From contig JAUPFV010000002.1 in assembly GCA_036936605.1 (NCBI GenBank), positions 267,848,770 to 267,912,769 on the forward strand: a stretch of DNA of 64,000 nt. Reading direction: 5' to 3'. The notes beneath the pieces are model-generated. The model worked only from the letters and a program-made list of their open reading frames with translations, was not told the origin of the DNA and ran no database searches. The position numbers and the translations under genes were made by a program. This document shows, piece by piece, positions 1 through 64,000 of this stretch (position 1 is its first letter; each line of letters opens with the position of its first letter). The DNA is from Limnanthes douglasii subsp. nivea. Its lineage: Eukaryota; Streptophyta; Magnoliopsida; Brassicales; Limnanthaceae.

Positions 1-1137
1 TTAAAGGTCTCAAAGCATACCTTAATAGCCAAGTTTGCTACTGGCAAGCCTTCGATGGAGATCTTCAGAATTTTTTTGGCTAAATTCAACTTCGTGGGAA
101 GTTTCAGTGTCTCTGTCTGGGACTTCAGACATATATTTGTTGAATTCACAGAGGTTGATGATTTAAAGAGACTGTGGTCAAGGAACGTATGGGTTTTGGG
201 AAATAAAACAATGCGGCTGTTGAAGTGGACGCCTGGCTTCGATCCAAATCTTGAATGCCCATTTACTCCGATATGGGTCTCTCTTCCAAACCTTCCCGAA
301 TTCTTGTTTAATTATTCTACGATCAGTGAAGTTGCAAAAGTCTTGGGTACTCCATTGAAGGTTTGGGTTCCTTCGGTTAACAGGGCGAGACAGAATTGTT
401 GCAGATTTTGGGTGGAAGTGGATATCTCCAAACCATTAATTCATAAGGTTCAGTTAAATTTTGGGGAAGACGATTGCTACTGGATTGATTTGGTGTATGA
501 TAACATTCCGTTGTACTGTAGTAACTGTGCCTATATTGGTCATTCCAATGATAAATGCAAGAAGCTGTTGCTTGATGGAAAGATTCTAAGGAATGTTCAA
601 CTGAATATGGAGGGCCAAGAAAGTTCAGGTGAGCCTGATCAATTGTCTTGTTCTCAGTATCTTGATAAGGTGAATGAAGATAACATTAAAAAGGATAGGA
701 TTAGTGTTGAGGAACAAGTGGGTAAAGATGGTTTTTTCGAGAATAGAGATACTGGTCGTTGGTTACAATCTGTTGTGGTTGATAAAGTGATGGGGAAGGT
801 TGTGAAAAAGGAGGTAGAAGCTGATAGTTGTTCCTTTTAGGTTGTGAAATCTGTGGAGGATAATGGTTTTACTTCCTCTCAAGTTAATGAAGGGGAAATG
901 ATAGAGGCTTTGAAGATGTTGGAAAAGAGAAATATGTTTGAAGCTCTTAGTGAGGAGACTCATGACTCTCCAAAGCATGATGGAAGTCTGGCTAGCTTTC
1001 CTATTAAGAACAAAGTTGAAAAAGATAGACAAGAGACTAAGAAGGTAAAGAAAGTGTCGAAATTATGGACCTCAAAGGGTCCGGTTTCTTCTAAAATCAT
1101 GAAGCTGAAAAGGCCCCACAAAACTGTTTCTGATTAA
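1..1137 (+). pseudogene. LINE ORF1: DUF4283 / zinc-knuckle RNA-binding protein, partial
   Basis: The frame is open from base 1 (so the true start is outside) through a DUF4283-type region, for example GSFSVSVWDFRHIFVEF and WTPGFDPNLECPFTPIWV. A CCHC knuckle follows (CSNCAYIGHSNDKC, near bases 517-558). An in-frame TAG at 838-840 interrupts the lysine-rich tail, which then continues to TAA at 1135-1137. In plant LINEs this protein is thought to bind element RNA as the Gag-like partner of ORF2. The stop codon overlaps the ATG of ORF2 in a TAATG arrangement. The first visible ATG at 55 is internal to the domain and is not the real start. Confidence 0.85.
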
Positions 1138-4100
1138 TGACTATAACTATGTTAAATTGGAATGCAAGAGGGCTTGCTAATAAGGAAAATGTTCAAAGAT
1201 TAAAGTCTATGGTCAAGTCTTTAAAGGCTAGCTTTGTGGCTATTCAAGAGCCTTTTGTTAAGTCTGAGAAGATGTGTTTGGTGGCTAATAAGTTGAAGCT
1301 TAGTGGGTATATCTGTAATGTGAACAACAAAATATGGGTTTTTTGGCATCAGGACTACTGTGTGGAAGTGGTTTTTGATAGTGACCATATGATTCATCTT
1401 AAGGTTGGTCATCGTTCTATGAATAAAGAGTTTGAAGTATCTGTTATTTATGCTAAGTGTAAGAAGGAGCAGAGGGTTTTGCTTTGGGATTCTATTAGAA
1501 GTCTGGATGTGCAGCAAGAGTGGATTTTGTTTGGTGATTTCAATGTTATTTCAAGTATTCAGGAGCAGCTGTGTTGTTCAACTGTCAATAAAAAAGGAAT
1601 GGATGATTTTAATGGCCTTATTATGGATTGCAGTCTGTTGGATGCTGGTTACAGTGGTTGTCCTTACACTTGGTCTAATGGGCATAAATGGAGGAGGTTA
1701 TATCGTGTTCTTTATAATAATGCTTGGTTAGACTTCTTTGATTATACTTCTGTTACACATCTTGCTCGTAGTTGTTCTGATCACTGTCCAATTGTGGTTA
1801 AACTTTCTTCTAAGATGGAAATGTCTAAATCATCTTTTAAGTTCTTGAATATGTGGACTACTCATGCTGGTTTTTTGAAGGAGGTTAAAGAGAGCTGGTC
1901 TGGGATTATCAATGAGGATGTTAGGAATCCTATCATGGTTTTCTGGCTTAAGCAGCAAAGGTTGAAGGCTGCGTTGAAGACTTGGAATAAGAATGTTTTT
2001 GGGAACATATTTGATGCTATCAAGCAGTCTGAAGAAAAAATTAACAATAGAGAAACTATTATTCAGAATGAGCTTAATGATGTTAATAAGTCTTTGTTAA
2101 ATGAGGCCAGACAGAACCACCTGTTATTGCTTGATAGGGAAGAAATTTTCTAGAGGCAGAAGGCTCATGCTTCGTGGTTAAAAGACTCTGACAGGAACAC
2201 TGCTACTTATCATGGTTTTGTGAAGAAAAGGTTGAAGAAAAACAGGATTGATAGAATTAAGGTTGGTGATAGTTGGTTAACTGATAAGGATAGTATTAGT
2301 GCTTCTGCTGTGGATTATTTTAAAGCTCTGCTTTCTACTGATATAAGTGATGTGAATGAGCAAAACTTGAATGGAGTTATTCCTTCTTTAGTTACTGAGG
2401 AAGATAATAGATGCTTAGTCAGTGTCCCTGAAGAAGATTAGATTTATGGGGTTGTTAAGGGTTTGAATTCTGAGTCTACTGCAGGTCCTGATGGCTTCAA
2501 TGGAGAGTTCTATAAGAGCTGTTGGGATATTGTGGGCAGTGATCTGTGTAATGCGGTTAAAGGCTTCTTTGAGGGGTATACTTTGCCTAAAGGAGTGAAA
2601 GCTACTATGATTTGCTTAATTCCTAAGTTGGACAATCCTAACAGATGGAAGGATTTTCGCCCTATTAGTCTGACCACTGTTTTCTCAAGGATTCTGGGGA
2701 AGATAGTAAACAACAGGCTATCAAACATTCTTCCTAAATTGATCTCTGATGTGCAAGGGGGGGGGGGGTTTGTCAAAGGAAGATCAATTCAGCATTCGAT
2801 TCTTCTTGTGCAGGAGCTTTGTTTTGACATTAACAACAATATGAAGGATGACAATGTCATCATTAAGACTGACATGACCAAAGATTTTGATAAGCTTAGC
2901 CATAAGTTTCTGTTTAATATTCTCAGGATGTTTGGTTTTAGTAATGATGTTACTGACCTTGTTAATAGCTGCATTGGTAATGTTTCTTCTTCCATTTTAG
3001 TTAATGGTGAGATGGCGGGTTATTTTTCAAATTCTCAGGGGTTAAGACAAGGGGATCCCCTTTCCCTGAGTCTTTTTATTTTAGCTGAGGAGTATCTGAT
3101 AAGGAGCATCAATCTGGTCTCTAATGATAATCACAGATTTAGGTACAAAACAAGGAGCAATCAGAATATAGCTTGTTCTGCTTTTGCTGATGATTTTATG
3201 GTGTTTACTAATGGTAATGTGTATGCTATGGAGGCTATTAAAACTATCATGGATCATTATCAGTATGTTTCAGGTCAGGAAATCAACACAGCCAAGTCTA
3301 AGCTTATTATATCAAACAAGATATCAGCTCATCAAGTTGCTAGTATTGAAGACATTTGGAAAATCAATCATTCATATTTTCCTTTTAAATATCTGGGTAC
3401 AATCATTGCAAACAATGCTAGAATTGCCAACTATGAAAGTCTTATACACAAGGTAAGAAGCAGAATTATGGATTGGGATAAGCTACACTTATCATTTGCT
3501 GGTCGCCTACAATTGATTTAGTCTGTCCTTGTTGCCTTCCCCAATTATTTTCTTCAGCATACTTCTCTGCCTGTTGGTATTATTCAGAGGTTGGAGATTT
3601 TATTCAGCAAGTTCCTGTGGGGGGACAAAGGAAGATAAGAAAGGTGTTAGTTGGGCTAGATGGGACAGATTATGTAAGCCCTATAATGAAGGTGGTCTTA
3701 ACCTTAGGAAACTAAATGATGTGCAGCAGGTTTATGCAATGAAGTTATGGTTTGAATTCAGAATGCAGCACTCGTTATGGGCTAGATACATGATGTCTAT
3801 ATATTGCAGAGATAATATTCATCCAATCTTAGCTATTGCTCGTCACAGGAAGTCTAAAGTGTGGTCTCGTATTCTTAATACTAGAGAGATAACTGCGGAT
3901 TTCATGTTTTGGCTTCCTGGGTATGGTAACATATGTTTCTGGTATGAGAAATGGTGTTCTGATAGGCCTTTTATTAAGGTTAATAATGACAGGGACAAAA
4001 GAAATTTGTGGGACAACACTAATGACCTTGTGAAGGATTTCTGGTTGGGGAATTCTTGGGACATTGACAGGCTTAACACTAAGGTTACGTCTACGGAGAT

Positions 4101-5262
4101 TGGAAAAATAAGAGAGGGCAGTCTTTCTAACAACAAGTATGTATTGCTCTGGTCTCTTTCTAAGGATGGCAAGTTTAATGTCAGAGATACTATAAATCAT
4201 ATCAGAGCTAAGGGTAACATTACTAGTCTATATGATAAGACTTGGAATGCTGTAACACCTAGGAAATGTTCTTTCTTGTTGTGGAGGGTCCTTCACAATT
4301 GGTTGCCTACTGACAGTGTTATGCAAAAGAAAGGTTTCATGCTAGCTTCGAAATGTGTTTTTTGTAAAAACAGTGAGACTACTAACCATGTTATGGTGCA
4401 GTGTCAGATTGCATGGTCTGTTTGGCAGTACTTCAGTAGCATTTTCAGAGTTCAAATCCAGCCTTACATGTCTGTTCCTCACATCGTTATGCGTTGGTAC
4501 TGGGCTGCTGGCAAGAAGTGTGACATATTCACCATTCTCCGTGCAATTATATTATGGTCAATATGGACTGGTCGAAACAAGAGAAAACTCAGTAACGATA
4601 ACATCAGTTCTAGCTCTATAATCAACCATATCCTTCTGATTCTATCTAGTCTAGACCATGCTAAAGTTTTGAAAAGAAAGCACTGAGGTAGATTTGTTAA
4701 GGAAGCTACTGACATTGGCTGTGTTAACCAGATTAAGCTCTGGAATAAGCCTCTTTTTCTGAAATGGAAGATTCCTAAACATGGAAGATATAAGATAAAT
4801 GTAGATGGGGCATGTACCTTCAATGGAGAATCTGGAGGTGGAGCTCTGATTCGTGACAGTAGTGGCGAAATTGTCTTCGGCATTGGTAGAGTGTATGGGA
4901 AGGGATCGCCTTTGATTGCTGAGAGTAGAGCTCTCTTTGATGGCCTGAGGTTGTGTAATAGGCTGGGTCTGACAATGATTGATGTGGAACTCGATTCACT
5001 GGTTCTTGTGAATCTGATTCTCTATGGTAACACAACGTGGTTTCTGGATCCTTTACTTAAATGCTGTAGAAGTCTCATCAAGCCTGGAATGGTGGTTAGG
5101 CATGTTTTTCGTGAGCAAAATTTGGGAGCAGATTGGGTTGCTAAGGAAGTTCTAAAGCTTAAATCGGATATGGACTTTAGTAATTTGAATGCTCCGTCAA
5201 AATTGAAAGCCATTGTTCTTTTGGAGAAGCTGAATTTTGGCTATTTGAGGCTAATTGATTAA
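1137..5262 (+). pseudogene. LINE ORF2: endonuclease, reverse transcriptase, zf-RVT, RNase H
   Basis: ATG at 1137 opens an apurinic-like endonuclease: NWNARG, the catalytic IQEPF, FGDFNVIS, and the closing SDHCPIV near 1778. After TAG stops at 2151 and 2439 the RT follows in the same frame: STAGPDGFNGEFYK, DFRPISL, FVKGRSIQHSI, motif A with TDMTKDFDKL, GLRQGDPLSLSLF and catalytic FADDFMVF near 3183. A TAG sits at 3519, and a frameshift near 3625-3640 moves the zf-RVT region into another frame (SFLLWRVLHNWLP, CVFCKNSETTNHV). After TGA at 4684, RNase H continues (NVDGACTFNG, AESRALFDGL, ELDSLVLV, ADWVAK) to TAA at 5260-5262. The enzyme would nick and reverse-transcribe at the target, but this copy cannot make it in one piece. 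Confidence 0.93.
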
Positions 5263-5408
5263 GGTGGGTTAGGGTTTCGTTTTGGGGAAGAAGATGAGGT
5301 CTGAGTAGGGTTCGCGCTCTACTTTAAAAAGTTGTAATTTTGCCTAATAAGGGCTTGCTCTTGCTGATTAATCCAATTGAGTCCTTCATTAAAAAAAATA
5401 AAAATAAA
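5263..5408 (+). other. LINE 3' UTR and A-rich tail
   Basis: This is a short non-coding tail after the ORF2 stop, ending in an A-rich tract (eight As, T, five As and further A-rich sequence, about 5391-5408). That is the expected 3' terminus of an L1-type LINE. The downstream AT-rich sequence to 5504 shows no recognisable gene. Confidence 0.7.
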
Positions 5409-5504
5409 TGTAAACAAATTCAAACAAATAAATTAAATAAATTTTAAAAATCTAAACAAATAATTTGAAACAAATTCAAACAAACCAATTAAATTAATAT
5501 AATA

Positions 5505-5749
5505 AAGGTTTTGGTTAAATTAGGGCAAAAAAAAATAACCAACTCCAAATTTTTGACCAATTTTAAAAGTTACAAAAAAAATACCCTTTAATCCCGCCGG
5601 TTGAACCAGCGGAGAAGCTCTCCGCCGGGTGAATATAGGTTGCCCGTCGGATGAGGGTTAGAGGTTCTCACCCTTCTCATCTGTCGAGGAGTCCCCATCG
5701 ATTTCGGGAATGGTTAACATTTTTTGGGTCCTAATTTAACTATACCATT
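5505..5749. mobile_element. MITE-like element with ~38-bp terminal inverted repeats
   Basis: The left end (5505-5541, containing GGTTAAATTAGGGC and an A run) is the imperfect inverse of the right end (5711-5749, containing GGGTCCTAATTTAAC). The 170-bp core is GC-rich, unlike its AT-rich surroundings, and holds two hairpins: one around CGGAGAAGCTCTCCG and one pairing GATGAGGGT with ACCCTTCTCATC. It has no coding capacity. The flanks share an AATAA-like motif that might be a decayed target duplication. The superfamily is not certain; a Mutator-like MITE is possible. Confidence 0.55.
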
Positions 5750-5874
5750 TAATAAATCTATTAAACTAATTGAAACAAGTAAATTAAATAAATTTAAACA
5801 TTAAATTTTCTTTAAAGTCAAATGATTTTTTTTTAACAAAAACTAAACGAAGTCAAACAAATTCATTAAATACG

Positions 5875-5929
5875 GAGGAGAACTTCAAGTATTCTTCCCT
5901 AGAAAAAGCTACAAGGATCTTTTGACGAT
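5875..5929 (+). pseudogene. CRK-like kinase, first kinase exon remnant
   Basis: The frame from 5878 reads ENFKYSSLEKATR, the juxtamembrane start of the kinase domain in cysteine-rich receptor-like kinases of the CRK2/CRK3 type. It then breaks: a one-base shift is needed to read the expected F-D-D, and the glycine-rich loop is not recognisable beyond it. The next kinase exon lies at 10913, on the far side of Copia-1, so Copia-1 sits in what was the intron between them. The extracellular DUF26 and transmembrane exons were not found upstream; the LINE and MITE occupy that space. Confidence 0.6.
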
Positions 5930-6012
5930 TAGAGTCTATAAGGTGCGGCAAATTTGTTTTATCCCTATTAGAAACTAAAATATTATCGACTCTTTATTAT
6001 AATAGTCATAAA

Positions 6013-6017
6013 GTATA
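6013..6017. repeat. Copia-1 target-site duplication, left
   Basis: GTATA directly abuts the left LTR and is repeated at 10816-10820. Confidence 0.9.
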
Positions 6018-6317
6018 TGAAACAAACACAAACTGGTATTTGCAACACACACACACAGATGTACACGTTTAACTGAGAGGAGCAAAAAAGAACTTCTTAA
6101 GTCCTTTGAATAAAAGGTTACATACGTTATAAATAGAAACTAACACGTTCAAGACTCCTACATAACTGCAACTACTCCCTATTAACTCTCCACTACTTCC
6201 ACGAAATAATAACGGACACTACGACTTAATCACCCACTTGTACAAGCTGACAACGTCTCTTATTTAAAACAAAATACAAAACATAAAATAAAAAACCAAT
6301 TTAAATTAATTCCAACA
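6018..6317 (-). repeat. Copia-1 3' LTR
   Basis: This is 300 bp. On the minus strand it begins TGTTGGAATT and ends GTTTGTTTCA, so it has canonical TG...CA ends. It matches the right LTR except for an extra AC in the (AC)n run and a few substitutions. Confidence 0.95.
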
Positions 6318-6330
6318 AGCACCTCCTCAA
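6318..6330 (-). promoter_or_regulatory. Copia-1 polypurine tract
   Basis: On the minus strand a purine-rich TTGAGGAGGTGCT directly precedes the 3' LTR, where plus-strand DNA priming is expected. Confidence 0.75.
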
Positions 6331-6331
6331 T

Positions 6332-9300
6332 TTAAATCTGGTTTTGAATCTTCCTGATGCCAAGAAGTGCACGCATCTTTTCGAACTTCACAGTGGCCAT
6401 GGATTTCGTCAAAACATGAGCACGTTGATCCTCTGTTCCAATGTGTTTGATCACGATCTCACCTTTTTCAACGCACTCTCGAATAAAATGGTACCGGATG
6501 TCAATATGCTTAGAACGTCCATGAAAAACTGGATTTTTAGCCAAGTCTATCGCTGACTTGTTGTCTATGTAGAGCACTACAGGACCAACATCAGAATCAG
6601 TAAGTTTACCAAGCAAATTACGCAACCATATGCCTTGACAAGCAGCCGCTATAGCTGCCATAAACTCCGCTTCACAGGATGATAATGCCACACAACGTTG
6701 TTTCTGAGACACCCACGTGATCAAGCTCTCATTTAGGTAGAAAGCCATCCCTCCAGTACTCTTCCTATCTTCAATCTGCCCAGCCAAATCGCTGTCGGAA
6801 TATCCTGACAACATGTTGTTATTGCTTCCCCTTGAATACACCAAACCATATCTCAAAGTACCTTTTAAATACCTCAGAATTCGCTTAACAGCATTGAGGT
6901 GCATCTCAGTTGGTCGTTCCATGTAATGACTGACTATACCAACTGCAAATGCTATGTCTGGTCTAGTATGAACTAGATACCTTAATCCTCCCACAATGCT
7001 TTTAAACATAGTTGAATCAACAGCCTGTCCAGTTTCATCTTTGTGCAGTTGCAACGCTGGTTCCATAGGGTACTTCGTCGGTTTACATTCTGCCATGCCA
7101 CTCTTCTCCAGGACCTTTCGAGCATAGGCCGACTGCTTCAAATTGATGTACTCCTTAGTTTGCTTCACCTCAATCCCAAGATAGTGAGAAAGCTTTCCTA
7201 GGTCAGTCATATCAAATTTCCTGCCCATTTGTTCCTTGAACCTCTGAATTGTTGTTATACTCGAGCCCGTGATCAGCAAATCATCAACATATACCCCAAT
7301 GGTTAAGACCTCTTCCTTCTCCCTTTTTATGTACACAGCATGCTCATAAGGACATTTTGTGAATCCCAAACTTTTCAAGCACTCGTTTAACTTCTCGTAC
7401 CAGGCCCGTGGCGCCTGTCTAAGCCCATAAAGAGCCTTTATAAACTTATAGACCAAATGCTCCTTGCCTTGCTTCACAAAACCTTCGGGTTGTTGTACGT
7501 ACACATCTTCATGCAAGTCGCCATTCAAGAAAGCTGACTTGACATCTAGATGATGAATTTCCCAACCATGATTTGCAGCCAACGCTAATAATAGCCTTAC
7601 AGTTTCCAATCGTGTGACAGGTGCGAACACCTCCTCAAAATCAACCCCTTGTTTCTAAACGTAACCCCTTCGCGACGAGCCTCGCCTTATGCTTTATAAT
7701 TTCACCTTCTGTGTTCCTTTTTAGTTTGTACACCCATTTCAGGCCAATGGGTTTGTGCCTAGGTGGCAATTCCACAAGCTGCCAAGTGCAATTTTTTTCT
7801 ATTGCTTCTATTTCGCTCTCCATAGCCTTCCCCCATGATCTTTCTTGGACAGCTTGTTTATATGTGACTGGCTCCTCCATACTGAGAAACAGCAACTCAT
7901 CTTCACCAAGCTCGATTTCGACTGTATCAGCATAAATGTCGCGCAAAGACCTGAAGCGCGTTGGCACACTGCTACTCCCAGTTTCTGCTGAACTGACTTC
8001 ACTCGACTGTGTTAATGAGGTTGGTGTTGCCTGTGTTGTCTGTGACTCAGTCGAATGAGAGGACTGTACAGGAGTGTTAGGCTCGGTTGAAGACTCCTCA
8101 TTACCGAGCTCTGTCAAAGACTCCTCATTACCGTTTTCTGTTGCTTCCGTCGAGATTACAAAGTCAGCCACCACGAAATGGGTGTGAGTCTCTTCAACTG
8201 CACTGTCATCATTAGCCCATTTCCATGACTTAAGCTCGTCGAAATACACATCTCTGCTAACATGAACTCTGTTCTCTTCTGGTTCATACAGTCGATGTAC
8301 TTTTGTACCAGGCTCTCTTCCAAAATAAACTACTGACTTTGACCGATCGTCCAGTTTCCTTGTATGAATGCCACGCACCTTCATGTAAGCACAACAGCCA
8401 AAAATTCTTATGTGACTAATATCTGGCTTCTTTCCTGACCAAGCTGCGTATGAAGTGTCAGTAGAGAGAGCACGTGTGGGCAGTCTGTTAAGCACATAAA
8501 CAAAGTGTCGTACTGCTTCGCCCCAAAATCTAGATGGGACATGCTTCTCCTTTAATAAACTTGTAGCCATTGACACCACCGTTCGGTTCCTTCGCTCTGC
8601 CACTCCATTTTGCTATGGAGAGTAAGGGGCCGTATATTGTCTCATGATCCCAGCGTCTTCACAAACACTTGTAAACTGATGTGAACAAAATTCTCCTCCT
8701 CTGTCCGTACGCAAGGCTTTAATATTTTCCTCAGAGTCTTTTTCAACAAGACGCTTGAATCTTATAAATGCTCCTAATGCTTCATCTTTGGTTGACAGAA
8801 AATAAACCCACATTGCACGACTAAAGTCACCAACCAAAAGTAGAAAATACCTCTTGCCAGATGGTGTTGATGGTGTGATTGGTCCGCAAATATCTCCATG
8901 CACTAATTCCAGCACCTTGGTTGATCTGTAACTCGATTGTGAAGGAAATGAAGTTCTTGTTTGCTTTGCCATTAAACAGTCCTTACACAATGCCTTGGAT
9001 GCATCATTTTGGGCAGGCCATAAACCATCTTATTCCAAATCATAAGCTTTAATGCATCAAAGTTCACATGGCCTAAGAGAGAGTGCCAGAGCCACGAGTC
9101 CCTTTCCAATTTTGCAAGTAGACAAGTACCCTTGGATTCCTTGGATTCTTCCAGCAAGATCTTGTATAGACGATTTGCTGATCGTCTAACTTTCATCAAT
9201 AGCTTCCCATCCCCGTCATGCACCCACAGAAAGTCACCATGTAACACCACTTTATTACCTTCTTCTGACATTTGTCCAAGGCTAATTATATTGTTGCACA

Positions 9301-9751
9301 GATTTGGAATGTAGAGGACATTGTTAAACACTCTTTCTTCTCCGGTTTTGCAAACAAACGTGATTGACCCTTTTCCTTTAATGCATACCGTTGACCCATC
9401 TCCAAGTTTTACTTCGCCTGTCACGTCTTCATTTATCTGTGAGAACTTTGACCTGTCCCCAGTCATGTGATTTGAAGGGCCGTTGTCTAAGTACCACAGC
9501 TGTGACGTTTTTCTCTCTGTTATATTTCTCTCCAACTTTGGGATGGCCCTTTCTTCATTCACCAACGCCAACTCAGTCAGCTTTTCATCTGATTCTGACA
9601 GTAACAGAGCAGGTTCGTCGTCCTTGATCTGCACCAAGTTTGCTTCACTTCTTTGACTCCGTTCTCGTCGTGGCCTCTTACACTCTATAGCATAGTGACC
9701 CAAAACACTGCAATTAAAACACCTTACAGTGCTTCTATCACGACCAGTACC
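6332..9751 (-). pseudogene. Copia-1 pol: protease, integrase, RT, RNase H (broken)
   Basis: In order on the minus strand: CCHC knuckle; protease with WYLDNGPSNHMTG; GAG-pre-integrase (LWHSLLGHVNF); integrase (VHGDICGPI, RTDRGGEF, NGVAERRNRT); RT (KARLVAKG, DVKSAFLNGDL, catalytic YVDDLLIT); RNase H (YSDSDLAGQ, SSCEAEFMAA, YIDNKSAID). Lesions are a frameshift near 8985-9000, an in-frame TAG at 8613-8615 where SPQQNG is expected, and a frameshift plus TAG near 7640-7665. The final stop is TGA-type at 6332. The protease has Pro where the family normally has Ala after D-N-G. The domains are well preserved, so inactivation was recent. Confidence 0.93.
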
Positions 9752-10477
9752 CTAGAGACCGCGTCCCCCACGTCCTCCTTCTCGATTCCGTTTCATCCAG
9801 TCCTCTCGAGTGAGAAGAAGTTTGTCCTCATTCTTCTCGCGCCTGGACCACTCCTCTTCTGTCAATAACAGTTTGTTTCCCGTAGTCACACTTTGACCTT
9901 TCAACCTTTCCTTATGAGCTTGTAAAGACCCAATAGCTTCTTCGATTGTCATTGATTCTAAATCTCCAAATTGCTCAATTGTTGAAGTAATTTGTAGAAA
10001 TTTAGATGGAACGGCCCGAAGTAGCTTCTTGACAACGTACGACTCCTCCATTTCATCACCTAAGGCTCGGATAGTGGACACCAGTCCGTTGAGCTTCATG
10101 TAGAAAGCGTCGAGTTGTTCACTGTCATCCATACGCAGCGACTCAAATTCCGCCTTCAACGTCTGAATTCTGGCCTTCCTCACCTTATCAGCCCCTTGAC
10201 ACATGACCTTGATGGCTTCCCAGCCATCCTTTGCTGTCTTCTTCTCAGAAATGGATAACAGCATCTCTTCAGGTATGCCTTGGTAGATCATGGCCAAAGC
10301 GACCTTGTCATTCTTCTCATGAATCACTGCTTCGGCATCACTCGGTTCTACTGCTGCCCAAACTCCCTGGGCCTGCATAAAAACCTTCATCTTTAACGCC
10401 CACGCTGTGTAATTCCCCTTAGACAACATTGGATACGTTAGCCCAAAAGATCCAGCCTTGCCTTTCCCCGCGTCCAT
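9752..10477 (-). pseudogene. Copia-1 gag (nucleocapsid), interrupted by TAG
   Basis: ATG at 10477-10475 starts MDAGKGKAGSFGLTYPML. The body is the UBN2-type copia Gag (NYTAWALKMKVFMQAQGVW, AIRALGDEMEESYVVKKLL, LQITSTIEQFGDLESMTIEE). The frame stops at TAG 9754-9752 in a Gly/Arg-rich stretch, then continues in frame into the CCHC knuckle CFNCSVLGHYAIEC and protease. Upstream codons to 10564 only read through the PBS and LTR, so the ATG at 10477 is preferred. The protein is clearly homologous to the Gag of Copia-2, although the LTRs of the two elements differ. Confidence 0.9.
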
Positions 10478-10503
10478 CTGAGAGAGAACACCCTGAATGC
10501 CGT

Positions 10504-10515
10504 GCTCTGATACCA
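10504..10515 (-). promoter_or_regulatory. Copia-1 primer-binding site (initiator tRNA-Met)
   Basis: On the minus strand it reads TGGTATCAGAGC two bases inside the 5' LTR, the usual plant copia primer-binding site complementary to the 3' end of initiator tRNA-Met. Confidence 0.92.
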
Positions 10516-10517
10516 AC

Positions 10518-10815
10518 TGAAACAAACACAAACTGGTATTTGCAACACACACACAGATGTACACGTTTAACTGAGAGGAGCAAAAAAGAACTTCTTGAGT
10601 CCTTTGAATAAAAGGTTACATACGTTATAAATAGAAACTAACACGTTCAAGACTCCTACATAACTGCAACTACTCCCTATTAACTCTCCACTACTTCCAC
10701 GAAATAATAACGGACACTACGACTTAATCACCCACTTGTACAAGCTAGCAACGTCTCTTATTTAAAACAAAATACAAAACATAAAATACAAAACCAATTT
10801 AAATTAATTCCAGCA
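10518..10815 (-). repeat. Copia-1 5' LTR
   Basis: This is 298 bp and nearly identical to the 6018-6317 copy. A minus-strand TATA-like TATTTATAA (plus positions about 10625-10633) is a plausible core promoter for the element transcript. Confidence 0.95.
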
Positions 10816-10820
10816 GTATA
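10816..10820. repeat. Copia-1 target-site duplication, right
   Basis: GTATA directly abuts the right LTR and is identical to 6013-6017. Confidence 0.9.
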
Positions 10821-10912
10821 CACTTGTAAGAAACTATGTTCGAACCGAAAACTTAATAATAACAATTTTGTCGGTTTAAATTTAAATATTTTGTTTGGTT
10901 TTAAATTAATAG

Positions 10913-11123
10913 GGAGTTCTTCAAGATGGAAGAGAAATTGCAGTAAAAAGACTGTTCTTTAACAACAGACATAGAGCTGCCGATTTCTACAATGAAGTCA
11001 ATATTATAAGCAGCGCAGAACACAGAAACCTTGTCCGCCTTTTAGGTTGTAGTAACTCCGGACCCGAAAGCGTTCTTGTTTACGAATTCGTACCCAATAG
11101 AATTCTGGATCGATTTATTTTTG
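10913..11123 (+). CDS. CRK kinase exon (VAIK Lys, alpha-C region)
   Basis: The exon starts after TTAATAG and ends before GTAAGTAC, and is open throughout. It starts GVLQDGREIAVKRLFFNN and ends in the CRK motif VLVYEFVPNRILDRFIF. The last base is phase 1 and pairs with the next exon to give Asp. Confidence 0.85.
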
Positions 11124-11262
11124 GTAAGTACATGAATCAAAAGCCAAGATATGCTAAGTAGATTTATATCAAGTTTGTGACCACTAAGGCTGCCTTTGGT
11201 TTGTCAACTGTTTCACTAATGCAGTGTTAACTTTTAATAGTTTTCTTTTTATATTATGGTAG

Positions 11263-11497
11263 ATGCGAACAGAGGTAAAGGACTTACTTGGGAGAAAAGA
11301 TATGAGATTATAATTGGTACAGCAGAAGGTTTAGTGTACCTGCATGAGACGTGTGAGATCAGAATCATACATAGAGATATAAAAGCTAGTAATATATTAT
11401 TAGACTCCAGATTACGAGCTAAAATCGCAGATTTCGGGTTGGCTAGATCTTTTCAGGAAGATAAAAGTCACATTAGTACAGCCATTGGAGGAACACT
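11263..11497 (+). CDS. CRK kinase exon (HRD and DFG motifs)
   Basis: The exon starts after TATGGTAG and ends before GTAAGTATTG. It contains the catalytic loop HRDIKASN and metal-binding DFG, both intact, followed by [12 protein letters not shown], a CRK activation segment. Confidence 0.88.
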
Positions 11498-11689
11498 GTA
11501 AGTATTGCTCAGTTCTACTTTTTGGATCTATTAAACTATCAAACCACAATAGATTAACTCTTAAAAGTGTCGATTTTTTATTAGCCTTTGGCCCTTCCAT
11601 TTGAAAGTATGAACTTCTCCAAAAAGAATTCGAATTTTACACATCAATGACTAATCAAACTATTTAAATGTATATGTTATGAATTTCAG

Positions 11690-11840
11690 TGGTTATATGG
11701 CTCCGGAATATCTAGCACACGGTCAGTTATCGGAGAAAGCGGATGTTTATAGCTATGGTGTGCTTGTTTTGGAGATTATTACGGGAAAACAGAACAACAC
11801 AAGCAAAACCTCAGATTATTGGGACAGTCTGGTCACTACT
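11690..11840 (+). CDS. CRK kinase exon (APE motif)
   Basis: The exon starts after AATTTCAG and ends before GTAAGTAAAT. It contains [20 protein letters not shown], the P+1 loop and subdomain IX, intact. Confidence 0.87.
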
Positions 11841-12050
11841 GTAAGTAAATTATAAGATCTTTGCATTTAATCCATGATCGATATTTTTTTGATAACGAGC
11901 TAAGTTCTTTGAGGAAAATGTCTATTTTTTTAAAATGTTTTGAACTTATCCTCCTAAAGTTTAAATTACACAGGCACGCTAGCCTGGTCAGCGATATAAA
12001 TAAAATTAGAAACTCTTACATCCAAAGAACAATTTTAACGTTTCCAGAGT
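11841..12050 (+). other. CRK last intron, 5' part
   Basis: This intron sequence begins with a consensus GTAAGT donor. It is directly alignable to the corresponding intron of the second CRK copy (about 45290-45440). The short open frame at 11861 is not supported as a gene. Confidence 0.7.
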
Positions 12051-12055
12051 TTTCT
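12051..12055. repeat. Copia-2 target-site duplication, left
   Basis: TTTCT abuts the left LTR and is repeated at 16247-16251. The empty site in the second CRK copy (near 45440-45455) reads TTTTCTTCCGC. Confidence 0.85.
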
Positions 12056-12260
12056 TCAAGTCTTAAAACAGATTAATATACACCGTTTTGAGACAACAGA
12101 GATAATACTAAATCTCAGATCTGATTTATTAGGTAATAGAGAGACTATTAAATATTCCAAAGTTGAGTAGACAAAAAGACAGCACAAAGTGAAACGACAA
12201 TGAGAAAGAGTAACGGACAAATTCAAAGGACACAATTAAAGTTTGAGATTAAATGCAACA
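12056..12260 (-). repeat. Copia-2 3' LTR
   Basis: This is 205 bp. On the minus strand it starts TGTTGCATTT and ends AAGACTTGA, so the ends are TG...GA rather than TG...CA. Its borders are fixed by the TTTCT duplication. Confidence 0.9.
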
Positions 12261-12272
12261 CTCTCCCTCCTA
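12261..12272 (-). promoter_or_regulatory. Copia-2 polypurine tract
   Basis: The minus-strand sequence AGGAGGGAGAG directly precedes the 3' LTR. Confidence 0.8.
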
Positions 12273-12316
12273 ATCTCAACCTCGTTTACTCAAGTTTTTG
12301 ACTCCCAATAGTTTCC

Positions 12317-15300
12317 TCATGCTGTTGATGACGTGCAAAATCTGGTTCCACGTCCAGGTCCATCTCTGAGGTGCCAAAGCATCCATGGAACCGCAACTAG
12401 CGCCGAAAGCAATAATATGATCTGAAGAAATTGCTGTCCCCAAAACAATTGATTCTCACCAAGTGCTTCCGTGGGACTCAAAAACATGTAAATCATTACA
12501 TGGTAAAGGTCTGCCTGAGAACCACTACACCACTTGAAAATGATGAGAAGTGAAAGATACCCAAAAAGGCTGTTAAGGAAGATCACTTGTGGCACAAACT
12601 GATACTTTATATCAATTGAGGAGCTAGTAAATCGTGCATTGAAGTAACTTAATAAAATTCCAACGTTCATCTGCACAACACCCAGCAAGATGGATATCTT
12701 CATTTTAAGAGAGTTCAGAAAAGGCAATTCCGTCCGACTCCCACGCCAACTGGGATCCACGCCAAATGGATATGCATCCTGATATTTGACTAAGCCAGTG
12801 GAGTAGGCATCACTACAGGTACTATCTCGACATTTGTAAGCAGATCCACCAAAGATATGAAAAGGAACAAAGAAAAATTTATTATAGATGAGCCCACAAT
12901 AAATTGAAAACAGTGTTATCAAAAGTAGACAATATCGACCACCGAATAGCATCTCCATGAAACTTCCATGTTTCTGTGTACTGAGCTTACTTTCTCGAAC
13001 TAGAAGGAATAATTCTCCTAACAACAAACGTATTCCATGACCCCAGTCTCCAAACATCACGGCAAAAAGAAACGGGAATGTGATAACGGTGAACACTGCA
13101 GGATTTGCCTCTTGATACCTCGCGACATCATAGGCGTCAACGATTTCTTGAATTGCATTTGTGAACTTATTTGTTCTGAAAAATGTAGGAGGTGATTCCA
13201 CTGCATCCATTCCATGAAATAGTATCCCCACTTGCGAGTTGCTGTCAAAAGTTGCACGTTGTAGTGCCTCCTGAATCTGAACTTTTGTAAATATAGGACA
13301 CCAGTCTTCTCCAACAAGACAATTTTTGGTAACATCAAAGTTCAGCATATTTAATGTATCGTATACAGCCTTTTCCCTTCGTACCATGGTCATCCACCTT
13401 GTTAGATGGTACCCAATGGATGTAAGGGCTTTATTACGATGACGAGTTCCAGCATCCAGAGTGGCATCCAACTCAGAAAGTAGAGACAAAACTTCTCTAG
13501 TTATTTGCCTCTGCTTAGTTATATCTTCTGGCACAGGGTAGCAATTCGCCCCAAATGCTTCACAAATTTTCAATATTTTTGTTCTAGCCTGCTCTCCAGA
13601 GAAAAAGACTACAAATACAGTTTTATCAACCATGTCCAGTGAAACAGGATCCATGATCTCTTCATCTGCAGGTGCGTGATTGAAAAGCATATTACCTCTT
13701 GTTGCACGGAACAACATCCTCTCAAACCTCAGACTCTTAGAGCTGCTTATAATTCCACTAATAAATCTTAATCCTGACTTATCTGAAGGCCTCATTTCCT
13801 GCTCGAGCAAAGATGATCCCTCAATATAACCACCATTTGAGAACACATTCTCATTTAGTTCTGTTTTTTCGCCAACTGAATGGGAATTGCTTGATACAAG
13901 AAAGCCACATGCCTTTTGCAAAACTATTTTAAACTCAAGTAGCTCATTATATGTTTCTTGCAGTTTTTCACTATTAGAATTCATTTCAATTAGCCCGTGC
14001 TCATGATCAGCAAGTCGTATCTCTAACTCTTCCAATTCAAGATCAGGTTCCATCACAGGAAGTAAGGATAAAAGACCAGCTTTTCCGATTTGATCTTTGA
14101 AAAATCGCAGCTTCCTAATGCATTTCCATACATCAGTTAGATTCGGGTTGTTGGCTGGATCAACATTTAAACACGCATGAAGAATATTAACAACTGAATC
14201 AAAAACTTCAGCAACTTTTGTTTCCGAGAGTAAACCGACTCTATCCATCATACCCTTACTTGAACAAACAGAACTTAAACAATCATCTTCACTTCCTTTT
14301 GCAACAATACGATTTATGGTATCAACAAGTTCACCAACAAACTCTTTACCAAGAAGAAGTCTATACATAATACAACAAACTAACCAAACATCAGAGCTGA
14401 ACCCAGCTGAATACAGAAGAACATCGTCTTCTACGTCAATTCCTTCTTTCTGTAGCAACTCGAGCAATACCTTGGGGCTAATTAAAATCTCATTCTCTAG
14501 CAACTCAATCAGCATGACATCCAATTCCGAAAAACCAATTCCTTCTACCATCTGGTGCTTAGACATGAGAGCCATGGCTTGATAATTGACGTGTCCAAGA
14601 CGGGCATGCCACAATCTCGTGATGTCATCCGCTTTAGTCATCAGGCATTCCTGTTTGTTAGTCTCAATAATAATTTTGTAAAGTCGATTAGCAGATCGTT
14701 TTACCTTCATCAATAATCTGTCTTTGTTGTCGTAGATCCTCAGAAATTCTCCCTTGAGTTCCACATTATTACCTTCTTCAGAAATCTGTCCCAATGATAT
14801 GATGTTATTACGTATACTAGGTATATAATACACCTCTTGCAGCATCTTTTCTTCTCCATTTTTGCACAGTAATATCACAGTGCCCTTTCCTTTTATCTCG
14901 ACTTTTGAACCATCTCCAAAACGCACTACACCAGATATACTCTCATCCAGTTCTGCAAACTTTTCTTTAAAACCTGTCATATGACTGCTTGCACCATTGT
15001 CCAGGTACCAGACATTTGATTCGCCTGCACATTCTCCACGCCTTGGAAGTTGAGTAGATAGCAGTTTGTCCTCATTCAGGAGAAGCTTTGACGAGTCTTT
15101 ATCATGTTTGGCCAAGAGTAGGGCCATTTCATCATCTTCCATCGCAGCCAAATTCGCCTCCGCTTCTTGTGTTTCCTTGTGTTTCCTTGGTTTCCTGCAT
15201 TCTGAGGCGAAGTGACCATAGATATTACAGTTGAAGCATTTGATAACACTCTTGTCAAACTTTCCACGGCCTCTCTGCCTTGTGGATCTGTCACCACTGT

Positions 15301-15991
15301 TTCGCCTCAGCCATTCTTCACGCGTCAATAGAAGCTTTTTGTTGGCTCCTTCTCGTTTAGCCCATTCCTCTTCTGTCAACATGAGTTGAATCTCCTTCGT
15401 TTCTGTCCTTCCTTTTACTCGTTCTTCATGTGCCTTGAGTGAACCCACAGCTTCTTCGACAGTCATGCTCTCGATGTCTCCAAATTGCTCCAGTGTTGAA
15501 GTTATCTGTAGGAATCTGGCAGGGACAGCACGCAGAAGTTTCTTTACGACATATGATTCTTCCATCGTTTCCCCCAAAGCTCGAATATTTGTAACGAGGC
15601 TATTCATTCTCATGTGAAAATCTTCAAATTTTTCATTGTCACCCATATTCAGCATTTCGAATTCAGATTTTAGGGTTTGAATTCGTGCCTTCTTTGCTTT
15701 GTCTGCACCTTGGCATAAGGTTCTTATCATATCCCAGGCGTCCTTCGCTGTTCCTTTGTTCGCAATTGAGAGCAATACATCTTCGGGAATTGCCTGATAC
15801 ACCATTGCTAGCGCTATCTTATCTGTCTTCTCTTCGACAGCAACATTGGGATCTTTTGGCTCTACTGCATTCCAGACCCCTTGCGCTTGCATATAAACTT
15901 TCATTTTGATAGCCCAAGCCGTATAATTACTTATATTTAGCATTGGGCAGCTCAAACCGTACGAACCTCCTTTTCCTTTGTTCACCTCCAT
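12317..15991 (-). CDS. Chimeric polyprotein: copia Gag-protease fused to kinase-like and V-ATPase subunit a fragments
   Basis: The frame is a single open one of 1224 codons from ATG 15991. Approximate residues are: 1-245 copia Gag (NYTAWAIKMKVYMQAQGVW, ALGETMEESYVVKKLL); 252-265 CCHC knuckle CFNCNIYGHFASEC; protease motif with D331 in WYLDNGASSHMTG; about 450-485 GAG-pre-integrase LWHARLGHVNYQ ending MVEGI; 486-628 kinase-like C-lobe piece; 629-1205 V-ATPase subunit a piece; about 19 residues of out-of-frame tail. Integrase, RT and RNase H are missing. The upstream TTG-initiated extension to 16045 only translates the PBS. The long frame with no stop contrasts with the many breaks in neighbouring elements and suggests recent formation or retained translation. 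Whether the protein is made, or cleaved by its own protease, is unknown. Confidence 0.93.
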   Translation of the reverse strand: MEVNKGKGGSYGLSCPMLNISNYTAWAIKMKVYMQAQGVWNAVEPKDPNVAVEEKTDKIALAMVYQAIPEDVLLSIANKGTAKDAWDMIRTLCQGADKAKKARIQTLKSEFEMLNMGDNEKFEDFHMRMNSLVTNIRALGETMEESYVVKKLLRAVPARFLQITSTLEQFGDIESMTVEEAVGSLKAHEERVKGRTETKEIQLMLTEEEWAKREGANKKLLLTREEWLRRNSGDRSTRQRGRGKFDKSVIKCFNCNIYGHFASECRKPRKHKETQEAEANLAAMEDDEMALLLAKHDKDSSKLLLNEDKLLSTQLPRRGECAGESNVWYLDNGASSHMTGFKEKFAELDESISGVVRFGDGSKVEIKGKGTVILLCKNGEEKMLQEVYYIPSIRNNIISLGQISEEGNNVELKGEFLRIYDNKDRLLMKVKRSANRLYKIIIETNKQECLMTKADDITRLWHARLGHVNYQAMALMSKHQMVEGIGFSELDVMLIELLENEILISPKVLLELLQKEGIDVEDDVLLYSAGFSSDVWLVCCIMYRLLLGKEFVGELVDTINRIVAKGSEDDCLSSVCSSKGMMDRVGLLSETKVAEVFDSVVNILHACLNVDPANNPNLTDVWKCIRKLRFFKDQIGKAGLLSLLPVMEPDLELEELEIRLADHEHGLIEMNSNSEKLQETYNELLEFKIVLQKACGFLVSSNSHSVGEKTELNENVFSNGGYIEGSSLLEQEMRPSDKSGLRFISGIISSSKSLRFERMLFRATRGNMLFNHAPADEEIMDPVSLDMVDKTVFVVFFSGEQARTKILKICEAFGANCYPVPEDITKQRQITREVLSLLSELDATLDAGTRHRNKALTSIGYHLTRWMTMVRREKAVYDTLNMLNFDVTKNCLVGEDWCPIFTKVQIQEALQRATFDSNSQVGILFHGMDAVESPPTFFRTNKFTNAIQEIVDAYDVARYQEANPAVFTVITFPFLFAVMFGDWGHGIRLLLGELFLLVRESKLSTQKHGSFMEMLFGGRYCLLLITLFSIYCGLIYNKFFFVPFHIFGGSAYKCRDSTCSDAYSTGLVKYQDAYPFGVDPSWRGSRTELPFLNSLKMKISILLGVVQMNVGILLSYFNARFTSSSIDIKYQFVPQVIFLNSLFGYLSLLIIFKWCSGSQADLYHVMIYMFLSPTEALGENQLFWGQQFLQIILLLSALVAVPWMLWHLRDGPGRGTRFCTSSTA
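12377..14107 (-). other. Transduced V-type H+-ATPase subunit a fragment, intron-free
   Basis: About 577 codons match plant vacuolar H+-ATPase 100-kDa subunit a (VHA-a). Visible anchors are RFFKDQIGKAG, LRFERMLFRATRGNM, KILKICEAFGANCYP, ESPPTFFRTNKFTNAIQEI, FPFLFAVMFGDWGHG, LFSIYCGLIYNKFF, TELPFLNSLKMKISILLG, VIFLNSLFGYLSLLIIFKW, GSQADLYHVMIYMFLSP and LGENQLF. The family is about 820 aa. This piece spans roughly residues 75-650: most of the cytosolic N-domain and the first membrane helices. It lacks the N-terminus and the C-terminal membrane part with the arginine essential for proton transport. Plant VHA-a genes have many introns and none is present, so capture was from mRNA. The intact donor gene is not in this window. 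Confidence 0.92.
14108..14539 (-). other. Transduced protein-kinase-like C-lobe fragment
   Basis: About 143 codons between the copia pre-integrase region and the V-ATPase piece resemble the end of a kinase-like domain. SPKVLLELLQKEGI is followed by GFSSDVWLVCCIMYRLLLGK (subdomain IX pattern S-D-V-W), then LHACLNVDPANNPNLTDVWK, like the subdomain XI pattern C-L-x-x-D-P-x-x-R-P. The consensus Arg before Pro is replaced by Asn in this piece. It is not derived from the adjacent CRK, whose sequence here is different. The parent gene was not recognised. It is open throughout and in frame at both junctions. Confidence 0.7.
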
Positions 15992-16027
15992 CGTTAGTGA
16001 AACAAATACGTCTGCTAAGACCTTCAG

Positions 16028-16039
16028 GCTCTGATACCA
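16028..16039 (-). promoter_or_regulatory. Copia-2 primer-binding site
   Basis: The minus strand reads TGGTATCAGAGC just inside the 5' LTR, complementary to initiator tRNA-Met. Confidence 0.9.
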
Positions 16040-16041
16040 AA

Positions 16042-16246
16042 TCAAGTCTTAAAACAGATTAATATACACCGTTTTGAGACAACAGAGATAATACTAAATC
16101 TCAGATCTGATTTATTAGGTAATAGAGAGACTACTAAATAGTCCAAAGTTGAGTAGACAAAAAGACAGCACAAAGTGAAACGACAATGAGAAAGAGTAAC
16201 GTACAAATTCAAAGGACACAATTAAAGTTTGAGATTAAATGCAACA
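16042..16246 (-). repeat. Copia-2 5' LTR
   Basis: This is 205 bp and matches the 3' LTR except for three substitutions. It has the same unusual GA terminus next to the PBS. Confidence 0.9.
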
Positions 16247-16251
16247 TTTCT
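16247..16251. repeat. Copia-2 target-site duplication, right
   Basis: TTTCT abuts the right LTR and is identical to 12051-12055. Confidence 0.85.
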
Positions 16252-16517
16252 TTCGCTGGATTATAAGTCTTTTGCGGTAAAGTGTTTACTTAAAGTAACA
16301 GTTTTAAATTTCATCGCGATGTGAAGCATGTTTTAGTTTGTCTAATTTCAAAACACCGAATTACACAAGTAACTTTGTCGCTAATGGAAGTAAAGTTTGA
16401 AACTTTATATCATGAGTTTCTGGAATAAGTTTGTTTGGTGAAAGTTCTGAACACTATCTCATAGTTTAATCCAACATTTGTTAGGTTTATCTAATTTATG
16501 TTATTGTTTAAAACCAG

Positions 16518-16843
16518 GTATGGAAGTATTTCCAGTCTGAACGAATCGAGGAATTGTACGATCCAAACCTGATGTTAAAAAACTGTAATCTAAGCAAAAA
16601 CAACATCAAAAGAGGGATTCAAATCGGGTTATTATGTGCCCAAGAGAGTCCCTTGCTGAGACCACCAATGTCTAAAGCACTACTTATGCTGACCAATAAA
16701 GATGAGCATCTTCCTTCACATACGAATCGGCTTTCATGGACGAAACAAAGATGGAACTTGGCGATGACTATCCGGCTTTCCGAAAGAACGATTCTTCTGA
16801 TTCTGTTGCTACCATCTCGAAAAGTTCTTTTTCTGCTCGATGA
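16518..16843 (+). CDS. CRK last exon with 1-bp deletion near C-terminus
   Basis: The exon starts after AAAACCAG. It reads through LRPPMSKALLMLTNKDEHLPS in the right frame. The frame holding the family-like tail (MDETKMELGDDY ... SKSSFSAR then TGA at 16841) is shifted by one base, which implies a single deletion around 16725-16738. Confidence 0.8.
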
Positions 16844-16922
16844 CACTTTGAGAAGTTTTTATATGGTGTCGATATGTCTCGATCATGAATTGTTTTCAGT
16901 CATTAGTTGTTGGTTCTGCTAA

Positions 16923-17289
16923 CTAGTTTTTGGTGTAACTTGGAGAAGTAATATAAATTTTAGACCATAAATTTTAGTTGCTAGTAGAGCCAACAAAACA
17001 ACCGAAGATCTTTTGATTTAAAATCAAGCGTTCGATTTTGATATAGAGATATTAGTGTAGGAACTGAATGAACATAGTTTGAACATTAAAAAAGAAGATT
17101 AAATTAAATAAAAATAGTGATCATCATTTTATATATATATATTATTAAATTTTATAATTTTAATAAAATAATAAATAATAAACATTATATTAATGCAAAA
17201 AAATTAAATTACAAAATAAATATTATTTTTTATTTTCAAAAAACTTAAATTTATAGTAAAATAAAATAAAGTACATTTTAACATAAACA
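16923..17289. other. Downstream of CRK: AT-rich spacer
   Basis: The first ~170 bp align with sequence downstream of the second CRK copy (from about 46376). The rest is AT-rich (TATATATA at about 17133-17145) and no gene is visible. Confidence 0.6.
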
Positions 17290-18010
17290 TACAATACTAT
17301 CGATCATGTTGCATAATCCGTATCTAGTTCGACTTTAGACATGTATTTGTAATTCAGGATGCATGAGTTTGGACATTGAATGATGAGCTAGGTCCAGTGT
17401 TGTTTGACGGATCAAAGTTGACTTTTTACGAATTTTGTGAATATTAATCTCATCCATCATGAACTATCATGCTATGTAAAATAATGCATACCTTCATATA
17501 TTATTTAAGACATTGAGATCCCACGTCCCAATTTGTTGAGGAATAATTGCAAAGTGAGCATGTAAAAATCCAAATGCATGTTCCACATTCTTCTTGTATG
17601 TCTCTTGTCTGTTAGTAAACTACTTAGTTTTGTTATCTTGGGGAATTTAAATCGTCTGGATGAATACGGTCCACTTTGGATGGATTTTGTCAACAAGATG
17701 GTAACCCATATTATATTGTTAGCCCATCATAGTGTAGTTCACTGTCGGGGGCGGCACCAGACTATGTAATATATTTATTTCGTTCAAAACACAATGCAAC
17801 CCAAAAAACATCATATCCATAAATTATAGGAAACCACTACCTCGAGGATAAATGTTGTTGTGTCCTTGTGTCCATTAGTAAATTGTTTGTGCCAAGCCTT
17901 CTGAAAATTCTTCTATGACCAATGCATTCACTCAATATTTCCAAGCATTCCCCCGAAACCCCAATCCTGACCAACTTGTAGTAACCTCTGCAAATCGCCC
18001 ACATTTGGAT
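17290..18010 (-). pseudogene. PIF/Harbinger transposase (ALP1/HARBI1-like) C-terminal part
   Basis: Reading the minus strand with frame changes gives a DDE-nuclease Harbinger transposase: a G-M-L-G stretch with MHW, AWHKQFTNGHKDTTT, ILEVVVSYDLWIWH-like sequence, a YNMGYHLVDKIHPKW block, KRHTRRMWNMHLDFYML (the family's ...CRKDVERAFGVLQ region) and a C-terminal MIVHD-like block. Such enzymes excise DNA transposons with a Myb-like partner protein. The N-terminal half is missing because Copia-3 is inserted at 18010/18011. Stops and frameshifts make it inactive. The same broken gene is repeated at 47290-48145. Confidence 0.8.
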
Positions 18011-18994
18011 TGTGAAAGTATGATTTTGACTTGGTTGAGCAAAACATAATTAATTAGGTGCTATTGATGAATATGCGTAATCTCATTTGAGACATCAACT
18101 GTATATGCCTAAGAATTGATAAGGCATCAGTTGATTCAGTTAAAATATTGGTTGCTTCAGTTTGGAAGCCTTTGTTAAAGCCGAAAAAGTGTTTATACCA
18201 GAGTGAAACAATATGAATCATTGAGTGCTTCAGCTAGGAAGTCATGGGTCAAGCCGAGAAGGTCTATCAACTAGGAAACCTATTGCAAATGCATTGGTTA
18301 CTACAGTTGGGAAGACATTGGTAATTCGAACGAGGTCATGAGTTTGGGGTTTTTTTAGACAAGGCGAAGGCTGTTTCAGACTGAATTACTACAAATGAAG
18401 TAAAGTCTACACTAACCAAGAGGTTCGTAGTCTAAACTTGAGCTGTTAAGTTGACAGGTGGTATAAAATATCAGTTACAGTGGTTAAATCAATCTATTGT
18501 TACACCTGATTCAGTTAATAATTGTTATAAAAAAATATTTTTGCTGAGGAGTTTGTTACATTTTATTGAGGAGAGAAATTGTCACCAAACATCATATATA
18601 TTACTCTTTAGACTTTGAAGAAGCTGACAAGACTTTGATAGGGTGTGCAACATAGATAGAGAGATAGAATACTTAATAGATTGGAGAGAAATCTTAAAAG
18701 AGTATGAATAGTGAAACCTGTATTTAGAATTTTTGTAAACGTTTCATTTTTCTCTGTTATATCCAATTTGTAAATTGTTGTTACTATTGAAAAACTATAG
18801 GAATGATATTCCTTGTGGCTCATAGTGGATGTAGGCAAGTTTCTGAACTAGTATAAATCTTTTTATTTAAAATTTCTCTTATTCTATTTTTAATTTGTTA
18901 AGTTTAGTAGAATTGCTACATGTTTCGTGACATAATTCTTATAATGGTCTATTTGATACCTGAGTTGATCGAATAGAGCTTCTATAAAGTGTCA
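18011..18994 (+). repeat. Copia-3 5' LTR
   Basis: It starts TGTGAAAGTA inside the Harbinger gene and ends AAAGTGTCA. It is alignable along its length with 48146-49089 and its beginning with 26339-26505. Confidence 0.8.
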
Positions 18995-18998
18995 TGGT

Positions 18999-19010
18999 TG
19001 GTATCAACAC
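18999..19010 (+). promoter_or_regulatory. Copia-3 primer-binding site
   Basis: TGGTATCAACAC is a slightly decayed version of TGGTATCAGAGC. The second copy has TGGTATCAAAGC at about 49094-49105. Confidence 0.7.
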
Positions 19011-19019
19011 CTGGTTGTG

Positions 19020-19449
19020 AAGTGATTCTTGTAGCTGAAATGAGACTAACGGAGTTCAAGATTGAGAGTTTTAACAGAAAATGAGATGTTGGAATCTGAA
19101 AACAACGAATGCGAGCAATCATAGTTCAACAGAAGGTTGCTCAACCCTTTCAATAACCTTCATGAAATATTGTCTGAAGATGAGAAGTATGAAATACTCA
19201 AAACTTCTTACATAATGATCATTATATATGTGAGTAATAATATGTTGAGGCAAATCTCAAAATAGAATACAACTGCTGGAGTCTGGAACAAACTGGAGAA
19301 CTATATATGACAAAGTTCAGGATAAATCAAATCTATTTAAATGCCATTTCTTTTGGTTTTAAGATGTTGAAGGACAATTCTCTTGATAAAAACCTTGATG
19401 AACTCTCCCAAATAGTGATCGATTTGGAAAGCATCAGTGATGAGATTGG
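19020..19449 (+). pseudogene. Copia-3 gag, 5' part
   Basis: Decayed copia Gag in shifting frames: MRAI near 19110, AGVWNKLENYI near 19275, and an S-I-S-D-E-I-G-D-like end at the LARD insertion. The frame resumes after 22994 with VILLNSLPYTYEHLKDII. Confidence 0.7.
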
Positions 19450-19825
19450 TGATGGTAAAAAATATTGGGAGGATAAAATTTGAAAATCTTTTAGTTGGTT
19501 TGTATTTAATATATTAATAGAGAGTAGTGAGGGAAATGAGGTGCTTATATTTAATATTTTAATAAATAAATATCACCCATTTAATGTTGTTGGTTGGGGT
19601 ATTTATATTTATTCTAAGATCTGTGGGTCGTTCGGGTTAGATCTTTCATTTGGGTCAATATATGAGCCCCTAAGCCCATAGTTTAACGTGCTAGACACAT
19701 AGTTGAGTCATTGATCCACTTAAGTTATTGTTCAACCATTGAATCTTATTATTTCTGTCTAAATTTCCCATTTGGATAAAATAACTATTATCATGGTATA
19801 CCTCTAACGATATCTGATCCGATCA
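19450..19825 (+). repeat. LARD 5' LTR
   Basis: This ~376-bp repeat is shared with 22620-22994, including TTTAACGTGCTAG and CTTAAGTTATTGTTCAACC. Confidence 0.8.
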
Positions 19826-20242
19826 TATAGCCCCCTTAGCTCTTTCAAAAGATCTTTGGAAGAGCTATTTATAATAAGTAATGTCAGATTCGTTGCCAAA
19901 GTGAATCTGGGGGGTTAATGAGCATCTCAAAGGTTGTAACTTTTTAAACGACTCTCTTTTACACATGTCAAGTGATAATTGGACCTACTAGCCCTTTTTT
20001 CTAGGTCTTTGTGTCTACACAAAGAATTAAAGGAGATACATTTAATAGCCCTTAATCATGGTTAGATGATTCATTTCCCTTAGGTAAAGCACTCAAGTAC
20101 TTTTCAAACTATATAAATGTGATTTTTCACTGTTTTTTTATTTCTAGTGTGAGAAAATATTTCAAACTTTGATTCTTGATAGAGAAAAAAACTTTAATCT
20201 CTCAACTTATTTTTAGCTCTTCTATTTTTCTCTTAAGTTTGT

Positions 20243-20629
20243 ATGTTTATGACGAGAACTGTCTTAGTCAAAGAAGGTTGGTTCAATCTATCCAAGTTAG
20301 AAAAGGAAAAAAGAAAGGCTAGAATCGATGCCGGAATACCAGCTTCAACTGATGGACTGATTGTGCAACAGTTTCCAGAACCATATATGAGTTCATCATC
20401 TCCCAATCATTATTTGTTCCCAGAAAAATCCTTTTTTCCCAACCTTTTGCAACCTCAGACACCTACTCATTCAATCGAGAAACCTTCCATAAAAAATAGA
20501 GACATTAGCAGTCGTAAACCTCATTCTCCCTTTATAGCTATGGGGTCAGACGTAGAAGAAAACAAACCTCAAAGGATGACCAGGCTTTTTAAGGAAAAAC
20601 CTACAACTCCATCTGCAAAAGAGACATAA
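20243..20629 (+). CDS. LARD N-terminal ORF, unrecognised
   Basis: The frame has 128 codons from ATG. The protein starts MFMTRTVLVKEGWFNLSKLE, with a Lys/Arg-rich segment (KEKRKARID) and a Pro/Ser-rich remainder. No catalytic domain is visible. It lies inside the nested LARD and is probably the N-terminal exon of its Transposase_28-type protein. Function is unknown. Confidence 0.45.
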   Translation: MFMTRTVLVKEGWFNLSKLEKEKRKARIDAGIPASTDGLIVQQFPEPYMSSSSPNHYLFPEKSFFPNLLQPQTPTHSIEKPSIKNRDISSRKPHSPFIAMGSDVEENKPQRMTRLFKEKPTTPSAKET

Positions 20630-21124
20630 AAACCCCATTCAGGTTCTTATTGATGCTACCAACCCATACATATAAGAGGGTTCAAACCCATCAACTTCAC
20701 CCATGGAGCCCCCTAGTGTTAAAAAAAGGGTTCTAGTGTTAAACCTAGTGACTAGTCAGAAAACTGGCCATAGGTAATGAGGACAAAATGGAATTGAGCA
20801 GGGAGGATACTCCATTGGAAATATCTGGCCAAACAGGTGACATTAGTGCAATTCGGGAAAATAAAGACAAAGTTAGACCACCAGACTCCCGAACCGCTTC
20901 CGGAGTGCCTTGTGGGGCATATTTGGCATAATTTATCTAATTTTAGTGTTAAATACATACTATCTCTTCAAAGAATCTCCTATGTGTATACCCATACACT
21001 AAAGTTGGACCAAATTTGGAAAATGTGGGGTTTTTTAGTCTATTAAAGTAAAGATTCATATTCTTGAAGAGATTCTGATAGATAGCAAAGTTGGGGAGTT
21101 AGTGGTATATACCAAAGTTCTTGA

Positions 21125-21480
21125 TTAGGGCCTCAAGTTCTCTTTGGATCCAGAGATAGTAAGGTACTTCCACTTGGTGAGGTTATGCCCAAGCCAATTA
21201 ACTCTGAACGCATGGTACACACTATTGGCCGATATCATAGCTTCAAGGCTGTCAAAGACTCTGATGTCTATGGAACAGTTCCAGTTGTTGTCAATTTGTG
21301 TCGAGATCATCATATCCCCTTTCACCACTTCAACATGGGGAATGGTTATAAGGTCATCAATGATCTATTGGAGGCTGATAAAACCTAGAGAAATAAGTTC
21401 CTCTATACTAGTGGTGTTTGGGAGAATGGAAAGAAAATTACGTCCAAGGGAAACCCAAGCTTATTAACCAGATATTGGAA
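21125..21480 (+). pseudogene. Transposase_28-like (putative gypsy-type transposon domain) remnant
   Basis: The frame beginning near 21128 reads G-L-K-F-S-LDPEIVRYFHL, then PSQLTLNAW, the pattern (GLRFPL...F...PxQLxPNxW) of the plant putative gypsy-type transposon domain. A frame change is needed, after which FHHFNMGNGYKVINDLLEAD and a further block follow. A decayed relative is on the minus strand at 31380-32103. This domain is common in non-autonomous plant LTR elements; its function is unknown. Confidence 0.5.
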
Positions 21481-22619
21481 AAGTTCATGTAAATATCGTC
21501 TGAATGTCTTTAATTATGTTTTGACATTATTTTTCACATCAAATTTTTTATTCACATCGGATTTATCTTGTAGTGTTCTCAAAGATATTATCACAATATG
21601 TGGAAGAAGGGAAAACCACTTTTACCAAACTGCACCTGTGGGCTACAGAAAAATAGGGTTTTGCTTTCCACAATTGTTTTGCTGCAGGGAATATAGTAAG
21701 AGCCCATTTCTGGAATACAAGCTAAACCAGGTAACTCTCATAGGAATAATTTAGCAGCCCTTCCTCCATCTGTTGTTATCATTAAAAGGACTAAGTAACG
21801 TGGTGGCAATCTCTATTTACCATCCAGGAACAGGGCTCCTAGCCATCTTGATAAGATGATGAAGAAGGATAAAAAACATGGTGATGCATCTCAACAGTTT
21901 TCCGATGTGGGTAGTTCAAGACCTCCAGATGAAATTAATGCTGCTTTGTTAGAGGTTGCTGTTGTTATTGTAGTTGAGGCACGAAAAGACACTATACTCT
22001 CCAAAGATTAAGAAAAAGAAATGACATAAGAGAAGCAAATAGGGTAGTGATAAGAGGGCAAGAAAGAAGAGAAAGTTGTCATCGGTTTGGATATAATCTC
22101 TTATCTGAAGTCATTCCCCTACTATTTCTACTGAAATTCCTTCCCAGTAAGAGGTATATGTCAATTCTTCTTCCCTAGTGTTTCCTACTGCTGACCAACC
22201 TTCTGCTGAAGGTGATGTTAATCTGGATGACATATGAAACTTGTACTTTAATGAATTTGACAATGATGACGTTAACAAGACTTTCCCCCAATCTACCACT
22301 ATAGCTAATGTAGTGAGATATGTTGGTGAATATTTTAAAGTGTCCAATGAGCATGATACCTTGGGCTATGCAGTCTTAGGCTACATAAGGCCAATAGTTG
22401 AATTGGAGAAGTCGGTCGGAACTTAGGTTAAAGACATCGTTTCCTTTTAAACTGAAATCAAGGCCTGATGGATTCCACCACGGCCGAACATAACAAGGTA
22501 AAAACCTTGGGCAAAGAAAATTAACAAATTAGTGATGATTTGGAGCAAGCTAAATCTGATCGTAAAAAGTCACAAACTAGCTATAACAAACTGCAATCCC
22601 ATAATGGTCGCCAATCTTT

Positions 22620-22994
22620 TGATGGTAAAATATATTGGGAGGCTAAAATTGGAAGATCTTTTAGTTGCTTTGTATTTAATATTTTGATAGAGAGTAGTGA
22701 TGGAAATGAGGTGCTTATATTTAATATTTTAAGAAAATTTCCAACCCATTTAATGTTGTTGGATGGGTATTTATACTTTTTATGGTAACCATGGACCGTT
22801 CGGGTCGGATATTTCATTTGGGTAAATTCTATGAGCCCTTAAGCATGTAGTTTAACGTGCTAGGCACACAGCTGAGTCATTGGTCCACTTAAGTTATTGT
22901 TCAACCATTGAAATTTATTCTTTCTGTCCAAATTACTCTTTCAGATAAAGTCTGTATTACCATGATAGACCTTCAATGATATCTGATTCGATCA
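22620..22994 (+). repeat. LARD 3' LTR
   Basis: This ~375-bp repeat is the partner of 19450-19825. The Copia-3 gag frame resumes just after it (AACTCATTACCTTATACATA). Confidence 0.8.
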
Positions 22995-24600
22995 GAGATC
23001 ATTGATGAAGATCATGTAGTGATCTTGTTGAACTCATTACCTTATACATATGAACACTTGAAAGATATTATCTATTACAACAAATAAACATTGTGAACAA
23101 ATAAGTTGGAACCCGCAATTAGATCCAAAATATTGGAACTCGTGTAGTGTTTAAGGGTTTGGATTTATGGTAATAGTCATGAATCTTTAAACATTACAAG
23201 GAGATAAGAGAAAGATACTAATAAAGTAAGAAGAAAATTTATATCAAATTCAATAAAGAAGTTTGATAAGTCCAAAATTAGATGTCAGTGTTGCAAAAAC
23301 CTGATTCATGTGAGGAAAAAGTGTCTCGAACAACTAACAATGCAAGATAATTATAGATCAAATAAAAAGCATGTGTATGTTTCTTCTGAATGATATGAAT
23401 CTGTAAAGGTTCCGATGCACTTTTCAGATAAAGGATGAAATGAATGAATTCTGTATTTTGGATGTTCATTCCATATGAGCCCACATAAGGACTGGTTCAA
23501 CTCATTTGAAGATAATAGTAGAGATACTGTGTTATTTGGCAATAATAAGGCTTGCAATATAGTTAGAATCAAATATGTGAAGATTTGAATATTTGATGGA
23601 TGTCATCGGATTCTGACGAATGTGAGGTACGTTTCCGATCTGAGAAGATAAATAATTCTCATTGGTATATTGGAAAACTTCGGTTGTTTTATCAAAGTTG
23701 AGAATGGTTACAAGAAATGTTTTAGATTTGACATGATCTAGATGATATGGTAAATCCAATGATCTCAATTCCTTGATTGGTGATACTGTTTTGGGCAAAA
23801 TAGCTAGCTTGTCCGAAGGATCGATTGAGGGTACAACCCTATGAAATAGGAGGCTGGGGTATGTAAATGAGAATGGATTATTTAAGTTGAAAAGCAAGGA
23901 CTGTTCAGAATAGACAAATTGACTCGCTTGGAATTTGTTTAATCATGTGTGTATAAAAAAAGTAGCAAGTCAAGTTTGCACAATCCAAACATACAATAAC
24001 TGGAGCTTTGACTACATATATGTTGATCTTTAAAGGCATGAAAGGTTCAGTCTCATAGAGGCACTAGATTCATTTATTCAATCATTGATGATTACTAAAT
24101 GAAGTTGTAAATTTATCTAGTAAATTTTAAGGGAAAATCTATTGACATGATCAAGAAATTAAGGATCATGGTTGAAAAAAAAGTTGTTAAAGAAGTAAAG
24201 AAGTTTAGGACGAGCAATGGTCTTGAATTATGTGCAAATTAATATATCGATTACTGCAAATTAACATGGATTGCTTGACATAGAACTGTACAAGACACTC
24301 CATAACAAAATGGTGTTTTTAAATAATGAACATAACCATTGTTGAAAGGGTGAGTTACATGTTAGTAACTGCTAAGTACCCAAGACATTTTTGTGTTGAA
24401 TCGATAATGAATGCATGTTACCTTATAAACAAATGTCCATTTATTACGATTAGCTTAAAACTCCCACAAGAAATATGGTACGGGAAACCTTCAAATTATT
24501 ACAATTTGAGAATGTTAGGTTGTATTTTTTATGCACATATGAAACATAACAAGTTGAAACAAAGAGACACTTGAGATTGAGGTAAAGTCACATGGATAAG
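22995..24600 (+). pseudogene. Copia-3 gag end, protease and integrase remnants
   Basis: In broken frames: LLNSLPYTYEHLKDI (Gag C-terminus), a knuckle-like C-Q-C-C-K-N region near 23285, FHMSPHKDWFNSF (region after the protease active site, about 23470), FDGCHRILTNVRYV, FRTSNGLELCAN and RTVQDTP..QNG (integrase, about 24210-24315), and VERVSYMLVTAKYPRHFCVE through QEIWYGKPSNY (integrase C-terminal side, 24340-24510). Many stops. Confidence 0.8.
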
Positions 24601-24959
24601 AACCTGATAGTGGATTATGGAGATCTAAGCCATCAAATAAATCTAACTAAAATGTTTGTAAGGATCTGTAAAGTAGCCAAGATCTATAAAGTAGCTAAGA
24701 TCAATATGGCTATCAGATAACAAGGAATAATATTTGAAGAGTCATATGAGCTTCTCAAAGGTACGAGTATGCCAAACTTCCAGATTTTAGATTGGTTGTT
24801 ACATATGAAGTGATTCAGTCTGAACCTAAGTACCTCAGGCAGATAATATAAAGTGAGAATAAAGAGAAATGGCTTGTTATGATGAAAGAGGAAATAATTT
24901 CGCTTCGGCAGAATAAGACATAAGATACGGTAAACAAGCCTGAAGGCCATACTGGTTAC

Positions 24960-26048
24960 TAGAGAATTCAATTAGTGAGATGGTATGGATTATAGTGAGA
25001 TCTTCTCTCATATAGTGAAATATAGTTCAATCAGGATCACTATTAAAATAACTTCCAATTTTGACATGAAATTGGACCAAATGGACTTCAAGATAACTTT
25101 CTTACATGACAGCATTGAAGAAACCATCTAGATGAAGTAGCCTAAAGGAATTATAGACAATGAAATTGATGACGAGTTGGTCTCTTGAATATAACATTTT
25201 ATGGTATGAAACATTCTAATATGAGTTGGTATAAGTATTTTGATGATTTCATGGTCAAAAGTAATTATGTAAGAAGTAGTTATAAAACTTATGTTTATGT
25301 GAAAAAGATTGGTTCTGCCAATATATATCTACTTCTTGTATGTAGATGATAATGTTGTGGAATAGGTTTGAGATGAAGGACCTAGGTGCAACCAAGAATA
25401 TTCTTGGAATGAAGATAACTAGGGATAGACAAAGGGGGGCCTCATTCCTATCACCAGAAGGTTATCTCAGCTTGGTGTTTGAAAACCTGTAGAATGACAT
25501 AGGTGGAACCAATAAACTATCCTATTTTTTAAGAAAATTAATTAGCATATTTAAAGGCTGATTCTAAAGCTGCAGAGATTTATAAAATGGAAGATATTCT
25601 TTATTCTAATGTTGTGGGAAGTATAGTAAATGCCATAGTCTTTAGTATGCCTGATTTGGCTTATGTTTTGAGCTTATTGAGAAGATCTATGTTGAAGCCC
25701 TCCTGGGAACATTGACAGACTATAAAATGGGTTCTGAGGTAAATCAATGAATCTACTAGTCAAGGACTGATGTATAGAGAGGTTGGTTTGGTACTGGAAG
25801 GTGCTGAGGGTTTTGCTGATTCCAACTATGCTAGTTGTATGAAAACTAAGAAATCTTTGATTAGATATGTGTTTGTGTTATTTGGAAGTATTCTGAGTTG
25901 GAAATCTAATCTTCAAGCCGTATTAGCGTTGTCCTCCACTAAAGCTAAATATATTGACGTGACTGAAGTAATAAAGGAAGCTATGTGGTTGAAAGGAATG
26001 TTGAGGGGGATTGGGGATGTAGTAGGAAATTTTAACGGTGTACTGTGA
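24960..26048 (+). pseudogene. Copia-3 RT and RNase H remnants
   Basis: RT is represented by FDMKLDQMDFKITFLHDS (about 25060-25110) and a damaged YVDD region near 25335-25350, where the frame is lost. RNase H is open at 25770-26048: GFADSNYASCMKTKKSL, FGSILSWKSNLQAVLALSST and AKYIDVTEVIKEAMWL, where the expected catalytic E is D. The 3' UTR runs to the PPT-like AAAGATGGGG before 26339. Confidence 0.82.
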
Positions 26049-26338
26049 TAAATAAAATGTCATACATTTGTCAAAGAATCAGGTGTTTTATGAATAAACT
26101 AAGTATATTGAGTTAAACTTTATTTCATAACAAATATTCTTCATAATTGAATAATTTTTCTAGAAAAAGTTCATCACGGATGACAACCCAACAAATTTGT
26201 TTTCTAAAATGATGAAAACAAAAAAATCATGCACTACTTGGACTTGGTTCAAATCCGAAGCATCTGAGGACCTTGCAGGAGGGTAGGAAGAGCCACGTTG
26301 TATTTTATTTAGTGAAGTCTAAACAAAGATGGGGAATT

Positions 26339-26505
26339 GTGAAAATGTGATTATGACTTGGTTGAGCATATCATAACTGATTGAGTGATTCAACTGAATA
26401 TGTTTAGGCGTCGTTGATACTTCAAATGTATATGCCCAAATATTTTAAGGGATCAGTTACTTCAGTTAAGGTATTTCTTGATTCAGCATGGAAGCCTTTG
26501 TTTCA
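26339..26505 (+). repeat. Copia-3 3' LTR, truncated
   Basis: It begins TGTGAAAATG and follows the 5' LTR to GGAAGCCTTTGTT, then ends abruptly at about 26505. Confidence 0.75.
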
Positions 26506-28130
26506 CATAAGGTATATAACCCTATGAGATGCTCCTTTTCCAATCCACAAAGATTACTCCCCAAAATTTCTGATATCTCCAAGGGCAATGCCTTGTCGAC
26601 TTTACCTTTTTGTTCGGTAGCAGGTTCTTTACCTTCCACGTGGCTACCAACATGTTTTGCATATTTTTCAACCCCAAAATTAGGCGGGACATCGAGAGTG
26701 GACCGTTGAGCGTCAGGGATTGCCCGATTTTCTCATTTTGAGCCCATAGATTTGACTAATCCATTGAGAGAAACCACAATAGTGGTGTTTATCTTAGCAT
26801 TATGATTGGATTGTTGAGCTTCAAGAATTGCTCAACTTTATCATTTGGAAACCTCAAATATTACCAATCTATTGGGAGTGGTAGCAGTATTGGCACTCAT
26901 TTAAAAACAATAATAACAGATTTTATCTTCACATATCATAAATCATCTTTATTCAAAGATACAGAACCATAGTCCCATATGTCCTAGGAAACACGACTTT
27001 TGATGAGCCTCTTTAGTGTGAGATTCAGATACGGTTTTATACACCAGAATTAAAGGTCGAAAACCTGCTGGAGCCTTGTTACTACTCGATGTATTGGGTT
27101 TTTTGGGTTGGTTTTCTATGTTTTTGGGAAAAGATCGCGTCGGTTCAGACGCAGATGAAGGGACTGCTTTGATTTTTCAAGCATTTTTTGGGTTAACATC
27201 TTTGTAGGTAAAAACTTGGGTGAGTGTTTTTAGTGAATTGTCTATTATGCCCGCACTCGGTATTCTTCAGACCCAACAGATATATATAACCAATCAAGGG
27301 CGTTGAAACTACTTCTCATAAAGAGTGTTCACTTGGAAAATTTGGGTCAGTAACAAACTTTCTCTCTCTAAAAATTAGTGCACCAGATCTCTTTATATCT
27401 ATAATTATGTTAAGAATGAGTTATGAGGCGATTAAGGGTATTTAAAGCAAAATCTCCAACCCACAACGGTCATATGCATATGGAAGCCAAAACGACTATA
27501 CCATGGGAAGCCTAAGAGTCTTAGTTCAAGATTTTTGAATTACCTGGTCTGTATGGTGAGGTGACATGTGTAAGAAAAACGGTGGTCAACACAATGTTAG
27601 TTGGCCTAAGACAATTAACTATTATTCGGTATATTTGTTTGGGATAATCTGAAGAGACGCATATGATCCGAAGTAATGTTGTAGTGTAACATTAAGGGCA
27701 TGTGATGCAATAATAAATATGTATGTGTGAGATTAATAGAATACCAGAGTGGAATAACCTAAATAGGTCAACCATGTGGTTTTTAAGCTCGCAACCTATA
27801 CTATATGAAGAAACATCCTTTTCTTGGGGAATGGTGAACAATCATGGTACTATTACTACTTTTCACATTTTCTCTCTCTACTTATCGTGCTTATCTCTCT
27901 AAAATGGTACAAATAAGTGAGGACTGTGTCAACCTCAGATATTTCTGGAACATCAATAAGAACCATATTACCGCAAATCATATGTTAGGTCATATGGTAT
28001 TCTAAGAACAAAATCAACTACCAAAACCAAAAGATCAATTCAATCTCAATGCATGACCATATCAAGTATATACTAACAAGCTTGGATTATGCTAAACTAC
28101 TAAAAATATCTCATTGAAGTCATGACCTAA
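26506..28130. other. Decayed repeat without clear gene
   Basis: The minus strand between about 26520 and 27190 has short Lys/Pro/Ser-rich open pieces (for example ASEPTRSFPKNIENQPKKP) that could be remains of a LINE ORF1 or retroelement Gag. No domain can be named. The rest, to 28130, shows nothing recognisable. Confidence 0.35.
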
Positions 28131-28189
28131 ATAGTGCTACAAGACTTGGTTGCTTTTATTACCTCAATAAACCAAGATAGTGTCTCTCT

Positions 28190-28700
28190 CCCAAATAGAA
28201 AAAACCTCTAAGCAACAAATACAAACTTAACACAAATGGTTCTTGTTGTCTATTACGAGAAGCTAATGATGGTGGTTTAATTAGATACAATAGAGGTGAC
28301 ATATTAACTACCCTTGGAATAATCTATGGTAAACAAATGCCTCATGTGGTTGCATACAAGGCCTTGACAAATAGTCTTCTATTATGTAAGTAAAAGGAAA
28401 TTAGTCTCTTAGACATTGAGAATGACTCAATGATACTCACTGAAATGTTATTAAAAGAAAAGTCTCATTGGTATTTGGTTCTCATCGTTATTTGCTGCAG
28501 GAAACTTATTAACTCTAATATGACAAAAATTCACAATTATAAAGATCAAAACATGACTGCTAATTGAATTGAAAAATGGTCCCTCAAAAAAGTCTTACAA
28601 TCAGGAACAATCTCCAACTCCTTTAAAAGCTATTACTCTCATTGAAAGCCTAGAAATAGGCTATCTAATATTAGAATACTATGAATAGTTGATGAAATCT
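28190..28700 (+). pseudogene. LINE RNase H fragment
   Basis: The frame from about 28222 reads YKLNTNGSCCLLREAN, GGLIRYNRGDILTT, AYKALTNSLLLC, then SLLDIENDSMILTEMLL and ICCRKLINSN. This is the RNase H (RVT_3) pattern of plant LINEs, with Asn in place of the first catalytic Asp and Tyr-Lys where A-E is expected. It is an isolated 3' fragment with stops. Confidence 0.75.
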
Positions 28701-30722
28701 AGATATTTCTATATCTAGGATTATAATAAATGGTTTATCAAGATTACTTGTTAGCTCTTTGTCTTAAGATACACTAGATTTACATCAGTTTCGAAATACT
28801 CTCTCATTCTCCTCTAGTTCTATTTATTCATCTTATCTTTGCACATAAGACTCAAGGACTTTAAACTTCTAATCTCATATTCTAAACTATATATTATGAA
28901 TGAATTAAACTAACATCCTTCAAGAAAGTTTCAACATTTGACTTTCTCTAGTTTCTAGAACTCAGTAATTTTTTAGATTTAGGTTTTTATGTAGAGTATG
29001 ATCGTATGAAAAATCTGAAGAAATATCAAAATAAAAATCACCAATTTTTGTCACCAGAGCATAAGGTTATAGAAATCTACACAATTAATTGATCCATTTT
29101 GATAAAGAGAACAAAATCATACCTTAAACTTTCGAAAGATTGATTTCATTAATCTAGAGAAAATAAGACGACTCTGCGATACTCTTTAAAAAGAAATCTT
29201 TAATACTTTTAATTATTTGAAACTAAGAGTTTCATCTCTCGAAATGTTGTGTGAGAGAAAATTGATTTCATTTTTCTGAAAAAAAATCACTTAGTTCAAA
29301 CTTGAAGAATAATAATAATAATTTGTTCATGTGAAGATGGAAATCAAAAGTGTGAGAAGCTAAAAATTCTCTAGCTAGAATGAAGAAAGGCAAATTCATC
29401 GTCTCATAATTTTATAGATTTCTAAATTCCCACATATTGTTTTGGGCTAGATAAATTTTGTATATGGGCTTAAACCAAGATTGTAACCTTCAATTTTAAT
29501 ATTTACCTGTTTTGAAATTAAATATGCTACGATAGATGTTTCTAAAAATAATATGCCAGGATAGATTTTTAAAATAATATGGTGTATAATATTTTTAACA
29601 ACAGCTGGACATGAGATTTTTGAAAAAAACGTAACAATGACTATACTTATTCTTTTTAAACAACTTAAACAAGATAAATTGTTTTAGTCGGTTAATAAGG
29701 GTGAACAAGGTTGATAGACCAGATTTTCTAAAAGCAACTTGGAATGAAAGATTGATTAAAAACATGGAAGAATAATTATTGTTACATTATGTATCTTCGT
29801 GGAAAGGAATAGGAGTTTATACAAGTTCTAAGGACAAAACTCTATAAGAATTGTTTTACAAAATCTATTTTTCTAACTTTCCTAGGTCATACCTTTGATT
29901 TTGAAATTGTGTCAAAATAAATAATATTTAGATTTTTATGTTTTTAAAGATGAGTTCTAAGATTATTTTTGAAGAAATTTACGTTTGGAGTTGTTGTTTT
30001 GTTTTTTAAATAATTGTGATTTAAAAATAAGTTGTGAATGAGATATCTATTTAATAATTTAAGAAATTTTGAGTTGATGATATTTTGGAAAATTGCGGAA
30101 CTATATTTGAAAAAATGGGTTAAATTTATTTTTATAAAAAAAAGTAAAATTTAAAAAGAAAAAAATAACTTTAATTAAAAAAAATATAAAAGATTATTAG
30201 TAGGTGGTTTTAATTAATAATAATAATATAATAAATTAATATAGATTTGATTCACTAACTCTAATTTAAAAAACTCACCAATAAAAAAAATATATATTTT
30301 AATATAAAAATATATATTATATTTATTATAAAGAATATTTTATTGGTCAAAATCATTTTACAATGTTCTAATAATATAGTTCTTATACGATTGACAATTT
30401 TATAAGGGTATGACTATATTTACCCAATTCAGGTTTAAGTATACCCAAAATCTTCCTTTGATTTTAGTTTGACTTTTTTTTACCTTTTTACCCTCGACAA
30501 GAAAATTAATCTCGAAACTGCCATTAAGTAAAAAAGAACTACTAAGTGTATCCTAAGTATACCCAATTCACCAAATAACCTATTTCACTATCTATACCCA
30601 AACAAACATTCTTCTTTACTGAATTTATCATCCAAATAGTCTAGTTTTCTTATAATTTTTGTAACCAAGTTCAAACTTTATAATAAAATCAAGAACATTC
30701 AACCTAAAACACAAAATCGATC
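28701..30722. other. AT-rich intergenic sequence
   Basis: No gene, RNA gene or clear repeat boundary was seen. Strongly AT-rich stretches lie at about 30120-30330. Confidence 0.5.
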
Positions 30723-30929
30723 ATGACTCAAGCAAAACTAGGGATCAGTGTGGAGGAGTTGATGTCGTCGGAGATAAATGATGATGAAATATTTCCGGAA
30801 AAAGAGTTGGAGTCGTCGGACAAGCCGCCACCGTCGTCGGAGAAGCAACCATCGCCGAAGGAGAAGGTAAAAATTTTACCGGTGGCCTTAGCACCATCGG
30901 TTCGTGGCCTTGGAACCGATGGTGCGTAG
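30723..30929 (+). CDS. Small hypothetical ORF leading into GC-rich foldback
   Basis: The frame has 68 codons from ATG, starting MTQAKLGISVEELMSSEIND and rich in Glu, Ser, Pro and Lys (PPPSSEKQPSPKEK). Base composition rises sharply in GC here. A GTAAAA donor-like site follows the KEK codons near 30865, so it may be a first exon captured in a transposon. No family was recognised. The last third of the ORF is part of the palindrome. Confidence 0.3.
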   Translation: MTQAKLGISVEELMSSEINDDEIFPEKELESSDKPPPSSEKQPSPKEKVKILPVALAPSVRGLGTDGA

Positions 30930-31105
30930 GTTACGCATGGCCGGTTCTTGGCCTTAGAACCGGCCGTGCGTGACCTACGCACGACCGGTTCCATGGCCAA
31001 GAACCGGTGGTGCTAAGGCCATCGTCCGGTTGGTACCTAGGCCTCAGTACCACCGGTTCTGAGGCCCCTGCACCACCGGTTCAAGGCCAAAGAATCGGTT
31101 TGATA
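30878..31105. repeat. GC-rich foldback (nested inverted repeats)
   Basis: Arms of about 48 bp (30884-30932 and about 30979-31026) are inverse copies with roughly five mismatches; both carry GGCCTTAGCACCA. Between them is a smaller stem (GGCCGGTTCT / AGAACCGGCC), and each arm has its own hairpin (ACCATCGGTT / AACCGATGGT). Further CCGGTT/GGCC hairpins continue to 31105. RNA from it would fold into a long stem. Confidence 0.75.
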
Positions 31106-31379
31106 ATTTGGTACTTACCTGTCCTATGAAGACGTGATTTAACCAATTATTCCCACGATAGAAACTGTTAGGAGTTTCTCCTCCAAAGATAAATCTGAAA
31201 CAATTTATTAAAAGTAAAACATTGGTGAAAGGCATTAGGCCAATTTTCCTTAGCCTATTAATGCAAATTCTTAAAAGTAATATTGGAATCCTTTAAATGA
31301 TGCAAATGATATTTTAGTATTGTTTCAAAGAAAAAATTCGAGGTGAGTTACAAATAATAAAAGATAATCAATAATATAG

Positions 31380-32103
31380 CTTTGAAGAACTACATGTGTT
31401 ATTTTAAAACTTGGTAAGCCGACTTGTGTTGCCCTTTGAAGTGATCTTATTCCCATTATTTAACCAACCAATGACGAAAAGAAACTATATCTTCCACAAT
31501 TTGTCAGCTTCTAATAGGTCATCCATAAATTTTTACTCATTACCTATGTTATAGAGTAAAAAGGGATTCAAGAATTTTGAGATAACCCAGCAATGACAGC
31601 GAATCGTTCCATTGGCATTCAAATTTTTGATAACCTAAATTTCATGATACATGAAATCAAAGTAAACTAAGTATTAGGCCTAGCCTGGCTTGGGCCCAAT
31701 TCCACAAAATTTGAAATAGTTAACAATTTTTGTATCCAAGGGAAACCAGAGGCCCTAGTTCAACACGTGAGGATAAATAGCTAACTCATTTGAACACAAA
31801 ATTATGGAATTTTCTCCTTGTGTGGGTAACCGAACCTTTACCTCTTTCAGAAATCCCCATTTCTCACATATGAAATTTAGCTCCTTATCTTGGAACCTTT
31901 TGAAAGTTGGGCCGTACATGTCAAACCAATGATAATGGAAATGTGTTTGCCTCTTCTTCAGTTGCTTTAGACTTACCACCTTCACCACATTTGACCTTAG
32001 AATTCTTCTTCTTAACAGAGTTTTTAGTCTCAACATTCTCCCCGGATTTACCAGATGTCTCTAGATGAGATCTCTCACTTATATTTTCATCTTCATATGC
32101 CAA
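31380..32103 (-). pseudogene. Decayed Transposase_28-like transposon ORF
   Basis: Minus-strand pieces in broken frames: a Lys/Glu-rich start (MAYEDENISERSHLETSG), then FQDKELNFICEKWGFLKEV, SNELAIYPHVLN, and a G-L-W-F-P-LDTKIVNYFKF block. They end with a D-D-L-L-E-A-D block and an N-x-N-K-I-T-S-K-G-N block that parallel the nested LARD at 21350-21460. This is a relative of the LARD in opposite orientation; LTRs were not identified. Confidence 0.45.
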
Positions 32104-33368
32104 CTCCCTCAGATTGGATCCCTAAGGTTTTGTCTAATGAAAGATATTACCTATTTCTCTGTTTAGTTGGTATGATGGCGAATCAAGAAATGTTGAGTAT
32201 GTTGGGTGGTTTCCTGGTCCAATAAGGTGGGTTTGTGTGAATTTTACCACGTCTAATCAAGCTTGGAGGTGAGTTCCTCTCTATATCGAAGCTAAAAGAT
32301 TTAAATATAGAGGCCCTTCTACGACTACTTGCTCTCTGGGATTGTGTTGGACTTGATGAACAACTTCTTGAAGTAAAAGATTGAGCGGTGGATGAAGGTT
32401 CTAATGGGATACTGTGTCTGTTGTATGGATAGACACCCCCATAGTGAATCATTTGAGAGAAAATGACTATGCCTTTGGATGTGGGCGATCTTGCAGCCAA
32501 ACTAACTCTCTTATTCTCCTCGTCTTTCAAACACAACTAGTTGGTTAAAATAGTTCTGGCAGTGAACATAAAAACTGAAAAATATCACCGGAGGTTGAGT
32601 TTTCGGTAGTGATAGTGGTGTAAGGTAAATAAAATACGGTCGACGACTAGCTTTGCGGTGACCAGATAACTTCTCTTCTCTCTCTACAAGTAAAGTTTCT
32701 CTCTTTATAAATTTCAATAATAAGAGAATAAAAGGGAACTTATATAAGAAGTTGTAGAAGACCATCATACTTGGTTTTAGAGAAGTGGAAAAACCAGAAA
32801 TGGCAATAATATCTAGAGGAGTGAAAATGTTTCTACCTGTTAACATGCCTCACTGATGTCTGAACAAAATCGTGCATCTAATGAACAAAGGACACATGTC
32901 TAGGGATGCATCCAGTTAAAAGCTAAATCGTGCGTCTAATGATTAAGATCACATTTTAATTTTTGATAATTATTGGACTAAAACTAAAAAATATGTAGAC
33001 CTTTAGTATGTTTGTAGTTATGTGGTATTTTTTTTATTTCGCATGTTTCACGTTTGCCAAACTCGTTTGAATGAATAAGGAGTCAGTATATATCCAAAGT
33101 GATCCTTATGAATGACATGTAAAGTTTTTATAATTTTATGGTAAATGATATTGCATGCATCAATATGCCTAAAACAATATTATAAACACAAGATTTTTAT
33201 ATGCGTCTTGGATATTAAGCTTCGATCTAGGAAAATCAACACACACAAAAATTTAGTTAACGCCATTAAGTATAACCAAGATTGTTTTTTTCTGAAACTT
33301 GTACAAGTAGAATCTAAATTAAACGGGTTTAACCAAATTTCCAAGTTAGTGGTTGTGTTCCATCGTAC
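32104..33368. other. No recognised gene
   Basis: Minus-strand open frames at 32183-32536 and 32511-32846 have Ser/Arg-rich composition and no recognisable domain. They probably belong to the decayed transposon nearby. The rest, to 33368, is AT-rich. Confidence 0.35.
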
Positions 33369-33810
33369 GACCCAATATTAAATGGGATTTGGCCATTTGG
33401 CCAAGTCAGGGTCATACTCATTAGTGTGACCCCGTATTAAATATGACATAGACTTTTGGCCAAGTCATGAGTCACACACCCTTGCGCGAACCCGTATTAA
33501 AATACTAAGTCATGGGTCATGATACTTTGCTTGTCGCAGTGTTAATTTGGTCTGAACCAGGTTACAATACTTTGTGCGACCCCGTATTAATTAAGACTTG
33601 ACTGCTATTCCAAGTCAAAGGTCACGATGCCATGCATGATCCTAAGTTAATTTAGATTTGGAAGTTTAGCCAAGTAATTGATCACAATGTTTTGTGCGAC
33701 CTCATGCTAAATATGATTTGGACTTTTTGTAAGTATTTGGTTGCGATGCTTCACGCGACTCCGTCTTAAATATGACTTGGCCATTGGTTCAAGTAAAGGG
33801 TCGCATGATC
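33369..33810. repeat. ~60-bp imperfect tandem repeat
   Basis: A unit containing GCGACCCCGTATTAA, a TATGACTTGG-like block and CCAAGTCA recurs with the TTAA mark ending near 33381, 33440, 33500, 33590, 33650, 33710 and 33769. The spacing is 59-60 bp, with one shortened pair of units between 33500 and 33590. Confidence 0.75.
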
Positions 33811-34899
33811 CTTTATAAAGATGGGCACACGTATTTTTCCAATCATGAGATTATTGTTGGGACACGATCCTTTAGAAGGTCTCGGTTGTTTAGTTTGCTG
33901 CTAGAGCTTATTCGTACTGTATCAGAAAGTACCATGAAGAAGTCCCCAAACTTCCTTGATGGCCCAGGTAGATAAAAAAATAAAAGTGGTCGAGACTAAG
34001 TTGGTCAGACTTATATAGGTTCCAAGTATCTATTAAACAGAAGTTCAAATGTGAAATCTTCTGCTTGATGCTCCTAAGGGTTGAGATAACACAACCAATC
34101 TCAAGGCTTTCAGGGCAAGCGTATAACTAACTATAATAATAACATTTGGAAGCTGGAGTGGTTCATATGAGAACCCTACACTTAGTAAAAACCTAGGGGT
34201 AAATTATGAAGGCCAAAATAAATGGTTAAATTCGAAAAACCCGAAAATATGTGGACTTCTAAAAAGACGTGATACAAGGACAAGTTATGAAAGTTCCATA
34301 ATGATGTATGACGATATACCCAAAACAGTATAGATTTGAAAGATGAGCTGCATAACACAATTGATAAAGAAAAATGGTGGAGTTTATTAGATAGAAACCA
34401 AGGGCCGAGCCATATAGTTGTTGAACCCGTAAGGGCCTTGGAAAAGTTGTCCATCCTTGCCAGATTGGATGAGTACTTGGATCCATACCAAACCGATTGG
34501 TCATTCTTACAATATCAGGAGATGATACATTATCGGGTGCTGCTAATCTTCAAGGAAAATACATATAAAATACTTAGAAATATAGTATAAGGGTAAAAAA
34601 TTTACACACCTATATATGAACCCTTAACTTATAATTAGATTTGATGATGATGACATTTGAGGGGTTGTGGCACCGCATGAGAACACGATAATAATTATAG
34701 TTGAGATAAAAACGATAACATTTATAAGGCTTGTGGTAGATACTGATTGACTAAAATGTTATTTAAAAATACATATGAAAAGATGTGTTCGGTCTCGATA
34801 CTTACACCATTTACGATAATTTTAACTGGGTTTACCGGGACATGCCCCAATATTGGGAGAATTGAAACTGAGTGTGGTTTTGGGCCATTAGGAACATAA
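33811..34899. other. Probable 5' part of decayed gypsy element; no clear gene
   Basis: Open frames at 33772 and 34336 have no recognisable domain. Position upstream of a gypsy protease/RT remnant suggests leader or Gag sequence, but no Gag motif or LTR could be read. Confidence 0.3.
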
Positions 34900-36780
34900 A
34901 AAGCATGTATAGTGTATGTTGATGATAGTAGATGCTTTATCCTCATACAGTGCTATGTTTGGCAGACCATGCTTGGAACAATTGCAGATAATAGTTTCAA
35001 TGGTGCATTAATACCTTCTTTAAATAGTCAATGACTAAGTTGATGTAATCTGAAGCAGTTAGATAATAAAATGGGGGGGTGTTATTCAGCCTCCCCATCC
35101 CTTAAGAAATATTAACTACTATGGGGTCAATTATAATTCATTATTTGGATTATCCAAGAGAGACCTCTCACCTAGTTGAGCTTAGGGAAGAAGTGGAATC
35201 CATCACAAGGGAAGAGAACCAAAACTTTTGTCTTGGTTAGGACGTGCCTACCAGTTACAAACATGAGTTACTATATTTTTTTATAAAAAAACTTGGATAT
35301 CCTTACCTAAAGTTCCTAATACGTAATAAGAGTCCGAACAAAATGATGTACCAAAAACTTTCCATTTATAGAAGGTTTAGTCATATTAAACAGACGATAA
35401 GACCATTATCCCACGAGAAGGCAAAAGTAGCGGTAGGCCACTCACTGAAGTAAGGCATATTTGAGAATAATTCTACCAAATACCAACAACCAATCCAGTC
35501 ATAGCCAAGAAAAATAAAAATAAGTGGTGGATATGTGTTGACTTCGTAGAGTTTAATAAAATATGCCCAAAAGATTATTTTCCTTTCTTATTCATTAAAC
35601 AGTTGGTGGATGTAATTTCTGTGGAATAAAATATTATCTTTTATGGATGTATATTTGGGATACAATCAAATCTTAATGCATGAAGTAGATTATGAAATCC
35701 AACATTCATCATAGAGCGAGGGTTGCATTGTTACAAGGTTATGCCTTTCAAGCTCAAAACCGCCGGGGCTACATATCAAAGGTTGGATAATAATACCTTC
35801 TCAAACAAATTTGGTCATAACCCTACAAGCCTATATCTATGTCATGTTGTTCATAAAAAAACCATGATATAGATCACCTGGTAAACCTTGTCAAGACTTC
35901 TGCAAAACTTTCAAATGGTTAAGCTGAAGCTTCATTAAAATAAACATACTTTTAATGTGAGAATGAAAAAGTTTACGTGATACATAATTTGGTAAAACAT
36001 GGATAGACGTGAACCTTATATAAGTTTCAAACTTGGTTGTAATGGAGCCACCAGAGAACATTAAAGAAGTACAAATATTGATAGGAAGGTTAGTTGTTCT
36101 AAATGAATTCATTTATAGCTCTTCAGATAAGTGTCATCCATTTTTTAGTTATTTAAAGGGGTTGGTAGATCCAATTGGACTAAGCCTTCAACAAAATCAA
36201 AGATTTCATAGCCTAAAGTTGGGTTAGTTGTTATTTATGTATTTGGTTGTGTCAGATCATGCAGTTAGTGCAGTGTTGATTATAGAAGATGGAAATACAC
36301 CCAGAGCTATATATTATGTTAGTAAGTCGATGCTAAAGGATGAAACGTGTTACTTACCTTTAGAAGAAATTTTCATGGCTTCAGTAATAGCGACTAAAAA
36401 TACAAGGCCTTAATTATAGGTTCATACCATAATCGTGAAAACTCAATTCCCTCTAAAACAAATGTACTACAAAAGCTTGGAATATATGGTATAATGACTA
36501 GATGGCCACTTTAGTTAGGAGACATTGACATCAAATTTGAGCCTCAAATGACGTGGTAGGTATGGAGATCTAGTCAAAAGGACCCATATCTTTGGTAGAC
36601 CACTCTGAAATGACATGGAAGGTTTGGACATATGGAATAAGAAATAACATGGGTTCTAGTGCATTGGTGCAGTTAATATCACATTAGGAATAAATAATAA
36701 ACCATATCATCAAGTTTATAATCACTACATCCAACAATAAGGCATAATAGGAAGCTATAATAGTTGGAGTGAGACTCACC
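34900..36780 (+). pseudogene. Ty3/gypsy pol remnant (protease end, RT, RNase H)
   Basis: In broken frames: SSYSAMFGRPCLEQLQIIVS (end of the aspartic protease region, near 34940); a V-D-F block with N-K-I-CPKDYF (RT, about 35540-35585); FMDVYLGYNQI (about 35640, for the family's FMDAFSGYNQI); CYKVMPFKL and AGATYQRL (35730-35785); PPENIKEVQILIGRLVVLNEF (36044-36110); VSDHAVSAVLI and YYVSKSMLKDET (RNase H, 36245-36345); and a T-S-N-N-K-A motif near 36730. Gene order and motifs are gypsy (Tat/Athila-like). It has many stops and no visible LTRs. Confidence 0.8.
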
Positions 36781-37359
36781 CTCTCATTGCACTACCTCTT
36801 TTTTCTTGTCTTCCTTTCAACCATTCCAAAAAAAAACCTCGTACTTGTTTTTCATTATTTATGAAACTAAAATTAAGTGACAATCCATGAGTCTTACATT
36901 TAAAACTAACAAGTTGTTTTTACAAAAAGCTAAAAGATAACGATAGCAGATCTTTCACAAAGTAAAAAAAGGTTTCGTAGATGCCTATAAACTTTACTTA
37001 CTAACAAAAGTTTGGTGAATACAACTCAATTAAAAAGGTAAAATAACAATTATGTTACAAAATATGAGATTACTTGTATCACAACGAAAAAAGCTACATA
37101 CTCCCTCGAAATAAAATATCATACAACAAGAAAACAGGTTTACAAGTATTAGGCAAGAATGGTTCACAATCACATACCTTGACCCTCAACGTGAGCCCTA
37201 CTTGCATGCTTTACCTTTATCTTGGGATGACGCTTTGGGAGGAACGGAGTAGGAAGAGCTAACATCTACCTCAATCTTATAGACTATAATAACTTGAGCT
37301 TCGAGCTTATTCACTTCTTGTTTGGTGTATGTCTACCAATCTCTCATTCTAAAATCATG

Positions 37360-38670
37360 GTATCATGATATATTAAACCTTTCCAAAATCCTAACTAGTC
37401 GCTCATCTGAGAGTCGGTTAGGAGAACAGTAAGGGATAAAAGAGGTAGTGAAATGAGAGGGTGTAATGTCAGAATCAAAATTAGCATTAATGTCAGACAA
37501 TTGGGAGGTCCTAGCAAAGGAATCAAATGATACATCGAGAAAAAATGACACATTGTAGCGCAAAAGCCCCTCAAAATGAGAACCAAATCTCACATCGGGA
37601 TAAAGATTACGCTTCGATTGAACGGTTGTAGCTTCACCCCATTAGAGGAAAACGTTCATGAAAGAAAACATTACTTTCTTTTGTTGTTTCTTAATTAGTC
37701 GAATTTCACGTAAACGTTGCTTCTCGGCCTCGTCGACACAAACCTTTATTAACCCTTTAAGTTGTTTCAGCTTCTTGATAGTAGCCATATGAACAACCTT
37801 CTTATTCACTAACTCATCCTTAAGCCTCTTAACCCTCGCTCGATAAGACTTTTTGGATTATTTCAAGGCAACCATGGTTTCTTTATGGCACAAAATTTTA
37901 GGTTCGACAAATCAAAGGACCTCATCGAGAACATATACCTCCCCTAATATAACAACATATTTGCCATCGGCAATATATTATTTTACGATAGCCACAATTA
38001 ACGAAACTCCCTCGTTAACCCACCTAAAATTATATGTAGAACTCTGATCTTCCAACATATCCCTCGCCTTTTCGACGTCATTCCCTTAGTATAACCTTTC
38101 TCTCTCCTTGATGTTTTGAGGATAATCAACAGGAGGACGAACAGATGTGTCGCCCGCATCTCGATAATGATTACGTTTGGGCTCGGCAAAACTGGAAGAC
38201 AAGGAAGCCGAAAAATTATGATTAACAACAATGGTCACTCGGTTGAGGTTGGTACCTCGGGAAGTGACTGAAGCCCTAAGACCGCATTGAGAAGAGTAAT
38301 AAAATAGAGGAGGAATCGTGCATGAAATTCTCCCTTGTGAAGAACTTTGACTATCTCATGATGATAAACTTCATGCGGAGTTTCACTAGGACATGAAACC
38401 CGAATAGAAAATATCATTGGGGATATCGTTCTTGCAACGATTTTTTAATTCCTTAGAAATATTAAAGGTAGATGTATGAAGACCTGGGGTGCCCCAACCT
38501 TGGCACAAGTTATCGTTGCACAAAGGAAGCCTCTTGCTAATAGAGTAGTAATGGTTGTAATCACCGGAAATCTCTGGTTCTTCTCTGAAGAGAACCTCTA
38601 GGGAATCCAAACGACGAGTATCATCTACCACGCACGAATCAAGTCCTAGGGTATTCCCTTCTTCTGACAT
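37360..38670 (-). pseudogene. Coiled-coil transposon ORF remnant
   Basis: The minus strand starts near 38670 (MSEEGNTLGLDSCVVDDTRR). One frame change near 38400 gives SCPSETPHEVYHHEIVKVL and LLNAVLGLQSLPEVP. A Lys-rich heptad-like stretch follows (about 37690-37850: RVKRLKDELVNKK, IKKLKQLKGLIKV), then a tail with YPDVRFGSHFEGLLRYNV. The N-terminal globular region, coiled coil and Y-P-D tail resemble plant putative gypsy-type transposon proteins, but this is inference. No catalytic domain is present. Confidence 0.4.
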
Positions 38671-40099
38671 AATTCTTAAAGAGATAAAATAAGAAAATAG
38701 AAAGTATGGTCTAAATGAAAATGAGAAGTGAAATAATGAGACGACGAAGTATTTAATTAAATAAAAAAGCGGTATGTGAAGACGAGACTTAAAAATTAAT
38801 ATATATAATGAGTAAGAATAGGAAAAAGAATCAATATGCTATTATGCGATATCACCTCGGAGAAAAGATGAACCGCGATTTGGAATAATACTCAATTATT
38901 CTGATGCCAAGAAACAGAGTGGGAGGAGTTACCGATACAACACAAATAAGTCTGAGGTGAGTTAAGTGAGCCCAAACCCAAAAACTCGACTTCAGTGCGA
39001 GACACGTCGACCTGACAGCCTTAAGCGACCACATGGTCACCTAAGGCCAAATATGACTTGGCATGGCGGTCTTAAGAGACCACTTGACCACATATGATGA
39101 CAATGTACATAAGCTGATTTGAATTTGTACGAAAAGGCTTCCCCCATGACATAGCTCCATCTGGAAAAGCGTCTGGTAGACCAGGAAATGTTGCACCAAT
39201 TAGAAGCCAATGACCTTAGACGTTTCTATATTAGGGCTACTATATATTAAGTTAAGGTAGCATTAGTGAGGTTGGTGAAAGCTAGAGATAACACAATAGC
39301 GACATCAAGGTATATTGCTTTGTAATTCATAATACAAATGATACATAAGTGTTCTTTTTAAAAAACTATTTCAAGTTCATACAATTTTCTACTACAGATG
39401 TTTGTTTGTTCAAATTCTTTTGGTTATATAAGTTAGAGTGATTTTTGCCTCACTATTGATGATAATTAAATATATCGACAAAACATACGGCATTTGTCCA
39501 ATAAGTGTAATTCCACCATTTTTCTTGTTGTTATTTGATAAACAAATATATTTATCTATGGGTATTGTACTCAAAGGTACTCAACACTAATATTTACTAT
39601 TATTTACAACTCTAACTAGCATTGTTACCTATCTAGTATCTAATTTTTATACTTAACTCTCAGTTAATATCTAATATTTTAATAATACCCTAAATACCCC
39701 CAAACAACTATATAAACTTTTTTTAAGAAAGCCTTTATTTTAGAAAGAGAAGTAACTTTAAAAGTTTTTCTCCCTTCTTTCAAATATCCAACCTTTAAAT
39801 AGAGAGAGAAAGTATACCTAGCCAGATTTGATACCGATTTTACATACGCGATAAGGAGTCAGATTGGCGATCGGTGAATACATATAACACATTCGTCAAA
39901 TATTTTATTTCACTTTCTTGAGGGTGTGAGATAACGGTTTCGTATAACAGATTCGAGATAACGATCTTGTAAAACATATTCGAGATATCAATTTCATAAT
40001 ATTAAGACTTTATCTCTTTTCTTTTTCTAATTAGTTATAAACTCATTCTAATATGTATTATCTTGAGTTAGGATTTAATTTTAGGCTATGAAATATTTA
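38671..40099. other. AT-rich spacer, no gene
   Basis: No coding domain was recognised. Around 39890-40000 short direct repeats of ATTCGAGATA/AACGAT type occur. Confidence 0.45.
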
Positions 40100-40349
40100 G
40101 GAAATCGATTTTGCAGTTTGTAGGTATGGTATTAGAAGATGTGAGATATTGGGATTAGAATGCGTGAGATGTGTGAGGTATTTAACTTGAGACTTTGCAT
40201 AGTTACCATACGTTTCACATGCGATATATTTATGCATGCATAACAATGTTGATATTTGCAAGACTACACTGAACAAATGCGAGACTATAACAGATTTTGT
40301 ACGATATTTGCAAGACTATATGATGATTTATATGGAATATGTGATAATT

Positions 40350-40427
40350 GGGCATGTATCATAGATGCGATAGATGGGCATGTATCATAGATGCAAGACA
40401 TGGTCATGCATCATAGATGCGAGACGT
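40350..40427. repeat. Three 26-bp tandem units
   Basis: GGGCATGTATCATAGATGCG and variants occur at 40350, 40376 and 40402, each ending in a GCRAKA/GAGAC-like word. This is the clearest surviving tandem part of the GAGAC tract. Confidence 0.8.
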
Positions 40428-43109
40428 ATCTAGTCACTCAAGCCCGAGATATGAGACACATTTGGTATAATACTAAGTGTACATTTTCAAACAAAATGGT
40501 CACTGTGGAATCATTCCTCTTACTTAGTTAGAAGACATTAAAAGTATCCACAAGTATGTTGAAAGTAGATGGGATGCGTTGGTTATAGGTAATTATTGTA
40601 TAACCTACTTTTGTAGTGATAATACGAATTGTTTATTTTCGATTGAAACCAATTTTATGGGTTTTTGCAATCATTGCTTGATGTTGAGCATTTAAAAATT
40701 ATTATTTTTCATATAGAATAACATACGGTTAATATGGTTGCTGAATAAGTACATAACGATTCTAGCTTAAGTTTATTTGAAGCCTCAAATAATTAGTTGA
40801 TTAGTTGGGAGAGTACTTTTGGTTTAAGTTTTTCTATCATAAGAAAAAACACCTTGTTACTATTGGTTGGGTTGCTGCAACTACATATATTTGGAAAGTT
40901 TTTTATTAAGGTATTGCAGCTTTAAGGTTAACTTTATGTCGTGATACCTTATAACATGGTTTTTGTTCCAAATATATGCATATCACAAAAATAATTGTTG
41001 ATTGAGAAAGTACAGTCTCAAAGAGATGTAAATAGAGACGTTATTGATCACTTGACTTTTCCACTGGCTTCATGGTCATCAAGTGGTTTGTTGACCTGCA
41101 TATTTGCAGCACCTATTTTTTCCAAAGAAAGTGGGAAACATTTATCATTTGATTTGATTGGTAAAGAGATTCAAGATTCTATTGTATCAAACTAAACTGT
41201 GACAACGACTAGTGTGATTTTTTTTGCTAAACGGGACTACACTTTATAAATTTATTACCGTCTCTCATAAAATTCTTTAAAGAAATCTAGGATCGAAGTT
41301 TACAAAAATATTTGTACTTTGTTACGAGTGACTATCATATGAAATATACTATGGAAAACAATTTCAAGCAGTGTTTCGTAGCTTTCGGGTCTTGTCTTCA
41401 AGATTTTCAGTTTTGCCATTCACTTTTATTTTCCGATAGAATCTCTTTTATCAGAAAATATAGAGAAAGTATTGCTTGCTGCGATAGAAATAATGCTAAC
41501 AATAGGAAGTTTTATTTTTTTCAGTTTCTTATTTATGCAATTATAATTTTAATATTATGTGTTCTTGAAGATACCACCCTATATGAATTTTCTTGAATTA
41601 CATGTGAGACCAATTATTTTCTTATATGCTATATTCGAGACCAACAATAACATGCATGCAAGACCAACAAAATATTTACATGAAATATGTGAGACTTTAG
41701 TATTTCATCATTGATTCATGTGAGAACACTATTTAGTATCTCATACATCCTTCACATGATACACACCAATATGACTTAATACACGAGACATGTGAGATAA
41801 ACTACAGTTACTCATACAAGACGTGAGAAAAATATAATTGTTTGACCCATATAGAGATAGATGTGAGTCATAATGATTTTGTATATGATAGACGTGATAC
41901 CATTATATAATATATATACTTGATGCAAGCCCAACATTTACTATACATGCAAGATGCAATACCTTAGTATATTATTAATCCTTCATACGGGACAAGTCTA
42001 AAGTAGCTCTACCTTACCAACATGCGAGATATATGATATTTTATGTAAGATATGCGAGAAATGCTATACCAATCATGCAAGTCATGACCAAATATCTTTG
42101 TGAGATCTATAAAATGATAGTTCCAAAACTTAATACATGATACCATTTCAATTTGTTTTTTAGGTATTTTTCATATTTTATTTAGTATTGTTGGTTATGC
42201 TGACAATTGGCATGGGTTTTCAAATAGGTTGAAACCTCATTTGTTTGAACGTCAAATCATATTTATTTTCAGGTCGTCATTTGCGTATCATTAATATTGT
42301 TTCTGTATTGTATCCAAAATGTTAACATGTTATTATATTTTCCATCTTGTTCATAATATTAGGTATTCTCTCAGTCGCCCAGATCCCAAGTTTAAGCCTA
42401 TGAGGGTTTTTAGGTTTTAAAAAGTGCTTATGCTCCAACAGTAGACATGTTTTATGAAATGATTAAACTGTATATTAGTGAAACAATTAGAGAATTATTT
42501 ACTCTCTTGATAATGATGTATAATAAACATGATTTTTTGGATGATATATCAGCTTATACAGATAATGATTGTTCTCTTTTGCGCTTTTGTGGGGTTAATC
42601 GTTGAGGTTGTCCAGGTTGGGGTTCTTCTGCTTTTTGGCTGACTAGTACTGCTTCTGGTTGCTGTAAATAAGGTTAAAATAAAAATAAACAACAAAAGTG
42701 AGAGTATTCAATAAAGAAAGCAACATACAAGACTCTTGAAAATGTTATAATGCGGGGCTTGTATTTGAAAATAGGTGAGACCATTTATAATGGGATACTT
42801 GTATAAGCACACACGAAAGATGCAAAATGCGATACTAGTGCAATATTATAATGCGATACTTTTATTAACAAATAAACGACATCAATTAGAAAAAATGAGG
42901 CGAGAATAATTATAAGAGAAGAAGCAAACCTTGTAATATTGGACATCAAGAAACATGTAATCAATTCATACGAGACAAGAATGACATAGTCATGCGAACC
43001 AATACAATATAATCATCAGACATAGAATATGCGAGGCTTATAATACTTACCTGTGGTGAAGTAGTTTTCCTTGGTTTATCTGGTGTGTTTTGTTGTTTTG
43101 TTTGGCGTT

Positions 43110-43290
43110 GGTATTCTTGTTGGTGTCCTAGTTGTTTGACTGGTGGTATCACTTGGTGTTCTGGTAATACTGGTGGATGTTCTGGTGAGACTGGATGGTA
43201 TGGTTGGTGTTTTGGTGAGAGTATTAGGATCACTTGGTGTCCTGGTGAGACTGGTAGGATCACTTGATATTCTGGTAAGACCGATAGGTA
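43110..43290 (-). repeat. ~30-bp coding-phase minisatellite (Thr/Ser/Pro repeats)
   Basis: On the minus strand a 30-bp unit encodes repeats such as TPSDPTSLTR, then TPSDPNTLTK and diverged units. The plus unit is seen as GATCACTTGGTGTCCTGGTG and variants. The ~97-codon open frame (43076-43369) around it has no recognised domain. Confidence 0.65.
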
Positions 43291-44614
43291 TTCTGTGAGA
43301 CATGTGGGATCTTGTTATTGACTGGTGGTACTGATTGAATGGGTTTTGGATCACAAATGGTATAAACATTTATTTTTCAAAGTTTTGTAAATCCAAATGC
43401 TCTTGTAACTCGGATACCACTTTATCTTTCTTTTTTATCTGTAATTTCAAAATTAAAATATTTTAATATTGTGAGACTTTCATTGATAAAACGTGTGAGA
43501 CGTCAAGGATATGACGTGAGACATATTATTCATAGGAAACAAGTTATACAACGATTTGAGACTACAATGACAAAAAATAAAATATGCGAGACTGTAACAA
43601 ATAGAATAAAGATATGTGATAGTATTGCATATACATTCAGCGAATCTAGAGTAGAATACTACATGCAAGTCTGGACCAAATACTACATGTGAGACTAATA
43701 AAACTAAAGCATGGGATTCTAAAGAAAAATACTACATGAGAGACCACTTCAACTACGATATGTGAGACTACTATAACTATTAGTAAATCCGGACCTAAAA
43801 GCCTTCTTGTTTACAAATTCATACCGAATAGAAGTCTCGATCGGTTCATTTTTTGTAAGTACATGAATAAAAATTCACGATATACTAAGTAGACTCATAT
43901 CAATTTTTTCAGAATAAGTTTACTATAATTTTTAAACAATTTTGAACGTAAAATGTTCTTTCAAAACAAAATATGTTTGCATAGGTTTTAAATATCACAA
44001 CATATACAAACAGAGGTAAAGTACTTACTTTAGAGAAAATATATGAGATTATAATTGGTACAGTATAATGTTTAGTGTACCTTCATGAGACGTGTGAGAT
44101 CAAAATCATACATAGACATATAAAAGCTAGTAAAATATTATTAGACTCGAGATTATAAGCTAAAATCGATCATTTCAGGTTGGCTAGATCTTTTCAGGAG
44201 GATAAAAGTCACATTAGTAAAACCATTGCAAGAACAATGCAGTTATTGCTCAATTCTACTTTTCATATCTATTAAACTATCAAACTAAATAGATTAACCC
44301 TTAAAAGTGTCAATTTTTTTTATAGCCTTTGACCCTTCTGATCCAAAATATGAACTTCTTCAAAAGGAATTAAAATTTAACGCATTGATGACTCACCAAA
44401 CTATAAAATGTATATGGTATAAATTTGCAGTGGTTATATGGCTCCGAAATATCTAGTACACGGTCAGTCATTGGAGAAAGCCGATGCTTATAGCTAAGAT
44501 ATACTTGTTTTGGAGATTATTACAGGAAAATAGAACAACACAAGCAAAACCTCTGATTATTCGGATTGTCCGGTTACTACTGTAAGTAGATTATAAAATC
44601 TTTACATTTAATCC

Positions 44615-45277
44615 TGATAAGGCATAATCTCTACCACCAAGTTATACCGCTCGACCAGAACGAGGTATCCTTTATTACAAAATGATACTAGAATGATATT
44701 ATTTTAAAAAGGACCATACTCGAAGGTTATTAAAATAGAACCATACACTGGGTTGATTATGGAGAATACGACGAGATACCCTCGACAGGATAGTACACGG
44801 GAAAAGACATCAATAAAAGAGTTAGGCTTCGTCCGTGTGAAGCAAGACCATCATCCGTGTGAAAGCCGATCCATACCTCAGCCGACGCAGAGTAATGGTG
44901 ACGAATAATAAGGCCACTAACATCAGCCACGAAGCAGCATTAAGGACGTGGAAATAAAGCATGGACCCCCGACTTGGCATAACAAAAAAATGAAATATCA
45001 TTAGGAGATAGTGAAGTAATGTATTTTAAATGTATTATGCAAAAGAGAAGATCCTTAAAAGATGTAAGGCTTAAATTATTATATAAAGGAGAGAAGATCC
45101 CAAAAAACATAAGGTTTAAATGTATTATATAAAGGAGAGAAGATCCTAAAAAGATGTTAGGTTCTTTCTATCACAGCAATAAGATAATATCACTTTATTC
45201 TTCTGTTTTTCCTACTTATATACTTATCATAAATTCTCTCATCAAATTCATGAACGGTTCTTTTATTTGATCTATCA
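44615..45277 (+). mobile_element. LTR-like insertion (probable solo or truncated LTR)
   Basis: This 663 bp is absent from the first CRK copy. It starts TGATAAGGCATAA and ends GATCTATCA, with inverted TGATA/TATCA ends. It holds TATA-like TTATATAAAGGAGAGAAG repeats near its 3' third, as expected for an LTR promoter. The flanks do not show a clean 5-bp duplication, and a short extra sequence (TGGACTCAG) follows, possibly a PBS remnant. No coding sequence is present. Confidence 0.6.
45034..45160 (+). repeat. ~50-bp tandem repeats with TATA motif inside LTR
   Basis: Three units contain AGAGAAGATCC followed by A-rich sequence and ATGTAAGG/ATAAGG/ATGTTAGG. Two of the units carry TTATATAAAGGAG. Confidence 0.65.
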
Positions 45278-46059
45278 TGGACTCAGAAACGATATAAGTT
45301 CTTTAAAAAATGTCTATTTTTTTAAAAATGTTTTGAACTCATCCTCGTAAATATTAAATTGCACAGGCACTCTAATCTGGTCACCAAAGTAAATAAAATT
45401 AGAAACATTTACATCCAATTTTTTTTTTAATGTTTTTATAGTTTTCTTCCGCTCAAAAGCAAGTCTTTTGATGTAAAGTGTTTACTTAAAGTAACATTTA
45501 AATTTCACCGCGTAATTTAATGATATGAAGTATGTTTTAGTTTGTAAAATTTAAAAACACCAAATTACACAACTAACTTTGTCGTTAATGCAAGTAAAGT
45601 TTGAAACTTTATATCATAAGTTTCTGGATATGTTTGTTTGGTGAAAGTTCTGGACACTAGCTCATAGTATAATACAACATTTATTTGCTTGGTCTAATTT
45701 ATGTTATTTTTAAAGCTAGGTATGGAAGTATTTCCAATTCAAACGAATCTAGGAATTGTACGATCTAAATCTAATGTTAAAATACTATAATTTAGGCAAA
45801 AATAATGTCAAAAGAGTGATTCAGATTGGGTTACTATGTGCTCAAGAGGGTCAATTGCCGAGACCATTAGTGTCTAAAGAACTACTTATGCTAACTAATA
45901 AAGATAAGCATTTTCCTTCACCTACTAATCTATACTATCCGACTTTCTGAAAGAAGGATTCTTACGATTATGTTACTACCATCTCGAAAAATTCTTTTTA
46001 TGCTTGACGGAATTTTGAGAAAACTTTATATGGTATCGATGTGTCTCGATCATAAAAAA

Positions 46060-46375
46060 AATATGGCCATTACAACATCCCAACCACTAATCTATAATTT
46101 AAGTAAATATAGGTTAAAATGTAATACTTTATAATTTTAGATTACTAAATAATACAACAGAGTAGTGATATTTAAGTTATTTTTTTACTTTTGCAAGTGT
46201 TGAGTAGAATGAGGAGAAATGATACAGATTGTGAACCGTCTATGTAAATATAAATTATCAAAATAAAATCTATAAATTTACACTACCTTTTACATTAACT
46301 TTTGGGTATTTTTTAAAAAATAATATATATATATTTACTATCTAGTATGAAATAACGTGTGTGTTGGAGATGCTC
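46060..46375. mobile_element. ~300-bp insertion, MITE-like
   Basis: Compared with the first copy (16885-16920), about 300 bp of AT-rich non-coding sequence is extra here. It ends in GTTGGAGATGCTC, a word often seen at plant MITE ends. No clear terminal inverted repeat was confirmed. Confidence 0.35.
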
Positions 46376-46604
46376 TGCTAATTAGTTTTTCCTGTAACTT
46401 TGAGAAGTAACATAAATTTTATGGCATGTAAAATTAAGTTTATAGAGAAACTTTTACACATATTTATTTTGGTAAGATTTTATAGCGGATTAGTTGCTAC
46501 TAGAGCCAAGAAAACAGCCGTCCGACCAGGATAATTGGGAAAGGTCAAACATATTTGAACCGCCTATATCACAGTAGTAGTAGTAGCACGTAATTCGAGG
46601 GACA

Positions 46605-46820
46605 GCCATAAGATAAAAATACTATTTTCACATCTCTATCTATAGATAGATACTATTTAGAGAGAGATATGTTGCATGAGCAACCTGACTGTGCGTTACA
46701 TGTGCTCTGCAGGCCATAAGATAAAAATACTATTTTCACATCTCTATCTATAGATAGATACTATTTAGAGAGAGATATGTTGCATGAGCAACCTGACTGT
46801 GCGTTACATGTGCTCTGCAG
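46605..46820. repeat. Perfect 108-bp tandem duplication
   Basis: 46605-46712 and 46713-46820 are identical by eye. The unit contains CTATCTATAGATAG and ends TGTGCTCTGCAG. It lies in a stretch (about 46530-46945) that has no counterpart in the first copy. Confidence 0.95.
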
Positions 46821-47289
46821 GCCACACTTCATCTTTCTTTCCAACGAGCTCATTTCTCTTTTGATTTGGAAAACGGGTGTTGTGTTGGGTTTGAAAGGTA
46901 TGGTTTTCACCTGTGACAGCGGATGCGGACAATACTGAATGACTGTTTTGATATAGAGATATATTGATGTAGGAATTGATAGATTATAGTTTGAACATGT
47001 TTTTAAAGTTATTTTTAAATGTTGTCCATAAATATATATATTTTAATACTATTTATTAAATTTTATAATTTTTCTAAAATAATAAATATTATTTATTATA
47101 TTAGTTCATCAAATTAAATTACAAAATTAATCTTTTTTAATTTCCAAAAGACTTAAATTTGTAACATAACAAAAAAATAATTCATTTTGACAAAATAACA
47201 TACAATACTATCGATCGTTTGATAGAACAAGTGTAAATAAATTATTGCAAACAAACACGAGCACAACATACATAAATTATTGTAAATAC

Positions 47290-48145
47290 ATAAGAAAATA
47301 CATTAAACATTGGTGATTTTGAAAATTTAAATTGAAGGTTGTTTCAAACTTGTTTCAAATGTGATCGACGATATCGTTCTTCAATTGAATATGTCACGTA
47401 GTTCAAATCTAATTCGACCTTGGACATATATTTTTTACTAAAGATGTATTTGATTTTGAACATCAAACGATGAGCTAGGTCCAGCATTGTTAGACAGATC
47501 AAAGTAGACATTTTCCCCAATTTCGTCAATATTAATCTCATCAATCATCAACTATCATGTTATGTAAAATAATACATACTTTTGTTATCTTATTCAAGAT
47601 ATCGAGATCTCACATCCTTGTTAGTTGATGAATAATAGCAAAGCGAGAATGCAGAAATCGAAATGCACGTTCCACATCCTTCTTGTATGACTCTTGTGTG
47701 TTAGCAAACCACTTAGCTTTGGGAATTTGAATTCCAAATCCTTCTTGTATGACTCTTGTGTGTTAGCAAACCACTTAGCTTTGGGAATTTGAATGTACTG
47801 GATGAAGACAATCCATTTAGGATAGATTCTATCAATAAGATGGTAACTTAGATTGTATTGTTATCCATTTATAGTGTAGTACACATTCGTGGTGGCACCA
47901 AACTATATAATATATTTATTTCGTTCAAAACACCAAAAAAACATCCCATGTCCATAGATAATAGGAAACTACTACCTCAAGGATAATTTTTGGTGTGTCC
48001 TTATGTCCATTAGTAAATTTCTCGTACCAAGCCTTATGAAAAGTTTTCTATGACCAACGCATGTAATCAATATTTCCAAGCACTCCACGAAAACCCAAAT
48101 CATGGCCAACTTGTAGTAACCTCCAAGTCGCCTATATTCGGATTA
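47290..48145 (-). pseudogene. Second PIF/Harbinger transposase remnant
   Basis: It corresponds to 17290-18010, with the same block order on the minus strand (transposase Y-N-x-x-Y region, K-x-x-x-R-R/E-S-Y-K-K-D-V-E-R-A-F-like region and C-terminal region) and the same Copia-3 insertion point. It is more decayed and carries an internal 62-bp tandem duplication at 47676-47799. Confidence 0.72.
47676..47799. repeat. 62-bp tandem duplication inside Harbinger remnant
   Basis: ATCCTTCTTGTATGACTCTT and the following bases repeat with a 62-bp period (47676 and 47738), essentially identical. The first copy of the transposase has a single unit here. Confidence 0.9.
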
Positions 48146-49089
48146 TGATTTTTTTTGTTCTGAATTGGTTGAGAAAAACATAATTGATTAGGGGATTTGG
48201 CTCTTATACTTAGGCGCCCTTCAGACATCAATTGTATATGCCTAAGCATTGTTAAGACATCGGTTGATTCAGTTAAAATATTGGTTGATTCAGCTTGGAA
48301 GCCTTTGTTTAAGCCAAGTAACTACTTATAACAGAGTGAAACCATCTGAAGAATTGAGTGCTTCGGCTAGGAAGTCATGGGTTAAACAAAGAAGATCCAT
48401 TAACTAGGAAACCTATTACAAAAGCATTGGTTATTGTGGTTGGGAACACATTGAACGAGTTCATAAGTTTGGGGTCTTTTCGACAAGGCGAATGCTGTTT
48501 CAAACTATATTACTAAAGATGAAGTAAATTATATACTAGCCAAGAGATTAAAAGTCCAGACTTGAGCTCTTAAGTATGACATGTGGTAGAAGATGTCAGT
48601 TATAGTAGTTAGATTAATCTACTATTATACCGGAATCAGTTACTCATTGTTACAAGAAAAATGATTATTTTTGTTGATGAGAGAAATTATCACCAAACAT
48701 CATATATATATTGCTCTTTGGACTTCAAAGAAGCTGACGAGACTTTGATAGAGTGTGCAACAGAGATAGAGAGAAAAAGTACTTAGTAAATCATAGAGCA
48801 ATCTTGAAAGAGTATGAAGTGTGCAACCTGTATCTAGAATTTTTGTAAACACTCCCTTTTTATTTGCTATACCTATCTTGTAAATTGTTGTTGTAAAAAA
48901 ACTAAGGGAATTATATTCTTTGTGGCTTATAGCGTTGCGGAACCAGTATAAATCTTGGTGTTTAAACTTTCTCTTACTTTATTATTACTTTGTTAAGTTT
49001 ATTAGAATTACTACATGTTTTGTGACGTAGTTCTTTGAATGGTCTATTTGATACTTGAGTAGATCGAATAAAGATTTTATAAAGCGTCA
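48146..49089 (+). repeat. Copia-3 second-copy 5' LTR
   Basis: This 944-bp sequence is alignable with 18011-18994. It ends AAAGCGTCA before the PBS. Confidence 0.78.
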
Positions 49090-51999
49090 TACTTGGTATC
49101 AAAGCATGGTTGTGAAGTGATTCTTGTAGCTGAAATTAGACTAACAAAGTTGAGATGGAGAGTTTTAACAGAAAATGAGATATTGGAATCTGAAAACAAC
49201 GAATGCGAGCAGTCCTGGTTCAACAAAAGGCTTCTTAACCCTTTCAAGAGGCTACTTGAAATATTGACTAAAGTTGAGAATCATTAAATTCTCAAACTAC
49301 TTACTTAACGATCATTATGTATCTGAGTAATAATGTGTTAAGAAAAATCTCAATATAAAATACAACAGCTGGAGTGTGAAACAAACTGGAGAGCTGTACA
49401 TGAGTAAGTTCGCAATAATTCAAATCTATTTGAAGACGATTTATTTTGGTTTTAAAATGTTAGAGGACAAATCTCTTGATAAAAACCTTGATGACCCTTC
49501 CAAAATAATGATCGGTTTGGAGAACATCAGTGAGGAGATCAGTGATCTTGTTGAACTCATTACCTTCTACATATGAACACTTCAAATATATTATCTATTA
49601 CAACAAATAAATGCTATGAACATATAAGTTGGAACCTGCAATTAGATCCAAAAAATTAGAACTCGTGTAGTGTTTAAAGGTTTGGAGTTTTGGTAATAGT
49701 CATGAAACTTTAAACATTAGCAGGGATGATTAGAGAATGAATACTGATAAAGTAAGAGGAAATCTATATCAAATACAACAAATAAGTTTGATAAGTCTAA
49801 GATTATGTCACCACTACAAAAAAAAATGACTCATGTGAGGAAAAAGTATCCCAAACGACTAAGAATGCTAGGTAATTATAGATCAGATCAGGAGGATATT
49901 TATGTTGCTTCTGAATGATATGAATCTGTAGAGGTTATGGTGCATTCTTCAGATGAAGGCCAGATGGAGTGGATTCTATATTTTGGATGTTAATTCTATA
50001 TGAGTCCACATAAGGACTAGTTCAACTCATTTGAAGAAAATAATAATAAAGACACTATATTACTTGGCAATAACAAGGCTTGCAATATAATTGAAATCAG
50101 ATATGTAAAGATTTGAATGTTTGATAGATGTGATCTGATTCTGACGAATGCGAGATACGTTCCAAATATGAGAAGAAATATAATTTTCATTGGCATGCTG
50201 GACAACTTAAGTTGTTTTATCAAAGTTGAGAATGGTTACATGAAAATTTGTATAGGTAACATGACCTTGATGATATGGAAACTATCCAATAATCTTGATT
50301 CCTTGATTGGTGATACTGTTATAGGCATAATGGCTAGCTTATCTGAAGGACCGTTCGGTGGTACAACGCTATGAAATAGAAGGCTGGAACATGTGAATGA
50401 GAAAAGATTGTTGGAGTTTTCAAGGTCTCTTTGGAAAAGACAAATTGACTCGTTTGGATTTTTTCAATCTTGTGTGTATAAAAAAAATTAGCAAGTCAAG
50501 TTTACACGATCCGAGCATACAATAATTAAAATTTTGACTATATGCATGCTTATAATTAAAGGCATGCAATGGTTTAGTCTCATAGACGTAATATATCCAT
50601 TCATTCAATCATTGATGATTACTAAATGAAGTTGTAGATTTATTTGTTAAATTTGAAGGGAGAATCCCTTGACACGATCAAGAAATTTAAGGTCATGGTT
50701 GCAAAAGTGGTTGGCAGAGAAGTAAAGAAGTTTAGGACGAGCAATAGTCTTGAATTATGCACAAATTAATTTATCAATCACTGCAAAGTACTAGGTATTT
50801 CTCGATATAGAACTGTACAAGACACTCCATAACAAAATGGTATTGTTTAGAGAATGAACATAATTATTCCTGAGAGGATAAGGTGCATGTTGGTTACTGC
50901 TAAACTCCCAAGGCAGTTTTGTGCTGAATTGATAATGACTACATGTTACCTTATAAATAGATGTCCATTTATTGCGTTTGGCTTAAAAATCCCACAGGAA
51001 ATATGGTATGGGAAGCCTTTAAATTATATAATCTGAGAGTGTTTGTTTAAGTTGTTTATGCACATATAAAACATAAAAAACTGCAACCAAGAGCCTTGTA
51101 GCGTTTACTCGTTGGGTATCCGGGAGACGTAAAAGATTACAAGTTATGGTGTCTATACGTAGGTTATAGGAAGTGTCTGGTCAATATGGTTGAAGCCCAA
51201 CTTGATAGAAGAGACACAATTGAGATTAAGGTTATGTCATATGGATAAGAACCTGATAATGGGTTATGGGGATCCAAGCCATCAAATAAATCTAAATAAT
51301 GGTTGTATGGATCTGGAAAGTACCCATGCTCAACATGACTATCAGATGGCAATGAACGAGATCAGAAGATTCATCTGACCTTCTCAAAGCTATAAGTATG
51401 CTAGACTGTCATATTTTGGATTGGTTTTTACATCTGAAATGATTCACTGTGAACTTGAGTGCTTCATGCATACAATATAAAGTGAGGATAAAGATAATAG
51501 CTTGTTGTGATGAAGGAGGAATTAATTCGCTTCAGAAGAATAAGTCATGACATCTGGTAGACAAACCTGAAGGCCATACTGGTTACTAGAGGATTCGATC
51601 AGCTAGAGGGTATGGATTACAGTGAGATCTTCTCTCATGTAGTGAAACATAGTTTAGTCAAGATTATTCTTGAAATAACTTTTAAGTTTGATATGGAGTG
51701 TGACCAGATGAACTTCAAAACAACTTTCCTACACGAGACCCTTGAAGAAACCTATGCATGAAGTAGCCTGAAGCATTTCTAGGCAAGGGAATAGGTGAAC
51801 AAGTATGTCTCTTGAATATAACATTGTAGGGTCTCATGTATTCTCCTAGGTGCGGGTATAAGTATTGATGATTTCATGATCAAGAGTAATTATGTAAGAA
51901 GTAGTTATAACACTTGTGTTTATGTGAAGAATACCGGTTTTTCCAATATACATCTACTTGTTATATGTAGATGATATTTTTATTACTAGTAAAGATAAT
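48146..51999 (+). mobile_element. Copia-3 second copy, 3' truncated
   Basis: It has an LTR at 48146-49089, PBS TGGTATCAAAGC, decayed gag without the LARD insertion (VERAL-like frames to about 49580), protease region (about 49960), integrase (ERIRCMLVTAKLPRQFCAE near 50860) and RT ending at the catalytic motif LLYVDDIFITSKDN (about 51960-51999). There the gypsy LTR begins. The YVDD motif is intact in this copy, while the first copy has lost its frame at the same place. Confidence 0.85.
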
Positions 52000-52342
52000 T
52001 GATAAGACCGTAAAATATTGGGTTACATTATTGGGTATATGGTGAATATGCGACCTAATCGTGTGTAATAATTTGTAATTTAAGATAATTTATCTATGAA
52101 AAATATGACCTTAATTAGAAAGTGGAAGAAATATAAAGGACCAAGATATAAAAAGTTAAATATTTAATTATGAGGGCCACTATAGTAAAATAGAGGCCCG
52201 CCACTATTACTATATAAGGAAATTCTCTTTTTTGGGAGGGAGATAATAATATAATAATATTTTCTCTCTCTACTTTGTCATTTTTCACTCTCTTTGTACG
52301 TTATTTAATCAGATTCGATTCCGAACTATTTTAGAACGATCA
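52000..52342 (+). repeat. Gypsy 5' LTR
   Basis: It has TGAT...ATCA inverted ends and a TATA-like ACTATATAAGG near 52210, the likely promoter. Confidence 0.7.
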
Positions 52343-52377
52343 TTTGTGTCGTTTGTGGGAAACTAAGTGATATCCGG

Positions 52378-53848
52378 ATGTGTTTATTTTTTCCCAAAAT
52401 CACAATACATCAGGAGATGAATCCAGAAACGGTCGAAGGAAGAGAGGTCGGTAAAGATCCAGCTATGATCAATTCATGTTCTGAAGACAGACGCTCTAAG
52501 GAAAGATGTCCCGACCATGATTATTACGGTCAGGTTCGAAGTAAACGCTCGACTCTAATCATGACCATGAAGTAATTGTTAGATGACATAGATAAGCTCA
52601 ATATTGAGAAGGAAATGGCTTTGGACAAAAGAAAGAGTAAAGAAAGAAAATGAAGAGATCGATCACTTGATGATGATAGAGAGGATTTCTAAGATGAGGA
52701 GCGAAACAAAAATTATATTCATAGGGATAAGCGTGAGACGCTGAAATAAAGAAAGGAATCGAAAAGAAAGATCAAGCGTCACTTAAGACAAGATTACTAT
52801 GGCTCCACCGATTTTACGTCAGACGACATAACAAATCCTGTTTGGCTAGTTTGCCAAAATACAACAGGAATAACACAGAAAAAAGAACGACAAACTCCCA
52901 TAAGAAAGAAGAATTAATTATAGTTAGTAAAAGAGAGAAAGTTGTTCTACCACATATACAATTCCCTTCTGGAAGTCAAAGTTATGGGTAGAACCGGGAG
53001 TTAGTTCACCAATCCAAATGAAGAAGGTTTGTATGGGATTTATACAGAAGGTCTGGGAAGTGGTGCTTTTGGTTTTGGACATAATTGGGAGTCGTCCCCT
53101 CTATCAGGCGAATTTTTTTCAGGACATATCCCAAAGTGATTTGATATATCGAAACTAGACAAGTATAATGGGAATAAAGACCCCGACAATCACTTAGAAG
53201 CGTTCAAGATTTTGATGTTGAGGTTTGATAATGACGATAAGTTGTTTTGCCATGATTTTTTGATGACTTTCAAGTATCGAGCCTCGAAGTGGTATAATCT
53301 AATACCTTAAGGTTGTATAAAAAAACATTAAGTACGTTCTGGGTCATGTTTCGACAATAATTCGTTGGAAATAAGAATTTTCTGGCAAACAGAGACACAG
53401 TTGTAACCTTTTGGCAGAAGGTAAGAGAAAGCTTGAGAGATATAGAAGACATTTTGTAGACGCCAAGACCAGCCTCGATCATTGTAAAGAAAGTGTGTCC
53501 TTAACATGCTATAGGCTGGGGCTACTTCCTGGACCTATGGAGTAAGCGATAACTAAGAAACAAGCGTTTACTTTTTTTGCACTATTGGCCCAGGTAGAGA
53601 AGCAGATCTTAATTGAAGAGACTGAGGTGTCTGAATTGGCAGCACAAGTACAGCAAAGTGCGCAGGCCGCCGTTGTGACATATCAACAGAACTTCTTAAA
53701 ATATAGTCCAGTCCCACAGCCACAACCAATAAGTAGGCTGCCTCCCATGGCACAATATTTTCAAGCTAAAGTCTCGGAGCCTCAGCCACAGCGAGCCAAG
53801 GAAAACAATCAAGTAATCACCCAACCTATCTCTAATAAATGGATCTGA
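52378..53848 (+). pseudogene. Gypsy gag remnant
   Basis: It starts around 52378 (frame with NPETVEGREVGKDPAM) and passes a Lys/Arg-rich region with stops. It then has the retrotransposon Gag core (KYNGNKDPDNHLEAFKILM and LFCHDFLMTFKYRASKWYNL, about 53160-53300) and continues with KESVSLTCYRLGLLPG to a Gln/Pro-rich end (PVPQPQPISRLPPMAQYF, 53700-53760) before a stop at 53846. Several stops and frame changes. Confidence 0.75.
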
Positions 53849-53878
53849 CCCACTCATTTTGCTGATCTTACAGAGTGT

Positions 53879-54216
53879 GTGCCACCATGGACACCACGAC
53901 CACCACCACCGCCACTACCACTACCACTACCACTACCACTACCACCACCATGACCACCATAACCACCACCACGACCACCACATCCATCACGACGACGATA
54001 GCCACCACCACTACCACCACCACGACCACCACAACCATCATGATGACGATAGCCACCACCACTACCACCACCATCACCACCACTACTGCCGCCGCCGCCA
54101 CCACAACTACCATCACCCCCACAACCACCATCACCACCAAGACTACCACCATCATGACCACCACCATCACGATCGCCACCACCACCACTACCACCACCAC
54201 CTTCACCATCACCATA
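53879..54216. repeat. Long imperfect (ACC)n microsatellite
   Basis: About 340 bp of ACC/CCA triplets is broken by ATC, ACG, CGCC and similar triplets. Longer-period copies are also visible (the CACGACCACCACA...GACGATAGCC block occurs twice, near 53970 and 54020). The His-, Thr- and Val-rich open frames over it are artefacts of the repeat. Confidence 0.97.
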
Positions 54217-54222
54217 AATTAA

Positions 54223-56130
54223 TCATATTACTTTTATTATAAATATCGTTAATAAGATTGTTACTTTATTAAAATAACACTAATAAGACTCATATTCTTA
54301 GGTATTTTGATTAATAAAAATAAATAGCGTTATTCATTTTTTATTATAAAAGAGTCTATTTTAGTTGTTTAGATTGATGAAAATAAATTTTGTTATTCTT
54401 TTAAAATTCTTAAAATGAATCATATTACTCTTATTAGGAATATCGGTAATAAGACTGCTACTCTATTATAATAACAATAGTAAGACTGTTATATCTAGAT
54501 ATTTCAATTAACGAAACTTAATCACATTATTCATTTTTTATAAAATAGTTTATTTTACTTGTTTACATTAATGAAAATAAATCTTGTTATTCTTATAAAA
54601 ATTCAAAATTAATCATATTATGAATATTAGAAATATCGGTAATAAAATTGTTAGTCTATTAGAATAACACTAATAAGACTCTTATTCCTATGTATTTCGG
54701 TTAACGAAAATCAATCACGTTATTCATTTTTTATAAAAGAGTTCATTTTAGTTGTTTAAATTAACGAAATAAATCTTGTTATCATTTTAAAAATTCAAAA
54801 TTAAGCATATACTATTATTAGGAATATCGGTAATGGAACTGTTACTCTATTAGAATAACACTAATAAGACTTTTATTTTTGGGTATTTAGGTAAACAAAA
54901 ATCAATCATGTTATTTATTTTTTTTATAAAAGATTTTCTTTTAGTTGTTTAGATTAACGAAAATAAATCTTGTTATTCTTTTAAAAATTCAAAATTAATT
55001 ATGTTACTTATATGAGAAACAACAGTAATAAAACTATTATTCTATTAATAATAATAGTTAAGTCTATTAATTCTAGGTATTTCTATTAACAAAAATTGAT
55101 CATGTTATTCATTTTTTATAAAACAAATTATCTAGATTAACAAAGTTAGATATTGTTATTCATTTAGAAAAAAGTAATCATATTACTCATATGATGAATA
55201 ACAGTAACAAAACTATTACTCTTATCATAGATAACAATAATAAAATTGTTACTATTATAAAAAATATCAGTAGTAATGTTATTCCAAAATAAAATAAGAA
55301 CAAAATACAATAAACATTGCCAAAACCTGGACATGATAAAACTAGAACTATAACATATTTTATCCATTTTGAAAACAAAAAGTATGGTCACTAGCTTGTG
55401 CTATAGTCGGTCAAAACCAATTATTTTTAGACTTAATTGAGACTTTTGTTAATTTTTATAGTTGTTTAGATCAGCAAAAATATATTTTGTTATTCATTTA
55501 AAAATAAAAAATTCAATCATGTTACTCATATGATAAATAACAGTAATAAAACTGTTACTCTTATCCAAAATAAGAGTAATAAAAGTGTTACTCCTATAAA
55601 ATATGTCAGTAGTAATGTTATTCCTAAAAAGAATAAGAACAAAATATAACAAACATTGCCAAAACCTCGACATGATAAACCTAGAACTATAACATATTTT
55701 CTCCATTTTGAAAACAAAAAATATGGTCACTAGCTTGCGCTATTATCGATCAAACCAATTATTTTACAGTTAATTAAAACTTTCATTAATTATTTTTGAG
55801 TTGTTTAAATTAACGAAAATAAATCTTGTTATTCATTTAAAAATAATAATCATGTTACTCATTAGATGAATGACAGTAATAAAATTGTTATTCTTATCAG
55901 AAATAACAGTAATAAAATTGTTAATCCTATAAAAATGTCAAGAGTGATGTAATTTCTAAAAAAAAATAAAAACAAAAATACAAGAAACATTGCCAAAATC
56001 TGGAGATGATAATACTAGAACTATAACAAATTTTCTCCACTTAGAAAACAAAATATATGGTCACTAGTTTGTGCTATTATCGGTTGAAACCGATTATTTT
56101 AGAGGTAATTGAGACTTTCGTTAATCAATA
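54223..56130. repeat. AT-rich tandem array, ~190-bp units becoming ~335-bp units
   Basis: Units start near 54223, 54420, 54613, 54805, 54999 and 55178 (periods 197, 193, 192, 194, 179), then 55517 and 55850 (periods 339, 333). All begin TCATATTAC-like and contain GTAATAA..TGTTACTCT and a TTGTTTAGATTAACGAAAA block. The last three share an extra ~145-bp segment (ACATTGCCAAAACCT ... ATGGTCACTAG) missing from the first five. Confidence 0.88.
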
Positions 56131-59100
56131 TATTGTGTTCTTTTATTACTCTTTTACCAACCTGAATAATTATACTAAAAACACATTCACACACATGTAT
56201 AATCGAAAATTAATGCCTTCAATGTTACCATTCTAGAATGAGTTCGAGACTCGAAAAATATATAACAAAATCTATCAACTCCTTAGGACTAAAACATTAT
56301 GGTATATGCTTTTGATACCATACATGCCAATACAATTCACTGTTTTTAATCCAAATTTGTCACAATCCATCACCCAAATAAAATAAGAAAAACATTACAA
56401 ATTTGATCCCCTATACACTGTCTTCACCAAAGCTTAGGCTTTCCTTTAAATCACTAATTATTATTTTAAAACAAAAATTATATTTTTTATTCTTTTATAA
56501 CATAATTTTGATAAATCTAGTTCACCTTTGAAAATGAAGGTGAGAATCAAGTAGGAACCGCTAGTTCATTAATGACTCGTTTAAGTAGCTGATGGTTCAT
56601 AAACGATTGGTTTAAAGAGCTGTTGATTGACAAGGGTTATCAGATTAATAGATGCTATTATTGAAGCTGCATGAACTCATGATTTTCTTTGATGGGTTGT
56701 TCAAGAAATCTTTATCTGATTTCAGATTCTGTCGTTTGAGGTTGGTATTCATGTTCGAACCAAGAGAGGTCATCTTTAGTAGCTTGTTAGCCAATAAAAC
56801 TCTACTACTGCTGTTATTGCTATAGTAGATAGGTTGTTTTGGTATCATGGAGTGACCATTTAGAACCAATTTGAATTTTGATTGATAACTTAGGTTTTCA
56901 GATAGAAAACTGTTTAGGAAAGAGTAATCCACAATGTCAAATAATTTTGTGAGCATAGTCATCTCTCTATGAAATGAGTTTGTTTTTAATTGGTGACAAG
57001 ATTTCTTTGTTTGGAACATCTTCGTCCTCTTGATCTGGAGATAATGAAAAAACTTGTGTTTTCTTGTAAATTCGCCATAGTACCTATTTATCTAACTGAA
57101 ATAGTCCCAAGATAACAAATGAGAATAACATCATATTATAAAACATAGTATCTTTAAAGTAATATTGTCATGTGATATAGTAAACAAAACATATACACGC
57201 AAAAATTTATGGTTTACGCCTAACAATATGTATAGAAATAAAAAAAAACAATATTACATTTTTTCCTTATTCAAAACGTTTTTCTTATTTTTGCATCATC
57301 TAACTCAAGATAAAAAAAAGGCTTCCGCATGTTACTGCAAAACTCCATAAATACCTAAAGGAAATTAAAGACTTAACCCTCAGGCATTGTTTTGATTTAG
57401 TTGGAAACAATGGTGAAAATAGATGAAAAATGATAGCGAAAAAAGAAAATCTTGTATTTACAGGAAAAATTAACATCAAAGTCTGCGGATTTGTTTAGCA
57501 CCAGTTAGGTAAGCATGAGATAAAAGTTTCCACTTTTGAAAAAGAAAAAACATTTTATATAATTTATGAGACAATATCAAATTCATCCAGCCATGCAAAT
57601 TTTAGGTGGAAAATACTAAATTTTATTTTAGAGAAAATCAAAGCGCAAGAATATCCTTCAAAATACAATTAAAATAATAATCTAAATATAAGGATCAACA
57701 GAAAGTTGTGATATAAACTAACCTCGTTCGTACGCTAGAATTTCAAGATAGGTGATCCAAGTTTAGCTATGAAATCATCTTATTGACCAGAAGTAATAAA
57801 AAAGATTACCATCCACCACTACACATGCCTTACAGTAAATAAACTTTGAATATTAACACAAGCATATCGGAAACATTTAAAGATAAAATGTTTAAGTACA
57901 TGCATCTAGAGATAAATAAAGGGGAAATAATGAGTATAACTTGTAAGAGAGTGGTCAACGAGATGCTTATTCAGGTACCAAAGAAGTTAAGCACGCAAAA
58001 GATGACTCGACTCTTAAGCCAATGCCCATTCCTCATCAGTTTTCAATGTCGGTAACAATCTAATGACATGGTAGGTTATGCATCTGAATATTTACTAATA
58101 AATATTTCTTTTGTTTTAAATATCCTTCTATGAGTGAGGCTAAAACATGAAATAATGAAAGTTGGGTTACCTTATGGTATTTAACATCAAACAAATATAG
58201 GTCTGAATTATAAAGACTATAAATTTTTAGCAACAAAGCTATATAACTCAAAGTTCACACATCAAACATGATATATTGATGGAGAAAGCACTAAATATAT
58301 AATTCAAATTCTCCCTCTATGTCCAAAAGATATTCATCTAAAATATAACAGTTTCTGAAAGTAACTTCGCTTTAAGGCCTAATTGACAAAAATTTTGAAT
58401 AAAGAAACCTTACCTCATTTGTACCTTGAAATTACACTCAACATAAACTTATGGCATTCTAAATCATGACACTTGCACCACGACAACATGAGGTCCTCCA
58501 CGTAGAATTGGTATTTAATTTCTCCATTCTTTTTTAAATGTTTTTCAAACTAGAGAAAAGCAACAAAATATGAACACTCCAATCACCTCATAATTCTGAG
58601 TCGCTTTCAGATTCTCTTTCAACATTACATCCAAACCATTAAAAACTGTCTACGAATCTTCTTTATACATCACAATTTTTTTTTAAAAAATAAATAATTG
58701 GTTCTCAGCTGATAACAATCACCCATACTAATCACATTAACTCCAAAATCCTTATTAATCCTAAAAAAATTAACAAGTAAGCCAAATAGATACAAAACTA
58801 ACTATAAGGGATACGAAACACGAAACACGTAACGCAACAGTCGTAGATTATGAAAGAGAAAAATAATCTGAAAGTTGATTCACAATTGAAGAAGGTAACG
58901 AAGACCTGAGCGACATTTTGTTTAATGAAATTTAGAGTCTGGTTCCAAAAGCGTAGGAAAAGCATATGCGATAAAATGGTGATGAAGCTTCTTCATGGGT
59001 AATAGCTACCTGCAATCATCGGTAATCGAAGAATTTTTGAATCAGAGAGAGGTAAATTGATGGAAATGAGTGAAATGTAAAAAAAAATATAAGAGCAACT

Positions 59101-59939
59101 AGAGCTCACGGCCTTTGAAGTTCCAATGAGAACTAGATGTGGATCATTAAGATTAGATTCTAGAGTAATAACAATGAAGAAAATATATCGATAAATAAAT
59201 AGACTTTAGCCAAACCCTCATTCGTGCGTCTCTCTTTCCGCCTGCAAATCTAGACCTAGTCTGGCAGAATAATGTTTTAAGAGTGAGAAGAAATTTAAAA
59301 AAAAAGCGTACGAGGGTTAAATGAAGAAGAACATATTTTGTTAAGGAGTTATTTATGTCAACAAAAAAATAAAATATACCTTATAAAATTAGGCAAACTA
59401 AGGCCCATTAAACCGGAATTTTTAATTACTATATCCATCTTTTATATATATATATATTAGTCATTGGTATACTTTTTTTCATGATCAAGAATTAAATATG
59501 CACATATCATTTAACCGAGGAGTTGCTTTAGTCATATAGTTTAGTGTTTGATTTTTAGGCTGGAATTATAGTCTAGTACTGATAATATTGATTAGTACGT
59601 AATATACCCATACACTTTTTTTCAAATTTGTGAAGAAAAACTTGAAAAATTAATTTTACATTTTTTTAGTTTGTAATATTTTATATATTTGTGTCATTTT
59701 GATATGATATTATTATATTTTCATGTAATAAAGTTTCAATGTATGTTTTTTAAATAAAGTTATGTTGTATACTAAGCAAGTAATATCCTACTTATTTTTT
59801 ATTAAATATATACACAGCAAAAGCCTTTGATGGTTCGTCGCGTTACTTACGTATAAATTAAAAGTGTCATTTTTAGTATTAATATCAATAAATTGTTGGA
59901 GTCCAATGTCTTCAACGCGGGTTTTTTTCCAAGCATTCA
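56131..59939. other. AT-rich region without a supported gene
   Basis: A minus-strand 124-codon frame (56645-57019, start MFQTKKSCHQLKTNSFHREM) and intron-like sequence to about 59250 could be a decayed or unrecognised host gene on the minus strand, but no domain was identified. A TA run lies near 59445-59457. Confidence 0.35.
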
Positions 59940-61560
59940 TAAAGCATCATCGGAAAATATATTTGCAATAGGATCTAAATGTTCTCTAATATTAGTCGTC
60001 TTGAGCTTTCGTGGAATGCCATCATTATTTTTCTAAACCTTAAGAAGGAATGCCCTTATTTCGCCGAGGAATTTAGACCAATTATTTATGGCAATGTGGT
60101 TTACAAGACAATTTACAAGATCTAGGCCGACAATATCAAGTATTATTTCTCTTATATGATTGAAAAACCTCAATCAGATTTTTTGGTTGACCGTAACATT
60201 ACGGACAACATCCTCATTTCTCAAGATCTCATAAGAAGTTACCAAACTAATTGCAAGGGTCCAAGGATTCCTCTTAAAATCGACCAGATGAATTTTTCTG
60301 ACAATGTTCGATGACACCTTATCATTGACATCTTAATCAGCTTGAATTTCCCTCAACATATGATTAGTTGGATTATTTAATATTTCACTACCCCATCCTA
60401 TACAATTAATATTAACGGTGAGCATTACATGAATTTTAAAGGAAAAAATAGGTTAAGACAGTGTGATTTTTTATCCTTTTTTTATTCATTTTGGCCATGC
60501 ACATCTTATCCAACACACTCAAGGAGAACAATAATAATTAAAACTTTAATTTTCACTCGAAGTATCATAAGCTAAAGATTGTCAACCTCTACTTTTTAAC
60601 TGACTTGATGGTTTTCTGTCAGGGTGACATTAACTTCATTAATCTTATCAGGATTGGTCTTAATAATATCTTTGAACTCTACGACTTTAAAGTTATCTCT
60701 CAGAATATACATATCTTCCTCTCCGAGGTTAGCCCCACAGTTAGAACGAAATTGATTAATATCATTGGTTTCAACATTATTTACCTTTCGGTTAAATATC
60801 TTAGATTTTATCTTCTCCGCAATCGACTTTAACAAATTTCAACCACCTAGATGAAATAACTACATGTATAGACTTTTGTACTTCCAAAAATCTCTCTTAT
60901 GCCGGGGCTTCAGCTCATTAAATCTGTGTTTTTCGCAGGATAAAGTTATTGGTTATTGATCTTCATTCTCATATTCTCTCTATCGTTTTCTCTGGTCTGG
61001 CCATGAGATGTACGTGTAAAAAATTAGTGTGGTAAACTGTGACTTTGCCCTTGTTTAAGGGAAACCTTCACATTATAGACCTAAAAACCTTGAATTATGT
61101 GGTCGCTCTTAACCATTTGTGGTCTGTTGTTAGTTAAAACGATAAGTATATCTGGCATGATTGGATTAACTCTAAGAAGATTAAAGACAAAAACTTATGA
61201 TTTTTAAAGATTGATTCTTATCCCTCATGGACTTGGATGAGAATTTTAAATCTTAGGCCAATCGTTAGTAAATTATACAAGATTGAGACTAGGTAATAAG
61301 ATGAATACCTCTTTCTAGTTTGGGCAGTGGTTTCTTTTAACCTCTTTGGTTAACCACTATGGAAAAAATATTATTCGAGATTCTCAGCTGGAGAGAAACA
61401 TTATTCGACATTTTCAGCTGGAGAGAAATCTTAATGTTTTCGATATCATTCGGGATGCTCTCTATAATTAGCTGACACAAATAATGTATATTAGTTCTAG
61501 AAATCATCATAACTTCCATGAGATCAACCATCTCATTCACTCTCCCCTCTTCCTATAATC
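59940..61560 (+). pseudogene. Old LINE reverse-transcriptase remnant
   Basis: In broken frames: IFLNLKKECPYFAEEFRPI, a D-x-N-I-T-DNILISQDLIRSYQTNCKG stretch near 60190-60260 (the F-V-x-G-R-x-I-x-D-N-I-L block), LKIDQMNF (motif A decayed), G-x-x-R-L-R-Q-C-D-F-L-S (GLRQGDPLS decayed, about 60450) and LMVFCQGD near 60605 (remains of Y-A-D-D-L-M-V-F). Downstream at about 61140-61260, YPSWTWMRILNLRP corresponds to the region before zf-RVT. Very decayed. Confidence 0.75.
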
Positions 61561-62877
61561 AACTATCTTGATGTGCATTGTTGGTCTGTCAAGATTGAGA
61601 ATGTTAGATTCATTATTAAAGACTTATGATGCTCTATGTACTCCTAACCCATTGTTGGGTGATCAGGGCCTTATCGATTTTAGGTTGTTCAAGATTTTGC
61701 TGGTGCATGCTCTTTTTGTAGTAGACTTCTATTCATGCTATCATCTTTGGCTTAATCGTGCCTTCACAATGCTGCTCACTTTTTTCTTCCCTTCGTTTAA
61801 GGAAGATGTGGTAGCCATTTGGTCGTTTGCGTTTCTTATATCTCTGATTTTTGTCAACTTTCATTCATTTTTCGTTTTTTTACCCACCTCAATGTGAGTC
61901 CTATGTTTTTATTACACGATCCTCATTGTACTGCTCTAGCTGTAATCTGTGTATAACTTTTATTGGCATGATGACATATTTTAGGTTATGTCCGCTCACA
62001 TACACAAAAAATGTTTTTAGTATCATGTAAAATATATATTTTTATTAAAAAACTTTAAATATCAAAAAAAATTAATATATCATTAATTTTGTTATTAATT
62101 TAATTTTTTCAAAATAAATTTAATTTTAGAATATTTTAATTTTAAATTTTAAACAATATTTTAATTTATTATATATATAATTAGTACCCAACTGGTTTGG
62201 TTTACTGTATAACTAATTACTATCAATATGTAATTGAATCAATCCATTCGTGTCGAAACAATTATTATCTCATTGTGTAAATATTTTCATTAAAGTGTTG
62301 TATATGAAATGACCGGAACATATAATATCTAAGTGCTTCTATTGATGTGTTACATAGGATGAAATTACGTAAATTTTTCTTAGCTATATATATATGGCTA
62401 ACGAACAATTTATTAGAATTCGAAGACTTCAATAGAAGATTACAAGATTTTAAGGACTTAATTTGGGTTTTAAAGTTAAAATTCTGGGACCCTTTTAACG
62501 AAAGTGAAGAACATTAGTGGCTAAACTTAATTTGCCCATAAAGAAATGTTGAATGGCGCCAGATTTGCCTCCATATTTTGTTTCTTCACAGAACTTCATA
62601 TATTTTCTTCTCAACTCCAGTAACTTGTAACTTCCTATCTTCTGTTATCCTCATATCCACCGGAAGTCTCCTTCCCCATTACTGTGAGTTCTGAGCTTCT
62701 ATGACTGATGATGTTTGAAACAAAGCACAACAAAAGCTTTGGGTATTACTTGAAATACAAATGAGTTTTAATTAACTCTTATATATCCAATCTGTAGCCT
62801 TTCTAAGTGTATTATTGCGTTTAATTCAGGAGGGGAACAAAGTTCTGATAATCGATTCTCATTTTACATTTTTGAGT
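61561..62877. other. No recognised gene
   Basis: A 109-codon hydrophobic frame (61568-61897) follows the LINE remnant and may be its distorted 3' end. 62030-62200 is very AT-rich. 62560-62720 looks like untranslated or intergenic sequence, with nothing nameable. Confidence 0.4.
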
Positions 62878-64000
62878 CCATCGAGCTAGCCAATCGGCAG
62901 CTCAATTTTGTTCTCTATATGTATGTTGAATCGACATAGAACTTGTTATTAGGGACCTGATGTTATTGAGTATAGGTTTCAGATGATAAGAGTATGATCC
63001 TGTTAAAAGCAGTTTAACTAAAATTTCAGAATTTGTTTCAATGATTACTTCCCTTAATCCTTTGATTCAGCAGAGTAGAAGGCCATCATAAATTGCTCTT
63101 GCTTCTGCCTTTAGTGTTGTAAGTTTTTTGTAGTTATTCCTGTATCCAGCAATAAGTTCCCCAGCACCATCTCTGATAATAACAGCTCCAGAGGCCTCTC
63201 CAGTAGTAGAGCGACTAGCTTCAGTGTTAACTTTGAAGCAAACTTTGTTTGGCATTGTCCACTTCAGGTAGGATATTTTATATTAGGTTTTTAGGTGATT
63301 AACACATCCTAGATTTATAGCAGTGTCTTCATTCAGCTTCTAGTGTTTTTGTTTCAATAAACTTGAGTGATCGAGTGATGCCAGCATGTGTTTGATGAAG
63401 CTAATGGCTGATTGAGGTGTTGTAGATTCATTCTTCATTTTGACCTTGTTTTTATGCCATAAAACCGACACAATGATTGGAGCAAGAATGTATTTTATGT
63501 GGTTCTTAATTGGTGCAGAAAAAAACCAGGCTTTGATGAAGTGATTGATTATCATATGACGCCTTATATCCACCTTTAGAAGACCTGCAAAGTAAGTCCA
63601 TACTCTCTAAGCAAAATCACAAGAAATAAACAAGTGGTTAGTGGTTTCAGAATTTTCGCAAAACTGACATTTAGAAACTAGCGTAATATATTTCTTTTGA
63701 ATAATTGAATCAACTGCAACGTAGTTTCTAAAGATTCTCCACAATAGGAAAGAAAATCTCCTAAGGACAATCTGATTCCATGTGTTTTCAAATAAGGAAT
63801 AAATAGTATCAGTTGATCTTAAAGCCTTTATGGTGTCCTTGATGTTGAAACATTCATTAGATGAAAGCTTCCAAACTATAATATCAGGATTACGACCATT
63901 GATCTTAAGTTTAGAATATATACTGATGTTATAATCAGTAAGTAATGGAGCCACTTTAGTTGTATTCCATTTATTGTTGCTCCAAAAAGAACTTACCTTC
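62878..64000 (-). mobile_element. LINE 3' end on minus strand, continuing beyond window
   Basis: From right to left: zf-RVT region (63607-63954: FNIKDTIKALRS, FSFLLWRIFRNYVAVDSII, CQFCENSETTNHL), linker (63340-63573), RNase H (63067-63255: CFKVNTEASRSTTGEASGAV, KAEARAIYDGLLLC), then decayed RNase H end (LKPILNNIRSLI, HTYREQN, AADWLAR) at about 62878-63066. The first catalytic Asp of RNase H is replaced (NTEAS for N-x-D-G). It is closely related to the LINE at 1-5408 (shared CxFCxNSETTNH). The upstream RT lies beyond base 64000. Frames are broken. Confidence 0.85.

Follow-up and report, generated by a model that had tools for sequence, protein, structure and literature searches.

A copia LTR retrotransposon of Limnanthes douglasii subsp. 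nivea that probably acquired V-ATPase subunit a coding sequence at the RNA level

The open reading frame (ORF) of the maize LTR retrotransposon Bs1 includes part of gag. In the parts of PMC13317346 consulted, Bs1 is described as carrying segments of three host genes, and abnormal template switching is given as a route of gene capture. A mass survey counted 672 genes captured by LTR elements in rice and 1,343 in sorghum, with host gene sequence lying within full-length elements and protein-kinase domains over-represented; the sections of it consulted give no join-by-join anatomy, and the word ATPase is absent from its main text (PMC3726574). Transduced genes are usually in the sense of gag and present in one or a few copies, according to the sections seen of PMC7264820. 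In Triticeae LTR elements, the consulted part of Sabot and Schulman (PMC1950507) attributes the fusion of two parent elements to abnormal template switching, whereas the fusion considered here is with cellular sequence. The locus described below resembles Bs1, as the consulted parts of PMC13317346 portray it, in being an LTR element with several host fragments and a chimeric gene that contains a proton-pump fragment, so the comparison with Bs1 made in an earlier note on this DNA was apt. It differs in its donors, here vacuolar VHA-a1 and a kinase-like gene, and in having one frame of 1,224 codons with both 5′ joins in native frames. We found no capture of V-ATPase subunit a by an LTR element in the literature searched, mostly titles and the beginnings of abstracts, and no match to six peptide patterns among viral contigs.

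The 64,000-nucleotide stretch of contig JAUPFV010000002.1 that was analysed (the window) contains, at 12056-16246 on the minus strand, a copia LTR retrotransposon of 4,191 bp (Table 1). The LTRs, target-site duplication (TSD), primer-binding site and polypurine tract of a Ty1/copia element were all present, as had been claimed from the letters at the outset. The two LTRs, whose starts lie 3,986 nt apart, differed at 3 of 205 positions (K2P 0.0148). They start with TG and end with GA, or with TG if the TSD is read as 6 bp (TTTCTT, borrowing one base of the LTR end), as against the usual CA; the primer-binding site is presumably of the initiator Met tRNA type. When the host flanks were aligned to a paralogous intron, the left flank matched up to window position 45447 (81% over 163 columns) and the right flank from 45443 (84% over 492 columns), so that the two alignments overlap on the paralog by 5 nt, the same TTTCT that flanks the element on both sides. 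Because this overlap equals the duplication, the paralogous intron is read as the empty site, and since a host paralog in the window carries such a site, the borders of the element are real. The element lies antisense within an intron of a receptor-like kinase gene, between exons at about 11690-11842 and 16519-16730 (limits by eye). The receptor-kinase region is duplicated in tandem (11246-25125 versus 43987-51752, 80-91% identical in the blocks shown), and the insertion is in one of the copies. At the substitution rates used for dating LTRs, 1.3e-8 and 6.5e-9, the LTR divergence corresponds to 0.57 and 1.14 My, respectively. A scan of the LTR for promoters and terminators, with bacterial models applied to a plant LTR, returned 1 site against 0.9 expected.

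Table 1. Features of the copia element and its empty site, in window coordinates
Feature	Position	Strand	Remarks
5′ LTR	16042..16246	-	205 nt, TGTTGC...CTTGA
3′ LTR	12056..12260	-	205 nt
TSD copy TTTCT	12051..12055	+	5 or 6 bp
TSD copy TTTCT	16247..16251	+	
Primer-binding site TGGTATCAGAGC	16028..16039	-	just inside 5′ LTR
Polypurine tract AGGAGGGAGAG	12261..12271	-	directly before 3′ LTR
Unoccupied site, single-copy TTTCT	45443..45447	+	paralogous intron in the window
Single ORF, 1,224 codons	12317..15991	-	Gag ATG at 15991, stop at 12317
Copia part: Gag, CCHC knuckle, protease/beta-barrel region, start of GAG-pre-integrase domain	14525..15991	-	
Kinase C-lobe-like segment	14117..14524	-	motifs ISPKVL, SDVW...YRLLLG, CLNVDP...DVW
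VHA-a1 segment, in frame	12377..14116	-	residues about 71-655 of PDB 36qx chain a
VHA-a continuation GTSEMDLDVEPDFARHQQHEE, out of frame	12313..12375	-	~20 codons; residues 679-698 of PDB 36qx
AGCATGAGGAA, dual reading	12313..12323	-	11 nt; VHA-a (..HEE) / copia pol (SMRK..)
Pol C-terminal remnant SMRKLLGVKNLSKRG-stop	12276..12323	-	last ~15 codons; by eye

The ORF runs through Gag, a zinc knuckle, the protease region and the start of a GAG-pre-integrase domain into a kinase C-lobe-like piece and then VHA-a1, in agreement with the order first proposed. With residues counted from a TTG upstream of the Gag ATG, Pfam returned a copia Gag (Retrotran_gag_2, 6e-22, residues 48-214) and a zinc knuckle (zf-CCHC, 6e-5, 268-285), followed by Pol_BBD (1e-26, 346-425), gag_pre-integrs (3e-10, 454-507) and V_ATPase_I (7e-191, 643-1224). 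Integrase, reverse transcriptase and RNase H, thought from the start to have been replaced, were absent among the nine Pfam families listed for the ORF at E≤10, in a search whose filters remove most matches above E about 0.1. The element thus lacks the set of enzymes in copia order that marks an autonomous element, and since pol survives only as a C-terminal remnant, it is a defective derivative. The copia part was 55.5% identical over 490 columns to a second copia of the window, and this homology ends at MVEGI, which places the start of the captured sequence at about 14525. The second copia (6047-10815, minus strand) has LTRs of 271 bp with 5 mismatches, as opposed to 205 nt in the VHA-a-carrying element, and shares with the latter the core of the primer-binding site and a Gag that is 65% identical over 229 residues; unlike the VHA-a-carrying element it retains pol, which, as judged by eye, lies together with gag in several open stretches interrupted by frame breaks. 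The second copia immediately precedes kinase exons that run from about 10935 and apparently belong to the same receptor-kinase gene. Elsewhere in the window, by eye, non-LTR (LINE-like) ORFs resembling an endonuclease and a reverse transcriptase occupy 55-5262 on the plus strand, and a degenerate CAT/CAC-type repeat with a histidine-rich ORF of 127 codons (53853-54242) is followed by repeats of ~190 bp to about 55131.

The VHA-a part, about 580 codons, was colinear with plant subunit a1 (PDB 36qx) over residues about 70-655, with internal alignment gaps of at most 2 residues and without intron-like insertions, which upholds the original argument from the absence of introns to an RNA-mediated capture. 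The sequence is eudicot-like. Among the matches listed, the closest VHA-a1 was maple P0088 (84.0% over aligned columns), followed by maple P0089 and cacao P0005 (83.8% each; 83.7% over 582 by BLAST for the cacao protein), and no VHA-a1 more than 84% identical to the element's copy appeared among the best 120 of 3,406 matches. Lupinus P0087, which headed the matches listed, was rejected as a chimera, being a VHA-a1 with an internal duplication. The last membrane helices of V-ATPase subunit a hold an essential arginine. The element's copy is not a complete subunit a that includes these helices: it lacks the first ~70 residues and everything past ~698, and its frame is shifted at 655, so that the description 'N-terminal two thirds' held approximately but was slightly off at the ends. 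FastTree initially grouped the copy with Tarenaya (support 0.93); upon removal of Tarenaya, the copy moved to a Euphorbiaceae group (support 0.55). Because of this shift, and because the copy shares one rare state with Tarenaya versus three with Jatropha, we treated the Tarenaya affinity as long-branch attraction and rejected it. An extra residue near SARxxHEE, which the copy shares with Tarenaya and Orobanche (2 of 97 matched sequences) and with PDB 36qx, is a weak sign of affinity; the pattern left 64 of 161 sequences unmatched, and Ulmus, among those of the 64 that were inspected, also has the residue.

The piece between the copia part and VHA-a is likely kinase-like. It spans residues 508-643 and carries ISPKVL, SDVW...YRLLLG and CLNVDP, which we take to be APE-like, subdomain IX-like and subdomain XI-like, respectively. 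Pfam aligned it to positions 175-256 of the 263 in the Pkinase profile, the C-lobe end, at E=0.083 with a score of 12.7 bits (cut-off 31.7), and 29 of its 30 weak sequence matches in the PDB were protein kinases, of few kinds (TTK, PLK, NEK7, CDKL3). A single-sequence AlphaFold model of the piece alone was poor (mean pLDDT 51.1), and with this model as the query none of 34 fold-search matches was described as a kinase. The blastp comparison proposed for both host pieces, productive for VHA-a, gave no match at E≤10 for the kinase piece in a set of 405 candidate proteins, 385-1,225 residues long; a search over the kinase/VHA-a join yielded no kinase-only match among 1,877 candidates of 683-2,173 residues. 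The receptor kinases of the window were rejected as the source, every other tblastn match having an E of at least 1.4. Of the two host genes originally proposed, VHA-a is well supported as transduced, and the weakly matching kinase piece is likely a second captured host coding sequence.

The 3′ join was more complex than had been thought. After VPWMLW the ORF departs from the VHA-a frame while the DNA continues as VHA-a in another frame; the continuation matched PDB 36qx over 21 residues (E=0.19), a hit that was the only one listed and lay where it was expected, and aligned with GTSE(M/F)DL(D/E)VEPDSARQHHEEF of many plants. About 68 nt (23 codons less one base) would have been lost before this out-of-frame stretch. 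The pol remnant resembles, by eye, the sequence KMRALLGIRKIQNQI-stop with which pol ends in the second copia, and the stretch that can be read both as VHA-a and as pol is a candidate template-switch microhomology. As far as sequence can tell, these overlapping homologies are the best direct trace of the mechanism. The earlier note had let VHA-a end with the ORF and missed both the frameshift and the retained pol tail.

We consider it highly probable that the element is a non-autonomous copia LTR retrotransposon formed through RNA-level capture of host sequence, and RNA-mediated transduction of a host gene by a copia element is well supported. The host sequence is in gag sense and in place of pol rather than beside it, and by eye the internal joins show neither poly(A) nor an inner TSD. 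For VHA-a, spliced host coding sequence thus lies in gag sense inside the LTRs, as in Bs1, and we read the element as a young, non-autonomous, Bs1-like transduction. The absence of introns, the gag sense, the replacement of pol between copia ends and the overlapping 3′ join fit template switching. In this model, reverse transcriptase in the virus-like particle would exit the copia RNA close to the 3′ terminus of pol during minus-strand synthesis, at the stretch shared with VHA-a1 mRNA (AGCATGAGGAA), and would then copy VHA-a1 back to about codon 71. At or near AGGAAGCTG it would either switch to the mRNA of a kinase gene or read through an already fused transcript, and it would return to a copia RNA within the GAG-pre-integrase region. 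The product would keep the LTRs, primer-binding site, Gag and polypurine tract without integrase, reverse transcriptase and RNase H, and would have integrated antisense in the receptor-like kinase intron with enzymes supplied in trans by an intact relative. Three switches in one round would be many, and stepwise formation is equally possible.

The RNA-level capture is compatible with an unlikely variant in which a kinase/VHA-a transcript already fused by the plant, through read-through, trans-splicing or a prior chimeric retrogene, was captured once. The two pieces abut and share one frame, and the failure to find the kinase donor as a separate protein among the 405 candidates points the same way; however, none of the 86 proteins with E≤0.001 among the 1,877 candidates is a kinase/VHA-a fusion over the join, nor does any of these 86 match the kinase piece at E≤1. 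Similarly, the best 120 of 3,406 matches include no annotated chimera over the join and carry the V_ATPase_I domain alone in precomputed annotation. That host cDNA was inserted or mis-joined within an ordinary copia copy, by rearrangement after integration or in the assembly, would agree with the single known copy of the element, but we regard it as very improbable: the insert replaces the pol enzymes, both 5′ joins keep the frame, the 3′ join has overlapping homology, and by eye both poly(A) and an inner TSD are lacking.

Domestication of the chimera, as argued for maize Bs1, with an ORF that is translated and kept by selection, is also improbable in our judgement. It would account for the 1,224 open codons and for both 5′ joins being in native frames (a chance of 1/9 for random joins and a correct kinase reading), but not for the frame-shifted 3′ end or for the changes in VHA-a. 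To count the latter we fetched 161 proteins, of which 121 passed a length filter, and removed 17 gapped or identical rows, leaving 105 rows including the element's copy. The copy was altered at 11 of the 237 positions that do not vary among the 104 natural VHA-a1 rows; in leave-one-out comparisons, natural rows had a mean of 0.63, a median of 0 and a maximum of 6 such changes. Before gapped rows were removed the copy had 8 of 192, including one that lies immediately outside VHA-a, and natural rows had at most 4 except P0056 and P0051 (22 of 216), which were later removed or cleaned of gap effects. Some of the changes may predate the capture. Using the excess changes as a clock, in a model with a transition weight of our choosing and indels left out, neutral evolution would have produced 1.4, 2.2 or 3.1 stops in the whole ORF for 5, 8 or 11 excess changes (probability of zero stops 0.25, 0.11 and 0.05), over 0.8-3.5 My at the two rates above. 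Since only about 1.4-3 stops are expected, the open frame does not count as evidence for function or selection and is unsurprising after so little time, and an argument for selection from ORF length was rejected. The open frame speaks neither for nor against functional domestication.

Given the transduction favoured here, the fused ORF probably has no role itself and is a young passenger. It would be a long shot that the ORF is expressed and that a Gag/VHA-a membrane protein interferes with the V-ATPase or brings Gag particles to it; if true, a small amplified copia family would carry a dominant-negative pump subunit directed at the host. Gene capture by LTR elements is a known but seldom dissected process, and the element changes nothing known in kind. 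It adds a clear, well-preserved case with new donors, a recent and probably RNA-level capture in which the empty site is present and one join still shows the overlap expected from template switching. If the donor genes were available, one could read directly how many switches took place, in which order and by what sequence rules, a detail that mass surveys do not give.
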